Below, piece by piece: positions 1-64,000 of a DNA stretch of 64,000 nt. A program made the position numbers and the translations under genes. Under the pieces are notes generated by a model, which had not been told where the DNA came from, did no database searches, and worked only from the letters and a program-made list of their open reading frames with translations. How positions within the stretch are numbered: the first letter of the stretch is position 1; each line of letters begins with the position of its first letter. Source of the DNA: Maylandia zebra (lineage: Eukaryota; Chordata; Actinopteri; Cichliformes; Cichlidae). Location: NCBI RefSeq assembly GCF_041146795.1, contig NC_135188.1, positions 2,758,419 to 2,822,418 on the forward strand, written 5' to 3'.

Positions 1-1773
1 CAAACTTATCACCTAAAATTTTCCACAGGCTGTGTTGAAGACTGAAATAATCCGGGAGGGTGGACTGGCCAAATACAGAAATCTGAAACATGTCCCTCCC
101 ACCCTTACATCATCCTTGACTGTGCAGCTGGAGCTGTTACTGAAAAAGTATTGTTAATGCAGTAAGCTAGCCTGTTGAGAATTAGTTAGATGGTAATATA
201 TTTGCTTTTTTTTTGGTTTTCACTTCAAATATTTTAGTGAGCAGTCAGTAATTTCTCAAATCTCTTTCTTCAGTCATGTCTTTTCTTAGTTTTGTGTTTC
301 CAGTTCTAAAAAAAATAGCCAACAAACAAACAGACAGACAAAAGCAAAGCAAATAAAACAATGTAGGGGGTATAAGACGGTTTTAGATTACATGCATCAT
401 GTATGTTACATAAGGACTGGGCACCTAATGATATATTTTCAAAATTCAGTAGAATCGGTTTCGGGGTCACTCATCAAAAACAAGATGTGCAATAAATCTC
501 CAGCTGTGTGTCAAAATCAACACTGATTACATGTTTACAGCTTCTATTTGAGCATGTTATGCTTGTCCAGCAGCAAAATAAATGATGCCTCTCCCACCCT
601 TCCCGAGATACTGATATACTCCATGTAGGTCATAATTAGAATATTCAAAGAAAATAATATTACAGATTTTGCCTATTTTTCCTGCTCCCCTGCTGATTTT
701 CCTGGGTGACATTTTATTGATGTGATGTTTGAGCCTGTTTATGGAAAAAGCTGCATGGAGCCTTTTCACAATATCTATATGTCAGGGATACAGTAAGCCG
801 CCTGCAGCCTGAAAAAACGGAACCAAAGCCAGAACTGTGACAATGATGTCTGAATAACTAAAAGCAAGCAAAAACACAAAATAATTAAATAGATAAATAT
901 AAAAACTTACGTTAAATGAGATTAAAACCGTAGCACACCTTCCTCCTGCTGTTCAGTGCGTGGCATCACATTTTCCAAACGACTCGAGCTGAAAATCCCC
1001 CGAAAAACAGCCAAAAAAAAAAAAAAAGAAAGAAAGAAAGAAAGAAAAAATAAAATGTCGCCTCCACGCGTGATTTCAAGCATGTGATGCATTTACTGGC
1101 AGTTCCCGCTCGTTTTCAAAAGTAATTCGAGTTTGTATTTCCGTTTTTAACCTGTTACAGGATGAAAGAGGGAGCGAGACGCGGGGATGACTTTCGTTAG
1201 AAACGTCGCGCAGTCACCGTGAGGCGAGCCTCCTCTCAGTTTAAAAAAGCCTCTCGGATGAATCCACAGCTCGTGAAGATCAGAGGTTCTTTCCAAAGAG
1301 GAGGAGACGGCCTGATTGGACGGTTCCTCATCGGCTCATAGGCGGGACGGTTAACGGAACTTCATAACACGGTAATAATGGTGGTGCCTTCATTCATTGT
1401 CCATGTGAATGTTTTGAAACGTCGACGCGCTGGCGCAGACGATGCGCGCCTTTTATTATGACATTACAGATGCGGAGCAAGAGCTCTATTTCTTTTTTGT
1501 CACGTCACGGCCTGCGTGCTTTTAGTTTCTTTTTCTTTGCCGCCCTCTCCTGTAACAAGCTGTGCATCTACGGTCACCTCATTTGGTGGGACAGTTATTG
1601 CGGACTTTTCACGCAGAGAATTCACGCACAGTGGATATTTTCTTTTTTCGGACTAGTCTCTGTAAATTCCAGAGATGGGTGTTTCTGAGGGGAATCCCAG
1701 CGGATCAGCAGCTTTTGAAATACTCAGACCAGCCCGTCTGGCACCAACAATCACGACGCGTTCAAAGTGACTT
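1..1773. repeat. Segmental duplication, copy A (cdkn2c upstream region)
   Basis: This block is near-identical to 18538-21209 over most of its length. Copy B lies directly upstream of the start codon of the minus-strand cdkn2c gene, so copy A should be the 5' region of a second cdkn2c copy whose coding exons lie left of base 1 (inference). Differences between the copies: A 299-526 is present in B in inverted orientation; A has 100 bp (1604-1704) that B lacks; B has a hAT insertion. Similarity stops near 1773, where B runs into an unrelated repeat. Both copies carry a short open frame (557-769 in A, 19319-19531 in B, minus) that resembles no known protein and is probably 5' untranslated sequence. 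Confidence 0.9.
1130..1480. promoter_or_regulatory. CpG-rich, probably bidirectional promoter, copy A
   Basis: The stretch is rich in CpG. It contains a GC box (ggcgggac near 1342), an inverted CCAAT box (gattgg near 1314) and no convincing TATA box. In human, CDKN2C and FAF1 are transcribed head to head from one short interval. Here the position between the (off-window) cdkn2c copy on the left and the faf1 exon on the right fits that arrangement. The matching stretch of copy B is at about 19900-20240. Function is inferred from composition and context only. Confidence 0.55.
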
Positions 1774-1956
1774 TAGTCACCTTTCTTCCTCATTCTGATG
1801 CTCAGACGTCAGCAGCTCATCGTGGCCCAACCTGGCCATGTGTACATGGATAAATGCTCGGAGTGTGAGATGCCATTAGATTCTTGACTGAAGGAGAGGT
1901 TGAGCAGATGTACCTAATGAAGTGGCCGGTGAGTGTGTTTGAGCAAATTTCACAGA

Positions 1957-2056
1957 AAGCATAAACTTATTATACGAGTAAAGCATTGTATTTGTCAAAT
2001 TAGCATTACGGTCTCTTCAAACTGGCAAACCAGCTGCCTGATGTGTACATTTTGCT
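1957..2056 (+). repeat. 100-bp direct repeat, left copy
   Basis: It matches 2881-2980 with only a handful of substitutions (shared core attagcattacggtctctt). The two copies bracket the isolated faf1 exon at about 0.9 kb spacing. The sequence immediately to its left (about 1907-1942) ends with the cctaat...agtggccggtgagtg signature also seen at the end of the Tc1-type relic near 48270. Confidence 0.85.
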
Positions 2057-2573
2057 GTTGACAAGCTAAATATTATAAATTATTATAAAAATTTCAGTGT
2101 CTCCTTCTTTCCATTAAAGTCATTCCCAAGTACTTGAAAATGTTCTTTGGGGTCATTCTTATGAGCAGGCGATACAATTGTTAATTTGCTCCCTGCCACA
2201 TAGTTAAGCAGAGCATTTACAACCTTCCCTCTAGCCTCGATGCACATTCCCTTATTGGGTCTCTTACATGCAAAGAAAAAAAATGCTAAGGTTTTAGATT
2301 TAAAGCTTCAGTTACCTTTAATGTTTTTTTTCTCCAAAGAAGGGACATCTCACATGACTTCTTTTAGCCTTCAGGTAGATAAAACTAAAATATAATTAAA
2401 GCTACAGATGCACCTAGTTTATTCTGGGTCAGTTTTTGGTATGATAATCCTTTGATACTATAAGTGACACATTTTTTTGCCTTTTTTGCACATTTGTGTT
2501 TCCAAGGTGTCGTTGCAATAAATAAAAGTAATAAAACTTGCAGTTCATCTTTTGTTTTGCTTTCTTCTCACAG

Positions 2574-2642
2574 GCTTGCACTGGAATCGACAATCCTCCA
2601 GAGGCAATCACTCTGTTAGAGCTCATGAACTGGGATTTAGTG
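2574..2642 (+). CDS. faf1: Isolated exon 2 of faf1 (FAS-associated factor 1)
   Basis: The exon is 69 nt with a pyrimidine-rich acceptor ending cacag and a gtaagt donor, both in phase 0. The 23 codons read ACTGIDNPPEAITLLELMNW followed by DLV. This matches the N-terminal UBA domain of vertebrate FAF1 (ACTGIENIDEAITLLEQNNW, then DLV) at about 17 of 23 positions, with the human exon limits. FAF1 is a ubiquitin-binding cofactor of p97/VCP. I could find neither the first exon (MASNMDRE...) nor exon 3 in the window. The exon is therefore either part of a faf1 gene with very long introns or a duplicated relic. The + orientation, away from cdkn2c, matches the human head-to-head arrangement. Confidence 0.75.
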
Positions 2643-2664
2643 GTAAGTTCATTATTTGCAGGCT

Positions 2665-2922
2665 TTACTCTGGGACATGCATGTTTAGGTTGCTAAACAT
2701 AGCAGCAAGTTTTTCATTGAATGTGTCAAGGCACGATCCTGGTGTCCTATATATGCAACTTATAATTATATTGTTAGCTTTTTCAACATGGCTTTCAATA
2801 GTAACACATTCCAATACGTTATCTATGGTGCTTGACATACATTCAGTCAGACTACATTTCAAAACTTTATCTACATACAAAAGCATAAACTTATTATACA
2901 AGTAAAAAATTGTACTTGTCAA
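2665..2922 (-). mobile_element. LINE endonuclease fragment
   Basis: The minus-strand translation includes IIISCIYRTPGSCLDTFNEK, the typical core of the apurinic-like endonuclease domain of jockey/L2-type LINEs. It lacks a start and any reverse transcriptase part. It begins just downstream of the faf1 exon donor, so if that gene is real the fragment is intronic. Confidence 0.7.
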
Positions 2923-2980
2923 ATTAGCATTACGGTCTCTTCAAACTGGCAAACCAGCTGCCTGATGTGTACATTTTGCT
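2881..2980 (+). repeat. 100-bp direct repeat, right copy
   Basis: This is the partner of 1957-2056, in the same orientation. It overlaps the edge of the LINE endonuclease fragment, which suggests the repeat belongs to a dispersed element and not to faf1. Confidence 0.85.
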
Positions 2981-3075
2981 TTTACACCGTTGTTTTAAAT
3001 GGCATAAACTTGACGTAAATATCATGTTTGCTGGTCTGATTACTGCCAGATCTGCTGAATAAAGAAATAACTTAA

Positions 3076-3117
3076 GTAATAATAATAATGATAATAATTA
3101 TGATAATAATAATAGAT
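3076..3117 (+). repeat. AAT-rich microsatellite
   Basis: Imperfect ATA/AAT triplets followed by a T/A-rich stretch. It lies in a region (2990-4580) where I see no gene. That region also holds a pyrimidine-rich tract (3410-3600) and an A-rich stretch near 3615-3645 that looks like the tail of an old retroposon. Confidence 0.8.
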
Positions 3118-3771
3118 TTTATTTAAAAAGCACCTTTAAAAAGCACCTTGAGTCCAAGGACACTTAACAATAGAATAAAACTCCCCAAACTCCCTAGCAG
3201 ATCATTACATGGAGAAACCTTTGTAATACAAGCATGCTGATCCACACAGGTGTGCACACAGGTGTACACAGACGCGGACTACACCCTTCTTGGCTGCTGC
3301 CTCAAAGCACATTGTGCGCTGTCTATCTTGCGTGCTGCACAATAGCGTTTAATATTTAGTATCTACTGTTATCTACTGCTAGCTAGTTTATTGTGATGGT
3401 GCTGTATTTATTATGTTGCTCTTTTTTTTGTTTGCTTTCTCTTCTGTTTTTTTTTCTGCATACAGGTGACCCAGGTGTTTTGTTTGTTTTTCTTTCTTTC
3501 TTCCCCCCTTCTCACCGTCTCTTCTCCCCTTTGGTTTTCTTTCTCTCCCTCTCTTTCTTTCATTCTTTCTCCCTGTCCTATCCCCCAGTCATGTCTGTCC
3601 CGTTTGTAGCAACCGAAAATAAAATAAATACATAATTATAATAAAGGTCAATCAAATGGACCAATATGGCAAGGCCATGATGATCCACTTGGTAAAATAA
3701 ATCCGCTTGGCATCTTTCTTGGCCTTAAGACAACAATTCTGATGGCTAAAGATCCAAACGGGACACAAAAC

Positions 3772-3821
3772 AAACAAACAAACAAACAAACAAACAAACA
3801 AACAAACAAACAAACAAAAAC
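3772..3821 (+). repeat. (CAAA)n microsatellite
   Basis: About twelve tandem CAAA units. Apparent open frames across it on the minus strand are runs of Val-Cys-Leu-Phe and are artefacts of the repeat. Confidence 0.95.
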
Positions 3822-4574
3822 AATAGAATCAAACACATAATAGAGATGACAAAATGAAGATCAATAAAACAAAAGCACAAGATAAATCAAGATTGTCCAT
3901 ACAGACAATATTGATTTGTAAATGATTAAATAACAATCTTCTCAACACAAAACACAAAATTCCAGTTCTAAAAGAAAGATAAGTTACTGAAAAGTGTTTG
4001 TGCTTAGTGCTTCACTGAGCTGAAATTTAAACTTAAAACATCTCAAGATATATTAAATAAAAGGAAAATCTAAATTAAAAGGACCTCAAAGTGTCTCAAA
4101 GGCTTCAAACTGAACATCTCAACATCTGAGCAGCTCGATATCTTATGGACTATCCTCCACTGCAGTCACATGCCCCTCAGACCGTCAGCTCCTGTAATTT
4201 TGCCTTTTTTCTCTTTTATTTTCAATGTGTCTGCGCCGACACCTATAAACTGGGTGCTCGCGACATCATTACCGTATGTTGGGTTTACGTTCAAGCCATT
4301 TTTCTTGTGAAGAATTATTTCGGACTTGAACTTAGTGAACGGAACCTCTTCTTTGACATTATCGTAGGCGATGTTAAACGCAGCCTGTTTGCTGCTGCCT
4401 GTCGCTGAAAGCCAGTAGGGAGAGGGGACACTGGGGCAGTGCTTGTATCGCGGAATATAATGTGTTTTCTGGATACGCTGTGCTTTTTCAGCGTTTCAAT
4501 TCGAAACGTATTAACAGCAGTCAGAAATGCAGTATTGCCGGCCACACTCACCACAGGTGGGGCGTTCTCGCTGG

Positions 4575-4700
4575 GTGAACCCTACGGTGGCCCTCAGAGG
4601 CCAAACAGACTGTAACTTAAGAAAACACCAGCAATAAGAAAAACGCTGCAAAAGCACACAAAACACAACGGAAATAAGAAAAAACAAAACTTACTGATTC
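4575..4700 (+). repeat. Dispersed repeat member with single minisatellite unit
   Basis: It starts with acggtggccctcagaggcca and continues through an A-rich stretch containing aagaaaaacgctgc. The same family occurs at 9268-9410 (same strand) and 11810-12345 (opposite strand). In this copy the aagaaaaacgctgc unit occurs only once or twice, whereas the 12-kb copy has it expanded into a minisatellite. Confidence 0.7.
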
Positions 4701-4754
4701 TTTTAATTTAGTTCCATGTGTGCCTGCACCAACGCAACAGTGTGGCCACACACT

Positions 4755-5787
4755 CGATCTGGTTTTAGTGCATTCAGTTTTCAGGCCCCTCTTCTGTGGA
4801 ACCAGCTTCCAGTTTGGATTCAGGAGACAGACACTATCTCTACTTTCAAGATTAGGCTTCAAACTTTCCTTTTTGCTAAAGCATATAGTTAGGGCTGGAC
4901 CAGGTGACCCTGAATCCTCCCTTAGTTATGCTGCAATAGACGTAGGCTGCCGGGGGATTCCCATGATGCATTGAGTTTTTCCTTTCCAGTCACCTTTCTC
5001 ACTCACTATGTGTTAACAGACCTCTCTGCATTGAATCATACTTGTTATTAATCTCCGTCTCTCTTCCACAGCATGTCTTTATCCTGTCTTCCTTCTCTCA
5101 CCCCAACCGGTCGCAGCAGATGGCCCCGCCCCTCCCTGAGCCTGGTTTTGCTGGAGGTTTCTTCCTGTTAAAAGGGAGTTTTTCCTTCCCACTGTCGCCA
5201 AAGTGCTTGCTCATAGGGGGTCATATGATTGTTCAACACGTTCTCACTTCCAAAGCGTAACATTTTACGCTAGGTGACAAATCGTCAACATATTACGTTT
5301 TCGACTACCCAACACGTTCCTAAATGACGACCTCGGTAAAATGAGGAAATGTGAGAACCGTCTGGACTCAATCTACACATGTTCACTCTTTTTCTTCAAA
5401 TCTCTTGGAAACATGCTATTTAACGTCATTAAAGTCCTGGTTAAGGTCAGGAATAAGGTTATGGTTAGGCCTAGGGATAAGGTTAGGTTTAGGGCTGGAA
5501 TACAGGGCTGGAACGTCTATTACAGCGGGAGCGTCATTCCACTGGATTTCATCCATAACCCAGCGCGTACCACAAGAACGCGGAAGGTCACCTTTCACGT
5601 TCCTCAGGAATGCCGCGGGACATGACAAAATGTCAGCATGTTACGCCTCGGGAGTGAGAACGGGCTCAATTGTTGGGTTTTTCTCTGTATCTATTATTGT
5701 AGGATCTACTGTACAATATAAAGCGCCTTGAGGCGACTGTTGTTGTGATTTGGTGCTATATAAATAAAATTGAATTGAATTGAATTA
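4755..5787 (+). mobile_element. 3' end of an L2-type LINE, interrupted
   Basis: It encodes the last part of the reverse-transcriptase ORF ([20 protein letters not shown]...) and then the 3' UTR, ending in a (TTGAA)n-like tail at about 5768-5787. The same 3' sequence appears in reverse at 26045-26640, 49201-49790 and 52674-53002. A 435-bp foreign element (5234-5668) splits the 3' UTR. Confidence 0.85.
5234..5668. mobile_element. MITE-like insertion in an L2 3' UTR
   Basis: The flanking L2 sequence reads tcatatgattgtt|gggttttt in uninterrupted copies. Here the two halves are separated by 435 bp, with attgtt present on both sides (5228-5233 and 5669-5674), a likely 6-bp target duplication. The ends are imperfect inverted repeats (…cgttctcacttcc…gcgtaa against its complement ttacgcc…gggagtgagaacg). 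No ORF for a transposase is visible. Confidence 0.7.
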
Positions 5788-5794
5788 AAGCTGA

Positions 5795-6240
5795 AAGGAG
5801 GCAGAAACAGGAAGATTGTAACCTGGTGGACAAAGGAATGTGATGCAGCAATTAAGTGCAGAAATAAAGCTTTTAGGATGTTAAAAAGAAATCAGAGTTA
5901 TCAGAATTTTGTTTAATATCAAAAATCACAAGCTATTGTGAGAAGAACCCTTAAAACTGCAAAGAGGGACAGTTGGAGGAGCTTTTGTAATTCAGTGGGG
6001 AGAGAGGCAGACATAGGTAAGGTATGGTCAGTGATCAGAAGGATGAATGGCATTACAAGTAAATATGGGTATCCAGTATTAAGTGAAGGGGAAGTCACAG
6101 CGGTGAAAGAAGAAGAAAAGGCAGATATGATGGCAAAAACCTTTGTTAAAATCCATAGCTCATGTAATATTAGCGAAGAAGGTCAAAGGGGAAGAGAAAT
6201 TACACTAGCAGAGAACAGGGAGATACTGCAAGCAAGCTGA
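5795..6240 (+). mobile_element. LINE ORF2 fragment (region before the RT domain)
   Basis: The frame reads RRTLKTAKRDSWRSFCNSVG and later KADMMAKTFVKIHS. This is the stretch between endonuclease and reverse transcriptase common in teleost LINEs. The 5' part (5795-5937) continues the similarity but has an in-frame stop, and the fragment ends where the next LINE begins. It is non-functional. Confidence 0.75.
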
Positions 6241-6552
6241 CGACACAAATGATTCATTGAATATGCCGTTTACAAAGACAGAATTGAACCGATCACTTAG
6301 GAAATTTAACCTTGCGCAAAGCACAAGGCTCGCCTGCAGATCAAATCACTTTTATTGTCACATCACATGTGCAGGCACACTGGCACAGCACATGCGAGTG
6401 AAATTCTTGTGTGCGAGCCCCACAAGCAACAGAGATGTGCAAACACAACAACACAAACGAGCAAAATACAAGAATGGCCAACCTGAAACTAATAAATATA
6501 TGTACAATATATAATAGTGTATGCATTTCTGGATGTGTATACTAAATATTTT

Positions 6553-6556
<4 letters not shown>

Positions 6557-6601
<45 letters not shown>
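6557..6601 (+). repeat. (TG)n microsatellite
   Basis: A pure TG run of about 22 units in the 3' UTR of the LINE above, followed at 6630-6670 by an A-rich stretch. Confidence 0.98.
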
Positions 6602-6604
<3 letters not shown>

Positions 6605-6762
6605 CACATTTTTACAAATTAAATAGTAAAAATAAAAAAATAAAAAAATAAAAAAAAATAATAATAATAAAATATACAGAGTTGAATATGTGCAAAACAA
6701 GTGGCATTTATATACAGTGTGGAGTGCATAATGTTGAAGTTCCAGTAGTGAAGCTGAGGTGT

Positions 6763-9003
6763 CTATGACGTGTTCAACAGTCTGATGGCCTGATGGAAGA
6801 AGCTGTCTCTCAGTCTGCTGGTACGGGACCGGATGCTGCAGAACCTCCTTCCTGATGGAAGCAGTCTGAACAGTTTATGGCTGGGGTGACTGGAGTCCTT
6901 GATGATCCTCCCCGCTTTCCTCAGGCAGCGCTTCCTGTAGATGTCTTGGAGGGAGGGAAGCTCACCTCCAATTATCCGTTCAGAGCACCGCACTACTCGC
7001 TGGAGAGCTTTGCGGTTGTAGGCGGTGCTGTTGCCATACCAGGTGGTGATGCATCCAGTGAGGATGCTCTCAATGGCACAGTGATAGAAGGTCCTGAGGA
7101 TGCGGGGGCTCATGCCGAATCTTTTCAGTCTCCTGAGAAAGAAGAGGCGCTGCTGCGCCTTCTTCACTGTTTTGTTTGTGTGTACTGACCACGTAAGATC
7201 CTCAGCCAGATGTACTCCAAGGAACCGGAAGCTGCTCACTCTCTCCACAGCAGCGCCGTTGATGGTGATGGGGGTGTGTACTTCTCTGCACCTCCGGAAG
7301 TCCACTATCAACTCCTTTGTCTTTGCGACGTTGAGGGTGAGATGGTTGTCTTGACACCAGTGGGTCAGGGCGCTGACCTCCTCCCTGTAAGCCGTCTCAT
7401 CACCGTTGGTGATAAGACCCACCACTGTAGTGTCGTCCGCAAACTTCACAATGATGTTGGAGCTGTTAGTGGCTGTGCAGTCGTAGGTGTAGAGTGAGTA
7501 CAGGAGAGGGCTCAGTACACACCCCTGTGGAGCACCAGTGTTCAGTGTGATGGGGGATGAGGTGATGCTGCCCAGTCTGACCACCTGGCGTCTGTCAGAC
7601 AGGAAGCTAAGGATCCAGCTGCAGAGGGAGCTGCTCAGTCCTAGATCCTGCAGTTTCCTGTCCAGCTTCGAGGGAACGATGGTATTGAATGCTGAGCTGT
7701 AATCTACAAACAGCATCCTCACATACGTGTCTCTCTTCTCCAGGTGTGACAGGGCAGTGTGTAGTGTCAGGGCTATGGCATCATCAGTGGACCTGTTGTG
7801 GCGGTATGCGAACTGTAGAGGGTCCAGTGAGTCGGGTAGTGCAGAGCAGATGACGTCCCTGACCAGCTTCTCGAAGCATTTGCTTACGATGGGGGTCAGG
7901 GCTACAGGTCGCCAGTCGTTCAATGAGGAGATGGTGGAGGATTTGGGTACAGGGACGATGGTGGCCATTTTGAAGCAGGCTGGGACTACAGACAGAGAGA
8001 GGGAAAGGTTGAAGATATGCGTGAACACTCCAGCCAGCTGAGCCGCGCATGACCTGAGGACGCGGCCGGGAATCCCGTCCGGACCAGTAGCTTTGCGTGC
8101 GTTCACCTTCCTGAAGCACTTCCGCACATCCTCCTCAGACACAGTGTGCGCACTGACGTCATCCGCGGTGCGCACACTGTCCGGTCTCATGGTGTTCGCT
8201 GTGTCGAATCTAGCGTAGAATACGTTTAGATCCTCACACAGAGAGGCCGTGGTCTGCGGTGTGCTGGTTTTCCCTCTAAAGTCTGTGATCGTGTTTAGTC
8301 CCTGCCACATACTCCGAGGGTTGTCAAACTGTTGCTCCACCCTGTCCCTGTACTCACGTTTGGCTGCTTTGATCGTCTTCCGGAGTTGGTAATGTGCGTG
8401 TTTGTAGTCCGATGTGTTCGCGGAGGCAAAGGCGGTGTTCCGTGCCGCGCGAACATCTCCGTTAATCCAGGGTTTTTGATTTGGGAAGGATTTGACTGTT
8501 CTGGATGGGACGACATCTTCCACGCATTTCCTGATAAATCCACAGACTGAGTCTGTGTATTCATCAATGTCTCTGGCGGCCACGTGAAACATTTCCCAGT
8601 CCGCGTGATCAAAACAGTCCCGCAGCGCAGACTCCGATTGGTCCGTCCAACAGTGCACCGCCCTCCGGGTTGGAGCTTCCTGTTTCAGCTTCTGCCTGTA
8701 GGCGGGCAGGAGCAGGATGGAGCAGTGATCTGATTGGCCGAATGGGGCGCGGGGGAGGGCTTTGTACGCATCCCGGAAAGAGGTGTAACAGTGGTCGAGT
8801 AGCCGGTTTCCACGTGTGTTGAAAAGGATGTGTTGATGGAGTTTTGGTGAGACTTTCTTCAGGTTTCCCTTATTAAAGTCTCCGGCTGTGATAAACGCTG
8901 CCTCTGAGTGTGCGGTTTCCTCGCTGCTGATCGCGCTGTACAGTTCCCTGAGTGCACGGTCAGTGTCGGCTTGTGGGGGAATGTAAACAGCCGTAATAAT
9001 CAC
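6763..9003 (-). CDS. LINE endonuclease/reverse transcriptase ORF (746 codons)
   Basis: It is one uninterrupted frame. Residues 1-100 hold the C-terminal part of the endonuclease (AVYIPPQAD, TAGDFN, LLDHCYTS, SDHCSI). RT motifs follow: KATGPDGIPGRVLRSC, SSLNDWRPVALTPIVSKCFE, LFVDYSSAFNTIVPSKL, NTGAPQGCVLSPLLYSLYT and the catalytic FADD in VKFADDTTVVG. It ends after a conserved C-terminal region (RSRTSRLRDSFFHQAIRLLN). The absence of any stop or frameshift over 2.2 kb implies a recent insertion. The first Met is internal to the domain, so the element is not autonomous. Confidence 0.92.
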   Translation of the reverse strand: MIITAVYIPPQADTDRALRELYSAISSEETAHSEAAFITAGDFNKGNLKKVSPKLHQHILFNTRGNRLLDHCYTSFRDAYKALPRAPFGQSDHCSILLLPAYRQKLKQEAPTRRAVHCWTDQSESALRDCFDHADWEMFHVAARDIDEYTDSVCGFIRKCVEDVVPSRTVKSFPNQKPWINGDVRAARNTAFASANTSDYKHAHYQLRKTIKAAKREYRDRVEQQFDNPRSMWQGLNTITDFRGKTSTPQTTASLCEDLNVFYARFDTANTMRPDSVRTADDVSAHTVSEEDVRKCFRKVNARKATGPDGIPGRVLRSCAAQLAGVFTHIFNLSLSLSVVPACFKMATIVPVPKSSTISSLNDWRPVALTPIVSKCFEKLVRDVICSALPDSLDPLQFAYRHNRSTDDAIALTLHTALSHLEKRDTYVRMLFVDYSSAFNTIVPSKLDRKLQDLGLSSSLCSWILSFLSDRRQVVRLGSITSSPITLNTGAPQGCVLSPLLYSLYTYDCTATNSSNIIVKFADDTTVVGLITNGDETAYREEVSALTHWCQDNHLTLNVAKTKELIVDFRRCREVHTPITINGAAVERVSSFRFLGVHLAEDLTWSVHTNKTVKKAQQRLFFLRRLKRFGMSPRILRTFYHCAIESILTGCITTWYGNSTAYNRKALQRVVRCSERIIGGELPSLQDIYRKRCLRKAGRIIKDSSHPSHKLFRLLPSGRRFCSIRSRTSRLRDSFFHQAIRLLNTS

Positions 9004-9267
9004 TGCTGTAAAGGATAAGGATAAGGATAAGGAGCCGGATTGTGTCGTTCACGTCAAAGACCCGGCTCTAAGAGCCGTTTCGTTCGCGACCGACACATCA
9101 CTAGCATCTGGTGAAGTGCTTGTGCTGAAAGGTGTGTCTTTACAACGTTAACGTTCCTGCTCAAGCGCAATTCTGCCAAAAATGGTGGACCAAAGTTTCT
9201 CCACGGTGATGTGAAAGTTCTTGGTGGGTAAGTACTTTTCACACAGGGCCACGTAGGTCTGGAAAGC

Positions 9268-9410
9268 TACGGTGGCCCTGAGTGGCCAAACGGACTGCAA
9301 CTTTAGAAAACACATGCAAAAAGAAAAACGCTGCAAAAGCACACACAACACAACGGAAATGTTTCTGGGGAGACAATAACCGGACGGACCAGTTGCAGGA
9401 ACCAAAACAT
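9268..9410 (+). repeat. Dispersed repeat member (second copy)
   Basis: It shares ctacggtggccctgagtggc at the start, the aaaaacgctgcaaaagcaca core and acaataaccggacggaccag at the other end with the reverse-oriented copy at 11810-12345. The internal aagaaaaacgctgc unit is present once or twice. Confidence 0.8.
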
Positions 9411-9417
9411 GTATGTA

Positions 9418-9560
9418 TGGCTGTATCCCAATTCAGGGTCTGCAGCCTTAAACGGTCCTCAAGGGCCGCGTACTCAAAGACCGCTGAGGTCTTTGAGTGA
9501 AGTGCGAGGCTTGTAGGCTTGTGAAATGGGACGGTCTAGCCTCCGTCACGCTGCCCAGGT
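9418..9560 (+). mobile_element. MITE fragment of the gctgt-tcccaattc type
   Basis: It begins ggctgtatcccaattcaggg, resembling the terminal repeat of the intact MITE at 11535-11797. It has no recognisable right end before the sequence becomes unique near 9560. From 9560 to 11530 I see no gene, only AT-rich unique-looking sequence. Confidence 0.5.
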
Positions 9561-11534
9561 TGCCTAGCAACCATGATACTAACAGCTGGAAACGTTTCAT
9601 ACAGCTTTGTTTGACAGAAATGAAGGAGAACATATTTTGTACATTTGTTTCTATTTGAACTTTGTGTGATTTGATAAGTATCTGAGGCTGAGACCACAGG
9701 ACAGTAAAACATGATTTTTGGGCTTCATTTCTGCACTGAACAGTCATTTTAAGATTAGCTAGTAAATAACAATTAGCTCATGTTGTTCATGAGACTAAAG
9801 TCATCTCACTTTGGTAATGTAAATATAATATGGCCAATATTATATTAATCATTATTAGTTATTACAGCAGTGAACATGAACTCTGTGCCAAACTCTGAGC
9901 TTCAGTAAAGATTCAAGTTGCAGTTATTTATATTTCCTATCACCTTAAAGACAAGTATCTTTGACAATGCATATATAGGTGTATCATATATAAGAGACAA
10001 ATATTGTTCTTTTAATATGTTGGCATTACTAAATTTGGCTCAATGCTTACATATATGTGGAAAAAGCAAATGTACGAGCTGTGATAACTGTTTCTGATAG
10101 AATGAAGAGTCGACTGATATATTAAATATTCCTTTATTGGGTGAGAAAATCAGACCATGTCATAACTGCTTTAAGTCATACAGAATAGATATCAGAGTCT
10201 TAAACAGGCTGACTTCTGCTAAATGGGTCAAACTGGGCAGGAAGTCTACAAACACATAACATCCTTATAGAATATGATGTAACACTATAGATCAACTTAT
10301 CTCAGAATATATAAAGCATGTAAACAATTACAGCAATATGATGCAACAAACACAGCAGTGCTACTGATCCAAAATACTCAAAGCTTCATAGAACTGAAAC
10401 CAACATTTATTTTAGCTCCATTCTGCTGCTGATACATACTTTAGGTTTCTGAACATTAAACTTGTTGCTGCCTTTCATAGTGTGTAACTTGAAGGCCCTG
10501 AGTACTTTCTCCCACACTGGAAACACTGGGATGATCACATTATTTGAACATTACCTAATAAGACTGATTCAGGACAGACAGTTATGTTAAACTTTCCTAG
10601 CAGTCCTTCACAAACAGGGAACAGTCTGTCTATTCTCTCCATCTGTCAGCTGCTGCTGGCTCTTCCTCCTCCTCTTCCTCACACACTGCTGAGTTTGTCC
10701 TGGTGGATCATCAGGGGTGCAAAGCCTCACAGATGATGTAATGCAGTGGCTCCCTCAGTCTGTTCTCACTCTGGACACTTGCAGTCGTCACACATGGAAA
10801 TCAAATGTGTGATAAGCTGCAGGATTCAAACACAAGTGTAACTTATAAACACATGTTCATACTTTTATTCCACAATCAGAGAGAAAGAAACAGAGAGAGA
10901 GTGCAGGACAGACAGACAGGTGACAGTCTCAGGTGTACACACTGCTACACAACAGCACCAGAGAAGGAGGATTTAGTGTTTGTGTTATTACGAGTGTAAA
11001 CAAGAAGAGTCCCAGATGGTGCAGTGGACACATGTGTGACTGCTGTGATTAAAGCATCTTTCTTTCAGCTTAACGAGTGAACCGTCAGCTCGTTCAAACA
11101 CGCATTCGTTTGGCTCGACACCACCGAACAGAGGCAGCAATATAACATAGCTCACATTAACAGTGCAGTGGATCCTGCTTGTGCTGTGATATTCAGGACT
11201 GCAAACAGAGCAGCGTCACTGACTTTCAGCCTGTTGTGTTTGTGGATATATGACTGACTTTAATTATCCACAAAATCATCATATTCTCTGTGAGATTAAG
11301 GTCAACTATTGAACGGCGTATAAAGTAAAGGCTTTAAAACAAAGTAAACGCTGAAAGTACAAACATCGCTAATGTCACATAACTTTGCCGGCATGTGGCC
11401 AACAGTAATGTTTTAATGTTCCTCATTATTAAACATTTGCACATAAATAAGTGACATAATATTCAGAACTTACTTTTGAAAGTTTACTCTTTGGCCGCTC
11501 CACTTCCACTTCTTTGAAGTGTCTCCCAGTCCCA

Positions 11535-11797
11535 GGCTGTGTCCCAATTAAGAGACTGCACGCTTGAAGTACGCATTTTAAGTGCGGTTACGTCACCGCC
11601 ACGCGACGACGGCTGTCCCAATTCGAAGTGTGCTTCAAATGCATACTCCAAATGCACCTGAACAGCGCGACGAAGCGTATACTGTCCCATTTCACAAGCC
11701 TCTCACTTCCGCACTTCTCGTACTCATAGTACGCACCGTACATAGTACGCGTAGTGCGCGTACTTCAAGCGTGCAGTCTCTTAATTGGGACACAGCC
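11535..11797. mobile_element. MITE with 40-bp perfect inverted ends
   Basis: The left terminal repeat (11535-11574) starts ggctgtgtcccaattaagag and is exactly the reverse complement of 11758-11797. The 263-bp element has no coding capacity. A target duplication is not resolved (cccagt on the left and ccagt on the right are suggestive). It is inserted directly beside the dispersed repeat that carries the minisatellite. Confidence 0.88.
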
Positions 11798-11889
11798 CCA
11801 GTGCACTTGTTAGCATGTTTTGGTTCGAGCAACTGGTCCGTCCCGTTATTGTCTCCACAGAAACATTTCCATTGTGTTGTGTGTGCTTT

Positions 11890-12305
11890 TGCAGCGTTTT
11901 TCTTTTTACAAGTGTTTTTCTTTTTGCAGCGTTTTTCTTTGTGCAGCATTTTTCTTTTTGCAGCGTTTTTCTTTGTGCAGTGTTTTTCTTTTTACAAGTG
12001 TTTTTCTTTGTGCAGTGTTTTTCTTTTTACAAGTGTTTTTCTTTTTGCAGCGTTTTTCTTTGTGCAGCATTTTTCTTTTTGCAGCGTTTTTCTTTTTGCA
12101 GCATTTTTCTTTTTGCGGCATTTTTCTTTTTGCAGCGTTTTTCTTTTTGCAGCGTTTTTCTTTTTGCAGCGTTTTTCTTTTTGGATGTGTTTTTCTTTTT
12201 GCAGCATTTTTCTTTTTACAAGTGTTTTCCTTTTTGCAGCATTTTTCTTTTTGCAAACGTTTTTCTTTTTGCAGCATTTTTCCTTTTGCAAGTGTTTTCT
12301 TAAGT
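11890..12305 (+). repeat. 17-18-bp minisatellite (gcagcgtttttcttttt)
   Basis: About two dozen tandem units of gcagcgtttttcttttt with variants (tgtgcag, acaagtg) run inside a dispersed repeat whose arms are recognisable at 11810-11885 and 12305-12345. Long overlapping open frames on both strands (Phe/Cys-rich on one, Lys-rich on the other) are by-products of the repeat unit and are not genes. Confidence 0.95.
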
Positions 12306-12349
12306 TGCAGTCCGTTTGGCCTCTCAGGGCCACCATAGAAAGCCTTTTT

Positions 12350-15300
12350 TCCCCCTTATAAATGAAGTGACTGCATTTTGTAATTACCCAGGTTATATTT
12401 ATCCAACATTAAAATGTTTTTCATCTGAAACTTTTTTACTGTGACAAATATGCAAAAAATAACAAATGTACCATCTGTGAGTGTGATACTATGTGGCGTT
12501 GCTTCAGCGTTTCACTTATAACGGGATGTGTTGAAATCCCTGAACACACCCAACGCTGGAAAGTGAATCATGTCCGTTCAGCACGCCTGCACAAAGTTTT
12601 GCTTAGTCACAATCCAGAGTGACGGCTTCTAATTAAGATAACCAAACTCACAGGAATTCTTTGGATTTAAAAAAAAACCTACTAAAGATTTAAAGAGCAA
12701 ACTTTTCTTATATGATAAATTATGTGTGTTAATGGTTATTTGCAAAACCTTTTCTTGTTGGTAAGAGTAAATATGACTGTGATGTGCTAAAGGAAAATAA
12801 TAAAACAGACAATACAGAAGAAGAAAATTTCACGTGTGATTTATTTGCGTGCACAAAAAACAGAAGACCGTAGGTTACAATTAGATGATACACTTTGATG
12901 CTTGCTGTTTGGTACAACATAACTTTGTACTAACTTTGAAGCTTTAGATAAATGTTAGCCCAGACACAAAGGTGCCAGGGGTTTTCTGAGAGCTTTCATT
13001 GATGACCAGAACATAACACCATCAAACAAAATGCAGCATCAAAAAGAAGTTAATGTTTATGTGACTGTGTCGGAAGTGTGTAGATGCACCTAATGGTGAA
13101 TGTGAAAGCAATGTTTCACAGTATGTAAGGTATTAGTTTGGTAAATGCATAAAAATAACAATGAAAAACACTTTTATGCACTCAGCTTCACAGTTTTTCA
13201 ATAACCATATGAAAGAGTCACATTCTCTCATTTAGTAAGCAAGTGTTGCAAAGTATTCTTTCCACCAGACTGTGAATATAAATCCCAGATTTTTGTTCTT
13301 TAGTTTTTGTAGCGCTAATTATTGTTTTTAACGTATAGACGTGTTCAATGTCCGGCAAAAAAGTTCGGGAAACAAAAGATCAGAAGAAGAAGTTGCTTTC
13401 CAAACAGACTCCAGGCTCTCTTAATCACATCCTTCCTCTTAGCTGTGGGAGAAAAATGTGGAAGTTCATGGCACATATTTAACCTCTGCATCCATGCATA
13501 CTAACTAAAATTAGACCTGAAAAATTATAAAATAAGTGGAACTGCAATGTGTTTTACAGTCTATAAAAGTTAAACATTTTCACTGTGTCGTCAGCTCCAC
13601 GAGGCATGAGCGCAAATTTGATTTTAACCCTGGGATAAATTTTAACTGACATTAAAACCTCTGTTTGTTCCGAAGCAAAAGAAAAACTGGTTTGTCACCT
13701 TTAAACTGTTCGTTGCGCTCAGCCCGCTTACATCCTCCACAACGCTGTCATTTGTCTCGGATTGATCGATTCTTGCCTAGGCTCCTCTAAGGTGGGCATT
13801 TTTCGCTTCTCATGTGCGGTCACGTGAGAGTCTTTTAATTATTGCTTTTGTGCCATAAAGGAAAGCTTTGTCAGCAGTGTGCGTTTTATTTCCATATGCA
13901 CCCAGACACAATCTAAAGTTACACCCCCCAAAACAAACAAAAACCCACGCATATCGAGGACTTTGTGGTGGCGGAAACCTGAGGTGAAGTCAAAATCGCG
14001 CTCGCTCTGTTGCAGGTTCAGCTGTCCGGTCCTGTCTGAGAAAAAAAAAAAACTAAAGAAGATGCGGCGTATGCGCATGCTCATTAACGATGAGCTGACG
14101 TCTGACTGGAATCTGATTGGAGATGATTTCAGAAAGAAGCTTTAACACAGCGACCTCCGGTTTCCTCTAATAACGAATTGACATAAAAACAAAGCTCGCG
14201 AGTTCAGGCTGACACACTTCAAATACAGGTTGCAATAATTCTAATTCCGGTAATGAATAAGTTAAACAACAGTATCACCACTGGGTTATTACAAGCTCGG
14301 TGTAATTATTTGCTATTGAAAACTGAACAACAAGACGGTCGTTTAATTTCAAACTGCACGCGAAAGATTTTAAGTTTCACTTTCGGTTAAATGTTTCGAG
14401 CTGAGTATCAAAAAGAGGCGCTTTATTAGAGTTCAAAGCCTCGCTGACGAAACACAAGAAACAAACAAACCAGTTCAATCTGTGAACTGGAAAATAATAT
14501 TTAGATAATTTTATAGAAAAGGTAACAGCAGCATTATGTTTCCTTTACATTCAGAAACGCTGTTTTCTGGCACACAATGGACGGGCCTCAGAAAGCTCAG
14601 AGTCTATTGACAGATTTTAACGATTTGACTATTAACATGTAAACATTATCCTTAAATTCATTGTGTAGCCTGTAAAGGTGCATACTGGTTTAATAAGTAT
14701 AAAATTGCTCCTTGCACTACTCTCTGTAGTGTAAATCTTATGGCTTTACTTCCTAACTTCTGCTTAGTAAACATGTGAAAGCACAACTGTACTTAGGTGA
14801 CTGTAAATGTCACCTAAATATTAAAGAAAAACAGAATACAAATTTGATTTCATTTGTTAATGTAATAGCAAAGTAAGATGACTCAAATGCAACAGATTTA
14901 AACACACAGCACATGTTGTGGCCACAGACAGTAATCTGCTCATTTAGTTTCACAAAGGTTCTAGAAACAAATGAAAGATTATAGTGCTTCAGCATAAATG
15001 CAATCCATTATTATTATTATTATTATTAAGTCTATATGTAAGCTGATAGAAACAATAGTTTCACTCTATCCACGACCACTTATCCCTGTGTTATTTATTA
15101 TTAAATTTAACTGAATTTTATTTTTTATTTTTCAATATGTATCTTTTAGTGTTGAAAAGATGAAAAAAAAAAATTAAGACCATTATGTGTGTTATTGACG
15201 TGACATAATTTTTACATCTCACTGTTATGCTCCAGCAGCTGGAATTTGTCCACTAATGTCATTTTAGGTCATTCATAATTAAACCAATAAGGTCAGAATT

Positions 15301-15440
15301 ACAAAAACTAACAGAACAAGAAAAAACAAACTCACGCCTGAAGCCTTAAAACTCACAAAACTACAAAATATTCAGAGCACAAACCACTGTACTGACATGT
15401 AAAATAATTAGCCTACATCTTTTACATGGCTCTTTATTGC
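12350..15440. other. Interval with no recognised gene
   Basis: It is AT-rich sequence with only short open frames that match nothing I know. A moderately CpG-containing stretch lies at 13730-14110. A short ATT microsatellite lies near 15008-15028. This is the region between the minisatellite and the 3' end of cdkn2c. Confidence 0.5.
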
Positions 15441-15441
15441 T

Positions 15442-15443
<2 letters not shown>

Positions 15444-15483
<40 letters not shown>
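15444..15483 (+). repeat. (CA)n microsatellite
   Basis: About 20 CA units, downstream of the cdkn2c 3' end. Confidence 0.98.
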
Positions 15484-15485
<2 letters not shown>

Positions 15486-15508
15486 CACTAAAACTTTTGT
15501 TTTGTTCC

Positions 15509-15514
15509 TTTATT
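15509..15514 (-). terminator. cdkn2c: cdkn2c polyadenylation signal
   Basis: AATAAA on the minus strand, about 95 bases past the cdkn2c stop codon. A second one is present near 15430. Confidence 0.55.
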
Positions 15515-15607
15515 TTGTGTTTTTGACTTAACTGGGCTCAGGAAAAATCCCTCCCATATTATTTTGGGAGCAGAAACTCTTCTCGTGTAAGGTGCAGTTT
15601 GATCCAC

Positions 15608-18506
15608 TCACTGATGGTTTTGGATGAACGTGGCTGTGTCCGTGTGGCCATTGCCGCGCGCGAGCTGCTCGGCGGTGAGTCCGTCATTGTTGCGTACGCC
15701 GCGATTCTCGGTGTATCCAATGAGCAGCCTGACAACCTCCAGGTGACCCTTACTGGCGGCCAGGTGCAGCGGAAGGTTACCTTCATATGGAGTTATAGGT
15801 CAATAAAAACCAGGTGCGAGAAGAAAACAAAACAGAAGTAAATCAAATCATTTAATTCCGTACCTCTTTCATCTGCGATGTTAACGTCGGCCCCATAGTT
15901 TAGCAGCACGCGCACAGAATCCACGAATCCTTCACGAGCGGCATCGTGGGTCACGGTGAGACCGCAGGAGGGATCTGGCACATTTGGATTTGCCCCCGCT
16001 TGCAGCAGAGTCTCAATGACCCGGGAGTCCCCCAACTTCACTACCTGCACACACACAGCATGGAGGGAGAGAGAGGATGGATGCGGGAGATAATTTAGGA
16101 GAAGAAGAAGCTTTAAGGAGCTGCCCAGGGTGTGCCTGGCGATTATCATTTTTATATTTAAATATTAAATTCATCCCATGACACCAAATCCCAATTTAAT
16201 GCATTTAATTCTCAATAAATGTATTGCTATTAATTCATTGGCCCCGCATTGGCCCCGCCTCTCCTCCTGACGTTTCTTGTCGTCACAGGGAAAATCTGCG
16301 CCTGCCATTGGACAGCAGCATCAGCGGACCTGTTTCTATTGGTGGCAGACAGGTAAGGACTGCGTCATACAGATAGGTGAAAAACATCTTCACCAGCTCG
16401 TCTGGACTCGTGCATGTCAGCATGTATGAATTTCAAAGTTACTATGCATAATTATGAACTCGCGAGCACACGATATGTTGGATGAGCGGTCAACGAGGAG
16501 GAGCTTCCTCTCTGAGTGGACCGTTCAGCTGCAGGCCTGCACCCAATATGATCGTTCATATTAAACCTCGTGTGACACGCAGACAGTGCACGAGCAAAAA
16601 CAACAACAAAAAAGCACGTTTAAAATCAGATCCAAGCAGGGCACGGGCTGCTAATCTGGCAAACCGGGCATTTTTCACGTTGGGCTGACGGACTTTTGGT
16701 TCGCTGCGCACAGGCCTAACAAGCACTGACAGCAGCCCATTGGTTCATTTTCATGAGACTGGAGTTCCCACTTAAATGTCTTCGCTACCTCCGCTAAAAA
16801 CAGGCCTTCTGGTCAAACTGCTGCACATGATTATTTGCCTTTCTGAACAGGTTTGCTCTTAAAGGTAACTCCATCCTGGAAGAATTAATTTTAATCAAGC
16901 AAGCAAGCAATTAAACTAGATATGTATGGATTTCAAAATCTTGTTTGGTTTTCAAATGTAATTTTTTCAGTGATATCATCTTTAATAGCAGGAAATTAAT
17001 TAAGCATCGAATTGTTGTTTTTTTCTTCATTTTTTCAATATTTTTCTAGTAACTTATATTTGACACGAGCATAAAAAATGGAAAATTCTGTTTTTGTAGT
17101 GTCAAGAGATTTATTCTAAAGACACTTCTTCAGCTTAGAGTCAGAGAGTAGAAACACACACGCTGCAGTTTTTACTTGCAGGGCAGAGCGCTCACACCAA
17201 AGTGGGGGCCCTGTGATGTGCATGCTCTGTTCTTGCACTTGTCTTTATTTATACACAAGAAAGAAAAGTAATACAATAATGAATACATTTGTTCAGTGGA
17301 ATGTTGATACGCGAGCATGTGCGTATGTGATTGTGCGTGTGTGTTAGAATGTGGGAAGCAGCCCTTTTTCCTTTTTCCTTGTTTGCTGTAGACATGGGCG
17401 GGTCCTTTGTCTGTGTGCCTCATGCTTCACGACTCTGCTTTCTTTTCTGTGCCCTACTTTATGATGAAATGCAGCTGCTACTTAAAAAGTTATCACTAAA
17501 ACAAACAAAAACAAAACTCAGACTAAGACTTTTTTTCCCCAAACATGGTGTTGGATAGATACATAAAGGATCTGTTCAGACCTCTGCCCACAACCATAAA
17601 CCAGTAAATACTTATTCTTTATTTTCCGCTTCTTGTAAAATTAAGAGACTTGAACAATTTATATATTTTGTCCTAAAGCAAAAAATGTACATCTGAATAA
17701 ATCCAGGTTCTTTTTAACAGCTAACACCCTCACTCACCATTTCCTTAACACCACCATTTTGCTGCTCCTCAGCTCCATTGACAATTTCAGACTTTAATGT
17801 TGTCTCGGATTTGCTGATTTCTCTTAATTACAATAATATGAACACAAGTTTATTCTTTACTTCATGTGATAAAAAAAAAAAAACTACAGCTCTTTCTGAG
17901 TCAAGTACAAAATCTGCATTTGAAAAAGAAATTGTGAAACTAAGGAAGTGATAACAGAACATCTTATTACTCCATAAAACACACTCATGCACATACATAT
18001 GTATTTATATTAATCTATAAATGTATTAAAATCTGATAGTAAATCATGAATTTCAGCTTTTTAGACTTTTGGTAAACTGTTCATCTTTTTCACTACACTT
18101 AAATCTATTTTGGAGAGTCCAAACTTATAACTGCCACATACAGATTTCTGCACTTCAAAAAATATTTACATCGATCTGAGACGATTGTATTCAGTATAAT
18201 GATGACATTATCGAAGCTGGTGGATATTTGAAGAGTACATGTGAGGAGGCCTCAGCCTCTAACACAAAGCACTAAAACAAGGAAGTAAATCAAGCTGCTA
18301 GCAAGCAAAACAGACTGAAATCGTCCAAATATGTTTAAAATCACTTTGGAAAAAAGCCAGTTCAAACGGTTTTTATTACTTACCTGTATTGCAGTCCTAT
18401 TAAACACATTTTTAATATTTACATCAGCTCCATTTTGCAGTAAAGTTATGATTTCTAATAGATTTCCAGTTGCACAGGCATTGCAGAGTTGGTCAGAGAG
18501 ACTCAT
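15608..18506 (-). CDS. cdkn2c: CDK4/6 inhibitor p18-INK4c type (ankyrin repeats)
   Basis: Three coding exons read leftward: 18506-18384, 16044-15864 and 15780-15608 (123, 181 and 173 nt), giving 158 residues. INK4 proteins bind CDK4/CDK6, block cyclin D binding and hold cells in G1. The frame shows ankyrin repeats: NACATGNLLEIITLLQNGAD, VVKLGDSRVIETLLQAGANP, THDAAREGFVDSVRVLLNYG and GNLPLHLAASKGHLEVVRLL. A fifth repeat, NNDGLTAEQLARGNGHTDTA, closes the protein. The VxKLG start of exon 2 and the GNLPLHLA repeat favour p18 over p15/p16/p19. The first in-frame ATG gives MSLSDQL. Introns are 2339 and 83 bp. The acceptor of exon 3 (…tatgaag) has a weak pyrimidine tract. Human p18 is 168 residues. 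The gene lies directly downstream of duplication copy B. Confidence 0.92.
16235..16560 (-). promoter_or_regulatory. CCAAT/GC-box cluster in cdkn2c intron 1
   Basis: ATTGG (CCAAT on the minus strand) occurs at 16237, 16248, 16317 and 16338, with gccccgcc GC boxes at about 16242 and 16252. A fifth ATTGG is at 16739. The cluster lies 0.2-0.3 kb upstream of coding exon 2 in the direction of transcription. CDKN2C in mammals is known to give a long and a short mRNA from separate promoters, so an internal promoter is plausible here. This is inference from motif density. Confidence 0.45.
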
Positions 18507-18789
18507 ATCAGGTGTCCCTTTAAAACGCAATACAAAGCAAACTTATCACCTAAAATTTTTCTGTAGGCTGTGTTGAAGACTGAAATAATCCGGGAGGGTG
18601 GACTGGCCAAATACAGAAATCTGAAACATGTCCCTCCCACCCTTACATCATCCTTGACTGTGCAGCTCAAGCTGTTACTGAACAAGAATTAGACAAAATT
18701 AGTCACTTCAAATTCAAATATTAGAAGTGACTAATTATATCTCGATTTTGTTTTGAGCTGTATTCAGCTCAGTGGCTTCCCCGTGGGTT

Positions 18790-18994
18790 CAGTGTTTATT
18801 TTGACACACGGCAGAGCTGGAGATTTATTGCACATCTGGTTTTTGACAAGTTACCCCTAAACTAATTATTCTGAAATTTAAAAATATATCATTAGGTGCA
18901 GTCCTTATGTATAAAACTAAAAATATCTTATACCCCCTTACATTGTTTTATTTTTGTCTGTTTGTTTGTTTGATTTTTTTTTTTTTAGAACTGG
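18790..18994 (-). repeat. Inverted segment inside copy B
   Basis: Read in reverse complement, this segment follows copy A from ccagttcta (299) through the AT-rich stretch, gggggtata, cctaatgatatat and gcaataaatctccag up to about 526. The motif near A 514-530 is present both inverted (18790) and in direct orientation (19276) in copy B. Confidence 0.8.
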
Positions 18995-19075
18995 GAAAGC
19001 AAAATTAAGAAAATATATGACTGGAGATAGGACTAATTCATTAGTTTTATTATGATGAAACTGGATGAAACAAGC

Positions 19076-19129
19076 GATATCTTGCGCAAGGATATTTGGC
19101 ATATACCAAATATCCTTGCGCAAGATATC
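19076..19129. repeat. Perfect 24-bp inverted repeat (hairpin)
   Basis: Arms 19076-19099 and 19106-19129 are exact reverse complements around the 6-base spacer catata. The arm contains the smaller palindrome cttgcgcaag. It lies in the copy-B-specific stretch next to the inverted segment. Immediately to its right is a tail (tgtatagagcgcttcgagta) typical of small teleost repeats. Confidence 0.93.
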
Positions 19130-19899
19130 AACTCCAAGTTGTATCGATCAGAATACAAAACACCATGTGTGTGCATGGTAGTTAGAAAGCACTTAAAAAG
19201 CATAGAAGATAGTGCTTGTGTGAATGGGTGAATGTGGCGTGTTGTATAGAGCGCTTCGAGTACTCCGGTAGAGTACAATCAACACTGATTACATGTTTAC
19301 AGCTTCTATTTGACCATGTTATGCTTGTCCAGCAGCAAAATAAATGATGCCTCTCCCACCCTTCCCGAGATACTGATATACTCCATGTAGGTCATAATTA
19401 GAATATTCAAATAAAATAATATTACAGATTTTGCCTATTTTTCCTGCTCCCCTGCTGATTTTCCTGCGTGACATTTTATTGATGTGATGTTTGGGCCTGT
19501 TTATGGAAAAAGCTGCATGGAGCCTTTTCACAATATCTATATGTCAGGGATACAGTAAGCCGCCTGCACCCTGAAAAAACGGAACCAAAGCCAGAACTGT
19601 GACAATGATGTCTGAATAACTAAAAGCAAGCAAAAACACAAAATAATTAAATAGATAAATATAAAAACTTACGTCAAATGAGATTAAAACCGTAGCACAC
19701 CTTCCTCCTGCTGTTCAGTGCGTGGCATCACATTTTCCAAACGACTCGAGCTGAAAATCCCCCCGAAAAACAGCCAAAAAAAAAAGAAAGAAAGAAAGAA
19801 AGAAAAAATCAAATGTCGCCTCCACGCGTGATTTCAAGCATGTGATGCATTTACTGGCAGTTCCCGCTCGTTTTCAAAAGTAATTCGAGTTTGTATTTC

Positions 19900-20240
19900 C
19901 GTTTTTAACCTGTTACAGGATGAAAGAGGGAGCGAGACGCGGGGATGACTTTCGTTAGAAACGTCGCGCAGTCACCGTGAGGCGAGCCTCCTCTCAGTTT
20001 AAAAAAGCCTCTCGGATGAATCCAGAGCTCGTGAAGATCAGAGGTTCTTTCCAAAGAGGAGGAGACGGCCTGATTGGACGGTTCCTCATCGGCTCATAGG
20101 CGGGACGGTTAACGGAACTTCATAACACGGTAATAATGGTGGTGCCTTCATTCATTGTCCATGTGAATGTTTTGAAACGTCGACGCGCTGGCGCAGACGA
20201 TGCGCGCCTTTTATTATGACATTACAGATGCGGAGCAAGA
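19900..20240. promoter_or_regulatory. cdkn2c promoter region, copy B
   Basis: It is CpG-rich and nearly identical to copy A 1130-1480, with the same GC box and inverted CCAAT box. It lies about 1.4-1.7 kb upstream of the cdkn2c start codon, which would require a long or spliced 5' UTR, so a closer start site is also possible. Confidence 0.5.
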
Positions 20241-20400
20241 GCTCTGTTTCTTTTTCGTCACGTCACGGCCTGCGTGCTTTTAGTTTCTTTGTCTTTGCCG
20301 CCCTCTCCTGTAACAAGCTGTGCATCTACGGTCACCTCATTTGGTGGGACAGTTATTGCGGATCAGCAGCTTTTGAAATACTCAGACCAGCCCGTCTGGC

Positions 20401-21170
20401 GAGTGTTGCCAACTTAGCGACTTTGTCGCTATATTTAGCGAGTTTTCAGAGCCCCTTAGCGACTTTTTTTCTAAAAAGCGACTAGCGACAAATCTGGCGA
20501 CTTTTTCTGGTGTTACTGGAGACTTATTTATGACGACTTTTTGACGTGAAAGCGCGTATCGCTTTCACTCTCAACAAGCAGCGGTGCTGCCGTGGGCACC
20601 TCGCCCGTTCCAAAGCGCTCACGGGCGGAGGATGGTCCTCCCCCAGCTCAACACGCTATCAGGGCAGGAGATGTTCACACCCGTGCGTCCAAACTGCAAA
20701 TGAATCGCTTATGAGCAAAGTCGCTGCTCCGCACTGACTGTAACACAGTCTGTTCTTCTTTTACTGTTATGCTGTTTTGTGGATCACAAGGTTTAAAACT
20801 ACTTATAAACACACATAGCCTACACACAAATTAACTCCACCAGAGTGCCAATCTCGGGTCACTTTTGCCGGTCCAGGCCCGGATAAAGGAGCAGGGTTGG
20901 AATTGTGACATTATTAAAAAATAATAATTGTAATAAATTAAAGAAATTTAATAATAATTTGTAGTTCTAAATAAATTCTAAATTCGTTTAAGACGTTTTT
21001 TACTCACCTTATGTCTCTTCCACGATGTTATTCCTCTCTCCAACAACGCAGGTTACAATTACATTAGCATGACCAATTATGCAAATTAGGCGATGACGTC
21101 ATTTAGCGACTTCTAGCGACTTTTAGCACAGCCAATAGCGATTTTCCTTACTGAGGAGTTGGCAACACTG
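20401..21170. mobile_element. Non-autonomous hAT-type element in copy B
   Basis: The 770-bp element has complementary ends (gagtgttgccaact… and …gttggcaacactg). It is flanked by an 8-bp target duplication, cgtctggc (20393-20400) and cgtctagc (21171-21178), with one mismatch. Copy A has the uninterrupted site (cgtctggcaccaacaatcac), which proves insertion after duplication. Subterminal tagcgactt motifs recur in both halves. No transposase frame is visible. Confidence 0.92.
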
Positions 21171-21214
21171 CGTCTAGCACCAACAATCACAACGCATTCA
21201 AAGTGACTTCATTC

Positions 21215-21900
21215 ATTCAGGTCATCGTAGTCTAAGGAGCTTGCAAAGAAAAGCGTCTGGACTTCTTTAAGTTGCTTGAAGACGTTTCACCTCTCATCCG
21301 AGAAGCTTCTTCAGTTCTAAGGTCAAATGGTGGGGAGTCCCAGATTTAAACCTAGTGGGAGTGTCCCCCCACAGGTACTGGTACTTCCCCACATCACATC
21401 AACATCACCATCTCTCTGGCCTGTTCACATCTGGGATTTCTCCCATACCTCTCCACAAAATCCAACACATCTGTGCTGTACTCCTGCTCCTGCTTATCTC
21501 TGATGTATTTGTGCATCACCAAATGGCCGAATCGCACTTAAGAAATCAAAAAAGCCTAGCAGCTGTTACTGTCTAGATGGAAGTATAACCTCTCTGCAGC
21601 ATGTAGATGAATGCATCAGCCACTCCCAGATTTGGTTTGTCATACAAACTGACTATTGTGGGGAGATGTGCTGTGTCAGTTGTTTTAAGTGTTTTAGGGC
21701 TGAAAGGAGTGTAGTTCATTTGTCCGGAAGTTCTGACTATGCAAATCTGACGGGAAACTGTAGCCAGGCACACCCACACTAACTGGAAGTTACAGTTAAG
21801 ACAAAAGGTCTTGTTCATAACTGCTCAGGCTATGTTTAGTCCCAGTGACTGCCAGCTGTTTGCAAACAAGGAATGTGAGACATTTGAAAACTTACACAGA
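21215..21900. mobile_element. Unclassified teleost retro-repeat
   Basis: It starts with a stretch I recognise as a very common teleost dispersed repeat (gaagacgtttcacctctcat, cgagaagcttcttcag). It continues through gtgggagtgtccccccacag and cggaagttctgactatgcaa. The frames are broken, so family assignment is uncertain. Confidence 0.55.
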
Positions 21901-22045
21901 CTTTAGTCAGATTCAAAGACAGAGCCTTCTCTTTTGGCTCTCAGCGAAGGCGGTCGCACTTTTCTCCTCTCCTGCCCTTATCTTCCCTGCTTAGCTTCTT
22001 ATGTCCTCCCTATTGTCCACTTAAAATATGTTTACATAACTATTT

Positions 22046-23491
22046 TTGCATTTGTTGCAATTTCAGCTGTCCTCTTGGCCAGATTTAAAGTCAACAATAA
22101 CTTTTTTTAACTGCATAAATAAAGGATACATAAAGTCACTGCCAAAAACTGATTGCGGCTTCTACCTTGTTACAGGAATGTTGTTTGTTGCTGGATATTC
22201 TGTGGTCTTAGTTTTACTTGACTTGTCTGCTGCTTTTGACACGGTTAATCACAACATTCTTCTATCAAGATTGGAACATGTTGTTGGTCTCAAAGGTACG
22301 GTTTTATCTTGGTTTAAATCCTATCTCTCAGAGAGGTCGTTCTCTGTTGCTATGGGGCAACACTCCTCGGCTTCTGCCCCTATTTATTGTGGTGTGCCTC
22401 AAGGGTCCGTGCTCGGTCCTGCTCTTTTCTCTTTGTACATGTTGCCGTTGGGATTAATTTTTAGAAAACATAACATCTCCTTTCACTGTTATGCCGATGA
22501 TATCCAGATTTATTTACCTTTGAAATCTGATGTGACTGCTTCTTTGCAACCTCTGTTCAACTGTTTGCATGAAGTAAAAATTTGGTTATCACATAATTTT
22601 CTTACATTGAACGAGAATAAGACTGAAATCATAGTCTTTGGTAGTCACACTCCGCTAGACCAGTTAGCTGACGCCCTAGGCCCTCTCGCTAGCCATCTTT
22701 CGTCCACTGTAAGAAACCTCGGAGTGTTCCTGGATGGCTCTTTTAAACTCGAGAAACAGGTGTCCACTGTGGTAAAAAACAGCTTTTACCAGTTGCGTCA
22801 GATTTCCAAAGCAAAGCCGTTCCTTCCTTTAAAAGATCTTGAAAAGCTTATCCACGCATTTATTACATCCAGATTGGACTACTGTAACTGCCTCTACTCG
22901 GGCCTCCAACACTCCTCTCTTTGCCGGCTTCAGTTAATTCAAAATGCAGCTGCGCGTCTTTTAACAGGTACGAGAATTCATGAACACATAACTCCAATTT
23001 TAGCCAAATTACATTGGCTCCCTGTTAAATATCGTATAGATTTTAAAATTCTTTTGTTCACTTTTAATATTTTGAATAATTTAGCGCCCAGTTATCTTTC
23101 TGATTTACTCCATTCATACAATCCCAACAGGGCACTTAGATCATCCAACCATAGGCTCCTAGCACAACCTAGGACTCGAATGAAGTCGAGAGGCGACCGG
23201 GCCTTTGCATCCGTGGCACCCAGACTCTGGAATAACCTCCCCGTTCATATTCGCACTGCCGAGTCTATCCAGTCTTTTAAATTACGTCTTAAAACTTATT
23301 TTTTTACTTTGGCTTTTGATTCTGTCTAGTTGGCTGTTTTAGCTTGTTGCGTTGTTACCTATTGTTTGTTGTCCTCTTCTATTGTTTGTTTTAACTGTCT
23401 CATGTTTTTATTGACTGTGAAGCACTATGGTCAACACTGTTGTTTTTAATATGTGCTATATAAATAAATTTTGATTTGATTTGATTTGAAA
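22046..23491 (+). mobile_element. 5'-truncated L2-type LINE with 427-codon RT frame
   Basis: The open frame at 22046-23329 enters the reverse transcriptase domain at [20 protein letters not shown] and continues with [20 protein letters not shown] and the catalytic YADD (FHCYADDIQIYLP). The C-terminal region is intact (…RLRLKTYFFTLAFDSV-like end). The 3' UTR ends with a ttgat-type microsatellite tail at 23472-23490, typical of L2. The first about 45 codons are not RT-like and belong to flanking DNA, so the element is truncated at its 5' end. Confidence 0.9.
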
Positions 23492-24263
23492 ATGACATGA
23501 TATCATTCATGAGGGATACATTTGACATATGTTTCACATATTATAGACCAGCAAGTTATTTATAGCAGTTTAAATACAAGCAATCAGTTTTTGGCAAATA
23601 CCGGCAAGGCCACTTTACCCTGCGCTTTTATTTTTAAGAGTACCTTAGCACTTCCTCTTTTATTGTGTCAGACTTCCTGTTCTGTTCTCAGTGAAACGAC
23701 ACAAAGACGTTGCTTCAGAGTGAGTGAACAACCTTTATTTTTGGAAATATTCATGTAAAACCATGAACTTTATTTACCTGTCACATGCTATAACTTGGGA
23801 ACGTTTATACAATGTGGTTGAATTGCTTTTTGTTTTGTACATGCATGTCATTGGTTTGTGGTGTGGAAAGACTGGCAAAGAGATGAGGAGGCTGCTAGCA
23901 GGTTCAGCATGATTGGAAGCAGAAGTTTGTGTAATGATTGCAAACGATTGTTTATTTTATTTAAGACACAGGTTGTCTTTATTTTCATTTGTTAAATGCT
24001 GTGACATAAATTGTTTAAAGGTGCTGATTTATGTTAATGTCCTGATTTGAGTTCAACATATAATTTTCTATGATGTAAAATGTGAATTTCTTCATTTCTA
24101 CTAAAATGTTATAATGGCATTTGTTTGTGCATCCTTATAGTTTTAACGGTGCCATATTGTCGATGGTTTAAAAGAGGAGAGAATAAAGTTGCATCAGTCG
24201 AAGCTCTCTGCGTCATGAGTGGTAATTCCAAGTGGGCAGCTACATGAATGACTGTTTAGCACT

Positions 24264-24308
24264 GATAGAAGTACATGCTGCATCTGCTATGCAGCATGTA
24301 CTTCTATC
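24264..24308. repeat. Perfect 20-bp inverted repeat
   Basis: Arms 24264-24283 and 24289-24308 (gatagaagtacatgctgcat and its complement) flank the 5-base loop ctgct. Complementarity stops abruptly at both ends. The stem and loop are short for a microRNA precursor, so a palindromic insertion or small-element relic is more likely. Otherwise 23500-24900 holds no gene that I can support. Confidence 0.9.
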
Positions 24309-24939
24309 TCTGGAAATTCCTCATTCCTCGTCTCAACTATGAGCATGCACTATGAACTTTATCACAGTTATAATGAATACAAACTGTGAAGAACTATTTT
24401 CTGTAGTGCCTAAAATAACATTTGGATGTTGGGTTGCTTAATAGTCATCCAGGAAATAACATTAACATAGAAACTACTGAGCTACAGGGTATTGCTTCTG
24501 CTATGGTTTTCTAGTCTGCTTTTTAATGGAGGAATGATATAAAAGAGTCAACTGTTAGAAAGCCTTCAGACAAGAATCGAGTTGAACACAGTTTCTGAAT
24601 ACAAGAAGTTTTTTTAAGAGGCTCTGTGCCATTCCCTTTCTTTCAACGGTTAGTTGTTACTCAATGATGCAATCAGCTAATCTAAACCCTCCAACGGGAG
24701 GCATGCTGTGCATACTCATGCACACAAGGGTAAATGTGTGCATGTTCACAAGCATGCGTGTATATGTGAACATGCACACACGCATGCATGTGCATAAGTG
24801 AACGTTGATGCACATATTCTATTGTCAGCTCTTGGGCCATGACAATATTGCCAGTCCTTCGTGAGGGCACGCATTGTCGTGAGTGGCAAATTAATATCTT
24901 TCTGCATCATCCATATCTCACATCAACTTCAACTGTTGC

Positions 24940-25095
24940 TTCACAGGGTGCCTCTTATTGAAAACCCTAACAATCAGATGACCTTCTATGAGCAAGTACT
25001 TGGTGACAACGGGAAGGAAAAAATATCTTTTAAAAGGAAGAAACCTCCCGCATAACCAGGCTCAAGCAGGGGTAGTCATCTGCTACGAGGGGTGG
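24940..25095 (-). mobile_element. Old L2 3' fragment
   Basis: It is a diverged copy of the 3' UTR motif seen at 26130-26240 (aacaatcagatgacc…ctatgagcaa…gacaacgggaaggaaaaa…ggaagaaacctcc). It is much more mutated than the other copies in the window. From 25100 to 25790 I see no gene. Confidence 0.7.
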
Positions 25096-25802
25096 GGGGC
25101 GAGGGGTGGAAGATATTGTGCTGCCTTGAAACTACGCTTGGATCTCGTGATGGCATGTACGGATGTGTCATCCTAGAGATGTTTGACTACCTGTGCAATG
25201 CCGATGGGCGTAAAGTAACGTCTCACTCCAGCCAGAGCGACGAGGACACTAACCAAAAGCAGAACTAGTAAAAAGAAAAAATAACTATCAGGAGGGATAA
25301 GTACATTAAAAAAGCAACCTAAATACACCCAGTGATTCTGATTCAGTAGCTTGTAGAACCACCTTTAGCAGCTTTACCTTGAAAGGATGAGTTTGTTTAA
25401 ATTTATCAGTCTGTCACATTGTTGGGCAATAAATTTTGCCACTCTTCTGTATAACTGTACTTCTACATGAGCCAACACATGCAGCACAAACAAAAGTGAC
25501 AGCAAAGACTTGTGGTCTGTCACATTGTGTGTTTACTCATATAGCAATATTTAAATAGGCATTTTATTACATTCTATGTGAGCAGTAGGGTCCCCACATT
25601 CAGGTGTTTTTGCATTGTTTTCACTTTTTATACCAAAACATATCACATAACTGCCTGTATTCTTGATGTTGGTATGTAAAATAATTAGTGTCCTGTAAAA
25701 AGATAAATACATAAACGCAAAGTTTGACGAGTTTGTATTCTGTCTTAACACAGCAAATAAAAAACGCTCAATAGAAATATGTTCTTTTTATTGGGTAAAT
25801 GT

Positions 25803-28800
25803 TAGAGGTGGGAATCACCATACATCCCACGATACGATATTATCACAATACTTAACGCACGATACGATATTATTGCAATTTTTTAAAATATTTTGCGATA
25901 TTCAGATTCTGTACATAATGGTAAACTTTGATATTAGATAAAATGAATATTGATAAAGTCTCACACTCAGTCTTTCTCTCATTTCAGTCAGTTATATTGG
26001 TGACAAACTGAACGGTTTGTATTACAGTCTAGTCCAACTTAACTTTCAATTCAATTCAATTCAATTTTATTTATATAGCGCCAAATCACAACATAAGTCG
26101 CCTCAAGGCGCTTCATAGATACAGAGAAAAACCCAACAATCATATGACCCCCTATGAGCAGCACTTTGGCAACAGTGGGAAGGAAAAACTCCCTTTTAAC
26201 AGGAAGAAACCTCCAGCAGAACCAGGCTCAGGGAGGGGCGGGGCCATCTGCTGCGACCGGTTGGGGTGAGAGAAGGAAGACAGGATAAAGACATGCTGTG
26301 GAAGAGAGACAGAGGTTAATAACAGATATGATTCAATGCAGAGAGGTCTGTTAACACATAGTGAGTGAGAAAGGTGACTGGAAAGGAAAAACTCAATGCA
26401 TCATGGGAATCCCTCGGCAGCCTACGTCTATTGCAGCATAACTAAGGGAGGATTCAGGGTCACCTGGTCCAGCCCTAACTATATGCTTTAGCGAAAAGGA
26501 AAGTTTGAAGCCTAATCTTGAAAGTAGAGATAGTGTCTGTCTCCTGAATCCAAACTGGAAGCTGGTTCCACAGAAGAGGGGCCTGAAAACTGAAGGCTCT
26601 GCCTCCCATTCTACTTTTAAATACTCTAGGAACAACAAGTAGGCCTGCAGAGCGAGAGCGAAGTGCTCTAATAGGGTGATATGGTACTACAAAGTCATTA
26701 AGATAAGATGGGGCCTGATTATTTAAGACCTTGTATGTGAGGAGCAGGATTTTGAATTCAATTCTGGATTTAACAGGAAGCCAATGAAGGGAAGCCAAAA
26801 CAGGAGAAATCTGCTCTCTCTTTCTAGTCCCTGTCAGGACTCTTGCTGCAGCATTTTGGATTAACTGAAGACTTTTCAGTGAGTTTTTTGGACATCCTGA
26901 TAATAATGAATTACAGTCGTCCAGCCTGGAAGTAATAAATGCATGAACTAGTTTTTCAGCTTCACTCTGAGACAGAATATTTCTAATTTTAGAGATGTTG
27001 TGCAAATGGAAGAAAGCAGTCTTACATATTTGTTAAATATGTGCATTGAAGGACATGTCCTGGTCAAAAATGACTCTAAGGTTCCTCACAGCGTTACTGG
27101 AGGCCAAGGTAATGCCATCCAGAGTAAGAATCTGGTTAGATACCATATTTCTAGGCTTTTCAGGGCCGAGTACAATAACCTCAGTTTTATCTGAATTAAG
27201 AAGCAGAAAGTTAGCGGCCATCCAGGTCTTTATGTTTTTAAGACATTCCTGCAGTTTAACTCATTGGTGTGTGTTATCTGGCTTCATGGACAGATAGAGC
27301 TGGGTGTCATCTGCATAGCAGTGTAAATGTATGCTATGTCTTCTAATGATGCTGCCTAAGGGAAGCATGTATAATGTAAACAGAATTGGTCCTAGCACTG
27401 AACCCTGTGGAACTCCATAATTAACCTCAGTGTGTGAAGAGGACTCTCCATTTACATGCACAAACTGGAGTCTATTAGATAGATATGATACAAACCACTG
27501 CAGCACAGTACCTGTAATACCTACAGCATGTTCTAATCGCTCTAATAGGATATTATGGTCGACAGTATCGAACGCTGCACTGAGGTCTAGCAGGACAAGC
27601 ACAGAGATGAGTCCACTGTCAGAGGCCATAAGAAGATCATTTGTAACCTTCACTAAAGCTGTTTCTGTGCTGTGATGAGCTCTGAAACCTGACTGAAACT
27701 CTTCAAATAAACCTCTGCAGATGATCTGTTAGCTGTTTGACAACTACTCTTTCAAGGATGTTTGATATGAAAGGAAGGTTGGAGATTGGCCTATAATTAG
27801 CTAAGACTGCTGGGTCTAGAGATGCTTTTTGAGTAAAGGTTTAACTACAGCCAGCTTGAAGGCCTGTGGTACATAGCCGATCATTAGAGATAGGTTGATC
27901 ATATTTAAGATTGAAGCATTAATTAATGGCAGGACTTCTTTGAGCAGTTTTGTAGGAATGGGGTCTAAAAGACACGTTGATGGTTTGGAGGAAGAAATTA
28001 TTGAAGTTAACTCAGAAAGATCAATTGGAGAAAAAGAGTCTAACTTAACATCAATGGTACTAAGAGTAGCTGTAGATAATATTACATCTGTGGGATCATT
28101 ATTGGTAATTTTTTCTCTAATGATAAAAATTTTATTTGTGAAGAAGTTCATGAAGTCATTACTAGTTAACGTTAAAGGGATGGTTGGCTCAACAGAGCTC
28201 TGACTTTTTGTCAGCCTGGCTACAGTGCTGAAGAGAAACCTGGGGTTGTTCTTATTTTCTTCAATCAGTGATGAATAGTAAGATGTTCTGGCTTTGCGGA
28301 GGGCTTTCTTATAAAGCAGCAAACTTTTTCTCCAGGCTAAATGATGATCCTCTAGATTTGTGACACGCCATTTCCTCTCCAGATTACGAGTCATCTGCTT
28401 TAGGGTACGTGTTTGAGAATTATACCACGGAGTCAGGTACTTCTGATTAGAGACCTTAGTTTTCACTGGAGCTACAGTATTCAGAGTCGTACGTAGTGAG
28501 GAGGTGAAATTATTAACAAGATGATCGACCTCTGTTGGAGCAGCGTTCAGATAGCTGCTCGCTCTATGTTGGTACAGGGCATTGAAGATGATAACAGTGG
28601 GTGGATTATATTCTTAAACTTAGTTACAGCGCTTTCAGAAAGACATCTACTGTGATAAAGTCTACTCTCCACCGCTGTGTAATCAATTATTGTAAATGTA
28701 AATGTTATCAGGAAATGATCAGACAGGAGAGGGTTTTCAGGAAACACTGTTAAATGTTCAGTTTCTATGCCATATGTTAAAAACAAGATCCAGAGTGTGA

Positions 28801-29697
28801 TTAAAGTGGTGGGTGGGTTCTTTTACATTTTGAGAGAAGCCAATTGAGTCTAATAACAGATTAAATGCCATGTTGAGGCTGTCATTTTTAGCATCTACAT
28901 GGATGTTAAAATCACCCACAATAATTATTTTATCTGATCTCAGAACTAAATTAGATATAAAGTCTGAGAAATCAGACAGAAACTCTGTGTAAGGCCCAGG
29001 TGGACAATAGATGATATCAAGTAAGACTGGTTTCTGAGTTTCACAGCTGGGGTGGACAATGTTAAGCATCAGGCTTTCAAATGAATTAAAAGTCTGTCTT
29101 GGTCTTTCATTAATTAATAGGCTGGTGTGAAAAATTGCTGCCACACCTCCCTCTCGGCCTGTGCTTCGAGATTTCTGGTAGTTAGAATGACTCGGGGGTG
29201 TTGATTCATTTAAACTAACATAATCATCCTGCTGCAACCAGGTTTCTGTAAGGCAGAGTAAATCGATTTGTTGATCAATTATTAAGTCATGTACTAACTG
29301 AATGCAACCATCTGGTACAGTTATAGCTATTCTGAACTATGCAATTTATGAAAACTATGCAGCCCATTCAGCAACTGAAGAATTTGAAAGTAAATTAAAA
29401 CAAAATATAATTTTACATTAAATAAAAAAGTTTTAAACTTAATTAAAATAAAACATGTCTTAAATTACAATAAGTAAACTGTCATGTTTATTGCTGCCAA
29501 AAAAAAGTTGAACACATTTGGACAGTGAAGGAATGTCAGGATTCTTGCTCAGAAAAAGGATCAACATGCTCTGAAGTCAGAGCACAAAAACCTTTTTTGT
29601 AACAAAATATCGATTTCTGCTGTCCCTGTATTGATACATTATTAGCAAACAAAATATCACGATACGACACAGAATCGATTCCCCCCCCCCCCCCCTA
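25803..29697. mobile_element. hAT-type element hosting a nested LINE
   Basis: The flanks carry an identical 8-bp target duplication gtaaatgt (25795-25802 and 29698-29705). The left end starts tagaggtgggaatcacc; the right end, read in reverse, is tag followed by a run of G and then gaatcg. A poly-C run at 29681-29695 has blurred the right end. Subterminal acgatacgatatt motifs occur at 25828, 25859 and near 29660. A complete L2-type LINE sits inside, so the original element was about 0.65 kb. Confidence 0.8.
26045..29300 (-). mobile_element. Near full-length L2-type LINE, decayed
   Basis: It reads leftward. Endonuclease: 29237-28758 (VAAIFHTSLLIN, IIIVGDFNIHVDAKN). Linker: 28466-27816 (RKARTSYYSSLIEENKNNPR, CLLDPIPTKLLKE). 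RT: 27653-27261 with [40 protein letters not shown] and [10 protein letters not shown]-terminus: 27005-26475. Several frameshifts and stops separate these pieces. The 3' end is a (TTGAA)n-type tail at 26046-26065. The same 3' UTR recurs at four other places in the window. Confidence 0.9.
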
Positions 29698-30729
29698 GTA
29701 AATGTAGAGTAGGAGGAACTCATGTACCACAACAGACTGCTGGGATTGTATAAAAATGTGAGTCAGGAAGCGCAGGAGGAAGAAGCACACCACAGAGTTA
29801 CTCAGCAGAGTTTATAGAAACTTGTGTTAGAGTGTGGATATACTTTCGTATTTGCTCGCCTGCTTTCACAGCCATATGAACTTAAGTGGCATCCTATTCT
29901 TTTTCCATAGGGTTAAATATGATATCGACTCACCCTTTGCAGCCATAAAAGCTTCAGCTCTTCTGAGAAGGCTTTAATAAAAGTTTAGGAGTGTGTTTTT
30001 GCACCAGTCTTCCAGAAGCACATTTGTGAGGTCAGACACTGACGTTGAATGAGAGGGCGCGGCTCGCGGTCTTTACTCTAATAATTAGAGTAAAGACTGC
30101 TGCTATGGCTGCTATGGCTGATAGTAGCCGTTTGCATACTATGCATACTCTCTCCCTCTTCATATGTGTGTGTGTACAACAGTTTTATGTTAATGTGCAA
30201 TCCTTAATATGTTTTGTCTGTGTGTGTGTGTGTGTGGGGGGGGAGTGTTCGCCCAGGGCGCCAAACAGGCTAGGACCGCCACTGTCTGGAAGGGTGGTGT
30301 CTCAGGGGTCTGTGGTTGTTGTGGTTCCCCTGTAGTTTGTGACAGCTTTAATTCCCTGTGCGTGTTGTTGTTGAGGTAGTAGCCTTCAAATTGTTGTGAG
30401 TGGGCCCGCTTTGCTGCTCTGATGCAGTTCGTAGTGGGCTCTCTTATACTCTGCCTGATCTCCTGCCTTGATTCGTTTTAAATTTCGATAGAACACTAAG
30501 TCACAGTTGGGTAATGATGTGCAAAACTCTGTATTTGTTGTCTGACCACAGCAGCATTTTTCCTGAGTGCAAAAACAAGAAACAACAGTTGTGCCCCTTT
30601 GAGGAATATGGCTCATTTGAAGTGCTGCTAACAGTTGCAGGAAGACGTGTCTGTAACAAAGTAAAAAAAAGGAAAAGATTTCTGAACATTGCATGAAACA
30701 CAAAACATTTCACTCCAAAACTCCTACTT

Positions 30730-33700
30730 TTTTTTAAGACCTGGCAACCCTTTTTTGACCATGTTCAGACTTTGCGGTCTCGCAACGCTCCCAGGGTCCG
30801 GGCTGTGAGGATTATGGCAGTGATGACTTTTCCCAGGAGAAGCTGGGACCCTGTTTACTAGAAGGTTTTAAAATTTCTGTACTTTTAGGTGACAGGAGAC
30901 ATGTGGCCTGGTCAAAACACAGAGAGCTGCACTCTAAAAGATCTTTAAATATAGTAAACATACCTTGTGTGCCACAGACTGCTCCCAAACACGAGGGGAC
31001 AAGTAATACCTCTAAAACACTTAAGTTGGCTTTATTAAACATTAGATCTCTAGCTGGGAAAACATTTTTAATTAATGATTTAATCACTGAGCACAGCCTT
31101 GATTTTATGTTTTTAACTGAAACTTGGTTGGACCAAAGTAACAGTGGAGCTGTTCTCATCGAGACGACCCCTCCTAACTACAGTTTTATCAGTGAGGTCA
31201 GGGCGAGCAGGAGAGGAGGAGGGGTTGCTGTCTTATTTAATGAATCATTTCAATGTAAGCAGCTATCTCCTGGAAGTTTTCAGTCTTTTGAATATGTGGC
31301 TTTACAGCTGAAGGCCCCATCCAAACTTGTGTTTCTTAATGTTTACAGGCCTCCCAAATACTGCACAGACTTTTTTAATGACCTCAGTGAACTGCTGTCT
31401 GTGATCTGTGTTGATTTTGACTGTGTAATTATTCCTGGGGATTTTAACATTCATGTGGACAACCCTCAGGACAAAGGGACTAAAGACCTGAGTAACACTC
31501 TGGGCAACTTTGGGCTGACTCAGCATGTAACAGAGGCCACACATAATAGAGGACACACTCTTGACCTACTGATCTCCAAAGGCCTGAGCATTTCAAAGGT
31601 TACTGTGTCTGATGTGGGCCTGTCTGATCATTACTGTGTTTTCTTTGAAAGTAAAATCTCAGCCCACACAAATATATCAACAACAGTGATCACAAAACGG
31701 TGTATAACTGAACACAGTAGTGCAATTTTTAACCAGGTCTTCCCATTAACACCTGACCTGCCCAGAGGGTCAGTCAATGAGCTCGTCAATAGCTTCAATG
31801 CTAACATGTTAAATGTAATGGACACTATTGCTCCCATTAAGGTGAAGGTTATCTCTGGAAGGAAAAAGTCTCCATGGAGAAACTCCACACTGGTGAAAAA
31901 TGAAAAAAAGAGAGTGTAGGAAAGCTGAGCGCAGATGGAGAAAAACAAACCTCCAGGTTCATTATGACATTTATAAAGAGAAACTTCACAATTATAATTT
32001 ACAACTGAGGAATGCAAGGAGGTCCTACTTCTCTGACATCATCACTAAAAACAGCCATAATGCTCGGGTCTTATTTTCTACAGTTGACAGGCTAACAAAC
32101 CCTCCTGTGTCAGTGGCAGCTGAACTTCATTCGACCATGGCCTGCAATGACTTTGCCAAATTCTTCACTGAAAAAATCCAAAAAATTAGACAAGCAATTG
32201 GTACATCAACAGCAGATCCAGGATATGTACTGTGTCCACCAAAAAACTGTTTAAACACCATGAAACAGTTTCAACCTATTAACAGCAAAGACCTGGAGGA
32301 CATCTTAGGTCAACTGAACTCCTCCTCCTGCTGTTTAGATGTCCTGCCAACAAGTTTTTTCAAAAAGGTCTCAAAGACTTTAGAGTCAGACCTGTTACAG
32401 ATCGTCAACTTTTCTTTATTATCAGGTGTGTTTCCAGAATCACTAAAAACTGCTGTAATCAAACCTATACTGAAAAAGGACAATCTTGACAAGACACAAA
32501 TGAACAACTACAGGCCGATCTCAAATCTCCCGTTTTTAAGTAAGATCATTGAAAAAGCAGTTTCTCAACAGCTCAGTTACTTCTTAAAACAGAATAATTG
32601 CTACGATGCCTTCTAGTCAGGTTTTAGACAGAACCACAGCACTGAAACCGCTCTGACCAAAGTGTTTAATGACATATGTCTGAATACAGACAGTGGAAAA
32701 ATGTCAGTCCTAGTTTTACTGGATCTCAGTGCAGCATTTGATACAGTTGACCACAACATATTACTCAAACGACTGGAGAACTGGACAGGTCTTTCAGGAA
32801 CTGTACTAAACTGGTTCAAAACATACGTAGAAAACAGGAAATACTTTGTATCAATAGGTAACTTCACATCTGAGCAGACAAGTATCACATGTGGAGTTCC
32901 CCAAGGTTCCATCTTGGGACCCCTTCTGTTTAACATCTACATGCTCCCACTGGCACAGATTATAAACAACAACAAAATAAACTATCACAGCTATGCAGAT
33001 GACACACAAATATATATCACAATGTCACCAGGAGACCGAGGCCCTGTACAGGCTCTTGGTAAATGCATTGAGGAAATCAATGACTGGTTGTGCCACAATT
33101 TTCTCCAGCTAAACAAAAACAAAACTGAGGTAATAGTCTTTGGCGCCAAAGAAAAACGATTACAGGTCACCAGAGAACTTCAATCTATACATCTAAAAAC
33201 CACAAACCAGGCGAGAAATTTGGGTGTAGTGATGGATGCAGACCTAAACTTAGAAAAACACATTAAGACAATAACAAAGTCAGCTTACTATCACCTCAAG
33301 AATATATCAAGGATCAAAGATCTGATGTCTCAACAGGACCTGGAAAAACTAGTCCATGCATTCATCTTTAGTAGGCTTGATTACTGTAACAGCATCTTTA
33401 CAGGTCTACCTAAAAAATCAGTCAGACAACTACAGCTCATTCAGAACTCTGCTGCTCGAGTCCTCACTAAGACCAAGAAAGTGGACCACATCAGTCCAGC
33501 TCTGAGGTCCTTACACTGGCTGCCTGTCCGTCAGAGGATAGACTTTAAAGTTCTGATGCTGGCCTATAAAGCTCTGAATGGTTTAGGACCAAAATACATC
33601 AATGACCTCCTGACCCAGTATGAACCATCCAGATCCCTCAGGTCATCTGGATCCGGTCTTTTATCAGTTCCCAGAGTCAGAACCAGACACGGAGAAGCTG

Positions 33701-34662
33701 CATTCAGCTTTTATGCTCCTTATATCTGGAACAAACTCCCAGAAAGCCTCAGATCAGCTGAAACACTCAGTTTATTTAAATCCAGGTTGAAGACTCACCT
33801 GTTCTCAGCTGCATTTGAATAAAGCACCAAATCCACACTTTAAGCTTAAATTTCAAAACTTACATTTAACTACTGATTTTATCTACTGTTCTGATTTTAT
33901 CTGTTTTGATTTTATATACTGTTTTGTTTGTTTGTTTGTTTGTTTGTTTGTTTGTTTGTTAATTAGTTAGTTAGTTTATTTGCTTGTTTTAATCAATTTT
34001 AAATCATGCTTTTTATTTGTTCTTGTTTCTAATGTCTCTGTAAAGCACTTTGAATCACCTTGTTGTTGAATTGTGCTATACAAATAAACTTGCCTTGCCT
34101 TGCCTTGCCAATTAGCCAGGTCAGAGTTTATTATATTTTATTTTATCTTATGTTTAAGTAAGATGTTTAAGTTTAAGTATATGGACTCTGTTGTGCCTGC
34201 GCCTTATGATGGCATTTACTTACCTATTTTATACATATTTCTTTTCTCTTACAGAATTGACTTATCTCTACAACTAAGCTGACCACTCATTATGTTTGTG
34301 TTTTGTGTTTTGTTTTTTTGTTTTTTTGTTTTTTTGTTTTTTCTTGGTTTGTGTGTTTTGTTTTTTCTGTGCCTGTGTGGGGGTGTGGGCTTTGAAACTC
34401 TCCACATCTCTCTTGTACACTCAGGAACTGTTATCTTGTACTCCAGGGTTTGCTACTCGTATTATTAGATTGGACCCTTTCTTTTTTCTTTTTGTACACC
34501 CACTGGTACTCCTATAATTATGAGGTGGGAGTGTATGTTTCATATTGTTTTATGTTCTTCAAAAAGAAAACGGCATATTGTTCAATTTGTCTTTTGTAAA
34601 AATGGATGCAGAAACTTTAATAAAAATATCTGAGGAAAAAAAAACAAAAAACAAAAAACAAA
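30730..34662 (+). mobile_element. Composite retroposon block with A-rich tail
   Basis: It is bracketed by a 13-bp direct repeat aaaactcctactt (30717-30729 and 34663-34675) and ends in an A-rich tail (34636-34662). These are signs of a target-primed insertion. Inside are about 160 bp of 5' sequence, a whole L2-type LINE (to 34111) and a 550-bp 3' part with pyrimidine-rich sequence and aataaaaatatc just before the tail. Whether this is one element or a LINE nested in an older A-tailed element is not settled. Confidence 0.65.
30903..33822 (+). pseudogene. L2-type LINE ORF2 with one frameshift and one stop
   Basis: Endonuclease is at 30903-31919 (LALLNIRSLAGKT, LFLTETWLD-like FLTETWLDQS, IIPGDFNIHVDNPQ, SDHYCVFFES). 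Linker and early RT are at 31900-32616 (NARRSYFSDIITKN, NNYRPISNLPFLSKIIEKAV). RT and C-terminus are at 32662-33822 ([49 protein letters not shown]). The first two pieces differ by one frame near 31900. An in-frame TAG at 32614-32616 splits the second and third. It ends with a (ttgcc)n tail at 34087-34111. Otherwise it is the most complete LINE in the window. Confidence 0.9.
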
Positions 34663-34999
34663 AAAACTCCTACTTCCAGCATACATCACTCCCTCCATCA
34701 ATGCAACAACTGATACAAAAGTAATAGCCTATAATTAATTTATCTGCTGTTTCTCTCAGGTAGTTGTTTACATTATATAATTTTTTGTGTTCAGTATACG
34801 TCACTACAATGTGATTTCAGAAATATATAAATATAGGGACAACAGGCTCTTCTGCAGCAGGCTCTTGTCATCAATTACCAACGTTTAGGGTGCTCTATAG
34901 TATACAATAAGAGTACCCTGCAAGTTAATTCATGACGCGAGAGGAGTACCCGGCGTGTTGATAAGTGAAGCAGAGGGACCCTGACCAAGAGTCCATATT

Positions 35000-35430
35000 T
35001 GAAGAGTTAGGAGTGATAACGTGTTGTAGGGACAGAACATAGACACCTTTGTAAATTGAGAGCTTTGCCTTTTGGCTCAGTTGTTTCTTTATCATAACAG
35101 TGATACCTCCACATTACTGTGGAATCCGACCTCCAACTCCTGCTACATCCTACCATCACTTGTAAAGAAGCATCACAAACTAGACACAATTTCATCCATA
35201 AAAACCACAAACAGAATTGGTGACAAGGGCCAGCCCAGGCATAGCTTAACCTGCCCTGGGAACAAGCACCGCATTGTGCCAAGAACGCAGACACAGCTCT
35301 CGCTTTGGGCATACAAAGCTTTTTTGCATTTTGTTTTTTGGGGTGATATGCAGAACCAGTCTTTCTTCAAACATGATGTGCACAATGACATCAAAAAGTT
35401 CCGCTTTGAACATGTACGTAAAGGTCAATT
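35000..35430 (-). mobile_element. Degenerate LINE reverse transcriptase fragment
   Basis: The minus strand shows GWPLSPILFVVFMDEIVSSL, the motif-4 region of an L1- or RTE-like reverse transcriptase, with several frame changes across 430 bases. It belongs to a different family from the L2 copies. 34680-35000 and 35430-36100 hold nothing I recognise. Confidence 0.6.
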
Positions 35431-36110
35431 CCACTTCTGGATTATAGCTTAAATGGCACTAACTGGTACCAATAAAGATTGCCATTAGGATGTTTTGCAA
35501 CAGTAAGATTTTTTGTGTTTGTTTGTTTGTTTTTTCGTTTTACCTTCAAGTGTTTTTCCAGGGCATAATGCCAAAGCAGAGGTGGCCTCCTAAGCCTTAT
35601 AGCCACGCTGATTGTGAGATTTTCCATTTGTAATGTATGGCCTGGGGATGTTTTTTGCCATACCATTAAAAAAAAAAATCAAATGCAGATGTGTATGTAT
35701 AATCAAACAAAATAATTACATCATAGTTGTATTATTAGTGAGGGTTGTGCAGTTTGAACCTCAAGAGTTACAGAGTACTGCTACATAGACAGGGGTCTAG
35801 TGCTGTCATTTATTTTTGAAATTAATTTAGTTTCATTCATTTAAAGATTTTTGGATTTCTCTTCCACTCAGATTTAAAAAAAAAAATCTCACTACAATCC
35901 TTTTTCTGCACAACACACTTTAACTTTCTGGGGAGAAAAACACTAAAATCAAGTACCAGCTGAAATATGAAGTATAAGTCCTCCTACTGATTAGCCAAAT
36001 TCTACGTCTTTGCACAGTTGTCTAGAGGTTTCAGAGAACTACCTAAAACAGTGTCAGCCTTCATTACCAACTTGTTGAATTTTGCTAATAACTGGCTCTA
36101 AAGCTGCTAC

Positions 36111-36586
36111 TGTCACGGTCTGCCAGGGCAAGCCGTGGGGATGTTGGAGAAAGGTCCCAAACGCTGGACAATGAACAGTGCGTTTATTTACAGTGGGGTA
36201 ATGTACACCACACAAATCTCCAATGTGCTCCCTCAACTCCTGTGTTGTGCCTTCTCCTAAGTGCTGGTATTTCGTGCTCTCTGCTCCCGTGCCTACGCAC
36301 ACCCCGTGCGTCCTGCTGTCCTGTGCTCCGCTCTCCTCCCGAGGGGAAAAAAATAACAGACGCAGTCGTTACGGCAACAACTCCAGCAGGCATACACTTA
36401 ACAGCACTTTAAACACTGCCATGGCATCTAATTCAACAATCCTGCGCCGGAGGAAGCTCCATCGCTCTGTTAAGTAGCTCCCCCGACGAGCTTGATCAGA
36501 AGCAGGTGTGTGAGAACCTAGGCGTGACCAGCAGCTGGTCAGCCACGCCCATCAGGCCTGCAGGTGGCTGTCCAGCCACACCCGCA

Positions 36587-36630
<44 letters not shown>

Positions 36631-36742
36631 AGCATGGAACACAAGAGCACAGTGCAGCAAACATACATCCAATACAATAATAATAATAATAAAGGTCCAC
36701 ACTGCTCACAGACCCCGAGTCCCAGGAAGCGGGTCCGTGACA
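36111..36742. mobile_element. Solo-LTR-like element, TG...CA ends
   Basis: The 632-bp block begins tgtcacggtctgcc and ends gggtccgtgaca, so the ends are short inverted repeats starting TG and ending CA. It is flanked by the 5-bp direct repeat gctac (36106-36110 and 36743-36747). This is the signature of a solo long terminal repeat, although a MITE with a 5-bp duplication is an alternative. It contains a CA microsatellite at about 36589-36628 and no coding frame. Confidence 0.65.
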
Positions 36743-37249
36743 GCTACTCTATCAGATGACTCTAAGATATATGCTATAAGAAAGCAGCTGCAGTCTTTAT
36801 ACTTAAAATCAGAGGCAGCACAGAAGGATTTGAAAGAGAGGACATCTAAGTGTGTGTCTTCAGCATAAACGCGCTGTAATCTCAGTTTACTTTACATGGG
36901 CTTTTTTTTCTTTTTATCAATACAGCTATAAAGTGTCACATAGTTATCATAACTCAAGTATTTGTGGTTAAGGGAAAAAAGCAAATTTCCAATTTTCAAC
37001 TACTTGCTAACAAATAATGTACTGACTTCTATTGATTAGTCAAGAAAAAAAATGTTAATTTATATAAAACTATTAATACAAATCTTTACAATTTCATACT
37101 CTTCCACTAGGGGCAACATAGAGTTATACACAGGTAGAGAAAGTTTGTGAGGGAGACATCATACACATACATAAAATATCAGAAGAATGTCACTTTTGGG
37201 GACAGGGAAGGTTTTTGGATTAAAACATGTTTTAGAGCATGCTGAACAT

Positions 37250-37432
37250 TATTAGAGGTATTAGAGGTAACATTATCAGCTATTTATTAATAAGTGACTT
37301 TTATGTATATATGCCTGTATATATTGGGCTATTCTTAGTGTATTGTCTGTCCCTGTTAATATTTGTTTATAATGGAGCACTATAAAATAATTTCCCCTAT
37401 GGATCAATAAAGTATTCTGATTCTGATTCTGA
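37250..37432 (+). mobile_element. 3' tail of a small retroposon
   Basis: It ends in ccctatggatcaataaagta followed by a tctga repeat, a 3' end shared by many teleost LINE/SINE copies. The 5' limit is not clear. 36750-37250 has no recognised gene. Confidence 0.55.
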
Positions 37433-37589
37433 AATCTACTTGGGGACGGTGTTTTGGTCCCCAAAGGGAGAGGAGTACTCAATTGACTGGTGTGTGAGCT
37501 GATAGAAGGCCCCGATTTTCACACAAGTAAACTCTCTCTCTCACACACACACCAATTAAACACTTCACCAATTTCTAAGCATATTTTTA

Positions 37590-38260
37590 AAGTTGCCATC
37601 GACGTGGAATCCTCAACAGATTCTTTGTGTCCCTTCTATGAACTTTAGTTCTTTCCGTAGATCTTCAAGTAGATTCAGGTCAGGTGACTGCTGGGCCATT
37701 CGAGCAGTTTTATTTTCCTTCTCTGAAACCAAGTGTGAGTTTCTTTGGTTGTGTGTTTGTGGTTACTGTCTTGCTGAAACGTCCGCCCTCATTTCATCTT
37801 TATCATCCTTGTAGATGGCAGCAGATTTTTATCAAGAATGTCTCGGTGCATTTTTCCATTCATTCTTCCTTCAATAATATGAAGCGTGCCAGTAACGTAT
37901 GCTGGAAAAAGCCACACACCATGATGTGAACTGTTGTTAAGGTGTTTTTGGAGACATATGCAGCGCCTTTTGACCTCCAAACATGGTGTGTATTACAGCA
38001 TCCAAAGAGTTCAGTTTTAGTCTCATCTGACCAGACTATATCCTTCCAGTATTTCACAGGGTTGTCTAAATGTTTTTCAGCAAACCTTACACATGCTTAA
38101 GCAATGGAGTCGTATGTGGTGAGTGTGCATACAGGCCATGGTGGTTGACAGCACTACTTATAGTTTTCTTTGAAACAGTTGTACCTGCTTATTCCAGGTG
38201 TTTCTGTAGCACTTCATGAGTGGTCCTTGGCTCTCGGCAACTCTTTTGATTATTACCTGC
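37590..38260 (-). pseudogene. Tc1-like transposase relic
   Basis: Minus-strand frames 38057-37860 and 37980-37789 give [32 protein letters not shown] and then [20 protein letters not shown] followed by KNLLPSTRM. These are the central catalytic part of a Tc1/mariner DDE transposase, including the WSDET motif. A frameshift joins the two pieces and neither end of the gene is present. Confidence 0.85.
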
Positions 38261-38384
38261 TGCGTGTGTGTGTGTGTGTTTGCTGTTTGTGTGTGTTTGA
38301 GTCAAAGGGGGCATAACACTGTTCATTTGTTGTTTGTTATTTATTATTGCAACATCCTAGGATATGTGCTGTTTTTCAGTCTGC

Positions 38385-38618
38385 TCATTTTAGCTTTAAT
38401 TGTCCTGTACCATCTACCTGAGGGTAACGGCTCAACCAGGTGATGATCTTCTGTGTCGTGTTGATGACCTTCTGGAGTGCTGGACAGCTGGCAGCCCACA
38501 CTGGTATGCAATATGTCAGTACAGATTCAACACAGTGTGTATAGAAGGACACCTGCAGCTCCTTGGGTAGGGCTGTGGTGATGCCATCTGGAAAGAATCG
38601 GATTTGCAGCTGCTTCAT
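38385..38618 (-). mobile_element. LINE C-terminal fragment
   Basis: It shows QVSFYTHCVESVLTYCIPVW and ALQKVINTTQKIITWLS, the region after the reverse transcriptase domain of LINEs like the one at 6763-9003. It is fused to flanking relics. Confidence 0.7.
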
Positions 38619-38619
38619 T

Positions 38620-38880
38620 TTTCAACATGAAAATGGTTCCAAACACAGCCAAAAGACACACAGTAGGGTTGTCTAAATCGTGGATTGGCTGCAGGTTCAG
38701 AGACTGTACTTTAATGTTATTGAAGCAATGTGGGATCATCTCGACACAGATCAGAAAGGGAGCCAATATCCAGAGAAGAGCTTTGCATTTCGCTCAAGCA
38801 ACCTGGAAAACTATTCCTGAAGGCTACTTAAATAAATGACAAGGAGGCTGTTAAAGACTCTGTTTTTGACTTATATGCTG
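38620..38880 (+). pseudogene. Second Tc1/mariner transposase relic (3' part)
   Basis: The + strand reads a degraded form of the QQDN.PKHT... region (ttcaacatgaaaatggttcc) and then NVIEAMWDHLDTD, matching the DDE family's final catalytic region, with multiple stops. It abuts the LINE fragment to its left. Confidence 0.55.
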
Positions 38881-38954
38881 TATTTCCATGTATGTTTGCC
38901 TATTTTTCAATAAATCGTTCATTTTTTTTCTAGCAAAATATAAAGAAATGACTG

Positions 38955-39142
38955 GTCTTATTTTGACCCGCCCACCGGAGTTGACGTTAGCATACGTAAC
39001 GGATTTCCTCACAGCTAATTGGATGAGCCGGGACCGTCGCTCCTTAACGTGGCGGGAGCCAGAAATGAATGCATGAAGCAAACGTGTCTGGTCCTGCTGT
39101 GCGGACAGAAACACAATCGGTTGCTTTATATTATTTCTGATT
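38955..39142 (+). promoter_or_regulatory. mutyh: mutyh promoter and 5' UTR
   Basis: Moderately CpG-rich with a GC box (gacccgcccacc near 38965), an inverted CCAAT box (taattgg near 39017) and no TATA box, directly ahead of the first coding exon. This is typical of housekeeping DNA repair genes. The start site is not determined. Confidence 0.5.
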
Positions 39143-42100
39143 ATGAGCAGGTTACGTTCAGCGATGCAGAAAGGCAAGCGAGCCGCAGTGGAGGTGGTAG
39201 AAAGCGCATTACCGAAGCGGAAGAAGTCAAAGACAGCAGTGAAACAAGGTAGCAACCATGCTGCTGTTACTTAATATCTGCGCGTCGTAGAGAGATCTAC
39301 ATTTCAGCTTTCATTGCATACTTGAAAGTAAACACATCGCTTTCCCTGATGCTAAAAATGATGCTAAACTGTTTAAGCAGTGCCAGAATGTTTTAGCAGC
39401 TTCAGAATTTACAGCAGTACAGATGCGTGCACAGCCAAACCGGGTCCTGCAGGCTCGTGTTGGGTAAAGTTTGATACTGCTGCAAGAAATGGCATGAATG
39501 TCTGATGGGACTTGTTTCAATCTAATAATCATATTTATTATAGTATACAATAGAAACGTTTAATAACGGCATAATAGGCAGATATGATTTCAGTGAGATT
39601 TCTTTAGTCTGAGTGAGAATTGTGTTTTTGGTCTTCCAGAGGAAACCACAGATGCTTCCTCACCATCTCCGCACCACACTTTCCCTGATCCTGCTGATGT
39701 CGTCCGCTTTCGCTCTCAACTCCTTAACTGGTACAACAAGGAGAAGAGAGCGCTGCCATGGAGGACTCTGGTAAAAAGAAACTATATTATACTACTTCGT
39801 TGTCATCATTAATATACATTAATGTAACATGTGATATAGAAATAAGTTTGGTTCAAAGTTAACGTTTCAGCCATGTCAGTGTTCTGGTGGTTTCTGTCGT
39901 ATTTTTAGTTTTTTTTCTCAGAGGAAATTTGTAGCTTCGCCTTTCTTTACTTTCTACAGGCTATAACAGAGTCAGACATCAACATCAGGACATATGGAGG
40001 TGAGAAGAGTTGGGTGCATTCTTGACAAATGTACACATCTTTAACTGCTGCTTAAAGTGATGTGCTTTTTTCAGTATGGGTTTCAGAAATAATGCTGCAG
40101 CAGACTCAGGTTGCCACAGTAAAAGACTATTACAACAAGTGGATGAAGGTGTGCATCGTGTAGCTTTCTTGTGCACTGGACTTCTTGTGACACTGATTTC
40201 ACTGTGTGCAACTTAAAGCTTCTATTTATTATGCTGCAGAGGTGGCCCACAGTCCAGGAGCTTGCAGCTGCCACTCTAGAGGTGATGCCTTAAAGCAGCA
40301 AATGCACATACAATGATTTTAAAATGCTGATGTTTTTAATTTGGATGTACTGATTGTGTTGATTGGTAGGAGGTGAATCAGATGTGGGCAGGGCTGGGCT
40401 ACTACTCCCGTGGAAGAAGGCTGCATGAAGGAGCGCAGAAGGTCTGATTGTGTTCTTCCCTTTATCTAACACTTCTAAACAGTCTGTCTGCAGAGAAGTC
40501 TCACATCTTCTGTGTTTGGGTGTTCATTATATGTTCCTTTAGGTGGTGTCAGAGCTAAAGGGACAGATGCCTCAGACGGTTGAGAGCCTGCTCAAACAGC
40601 TGCCTGGAGTGGGACGCTACACTGCTGCAGCTATAGGCTCTATTGCACAGGGGCTGGTGGGTCATTAGACATGGATATCTGCAGCAGAGCAAAGTCTTAG
40701 GTACTCTCTTATTAATCACTCATAGTGATGTGATCTCTCTTGTGTAGGTTACCGGAGCTGTGGACGGTAATGTCATTCGGGTGCTGTGTCGCCTGAGGGC
40801 GATTGGAGCTGACAGCACAAGTCCAGCAGTGACAGAGGCACTTTGGTGAGATTCACCTCCAAACCAAAATAATATATAAACGGAAAGCTTTTGAATGTTT
40901 TTATTTCTCTTGTGTTTAAGGGATCTGGTCAATTTGCTGGTGGATCCTGAGAGACCTGGAGACTTTAACCAGGCCATGATGGAGCTGGGAGCACGAGTCT
41001 GCACCCCTAAAGGGCCCCTGTGCAGTCAGTGCCCCGTGCAGTCTCACTGCCACTCTTATCACAAGGTTGGGATGATTTCAAATTGCAACTGGTACCGATA
41101 ATGCTAACACAGATTAGAAAAGATTCTCTCCAGTTAATGGCATGAGGCATGTTGTGTGTCTGCACAGGTTCTTGTCAAACAAGAGCAAAACTCTAAGAAG
41201 CTTTTGGGGAAGCTGGGTACAAAGACTTCAGAGCTGCCTGACATAGAAGACTGCAGTAAGTCTCCTCCCCTTCAGACCTCTCAGATGTCTGTATAGTCCT
41301 GAAATTAAAGTATCTTTCTATATGTGAAGCGAACAGTGTAACATGTCCCCTGTGTCCCTCGGAGCCCTGGGATGATGAGCTGGGTGTTCAGAACTTCCCC
41401 AGAAAGCCGTCGAAGAAGCCCCCCCGGGTGGAGCGAACTCTTACCTGTGTGGTGAAGAGGCCTGGAGATGACGGGGAAGAGAGGTTCCTGCTCACACAGA
41501 GGCCAAGCAAAGGTTAGCACTGATTGCAACATCAGCTTGTGCTGGTCAAGCGTTGGATTCAGAATGTGCACAATTGTATCCTGATAACGAGACTGAATCA
41601 GACTGCTTGAATCACTGAGAAAACTGTTAGTGTTAGGAGCAGTGTTGGGACTAACGCGTTATTAAGTAACGCGTTACAGTAACTACGTTATTATTGTGGT
41701 AACGAGCACGGTAACTAGTTATTATGCCAAAATCAGGAACGCGTTACTCGTTACTGGGATTTAGATAGGGTCGTTATTCGTTACTTCGAGTGGTGGCTAT
41801 CGCGGAGCTTCCACAGATTCAGTAACATTAGCAAGTGGTGGAGGCAGCAGGTGGATGAAGGAAAAGAGACCCGAGGCGGCCGCCGGTCCAAGTGTGAACT
41901 GAACTTCAGGTAAGAAGTTATGACCTGCAGTCTCTCTGGGTCAGATATGAACCAAGTTTAGGTGGAGTTTATTTTCATTATTCTGACTTTTTCCGTACTG
42001 CGTGCTAGCTAGCATGACAGAGTTTCTATACAGCTGGGTGGGTGCTATGTTACTGATGTTGAACTTTATTTTGTTCATAAGTTATTAGAGTTGCCAACCG

Positions 42101-45100
42101 TCCCGTCTGGTATTCAGAGAAAATATTACGCGTTTCTTATTGAGGTGAAAAGGAACAGTTTGTCCCGTAATTCAGCTACAATGAAAAAGGCACAAAGCTG
42201 GAGTTATTCTGTCTTTGCTGCACAGCTGCCTCTTCTTCTTTCATTCTCCCCCCTCCCTCTCCTCTTTCTACTTCAATCATGAAACTGATCAATGATCAGC
42301 TGATCGTCTCTCTTGTTTGTTTATCGCCCAATTTGCGCCGAAAGAGGAAACCAGTGGATGTCGCGCTAAACAGCAGCAGCACGTTTAAGCTTGATCAGCT
42401 GTTGTTAGAATTTATTTAATATTAATTTCTAGTATCAGCTGATGTTTGCTGGAGCCACAGCTGTAAAGCTGCTGGTCAGGATGGTTTGGATATGTGGTGA
42501 GAGGGAAACATGAAGATGAAACCAGGAGATGTCCTTACTGAACCATCAGAGCTGAACAGGTGATGGAGAAACAGGTTTACCTTTTAGGTGACATGAATGA
42601 GTTGAAGTTATGAACTGTTTCTGAGAGACAAATAACCCCAGGATCCTTTTTTAGGTAGCTGACATCTGGTAACTGTGCAGGGGCGGGTCTAGCAAAGTGT
42701 TGCCAGGGGGGCATGTAGGGCATTAACAGGGAAAGGGGGGCACAAAGAAATACTTTTCTTTCTTATTCTCATTTAAAATGTCTCGCTTTTAAAAAATAAT
42801 TATCTGAATCTTACAACAAACGATTGATAGATTGATGCATATATACCATCAGAACAGTGAACATCACTGTCACAACTGTTTATTTTCACTCAAAGGCTTT
42901 ATGATTTTTCCTATAATGGTGGGCCGGTCTCTAGTCAAAATGTCCGGGCCAATTTTCTGTCCCAGTCCAGCCCTGTATGCAGCTCATCTGCAGTCTGGTG
43001 TTACCTACATCTTCCTATTCAGAAGGCAGAATTTCAGAGTTCTGAGTACAATCAAAGCACCACGACTGCAGTTTTTGTGTTGGATGTAAAAGGCGCACAT
43101 GACTCTGTGACGTAGGCTAGAATCATGGCAGCAGTCAATGACGGTCCAGGCGTGGGATTTCTCTCGTGGAAATATGCACATTATCTTTTCCTTTCTATTG
43201 GTCGGTGGCACAGTGCACTGTGGCAAGTAAGCAAGCTAGAAGGCTGGCAAAGTTATGGAAGCAACACATTAACAAGAGAATTCTGAGTAAAACCAAAGTT
43301 ACTTTCCCTAGTAACTAGTTACTTTGAAAGTAACGAGTAACTTGAAGTAACTGAGTTACTTTTGAGAGAAGTAACTAGTAATGTAACTAAGTTATTATTT
43401 TAAAGTAACTTACCCAACACTGGTTAGGAGTGATGCATTGGTCTGGATGCAGGCTATAATTTTGGTGGATGTCTCAGTCATTGTGCAGCTTGATTCAGAC
43501 ACACATAAAAAAAACGGTAAAAGTAAGTAAATCTGTCTGGGTGGGCTGCAGGTTTGTTGGCAGGCTTGTGGGAGTTTCCAAGTCTTCTGCTTGAGGTTGA
43601 AAACTCTGAGAAGAAACAGAAGGGGGCGCTCTGCGAGGAAATCAGCAGAATACTGGGAACGCATTTAACTGAAAACCTGTTCCAGTATGTGGGAGAGGTA
43701 AGCTGGATATTTAGACCCTCTGTCATCTGCCTTTAATAGGAAATAAGCTGTTTGTGTAACTCTGCTGCACTGGTTGGCTGTTTGCAGGTGGTCCACATCT
43801 TCTCCCACATCCACCAGACTTATGTGGTTTACAGTGTGTGTTTAAAGGAGAGGGACACACACACAGAGACTGAAAACACACAGTGGCTCACTAGATCTAC
43901 TCTACAGGGAGCTGCTGTGTCCACAGGACTGAAAAAGGTTTGTGGTTGTTTTTTTATGCACTTGTCTGAGTGAATTCTGTCTGTGTAGCAATAAGAGTGC
44001 ACTTGATTGTCACTTAGAGAAAGCATGCTATAACAACCTGCCTTTACCTTTCCAAATATATATATTGGATATAGTGAAAACGGGGCTGCAGTGGCTCGTG
44101 CTGTCAAAGTTCATTTTCACTATGCAAACAGATTCAGATCATCACCTGCTGATCCTTAACATTGACCACAAACCTTTTCATAAAAGGCAAAAACAAAGTA
44201 GCTAAACAGAACCTAAGTCGCAGTGTGTAGCTTCCCTTAATACTGGCAACCCACACACTGAGGTACCGCTTGGTGGTACAAGAACAAAAGCTGCGGTTCG
44301 GTCACAACTTTCCGTGACTTCATTGATTACAAAACCCCAAACAAATAAGCAAGAACGCCCCCCCCCCCCCCCAAAAAAAACAAACAAACAAACAAAAAAA
44401 AAATACAAGAAAAGAAGAGCCAAGCAGATAAATCTGAGTAGAACAGAGGGTGGGAGAAGAAGATTGTGTTGGTGTGTTTTCAATTTGCTGTGTGCTGGTA
44501 CATGATGACACGAGCCACAGTTCAGGGGTTCCTCCTCTCTGCTCTGACAGTCTGACACTCGGGGATTAATTCACAAAGCACATCCTGTGATTATCCACAA
44601 AAATGCACTCTTCATTAAAAAGCTTTTATTGGCTCATCTCTGTGAAAAGCCTCAACATGAAAGTCAGTTTGACACATGCGGCGTTCTTACTGCAGTTTTG
44701 AGCTCCATGGTTCAGTGCAGATGTTCAAAGGGGAAGTCAGACAAGTTTAAATCAGGTTTTTTTACTGGTGGAGTCAGATAAAGAACGTTTCCTGCTTTGT
44801 TCTGCTACTACACACAAATGTTTTGGGTCAAAGGCTGATCGAATAAAACTGAATGTAAAGCCATAAACAAATAGTCCCCCAGTAATGTCACAGAAAATAC
44901 ACATACATGTGTAAAATGTCGTCAAGATTGTCTCACGTTTCTGTAACGTATTTAAAAAAGCATCTAATTGTGCTTGTGTGGTCTGTGTGAAACATCAACA
45001 TTAAATCTCCTGCAGATTGTGAAGCTTTATGATTCTGTGGACAGTCTGAAGGAAAAAACACAAAGGTGAGCCTCGACATTTGTAAAACTGCTCAGATAAT

Positions 45101-45176
45101 TTATTATGTAATCCTACCGTAACTGTTTGTCTCTGCTCGTCTTAGGATGGAAAAAGGCAAAAGGACTCGGGAATAA
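39143..45176 (+). CDS. mutyh: Adenine DNA glycosylase MUTYH
   Basis: MUTYH removes adenine mispaired with 8-oxoguanine in base excision repair, in nucleus and mitochondria. Fifteen exons: 39143-39248, 39640-39770, 39960-39999, 40075-40148, 40240-40281, 40370-40441, 40543-40656, 40748-40845, 40921-41065, 41168-41255, 41330-41512, 43552-43697, 43788-43937, 45016-45065, 45146-45176. All introns are GT-AG and phases are consistent, giving 489 residues. Visible features: [10 protein letters not shown] with catalytic Glu97; helix-hairpin-helix LPGVGRYTA (175-183); catalytic Asp199 in [10 protein letters not shown]; the 4Fe-4S cysteines 253, 260, 263 and 269 (C-x6-C-x2-C-x5-C); linchpin cysteines 303, 309 and 312; and the C-terminal NUDIX-like domain with GLWEFPS and FSHIHQTY. 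The start MSRLRSAM matches an upstream Met of the human protein; Met at 39164 is an alternative. The C-terminal frame is discussed under findings. Confidence 0.95.
41640..43422. mobile_element. hAT-type element in mutyh intron 11
   Basis: The 1783-bp element has ends cagtgttggg… and …cccaacactg and a perfect 8-bp target duplication gttaggag (41632-41639 and 43423-43430). Subterminal gtaacgcgtta and gtaact motifs are repeated at both ends. No transposase frame is visible, so it is non-autonomous. It makes up most of the 2.0-kb intron between exons 11 and 12. Confidence 0.95.
44200..44480. repeat. Low-complexity stretch in mutyh intron 13
   Basis: It contains a run of C (44357-44372) followed by A-rich sequence (44373-44402). 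Apparent frames here are artefacts. The rest of intron 13 (43938-45015) shows nothing recognisable. Confidence 0.6.
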
Positions 45177-45289
45177 TGGATAACAAGAAGCCGCAGAGCT
45201 CTAAAAAGAACAAACTCAGTGCAGCGAGCAGCGGCAGACAGCTCTCCCTCAGTTCCTTCTTCAAGACTGTGAAAGAGGAATGTTGTTAG
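45177..45289 (+). other. mutyh: Out-of-frame mutyh tail with PCNA-binding box
   Basis: Starting within exon 15, the frame shifted by one base from the spliced mutyh frame runs open from 45146 to a TAG at 45287-45289. It encodes a Lys-rich stretch, then RQLSLSSFFKTV. QLSLSSFF is a textbook PIP box (Q-x-x-L-x-x-F-F). Human MUTYH ends with a comparable PCNA-binding motif (QQVLDNFF). The spliced frame instead stops at TAA 45174-45176. Confidence 0.8.
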
Positions 45290-45543
45290 TGTCCCTGAAA
45301 AGTGCCTTTCCGCATGCATGTACCTAAATATCGCCATCACTGCGGTTTCCACTTTAAGCTATTAATATAGCAATCCATTTTTGATTAAAATTGTATTGTG
45401 TGATTTTTTTTATTTTTTTATTATTTTTTAACGACTGATTTCTGTCTCATTGTAAACCAACTGCAGGATTTTAAGTAATTTCATGTGAGCCGACGACGTG
45501 TTTTACACTTAGTATGTTTCATAATTGTCATGTTTGTTGCCAC

Positions 45544-45549
45544 AATAAA
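45544..45549 (+). terminator. mutyh: mutyh polyadenylation signal
   Basis: AATAAA, about 255 bases past the PIP-box-frame stop, followed by a second AATAAA at 45574. Confidence 0.7.
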
Positions 45550-45779
45550 GTTGTAACATGGGAAAGAAGTGTAAATAAAAGATAAGCTCTAGTCTTCACT
45601 TGAGCTGGTGACGTGTGAGTTGAATGTCCAACATCTGTAAGGCCAAATCAAGATAAAGATTGAAGTATCTTTTTACAATAATGACCATTTTACATTCTGA
45701 AGGATTCATTTGTATTGAAATGACCTCGTCTGACTGTCTGCATAAGTAAGGAAGTAAAAAAGTCTTTATCAGCCAAACC

Positions 45780-46166
45780 TTGTAGGGAAACAGCGCCCCT
45801 TAGTGGGCCGAATGAAACAGGAAGTGATCGAAATCACGGTTTCTACACATGGAAAAACTGGAGCGAAAGACGCTTTGTGTCACCGTGCAGTGTTTGGTTT
45901 GTTTGCCTGAGCTGCAGCCGATCCTGCGTTAGCGCGGCTGTTTCTGGCACGGCTGGTTGCTCCAGTCTGTCTTCATTTTATCGCAGGGCTGCAGCTGCAC
46001 TTGGCTCACATTTACTGAACTTTAAGCCCAGTCCAAAGGTTCCCCCACGCTGTCACTGAAGTTTACTGCGTCTGAGCATCAGCGGGCAAATTGCTGTCTT
46101 GAACTGCAGGACGTTTGAGGGGTTTTATTCTTCTTCTTTTTGTTTAAAGTCCTTGAAAGCTCTCAG
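45780..46166 (+). promoter_or_regulatory. Elongase gene upstream region
   Basis: The 0.4-kb stretch before the start codon has scattered CpG and no TATA box. It probably contains the promoter and 5' UTR; an acceptor-like tttaaag at 46143-46149 leaves open a spliced leader exon. Confidence 0.35.
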
Positions 46167-49100
46167 ATGGATTCCGCACGGCAAACTGTCCTGTCTGTAC
46201 ACCAGAGGATAGTCGACAATGGAGGTATGATGTTGATTATTTTCCCACATGTGTGTTACGCTTTTATTGCTTTTTCTTTTTGCATCCCTGTGTCTCGTGT
46301 GGTTGTTGGGCAGATTTTCAGTGTAAAAGGAAACCTTGTCTTAGTCTGTTGAATGAGTGGGAAGATGCAGATGTGCTCCAGAGCTCGGCTTCACAGTGAC
46401 TGCTCTGTGGTTTTTGCCACATGACTGTCTGAATGAGCGTGACACTTTTTATCTTGTTATTGTCTTGTTACAATTATCTTTGTAATAGGCATAGAGGAGC
46501 AGCAGGCATCCAAGCTCACTCACCAAGAATGTTTATGGAGAAAACTAGTTGCTTAGCTGCTTGTTCATAAATGCTTGAAAACAGCACATGTACATGTACA
46601 CTCACTGGTGCTCCTGTTCAACCTTATTTGTTAGAGAAATATTTAATCAGCCAATCACATGGCACATGACATTGTTATATTTGCCACACAACTGTATTTA
46701 CATTTGATAGAGAATGGACCAAAAAAAAGAAGAAAGTATCCAGTGAGCAGCAGGTCTCTGGCTGAAAAATGCCTTGTTGGTGTCAAAGGTCAGAGGATAG
46801 GAAGGCAACTGTAACTCAAAAACAAAAAATAAAAATCCCTTGGAGCAGATGGGCGCCACGCCTGTCAGCTAAGAACGGGAAACTGAAGTTACAGTTTGCA
46901 CGCTGAACAACAGAAGACTGGAAAAATGCTGCCTGTACTGATGAATCTGAAACATGCATGAATACCATGGATGCATCCGTTCTTGTATCAACAGTTCATA
47001 CTGTTGAAGGTGGTGTAATGGTGTGTGGGGGTCAGTGTTGGTCAAGTTACTTGAAAAAAGTAATTAGTAACTAATTACTGATTACTCCCCCAAAAAAGTA
47101 ATCCTGTTACTTTACTGATTACTTATTTTCAAAAGTAATTAATTACTTAGGTTGTAAATCGTGTTTTTAAAAAGTAACTGAGTAGGTGATAAAGTGATAG
47201 ATCTCTCAGCCCAATTCTACTTTTTCTACATAATCCATCATACAAAATGTAATCAGATGGAAAAGTCTCTTTTTAAAACTTGTTTTATTAGTTTTAATCT
47301 TTTAACTTTATGCATCAAGCAAAAATTTAATTATATGCAACATTCTCTGACTGGAAGAAATTAGTTTAACATTTAAACCTATTTTCTGCACATTCCAGCA
47401 CATAAAATAAAATATTTTTTGTGTTTACACTCAGTCTTTCAAATAGATGCAAGTAAAACACAGCAGAAAATAAATAAAATCAAAGACTCAGCGGTCCTGT
47501 TGCTCTATTTTCACCTGTAAAGCAGGAGTGGGGCAGGCGGAGGTTTACCCTGGTGCAGGTGTGCCGCGGTCAGTGGAAGAATCCGCGAGTTTCTCTGTGA
47601 GTTTCCCATTACGTCATAGCTACTCGGTGCTTGTTGGAAGTTTAGGGGTTTTTGTCGCTGTAAAAAGAAGTTTGCTTCCCACGCACAGCGGACACTAATG
47701 TTTTTGTCACTTTTTATGGAATCAAACTCAAAGTAAGGTCAGTACTTCCACGCTTTAAACGCTGCACGCTCATACTCTCTCTGCACTCGATATATGATCC
47801 ACTGTTGATCTGCACACAGCTGTTGTCACTAACGTCGCACTCGCTTACGTCACTGTCATGAGACATTCTTGCAAAGAAATCACAGTTTTAGTAACGCAGT
47901 AACGCAGCGTTCCTACGGGAAAGTAAGGGTAATCTAATTACCGTTTTTGCGATAGTAATCCCTTACTTTACCCGTCACTTTAAAAAGTAATCAGATTACA
48001 TGCCCATCTCTGGTGGGGGTATTTTCATGGTCCCTTAGTACCAAGTGATCATTGTTTAAACAGGTCGCTGTGCTCAAAGGGCCTTCACAGTCACCAGATG
48101 TCACGAGAGCACCTTTGTGGTGGGTTGGGAGAATGCAAGCGGCTGTGTGATGCTGTCATGTCAACATGGACCAAAATCTCTGAAGAAGGTTTGCAGCACC
48201 TTGTTGAAATCTGTGTTATGAAGAATTGAGGCAAAAGGTGGCCCAGCACTGTACCTAATCAAGTGGCCGGGGAGTGCATATTAACTAAGTTGCAGCAAGG
48301 TTCACTTTTTTGCATTTCCTGAGCAGCCTTGAGACAAAAACCACATCTCAGGAATCATTGGTGAGAAATTCGTGAGATCACAGCAGCTCCAATCATTATT
48401 TTACTTTGGATCTTTCCTTTAACACATTTGTTCATTTTTAAATTAAACCTAACCTGCAATTCCTGCTGTCCAGACAAGAGAACGGACCCCTGGCTGTTGG
48501 TCTACTCCCCAGTCCCGGTGACGCTCATCTTCCTGCTTTATCTGTTTGTAATCTGGGCCGGCCCTCGTCTGATGAAGCACAGGGAACCCTTTGAGCTCAA
48601 AGTGGTCCTCATTGTTTACAACTTCGCCATGGTTGGCCTGTCTGTGTATATGTGCCATGAGGTGTGTTTAAGCTGCTTCTTTGTTCTGTTATAACAGGGA
48701 AACTAATTAACCAACCAGCTTATGAGCAAAGCAATGATGTGTTTGAACAGTGGCACAATGTCTCTGTACTTGCATCTGTGCACCAACCTAATGAATTCAA
48801 ATATAGAGTTCAGCTGTGATTGAAGAGAAGATTTATAGATTCAGTTCAAAGGGTACTGAGACCCGTGTCCAATCTGTGCTTTGCAGGTTGGGTTCAGGTC
48901 AGGAAGAGATTATAGCGCTATAGGCATCAGACTACTACATGCTCTTTTTATCAGCAGTAACATCATCAATAAACACCAGTGAACCAGTTTAACTCGCGGT
49001 CGTACATGTTTTTGTCACAACATCCCCTCCAACATGTTTGGCTGATAATGTGGTGTGTTTTGGATCTTGAATCCTTCTTTTCTTCCTCTCTTTCTGCTAA

Positions 49101-52100
49101 ACGTTCGTCTTAGTTTTGTCTGTCCAACGAATCTTGTTCCAGAACTAGTCCGTCTAGATGTTTGTAGCAAAGCCTCATCTGTCTTTACTATTGTTGGGTT
49201 CAATTTAATTCAATTCAATTTTATTTATATAGCGCCAAATCACAACAAAAGTCGCCTCAAGGCGCTTCATAGATACAGAGAAAAACCCAACAATCATATG
49301 ACCCCCTATGAGCAGCACTTTGGCGACAGTGGGAAGGAAAAACTCCCTTTTAACAGGAAGAAACCTCCAGCAGAACCAGGCTCAGGGAGGGGCGGGGCCA
49401 TCTGCTGTGATTGGTTGGGGTGAGAGAAGGAAGACAGGATAAAGACATGTTGTGGAAGAGAGACAGAGGTTAATAACAGATATGATTCAGTGCAGAGGTC
49501 TGTTAACACATAGTGAGTGAGAAAGGTGACTGGAAAGGAAAAACGCAATGCATCATGGGAATCCCCGGCAGCCTACGTCTATTGCAGCATAACTAAGGGA
49601 GGATTCAGGGTCACCTGGTCCAGCCCTAACTATATGCTTTAGCAAAAAGGAAAGTTTGAAGCCTAATCTTGAAAGTAGAGATAGTGTCTGTCTCCTGAAT
49701 CCAAACTGGAAGCTGGTTCCACAGAAGAGGGGCCTGAAAACTGAAGGCTCTGCCTCCCATTCTACTTTTAAATACTCTAGGAACAACAAGTAGGCCTGCA
49801 GAGCGAGAGCGAAGTGCTCTAATAGGGTGATATGGTACTACAAGGTCATTAAGATAAGATGGGGCCTGATTATTTAAGACCTTGTATGTGAGGAGCAGGA
49901 TTTTGAATTCAATTCTGGATTTAACAGGAAGCCAAAACAGGAGAAATCTGCTCTCTTTCTAGTCCCTGTCAGGACTCTTGCTGCAGCATTTTGGATCAGC
50001 TGAAGGCTTTTCAGGGAGTTTTTAGGACATCCTGATAATAATGAATTGCAGTCGTCCAGCCTGGAAGTAATAAACGCATGGTTCACGAGAAAGACGCTGT
50101 AATTTTAAGATTAGACTCAAAACGTTACTTTTTGATGAAGCTTGTAGTTGGGGTTAGATCAGGTGACCCTGAACGATCCTCACTCACGCTGCTGTTGTCT
50201 CAGACGGCTGCAGTACTTCATGTGATGCACTGAGCGCTTCTTCACCACTCCCCTCTTTTCTCTGCCCACGTGTCTTTACACGACTGCAGCGTGTCATTCA
50301 GTTTTTGTCCTCTCTTCCTTGGTCTGTGTTTGTACTGTCTCCACATGCGCTGCCCCACCCTGAGCCTGCTTTAGGCTTCTTCCTGTTAAAGGGAGTTTTT
50401 TTTAGGTTTTTTTGTTTTTTGTTCTGTGCTTACTCAGCGGGTGTCACTTGATTGTTGGGTTTTACCTTAAAAACAGTGATCACATCATATTAGAACAAAC
50501 AATGACAAGAAGAGTGGACACAGAGGAGAATATAGATAACAATAACGGAAACACATCAATACAGTAATACAGTATTCGATATGAGCCAGTATCACAGAGA
50601 GCAGGAATGTAGTCGCTGCTGTCTGTTAATGATGTGCGGATATGTCTACAGTTCTGTATATTAACATTTACAGTTTTCACTACTTTTTAAACGTGTTTTT
50701 AAAGGATAATTTCGAGTCTAGTAGCACTCCCAAATTCATAAATTCCTCAACATGAATTAGTTCTTGTTATTCGGGTATTGTCATTTTCATATTGGTCATA
50801 AAAAATGAGGATGTGAGCCAAACGTCGTCGGCTATCGGACTACTTAAAAAACAGAGGAACATGTTTAAAAAAATTTATTTGTTCTTCTTGAAGTGCTACT
50901 GCAATATCCTCATTAACCTCTTTAACTACAGCTGGAAATCTTAGTGTCAATAACCTCAATTTTCTAATCCTTGAAAATCCATTGTGGTGGTGAACAGATG
51001 CAAACTTTCCAAATACTTTGATAAACCTGACTGCATGACCCAAAGCACACATGTTAAAATACTTCTGTACAGTATTTAATTTATTAATAACTGTGTTTTA
51101 GAAAGTCTCGTTTCATGAGATATGTGAAGATGAATAACTGCCTGATTATTTTCAGTTCCTTGTTACATCCTGGCTCCTTAACTACAGCTTGCTGTGTCAG
51201 CCTGTAGATTACAGCACCAGTCCGCTGGCAATGAGGGTAAGAAAGTTATGCATTGAGTATATTTTGTGGTTTGTTTGTTGTGTGTGTGTCTGTTGAGAAG
51301 TTTGATGCATATCATACATACCTGACAAACAGTTTATACAGAAGTTACACTTTTTCCCCAGATGGCCAGAGTGTGCTGGTGGTTTTTCTTCTCTAAGGTC
51401 ATAGAGCTCAGTGACACGGTATGTATCTACACAGCCCAACCTAAGCTGATGCACTCTTTCCTGATCCTGTGCCACAGCAGCATCGCCTCCGTACCAACTT
51501 CTAAACCTTCCCTTTAAATGTTGCTTGTATCTCCTGATTGTTTTCCATCCACTCCACCCTGCTCTTCTCCACCTCTTCACCTTTTCTTCATCCTCCATCA
51601 CCTTTCTGCTCTATCAGCCTGTCCATTGCCACTGGAAGCGGGAAAAGCTCAGAGTGTAACTGAACCTTCATCTTAAACCCATCTGTCACTCTCAGGATCA
51701 ATGCTGAGACCCTCTTTGGAGGGTCCGCCACATTAGGTGCTGTTCAAAAACAACGAGATTAAAAAATGTTGTAAATGTTTGTTGGCCCGTAGACATTTTC
51801 AAAGAATAGAACAGCAGGTGGGGATGCAGTCGAGCAGACAATCGTTGCTGTAAGGCTAAAGCAGAGCGTGGGGTTCAAGTCCACACTGTCACCATTTTTT
51901 TAAAGACTAGCAAGTGGGAGCATAGAGAAATTTTTTGCATATGCGATGGATTGATCTTAACATAAGCTCCAGGAATATATCATTCCACGTTGCTACTGGT
52001 GCTGACTGTAAGTTTTTGTTTCTGGCAGAGAAAGGTGAGGATGTTCCAAAGCTTAAAACGATTAACATTGTGCTCTTCATCACATACGTCTCTGCTACTC

Positions 52101-53880
52101 TGTGTCCTCATGCAGTACAGCTCTTCTTTTGCGACAGTCTTGTATGCACCTAATACCCCAAAGGCACAGTCGTAGTCTTAGGAATTTCCTTCTCTTTTTT
52201 CCAGTAATCATACAATGTCTCACTTTCCAAGTAAACCTCACAGCTCCTCTTACACGTGTCCATTCTATCTGGACCAACCGGCTTTGCGTTTTCTTTCAAT
52301 ACTCACTGCTGCCCTGACTCTATGATTTAACTTTCTCTCATTTGCTCTTATTTTCTTTATTCTTCATCCCTGAAAATTACTCCTTTTGATTTTACCCATC
52401 TGTCACCTCTCAGTATGTTTCAGTATTTATGCTTCCTGTTCAGTTCCTTTCCTTCTAGCCCTTAGTACAGGCACTTTTCTCCTACCTTATGCTGTGGTGT
52501 CTGTGTCTGCTAAAGCTGCGAAGAAGAAAAAATACTTTTGTCTGGTGCTTTATTCAAGGAATAGATCACCATAGCAACTAGCACCTCATGTTTGATATGT
52601 CATATCTTTTCTTTCCTCACATATGATGTAGCTACAGATGGGGATCATTCACGTTAGGCGACTGCATAAACTTCAATTCAATTCAATTTTATTTATATAG
52701 CGCCAAATCACAACAAAAGTCGCCTCAAGGCGCTTCATAGATACAGAGAAAAACCCAACAATCATATGACCCCCTATGAGCAGCACTTTGGCGACAGTGG
52801 GAAGGAAAAACTCCCTTTTAACAGGAAGAAACCTCCGGCAGAACCAGGCTCAGGGAGGGGCGGGGCCATCTGCTGTGACCGGTTGGGGTGAGAGAAGGAA
52901 GACAGGATGAAGACATGCTGTGGAAGAGAGACAGAGGTTAATAACAGATATGATTCAATGCAGAGAGGTCTGTTAACACATAGTGAGTGAGAAAGGTGAC
53001 TGGTGACTGCATTGCATATACATTGCTAGCTGCTAGCTGTAGCTCTTTGCTCATTTCTCTGTGTACAGCTCCTGATCATCCTGCGGAAGAAGAACAATCA
53101 GCTGACGTTCCTTCATGTTTACCATCACAGTACGATGATCTTCAACTGGTGGTCGGGAGTAAAGTATGTGGCAGGTGGACAGTGTGAGTATTCTCATACT
53201 GAAATATTTTGTCCTCAGATTTGTGACCTCATTCCCCCAAACAACCATAAAGTCCACTAAGAGTAAAATTAGCTCCACTGCTTTAACTAGCTTCTCCCTT
53301 TAGGGGTCGCCACAGTGGCTCATCTACCTCCACCTCCCCGATCTCTGGCATCCTTCTCTGTCACACTAGTCCTCTTAGTGGTCTTCCTCGTTCCCGCTTG
53401 CCTAACAGCTCCATCTCCATAATCCTTTTTCAAATATATATTTAAACCAGCTTTTCTGTGTGGAAAACCTTTTTCTGTTGTTTCCTGCAGCGTTCTTCGT
53501 CGGCCTGATCAACACCTTTGTCCACGTTATAATGTACTCTTACTATGGCCTGGCTGCACTCGGCCCTCACATGCAGAAATACCTGTGGTGGAAACGGTAC
53601 CTGACATCTCTGCAGCTGGTGAGCGTCTCCAGCTCTGTAGTGAGATATTCAAAAATGTGCGCACCAGCATATTCGAATCATTAAACCGATCTGAACTGTG
53701 TCGCCTCTCCAGGTGCAGTTTGTCCTGATCGTTGTGCACACAGCGTACAACCTGTTCGCAGATTGCAACTACCCTGATGCCATGAATGCTGTGGTGGTTG
53801 GTTACTGCATCACCCTCATCATCCTCTTCAGTAACTTTTATTATCAGAGCTACCTCAGGAAGACGAAGAAGCAGAAATGA
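46167..53880 (+). CDS. elovl8: Very-long-chain fatty acid elongase, ELOVL8-like
   Basis: ELOVL enzymes catalyse the condensing step of fatty acid elongation in the ER membrane. Seven exons: 46167-46224, 48474-48661, 51156-51236, 51362-51418, 53069-53183, 53491-53618, 53713-53880. All phases fit, giving 264 residues. Signature motifs: REPFELK and [32 protein letters not shown] with the histidine box at 144-148; [19 protein letters not shown]; and Gln-rich LTSLQLVQF. Several hydrophobic segments (e.g. 29-46) fit a multi-pass protein. It ends KTKKQK, a KKxx-type ER retrieval signal. The length and motifs fall between ELOVL1/7 and ELOVL4. I favour ELOVL8, a group described from teleosts; ELOVL4-like is the alternative. 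The gene lies 0.9 kb downstream of mutyh in the same direction. Confidence 0.88.
46560..48285 (+). pseudogene. Tc1/mariner-like relic in elongase intron 1
   Basis: It starts near tcagccaatcacatggca, a 5' region I know from a widespread teleost mariner-type element. It has degraded transposase sequence (ctgatgaatctga; cagtcaccagatgtca…gagcacctttg; tcaacatggaccaaaatctctgaag) and ends with gtacctaatcaagtggccgg. There are many stops. A hAT element (47033-48012) splits it. Confidence 0.75.
47033..48012. mobile_element. hAT-type element nested in a Tc1 relic
   Basis: The 980-bp element starts cagtgttggtcaag and ends catgcccatctctg, with a perfect 8-bp target duplication gtgggggt (47025-47032 and 48013-48020). 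Subterminal aagtaattagtaac-type repeats occur near both ends. It contains no long frame. Confidence 0.93.
49201..50080 (-). mobile_element. L2-type LINE 3' part in elongase intron 2
   Basis: Same family and orientation as 26045-26960: tail (TTGAA)n at 49202-49220, 3' UTR, and RT C-terminal codons ([34 protein letters not shown]). A 14-base deletion relative to the 26.8-kb copy disrupts the frame near 49934. Confidence 0.9.
50084..50465 (+). mobile_element. Related LINE 3' end, opposite orientation
   Basis: It reads ttaagattagactcaaaacg…gatcaggtgaccctgaacga…ttcctgttaaagggagtttt…gattgttgggttttacc, a diverged version of the L2 3' end. It lies head to head with the preceding fragment. Confidence 0.75.
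52674..53002 (-). mobile_element. L2-type LINE 3' end in elongase intron 4
   Basis: It starts with the caattcaattcaattttatt tail and covers only the 3' UTR. It is very similar to 26045-26380 and 49201-49530, implying recent spread. It ends 70 bases before exon 5. The rest of intron 4 (51419-52670) has no recognised element. Confidence 0.9.
53283..53440 (-). mobile_element. Small LINE/SINE 3' relic in elongase intron 5
   Basis: ctttaggggtcgccacagtg followed by stretches rich in cttcct and cagctccatctcc resembles the 3' end of a teleost RTE-type retroposon. It is diverged and its limits are unclear. Confidence 0.5.
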
Positions 53881-53990
53881 GACGCCGTGATGAGGCAACA
53901 CACAGCTGAAACACAACGGTTTAAAAAAAATACAGACATATATATATGGGCATTATACATGATGTACATTAAAGGTTTATTTTTTGAAAA

Positions 53991-53996
53991 AATAAA
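53991..53996 (+). terminator. Elongase polyadenylation signal
   Basis: AATAAA 110 bases past the stop codon; another follows at 54175. Confidence 0.65.
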
Positions 53997-54654
53997 TCTG
54001 CAGTACTTCGCAGCGACCACTGGAGGGCGCAACAAGTCCACAGTGTGAAAGTTTTTCTCAGGGTGCTCAACACACAACTAGCTCTGGGGACTGACATTGC
54101 ACAATATTTCGGGCTATAAATGCATTGGTGTGTTGCATTTGTTACGTAGTTGTCTTTATAAAAACAAACAATATAATAAACACAGAACAAATGTGAGCAC
54201 CTGAAGAATCTGTCATTTATATTGTTTTTTAAAAAAGAGACACTGCGTGATGATTCAGTTATTTATTTCTTAAACTGAGGAATGACAAACATTCAAATGA
54301 TTGCTGTAAACAAACTGTACATTTTATACATATAATAATAATTATAATAAAGTAGGATGGTTTCTCTGCCCAAACCCTCCTCCCGAGATAAATCCAAAAG
54401 CCAAAAAAAAACAAAAAACTACTTAACAAGAGAAATGCAAACTTTTTTTCCCCACTGATAAAACTTCACTGCAAAACGTTATATTCTCCTCTACACGTCA
54501 GTGTGGAGCAGACGTGTAGATTACCGAGAAAAAAAACAAAGAGGAGGAGAGGAGAGGTTTGTGGTGTTAAAATGAGATGTTGTATGTAGAAGCTCGAGCT
54601 GATTGTACTGTCTGTGTGCAGGTTTTAATGTCAATGTCATTTAATAACATTTAA

Positions 54655-54715
54655 TTCAATTCAGTTTTATTTATATAGCGCCAACAGCTGTTGCCTTGAG
54701 GCGCATTACAGACTA
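54655..54715 (-). mobile_element. L2 3' tail remnant
   Basis: ttcaattcagttttatttat then atagcgccaaca…ttgccttgaggcgc, the last 60 bases of the L2 3' end. It lies between the convergent elongase and glis1 genes. The rest of 54200-55400 shows only an ATA-rich stretch near 54330. Confidence 0.7.
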
Positions 54716-55237
54716 AAACCTGCACCATCAACAACATCATTTATTTGCCGATCGTGCCCAGCAGTTTGCAGCCTGGTAACTTGGACCTTTATCCCAACAG
54801 GATTTTTGTTTTTCAGTCTGAATGCCAATTAGCATTAGCATGAATTAGAACGAATTTAAAGACTGCAGGAAGTTTCCATAATAGAAATAGAAATATCTGA
54901 CTGTTTTCATGATGGGGTGCCCCATTATCAGACTATTCAAACACTGGTGTCCTTTTTTCAAACCTTTTTGTAGTCTCGTGCTTATTTTAGTGTTATTACT
55001 TGTACATTGGCCTTTGAAGTTATTCATGTTGTACAAAAGAAGTCAGTATTTGTTTGCTTGAACTGATCAAAGCAGATGCAGCTGAGTAGGCGCAATCATA
55101 AGAAGACAGTTTAATGTTTTAAGGAGTCATGAGGGAAAAAAAAGGTTGGGAAACACTACCATTGTTTTTGCCACTGAAGCCATTTCCATTCAGTGTCACA
55201 GTTGCATTTACATTATATTTAGCCTTATTTTTTCCAC

Positions 55238-55243
55238 TTTATT
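55238..55243 (-). terminator. glis1: Candidate glis1 polyadenylation signal
   Basis: AATAAA on the minus strand 170 bases past the stop codon. Another at 54262-54267 would give a 1.1-kb 3' UTR. Confidence 0.35.
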
Positions 55244-55412
55244 GGTTTCTATCTTGCACTTAAGTCAGAATAACCCACTTACAATGTGATCTTTGTTCTG
55301 TTTTTGGAAAAATGAAACCAGAACTGAAGAAAAAAAAGATCTAAGCGTGTGAGGATGCATGAGGAAGGACCGCGGAGTAGTGTGGTGAAGCCTGTCTTGC
55401 TCTGGTGTTCCT

Positions 55413-56758
55413 TTATGTCTCTGTGTAGATGGAGGACATGTGGCTCAAGCTACGGTCAAAGCTGCCCACCTGGAAGAAAATGCTATCCTCTGGGCTGGAT
55501 AAGAACTGGCAACCGCCGCCTCCCTGCAGCTCCTGGGTCAAGCTGAAGCCTGGAACAGATGCAGGGAAGAACAGTTTGTTTAATATGCTGATTAAATGGT
55601 GATACTTGCAGCTCAGCCTGTACACAGGCTAAGAGGACAATCATCCTCACCCGCAGAGCCGGTGTTGCTCGTCGACATGTGGAAGCCATTGGGCTGATGT
55701 GAAGTGTAGGTGTGAGAATCTCCCGGGACGTGGACGCCACCGACTGTCTGCTCCATCCTGTAGGAGTCTCCGAAATGGAAGCAGCTCTGGAAGCTGCCTT
55801 GGTATTCTAAGAAATGTTGGAGAATCATAGAGGGAGAGAGAAAAATAGAAGCTGGACTTCATCAGTTGCCATTACAGAGGGACTGTTTCCACTGTCACTA
55901 AGCGCCCGGTCCATCCGGCTGAAACGTAATATGGTTAAGTTATGACAATGCTATATTTGTGTTTGTGCTAACACTGCCAGGCTACACAGTATGTAGCATT
56001 TGTCCCCATCGTCTGAGTTTGTGATCCAGATCAACCGCAGGAGTCATGATAATGGGAAAGCAGCCCTTCCTGGAGCGCATTTACGCAACTGGCTGACCAC
56101 AGCGTGGTTTGAGAGACGTCCATGTGTAGATCTTTACAGTGAAAACAGTGTTTAAGGCATTAGGAAAAATGCTCGGGAGTGACAGCTGAACCTGCCATGT
56201 TAGGACGCTGAGAGATGGCCGAATACACGAGCCAGCATTTTGTTGGCTAATTCAGCACGAGGAAAAGGCTTCCGGCATGTGGTTTTCCCCACTCTGTCTC
56301 TACGACTCGAATCTCTCGGGGTCCTAAAAACGGTCCGACAGAGCTGCGGGGCTGTATCGGCGCGCTAAGAGACAACTTCCTCTCTCTTTTATGTGGCAGT
56401 GAGTGCTGCAGCTTTTGGAAGAGGAGCTGAGTTGGGTTCAGATTGTAATTATCTTCAGGTGATCTGTTCCTATCGTAGGAAATCATAGAGTTACTGAATC
56501 ACCTGCCACAGGAACCATTTTAGGATATTAAATTGAAACATGCAGGAAGTGATTCAAATTCCTGCAAAACAGATTTCCTGAAAGAAGTTAAGCTGCATTC
56601 TGCATTGAGTGTCGGGGTTAGCCTTACCGTCGCTGGCAGGCTGATGCTGGTGATAGTGAGGGTAAAGCTTGTGGTGAGGGTGGACATGCTGTTTCTCCAG
56701 TGGAGGAGGCGATGTCCCCGCTGTCTTCATCCCAGGAGACAGGAGGGAACCCGACACC
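55413..56758 (-). CDS. glis1: C-terminal exons of the Kruppel-like zinc finger regulator GLIS1
   Basis: GLIS proteins bind DNA through five Gli-type zinc fingers; the C-terminal part is a transactivation region. Three exons read leftward: 56758-56628, 55806-55651 and 55549-55413, joined in phase 1, with clean GT-AG sites. The protein segment contains SGSLLSPGMK, a His-rich stretch, YQGSFQSCFHFGDSYRM, PNGFHMS, SSPEDSIFFQVGSFDRSL and ends SHMSSIYTET. Human GLIS1 has YQGSF…QSCF.YGD.YRM, PNGYH, GPED..FF and ends GHIPSIYTDT, so the match runs end to end; GLIS3 is the nearest alternative. The zinc-finger exons were not found up to 64000 and must lie further right. The gene is convergent with the elongase. 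Confidence 0.85.
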
Positions 56759-57534
56759 CTGAAGCAGACACGGAGAAACTAGGAATAAAAAGCTCTCAAT
56801 TTAAAGTCATTCCTTTCTTGACAGCCTCAGTAGTTTCTCAATAAAATGCTTCATGCACTGTGACGTCCCAATCAAAGCCGGAGCTGCATGCCGGCCTGCT
56901 AACCACATGATCCAACAAACCCAGCAGAGCAGTCAGTGATCCTGCACACACATAGAAGAAGAAACAGTCCAGGCATGTGGAAACTTGGGCTCCCCACACG
57001 TAATCTTCCTCCTACCGCATATTATGATCTTAAGTCAACAAACAGCAGAGTGTGCGTTGAAGCGAACACACACCAGTGCAGTAACCCTTGGCTTTGTGGC
57101 CGGGGAAGAAAAAAAATGCAACCCCTGTTTACCTTCATGACATTTAAGTGAAGAAATATTAAGTTAACGTGTTTGAGACTTTGTGGACTCCAGCCTGTGC
57201 AGATAGTGATATTTTAGGTAAAGATGCCTCTGTGCTATTGGACCCATTTGTTATTCGATACAGCAGCAGCAAATCTCCAAGCTTCACACGGTGCCAGTCC
57301 TGGCTAAACGGAGTTGGTTTTTCTTCAATCTCTGCATTTAAGAGGTGCACTCTGTGCTGGAAAAGCCACAAATATGACATCAAATCTTGAAATCAAAGCA
57401 AAATTATGAAATGTTTTCGCTGTTCGGTGCCAGTTGAACTAATTGACTTTGCAAAATCTATAGTATGACATCAGAAAACTGCAATGTGCTTCATCACCAC
57501 ATCTTACTTTCTAACGTGAAGTTTCCTGCTGTCA

Positions 57535-57720
57535 TGATGACTATGACCCATCCATCCATCTTCTGTTGACAGGATGACAGGTAGTGGGGGTAGCAGTTTA
57601 AGCAGGGACATCCAGAGCCCCCAGCTCTTCCATGGAGCCAACAAGGTGCTCCCAAGTGGGCCTCCACTGGTCTCGCCCTATCTCTAAGGGAGAGCCCATT
57701 TCTGCCATTTATATCAGTAA
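57535..57720. repeat. Diverged dispersed repeat in glis1 intron
   Basis: The sequence around gggacatccagagcccccag and gccaacaaggtgctcccaag resembles an abundant teleost repeat, but it is heavily diverged. An apparent 85-codon frame across it has no protein similarity. Confidence 0.4.
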
Positions 57721-58254
57721 TTTCATTATTTTGGTCAGAGCTCATGATCACAGGTGAGGGGAGGGAGGCAGCTTTGCATCCACCCTAAGCTCTCTCTACA
57801 TCCAGTAAAACATATACAGTCCATATTACTACTGATGCCACACCGTCTGTCAATCTCCTGATCTCAAAGATGATTGAAGTATTTCAATGGAATTTGAGTT
57901 TCAAGCTTAGTTTGTCTAGAAAAGTAACTTATAACTAAATCACACTGCAGTCTGACTTCATTACTAATAGTTTGAATTTGTTTCCATTCCCTCAGATTTA
58001 GTCCTGATGTTGATGCTGCTATAATGACAAGTAATGAAAGAAACGTGGTAAAAAGGAAGTTGCTGGTTTGGTGGTCCTAGTCTTAAAAGTCTAAAAATAA
58101 CAAATATAACTTTGCTAAATATATGCTGGGAGATTACTGCAAGTTACCCTTAATGACCTTCAGCATCGTATGAGCTGGCGTGGACACTCTGCGTCCGCAT
58201 GCTGACTTTCAGATGCCTCCAACACAATGGCGATTTAGTCTCCTCATAAAACAC

Positions 58255-59221
58255 TAGGGCTGCCACGATTAGGCGACTAGTCACGATTACGTTGACGATT
58301 TTGATAGTCGACTAATAGTCGACGCGTCGTTTGAAGCTTTGTAAGATCCCAAAAGACGCAGGAATAAGTAGCAGGATTTAAGAGTGTAATAACGGACTGA
58401 AACAGAAGATGGCAGCACTACATGTACAAGGATGCCAGCTGCCGTTAAACCCCGAAGAAGAAGCTGTGTCCCAGAATTCATAGCGCAGCCCAGCTCAGTT
58501 TCCAACAATGGCGGCAGCTAGTTAGTTTTAACTTTACTCTTATTATTCTTTCTGGGTCACAAAATAAACATTTAACATATTTTCAGGCGAGAATGTAGCT
58601 GTGTAAACCTCAAATATCTGCTCAGTTTATCAGGACACCACATATTTTCAAAAGCGCTCCGACGTTTTCGGAGATGTCTGTTACCCACTAGCTCGATAGC
58701 TAGCCGGGGGCTAGGCTAACTAGAGCCGTGAGAACACCGGACTCCCGGCAAATCGTTTTCAAACCCACCGCCGTCTTTCGCTACTCAGGTTAAACATGAT
58801 ATATGAGTCACTTAGATAACTTAACAATGTTATTGTTTGGCTTTTTTTTAGTATTTTATTTGTTCCTGAGTAAATCGGTTTGGATGAGATTAAAGTTATA
58901 GTTTTTACACAGCTGAATAAACAGACAGCTGATTATCAGAAGTGTGAGATGCTCCAGAATTTACTCCGGTGTCCTGTTATATTTTAGATAGCAAGGAGTT
59001 TATTAAACTTCACCGAAACAATCTGCAAATTTCATTACAATTTAATAAACTATCATCTTGTCTTTATTTTTAGTTAGCACAGACCTTAAACACTTAAAGC
59101 TGTAAGCTAATGATAGTTATATAAGACCAGATGCTGCTGGTGCAATAAGCTGTACGTTTTACGTTCAATGGATGATGATCTGAGTAGTCGACTATCAAAA
59201 TAATCGTTTGTGGCAGCCCTA
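58255..59221. mobile_element. hAT-type element in glis1 intron
   Basis: The 967-bp element begins tagggctgccacgatta and ends …gtggcagcccta, with a perfect 8-bp target duplication taaaacac (58247-58254 and 59222-59229). Subterminal tagtcgac motifs occur at both ends. There is no transposase frame; a CpG-rich internal stretch (58640-58790) suggests it was derived from a larger autonomous element. Confidence 0.95.
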
Positions 59222-59229
59222 TAAAACAC

Positions 59230-62200
59230 ACAACCAACAGTGTGCTGAGGCTACCGGACTGACCTTTATTCCACTAAAGTTAGGTTTGGTTGTTTATTGT
59301 TAAGGACAAACTGAGGAGCGAGAGCAGACAGAAAAACATGCTTATTCGTTCTTTCGTTGACTCGAAATGGAAAACACATCGACCACCATCCCAAAATTTA
59401 AATGGCTGCAACACTTTTTTAATCAATAAAACCGACCAAAATATAAAACAAATGAAAGAAGCCAAGGGTGAAACAAACGATACGTGACTTGTTCATTATT
59501 GATGTTTGGAGGTGCTGGAAGGCAGACTCCACCTCCAGACTAATGGTTTCCCCGTTTTCAGACAGCTTTAGTTTTATATTCAAAGTAACGCTGGCAAAAA
59601 AGTGAATGATTATTCCTTTACTGTAAAGGCCACATCAGGCCAAGCTTAAACAAACAGGAGGAAAAAAGTGGATTTAATGTATGCCTTCATCACATCATGG
59701 TAATAAATGCATCCAGAAGCAGTAAGAACCAGGTCTGGTATTTATTCAGACACTTGCCTGGATGTTAAAGTTTACACAAAACTCAAAATGAGCGATTTAA
59801 CGACTTAATGTTGTACACTTGACATTAACTTAATGAAACAGAAAGCTGGTCCAAATCCAGACTGATGGACAACAGACCTGCTTTTAAAAAATGGAGCTGC
59901 CCAGTCGCCTCCCCAAATATTCAGCAGCTACTTATTACTGCATATCAGGAATGCCAACACAAACTGCTGCTGTGTTACTATGTGCGCTGTGCTGCAGGGG
60001 CATATGGTTTGTGCTAAGCGCTATATGACTGTGATGACAGAGAGCTGCTGGAGGCAGCTGAGCCCAGAGATGACTGCTCATTGCTGGCCTGGCTGGAGCC
60101 TGCTATATGACCTACTGCTCCATGCACGAGGGGCGTCCCACCCAGCACTCAGTAGCTGGCAGAGGCTTCGTGCGGGGCATTTGGCAGAGAGCACCGATCA
60201 AGAGGAGACGGTAAACGATGTCAAGCGAAAGTGCAAAAACTTGGAAGGCTTTCTTGCTGAATTATTTAACATTTTATTTAGCCGTACATCGCTTCAGGCT
60301 CCGCTGCTTCTACATTTATCACGGTGCTCATCATAAAACTGGATCCAGAAAATACAGTTTGGCTTCGGTTCTGTAAGAAAGGTCGTGTTGTTGCTCCTGT
60401 CTGTTCACCTGTGTCATAAATGTAAAAACAGTTCCCACGAATTCTGGTTGAAAAACAGACCCTGAAGCGAGTGAACATGAAAGGAACCATGCTTACTTTT
60501 ACTTACCTTGATTCCTCTTTATTTTACGAGGAGAATAAAGCACGTTTGTTTTATTTGTCAGAAAATGGCAATGCAGATATAGGTTTTATACAGAAAGAAT
60601 ACTGAGCTTATGAAAGTGATTCTTTTTACATCTTAGCTCACTAATTAAACTCTAATAACACAACAACTGAACTGCTTTTATATCCTTTGATGCGTCACTC
60701 AGGTAGATGTTTGTAATGTAAAGGACTACATACTATATAGCCACTTTTAGTATTGTAAAAACTTTCTCAAAAACTCACCTTGAAACCTTGAAATACAAGT
60801 TCAAATCGAGGTGGCAGGATTGCTGATTATTACTGTTTAAGGCTTTAAGGTGCCTTCTCCTTGCTGCCCTTGCCTTTGGAGCCCATCAGCACAAACCTGA
60901 CGGTGCTTGTGTGACACCTTGTGTGACTCCAGCCCTGGAGAAGCTAGCGCTGCGAGCCTGGCTAATCCATGTGCTGGCACGGCGCCGCTGCGTGGCCATG
61001 TGTTCCTGCAGAGAGCACCATTCCCCCAGGAGCTGCTGTCAGCACAAACTCAGGAAACAGTTATACTGTTCATATTTTTACAAGCTGCCTCTATGTGTAG
61101 CTAAAGTGAATCATAAGCTAATCACTGCCAGCTGCCTCAGGCATTGCTCTAGCTTGCTAGCCACTCAAGCTCAAGGTATGAGGGGAATCTTTCATATGCC
61201 ACATTAATCTCTCCCTGAAATTCACCTTCACTGACCATCCTGCACTCCTCTGCTTTTCCCGGTCACCCCACCTCTGTCCTAATGTAAGGACAGAGGGATT
61301 TGACCCCTGACCTTATTATTTCTGAAGCTAGAATAGGAGGGGATAGTAAGCTGAGGCTTTGATATTTCTTTTACAAAGAAGGAATTTGAAGATTTCAAAA
61401 ATGCTCACATACTGATGAATAACGTAAACTTTGACCTGTGCTGGAAAAAGTTTACTTATAGAGATGGGAAATCGTTGCTCATTTCAGATCAGAGGCTTTT
61501 TTAACTTGACTGGATGGTTTGTGATTCAGAGGAATGAGGTAGGTGACTAAACTCTGCCGTTTGAAATGCTACCAGGAGATCAGAGGGACATTCAAACCTG
61601 GGCTGTTTGAAGCCGCCCTGAAGTCATAAAATTGCTTGTACTCAGGTATGCGGGCATGGACGTCATCTCCGCTAGCCTGCAGCTATTGTCCAGAAACATT
61701 ACAGCTCATCTTAATAAAGATAAGCTACCCGTGAAGTCTTGGCTCCCTGCATGGAGGCATGATGGGATGGAAAGTAACATGAAGATTCATGAACAGTGCT
61801 GATCTGCTCCTCGTTCATCTTCCTTCACCTGCAGCTAACTGTCCCACTAGGGAGCGGGAATAAGACCCTGTTCTCCACAGGCCCTGCAAACTCCCCAAAA
61901 CACCCTTCGCCTCCCCTCTCGTCTCCCCCCACTTTTTTGCAGCCGACCATTAAGCCCCTCTGATGGATGACAGGGGCTTCTTTGGCACAGATCGGTGGGA
62001 ACGCTTCTGTTTCTGGTTAGCAAACTAAAACAGTGTTTGAGAGACAGACAACAGCATCCTGGTTAAAGCTAAGCTAAAGCTAAGCCAGCCCCGAAGGCCC
62101 CAGCCTCCGTTAGTCCCAGAAAGATATCTGCCCCAAACTGAGCAGATCCACCTTTAATCACTATAGTCTCCTACTCTGAGGAATTCTTACTGTAAATCAT

Positions 62201-64000
62201 CTGAATCTTTTCTCCCAGTTAACTGTTTGTGTAGTCGGGTTAATTGAAGGCAACACATTATTAACTGAGGCCCGCAAAATGAGTGACTGACCACATACTG
62301 CCATGAGCGACTACCTCAAAAATGCTTTTGTTTGGGTTTTGAGACTGACACTCATTTTCTGGCTGGTTGGAGAACGATAATGGCTGGAAGAAAGACAGTG
62401 TAGAGTTACAAGCCGTGAACGTGCCCCTTCCAGAGCGGGAACTCTTAATGTAGCTCTGTGCCGACTGTGCTGCCACTCTAATCCAATTAGCCTGCGTCAA
62501 TCACTGCCGAGGTATCAAACCGCCTCAGACTAATATTTGCAGAGGGGCTCTAATATCAATACGCAGGTAAAGGCTGCAGCTCCCCACCCCCTCTGCAATT
62601 ATATAACCACACTCGGGTGAAGCAGTGAATGACAACATTTACCACCCGTCTCTCTGTGCTCGGAGGCCGCCGTGGTCGAACAACCGTTTCTGTGAGAGGG
62701 GCCCTGCGCGCACACTTGTGCCGCAGTGATTGCTAGGTGTATTTTAACTGGCATATCTTAGTATTAGCTTCAGAAAAATGACACTGGTATTTACAAAGTA
62801 AAAGGAGTCTAAATGGCCCATTTGAGCCAGGGTAAACACATTTAGCCGTGAGGTCAGAGGCTGCCACACCGGAGGAAGGTTAGTTTGATAATTTTGTCAA
62901 AATGTTTAATGTCCTGCTAAACCGTTTGGGGAAAAACAAATGCAGTGCTGATATTGACTTTGGCAACAGCCTGTATACTTAAGGCTTTAAACATGTAAAT
63001 CAAACGCTCCATCTTCAGGCAAATGCAAGCAGACATTGCTGCAGGTCTGACGCCTCGCCCCCGCCCTCCGTCTATACCGTGTGATCAACAGATAGAGCTC
63101 TACAGCATGTGCCTTCGTGAAAGCTCTTTTAGGTCATCTCGAGCTGCTGAAATGTGCAAATTTGGGAATTGCTGTCGTTTTAATGCAATGCTGTCATCAC
63201 GTTACTCGAGTTAAGTTGGGGACGCAAAGATGTGCATGAAAAGGGAGCTACGTCATTGGACCACATGGGGCACTATCACCAAGCTGCACCGGCATGTTCC
63301 TCATCAAGTACGGACAGGAGCAGACGCAGTCCGACTCTCACTTCCAATATGTCGCCCTGCCTGTGCAGCCGAGTATCCCCTCACAAAGTCCTTTTCACTT
63401 TCCATGCCTGTGCTCGCACTGCTAATTGTGCGTGCTGCTGAGAAAAGAGCCACAGGAACCGCGAGGTAATTTTGACAGGCTTCTCCTTCTGCTTTCAAGG
63501 CTTGAAACAACACACCAGCTTCCAGATGCTTCCCGGCCATCCCGACGTCTCTTGAGCGCCGCTCGGACGTTTACATCCAGGCGGTTTCACCGCTCTGCTC
63601 GGCTGCTCTGTTTGTGCTGGATGGCGAGCGGTCTGCTGTACCTCACACCCCAATCATAACCAATCACGTGTATTTCCTGGATATGTAAACTCGCCCCCAC
63701 ACACGGAGACACACACACACACATAAGTACAAATGTATGTGCAGCTCTTTAAAGTAAGGAAGCCATCAAAGATCATTCTGTAATATGCGGGTGTTGTATA
63801 TACACCCAAAGAGGGGAGCACGGAGTTAAAAGAAAGCATGTTTATGTAACACAATCACTTTTGTAACACAGTTTATGATGCTTGATTCCATCCACTCTTT
63901 CTCAATGTTATTAAACTGTACAGGACTGTTTTCCTTCCCTACCTCCCTGGTTTTTAGACACATTGCTTTAGCACAGCACACACTGTGCCTCCTGACGACA
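59230..64000. other. glis1 intron, few repeats
   Basis: I found no exon or transposon with recognisable ends over 4.8 kb, only a short CA run at 63712-63721. This contrasts with the repeat-packed left two thirds of the window. Scattered homeodomain-type (taat) and HNF6-like (atcaat) sites occur at 62450-62640 in a stretch that does not look like a repeat. Open frames at 59980-60336 and 60911-61207 (both +) show no known domain. Confidence 0.5.

What the first reader, a model, noticed from the sequence alone, without database searches (positions are those of the whole stretch)
45016..45289. mutyh PCNA-binding box lies one base out of frame
With the only visible splice sites, exon 14 (50 nt) leads into exon 15 in a frame that stops after KGKRTRE. 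The next frame runs open through the whole exon and ends in RQLSLSSFFKTV, a perfect PIP box where human MUTYH also has one. Exon 14 contains a run of six A and exon 15 a run of five, so a one-base homopolymer error or polymorphism would explain it. If real, this allele lacks the PCNA contact that couples repair to replication.
Basis: partly seen in the sequence, partly recalled or inferred. Interest (0 to 1): 0.7.

Follow-up and report, generated by a model that had tools for sequence, protein, structure and literature searches.

The report
Fish MUTYH tail reads out of frame
In this fish DNA-repair gene a one-base slip near the end puts the clamp-binding tail out of frame; it is either an assembly error or an ordinary truncating variant, and human reporter data suggest that losing this tail can be tolerated.

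Summary
A 15-exon mutyh gene lies at 39143-45289; exons 1-13 are in frame. Exon 14 is 50 nt, and the best splice sites read exon 15 into a stop (45174-45176) after KGKRTRE. The frame one base back is open through exon 15 and holds a perfect PIP box, QLSLSSFF.

New evidence places the fault in exon 14. Of 13 introns whose human boundary I could read, 12 have the human phase. The exception is the last, because exon 14 (50 nt, human 42) is the only one of 11 compared exons whose length differs by other than a multiple of three. Read in phase 0 from its first base, fish exon 15 aligns without gaps to human/mouse GSKR...RKKP (modest support).

So the ancestral join was probably phase 0, and a net -1 (or +2) change sits in 45033-45065. 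Assembly error and real variant were not separated: no fish relatives, reads or own genome were reachable. Rescue by a cryptic acceptor at 45157 or exon-14 skipping is possible but weakly supported. Human MUTYH tolerates truncation there in a repair reporter, although other work reports that the PCNA contact matters.

The parts
39143..43937 (+). mutyh coding exons 1-13 (39143-39248, 39640-39770, 39960-39999, 40075-40148, 40240-40281, 40370-40441, 40543-40656, 40748-40845, 40921-41065, 41168-41255, 41330-41512, 43552-43697, 43788-43937), frame intact
   Evidence: GT-AG assembly; PDB matches to adenine DNA glycosylase chains 7EF8, 7EF9 and 8FAY, E 3.4e-155 to 1.2e-151; Pfam HhH-GPD and NUDIX_4
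45016..45065 (+). exon 14, 50 nt, starts phase 0, ends phase 2; frame break placed in 45033-45065
   Evidence: human counterpart 42 nt, phase 0 to 0
45053..45058 (+). A6 run in exon 14, the likeliest single place for a one-base slip
   Evidence: placement is inference
45066..45145 (+). intron 14 (80 nt), best-scoring GT-AG pair among those tried
45146..45289 (+). exon 15 (coding part); PIP-frame reading [16 protein letters not shown]...QLSLSSFFKTVKEECC*
   Evidence: compared with human/mouse GSKR...RKKP
45157..45157 (+). first exon base if a cryptic acceptor 11 nt downstream were used; it would put the PIP box in frame
   Evidence: PWM -2.4 against 2.5 for 45146
45174..45176 (+). TAA stop of the canonical reading, in the last coding exon
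45239..45262 (+). PIP box QLSLSSFF, out of frame with the canonical reading

Best explanation
The sequence carries a net one-base loss (equally, a two-base gain) in the 3' half of mutyh exon 14, between 45033 and 45065, most simply in the A6 run. It turns an ancestral phase-0 last intron into a phase-2 intron, so translation runs nine codons past the split codon into exon 15, stops, and does not read the PIP box. Shown: the frame break and the intact upstream gene. Strongly supported: the ancestral phase. Inferred: the exact base, and that the protein would keep glycosylase activity and lose its tail PCNA contact. Not settled: assembly error (about 0.45) or a real allele or lineage truncation (about 0.35); the confidence given is the sum of these two. 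The rest covers splice rescue and other causes.
For: Exons 1-13 assemble without a stop. 12 of 13 comparable intron phases equal the human ones, and 10 of 11 comparable exon lengths (fish exons 2-11 and 14) differ by multiples of three, 7 of them by zero; only exon 14 fails (human boundaries). The PIP frame from the first codon of exon 15 gives 6 of 16 identities with human and 5 of 16 with mouse at the predicted register (926 and 3,047 of 200,000 shuffles as good). Lys at +2, +13, +14, where human K509/K520/K521 would lie, occurred in 507 of 100,000 shuffles. The PIP box itself is non-random. Exon 14's donor is the best of 20 sites scored.
Against: No second fish sequence, read or transcript was seen. 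The acceptor at 45146 is the lowest of 20 in a small PWM (2.5, next 2.6), though it has 13 of 16 pyrimidines and beats the four cryptic acceptors listed. The identity block is modest: at any offset 2,677 of 20,000 (human) and 8,390 of 20,000 (mouse) shuffles do as well, and a second register, offset 6, gives 5 identities with each, equal to the mouse score at the predicted one. A longer run, C7 in exon 11, is not broken, so homopolymer error is not pervasive here.
Confidence: 0.8

Rival explanations
1. A real, possibly fixed, truncation in this fish lineage (one of the two causes inside the best explanation): MUTYH ends in KGKRTRE and has dropped the tail PIP box without great harm.
For: The stop is in the last coding exon, so decay of the mRNA is not expected (inference; 3'-UTR introns not assessed). 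Human nonsense variants from codon 472 are tolerated in a reporter. The NUDIX match ends at residue 466 of 489. At recalled fish neutral rates an unused 144-nt frame could stay open for millions of years, so an intact PIP box does not prove a recent event.
Against: No relative was seen that shows it. Reviews cite loss of repair when the PCNA interface is disrupted. The PIP frame shows no decay.
Confidence: 0.35
2. The frame is restored by splicing: a cryptic acceptor 11 nt downstream (exon 15 from 45157) joins ...KEKTQR to QKDSGIMD...QLSLSSFF, making a 523-aa PIP-bearing protein, alone or as a second isoform.
For: The +11 AG gives exactly the needed shift and an open frame. It loses only DGK, so most of the human-like block survives.
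Against: Acceptor score -2.4 against 2.5, with 7 of 16 pyrimidines, and it lies behind a nearer AG. It needs both a changed intron phase and a moved acceptor.
Confidence: 0.1
3. Exon 14 is skipped in some transcripts, joining exon 13 (phase 0) directly to the PIP frame.
For: Both join in phase 0; a 510-aa protein with the PIP box results.
Against: Removes IVKLYDS; in human, nonsense variants through codon 471 score as loss of function, and that codon lies in the counterpart of this segment by my numbering (inference). Exon 14 has the best donor of 20 scored.
Confidence: 0.04
4. Programmed -1 ribosomal frameshifting in the overlap 45033-45176 makes the PIP-bearing form.
For: The required shift is -1 and both frames are open in the overlap.
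Against: 0 of 20 in-frame heptamers in the overlap fit the strict X XXY YYZ rule.
Confidence: 0.01

Closest known systems
MUTYH (human, mouse), MutY family adenine DNA glycosylase
   Same: HhH-GPD and NUDIX_4 domains; 12 of 13 compared intron phases and 7 of 11 compared exon lengths identical to human; a C-terminal PIP box (mouse tail in 7EFA, QQVLDTFF)
   Different: The last exon is read out of frame with the PIP box in this sequence; in the PIP frame 15 residues separate KKP from the box, against 3 in mouse
Human MUTYH C-terminal truncating variants (codon 472 onward, 521-aa numbering)
   Same: Keep the NUDIX domain, lose the PIP box, stop in or near the last exon
   Different: Those are single-codon nonsense changes in human; here it is a frameshift in a fish assembly with no phenotype data
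Assembly indel errors in homopolymers (general knowledge, recalled)
   Same: One-base frame break beside an A6 run
   Different: A longer run (C7, exon 11) and 795 nt of a neighbouring elovl gene are in frame

Membership tests
MUTYH | HhH-GPD glycosylase domain | tested here: met
   Pfam PF00730 E 1.9e-24, residues 95-230
MUTYH | C-terminal NUDIX-like 8-oxoG recognition domain | tested here: met
   Pfam PF14815 E 1.3e-19, residues 352-466
MUTYH | Close match to solved mammalian MUTYH | tested here: met
   7EF8 E 3.4e-155, 8FAY E 1.2e-151 (that these are mouse and human is recalled)
MUTYH | Exon-intron phases of the human gene | tested here: met
   12 of 13 compared; the exception is the last intron, and one further intron had no boundary in what I read
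MUTYH with PCNA contact | PIP box QXX(I/L/M)XXFF in the translated C terminus | tested here: not met
   Present in the DNA, out of frame under canonical splicing
Programmed -1 frameshift gene | In-frame slippery heptamer X XXY YYZ | tested here: not met
   0 of 20 heptamers
Alternative-acceptor isoform | RNA evidence for both junctions | not testable with these tools
   No RNA-seq or EST data available
Assembly error | Raw reads disagree with the assembled exon 14 | not testable with these tools
   No reads; own-genome search unanswered seven times

The most novel reading that the evidence does not exclude
The fish gene uses two acceptors 11 nt apart (45146 and 45157) as a frame switch, making a PCNA-tethered MUTYH and a PCNA-free MUTYH with a short basic tail from one gene.
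Probability: 0.05. Interest if true: 0.55.

Novelty: new member of a known kind. Interest (0 to 1): 0.25.

Why it matters
If real, it would be a natural vertebrate MUTYH without its tail PIP box, bearing on an open dispute: a human deep mutational scan finds this tail dispensable in its reporter, while other work ties the PCNA contact to repair. If an error, it is a warning that annotation of this gene would be cut short or given a false micro-intron.

Tried and rejected
Looking for related fish: a degenerate exon-15 DNA pattern gave 0 matches in genome contigs and 0 in viral contigs. Those collections are not expected to hold fish, so this is no evidence either way. Paper searches for MUTYH with zebrafish, teleost, tilapia, cichlid or medaka terms listed, by title, no paper on a fish MUTYH tail; 20, 20 and 12 rows were shown of 49, 211 and 4,496. 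Searches were for human splice-variant names (5 of 5 shown) and PIP-box mutant work (8 of 50 shown); searches (tail-less isoforms, 8 of 146; assembly frameshifts, 8 of 220) gave nothing used.

A PDB search with the frame-mended fish tail alone found no MUTYH (one unrelated weak hit, eIF4B, E 0.49), and the 28-residue PIP stretch alone found none: short divergent tails look to be below that method's reach. With the longer +11-acceptor product the match to 7EFA ran to KKP and stopped before the PIP box. Ribosomal frameshifting was rejected for lack of a slippery site. Alternative acceptors for exon 14 itself that would give the PIP frame: none listed among those tried, 43997-45039. In a first PWM scoring the acceptor 45146 looked far below the others (2.3 against a minimum of 7.4) because the others were in their own training set; with leave-one-out it is lowest but close to the next (2.5, 2.6). 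The PWM is trained on 20 introns only. Dropped from the exon-length count: exon 1 (fish start codon and human exon 2 start are not the same point; difference -15) and exons 12, 13 and 15 (a human end not read); exons 12 and 13 together are 296 nt against 290 in human.

Full report
What is there. The + strand carries a complete mutyh gene in 15 coding exons, 39143-45289. The protein matches adenine DNA glycosylase chains in the PDB with E-values of 3.4e-155 (7EF8, mouse) and 1.2e-151 (8FAY, human; species recalled) and has the HhH-GPD and NUDIX_4 domains. No species name was available; gene order and repeats suggest a percomorph fish (recalled, untested). Exons 1-13 are in frame throughout. Exon 14 is 45016-45065, 50 nt, followed by an 80-nt intron and exon 15. 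Canonical splicing gives 489 aa ending [15 protein letters not shown], stop at 45174-45176. The -1 frame is open from 45033 and contains QLSLSSFF at 45239-45262.

Is it chance? Unlikely. A looser PIP pattern turned up in any of three frames in 23 of 20,000 dinucleotide shuffles of exon 15. It also sits in the tail, where mouse MUTYH has its own (QQVLDTFF in 7EFA). PMC12000561 mentions a mouse C-terminal fragment solved with PCNA (passage seen); that this is 7EFA is my inference. For scale, the pattern occurs 10 times in six frames of the whole 64 kb, so position matters as much as the motif.

Which part is broken? Human exon boundaries can be read from published variant names: PMC6651865 Table 3 (passages seen) and PMC3397219 (passages seen; it names NM_001128425.1). 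On these, human exon 15 is c.1477-1518, 42 nt, and begins and ends in phase 0. Against this table, 12 of 13 comparable fish introns have the human phase; one further intron (after fish exon 12) has no boundary in what I read. Fish exons 3-9 equal human ones in length (7 of 7); exons 2, 10 and 11 differ by -60, +24 and -6; exon 14 differs by +8. So the deviation is confined to exon 14. Within it, IVKLY matches human VFRVY and mouse VFRMY in the canonical frame, and the PIP frame is open only from 45033, so the change lies in 45033-45065.

Does the exon 15 start agree? In human and mouse the residues at the last exon junction begin GSKRSQV and reach RKKP at +12 (for the letters, human beyond SPCSR recalled; codon 507 = c.1519). 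The fish PIP frame from the first base of exon 15 is [16 protein letters not shown]: 6 of 16 and 5 of 16 identities without a gap; 926 and 3,047 of 200,000 shuffles do as well at that register. At any register the match is not special (2,677 and 8,390 of 20,000), and offset 6 also gives 5 identities with each, so the support rests on the register being predicted beforehand. Lys at +2, +13 and +14 are the positions of human K509, K520 and K521, named as ubiquitination sites in PMC12938805 (section 24 read); 507 of 100,000 shuffles have all three. This points to an ancestral phase-0 join at the present acceptor, but the intron-phase table is the stronger evidence.

Could splicing rescue it? Of 19 donor-acceptor combinations that keep at least the start of exon 14 and put the box in frame, none of the 12 best listed outscores the reference pair (13.4; best alternative 9.4). 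The rescue that keeps most of exon 15 with the good donor uses an AG 11 nt into the exon (45157): score -2.4 against 2.5. Skipping exon 14 also joins in frame but removes IVKLYDS at the end of the NUDIX region. Neither can be excluded without RNA. A caution: the 45146 acceptor itself is the lowest of 20 in my small matrix, and the human-like block distinguishes 45146 from 45157 by little more than the Lys at +2.

Error or real? Not decided. For error: a one-base slip would fit the longest A run in the coding exons, and the PIP frame shows no sign of decay. Against: the C7 run of exon 11 and the neighbouring 795-nt elovl coding sequence are in frame, so I counted 1 break in 2,378 coding nt. An intact PIP frame is weak evidence of youth: at a recalled neutral rate of a few substitutions per site per billion years, 144 nt gain about one change in two million years.

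What would it do? In PMC11908140 (a preprint; passages and the Discussion read) nonsense and synonymous human MUTYH variants separate perfectly through codon 471, and nonsense variants from 472 on are tolerated; a PIP-box double mutant in mouse ES cells, cited there to Hirano et al. 2003 (not read), did not raise the mutation rate. The same paper notes one patient with Q473* and G368D as an apparent exception. By my alignment the fish product extends 19 residues past the equivalent of that limit (inference). Against harmlessness, PMC12938805 and PMC3584444, passages seen, cite experiments in which disrupting the PCNA contact impairs 8-oxoG:A repair. So 'lacks the tail PCNA contact' is a fair prediction for the canonical transcript, and 'impaired repair' is uncertain.

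Verdict. The finding is a one-base frame break in exon 14 of an otherwise ordinary gene, most likely an assembly error or an ordinary truncating variant. Interest is low unless reads confirm it.

Noticed in passing
41640-43422: Intron 11 of mutyh holds an insertion with inverted ends (CAGTGTTGGG...CCCAACACTG) and an 8-bp direct repeat GTTAGGAG on both sides (41632-41639, 43423-43430), as in hAT transposons (family recalled).
   Followed up: partly
46167-53880: Seven-exon elongase (ELO family, elovl) gene just downstream on the same strand, in frame, 264 aa.
   Followed up: partly
6763-9048: Long open reading frame (761 aa, minus strand) with a reverse transcriptase domain and an ALKBH8_N Pfam match. 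ORFs at 22040-23329 and 30759-33822 look similar by eye (not searched).
   Followed up: no
15793-16164: Minus-strand ankyrin-repeat ORF, resembling a cdkn2 family gene (recalled).
   Followed up: no
11582-12408: Low-complexity stretch that translates as repeated FLFAAFFF / KEKCCKKKN blocks in several frames.
   Followed up: no
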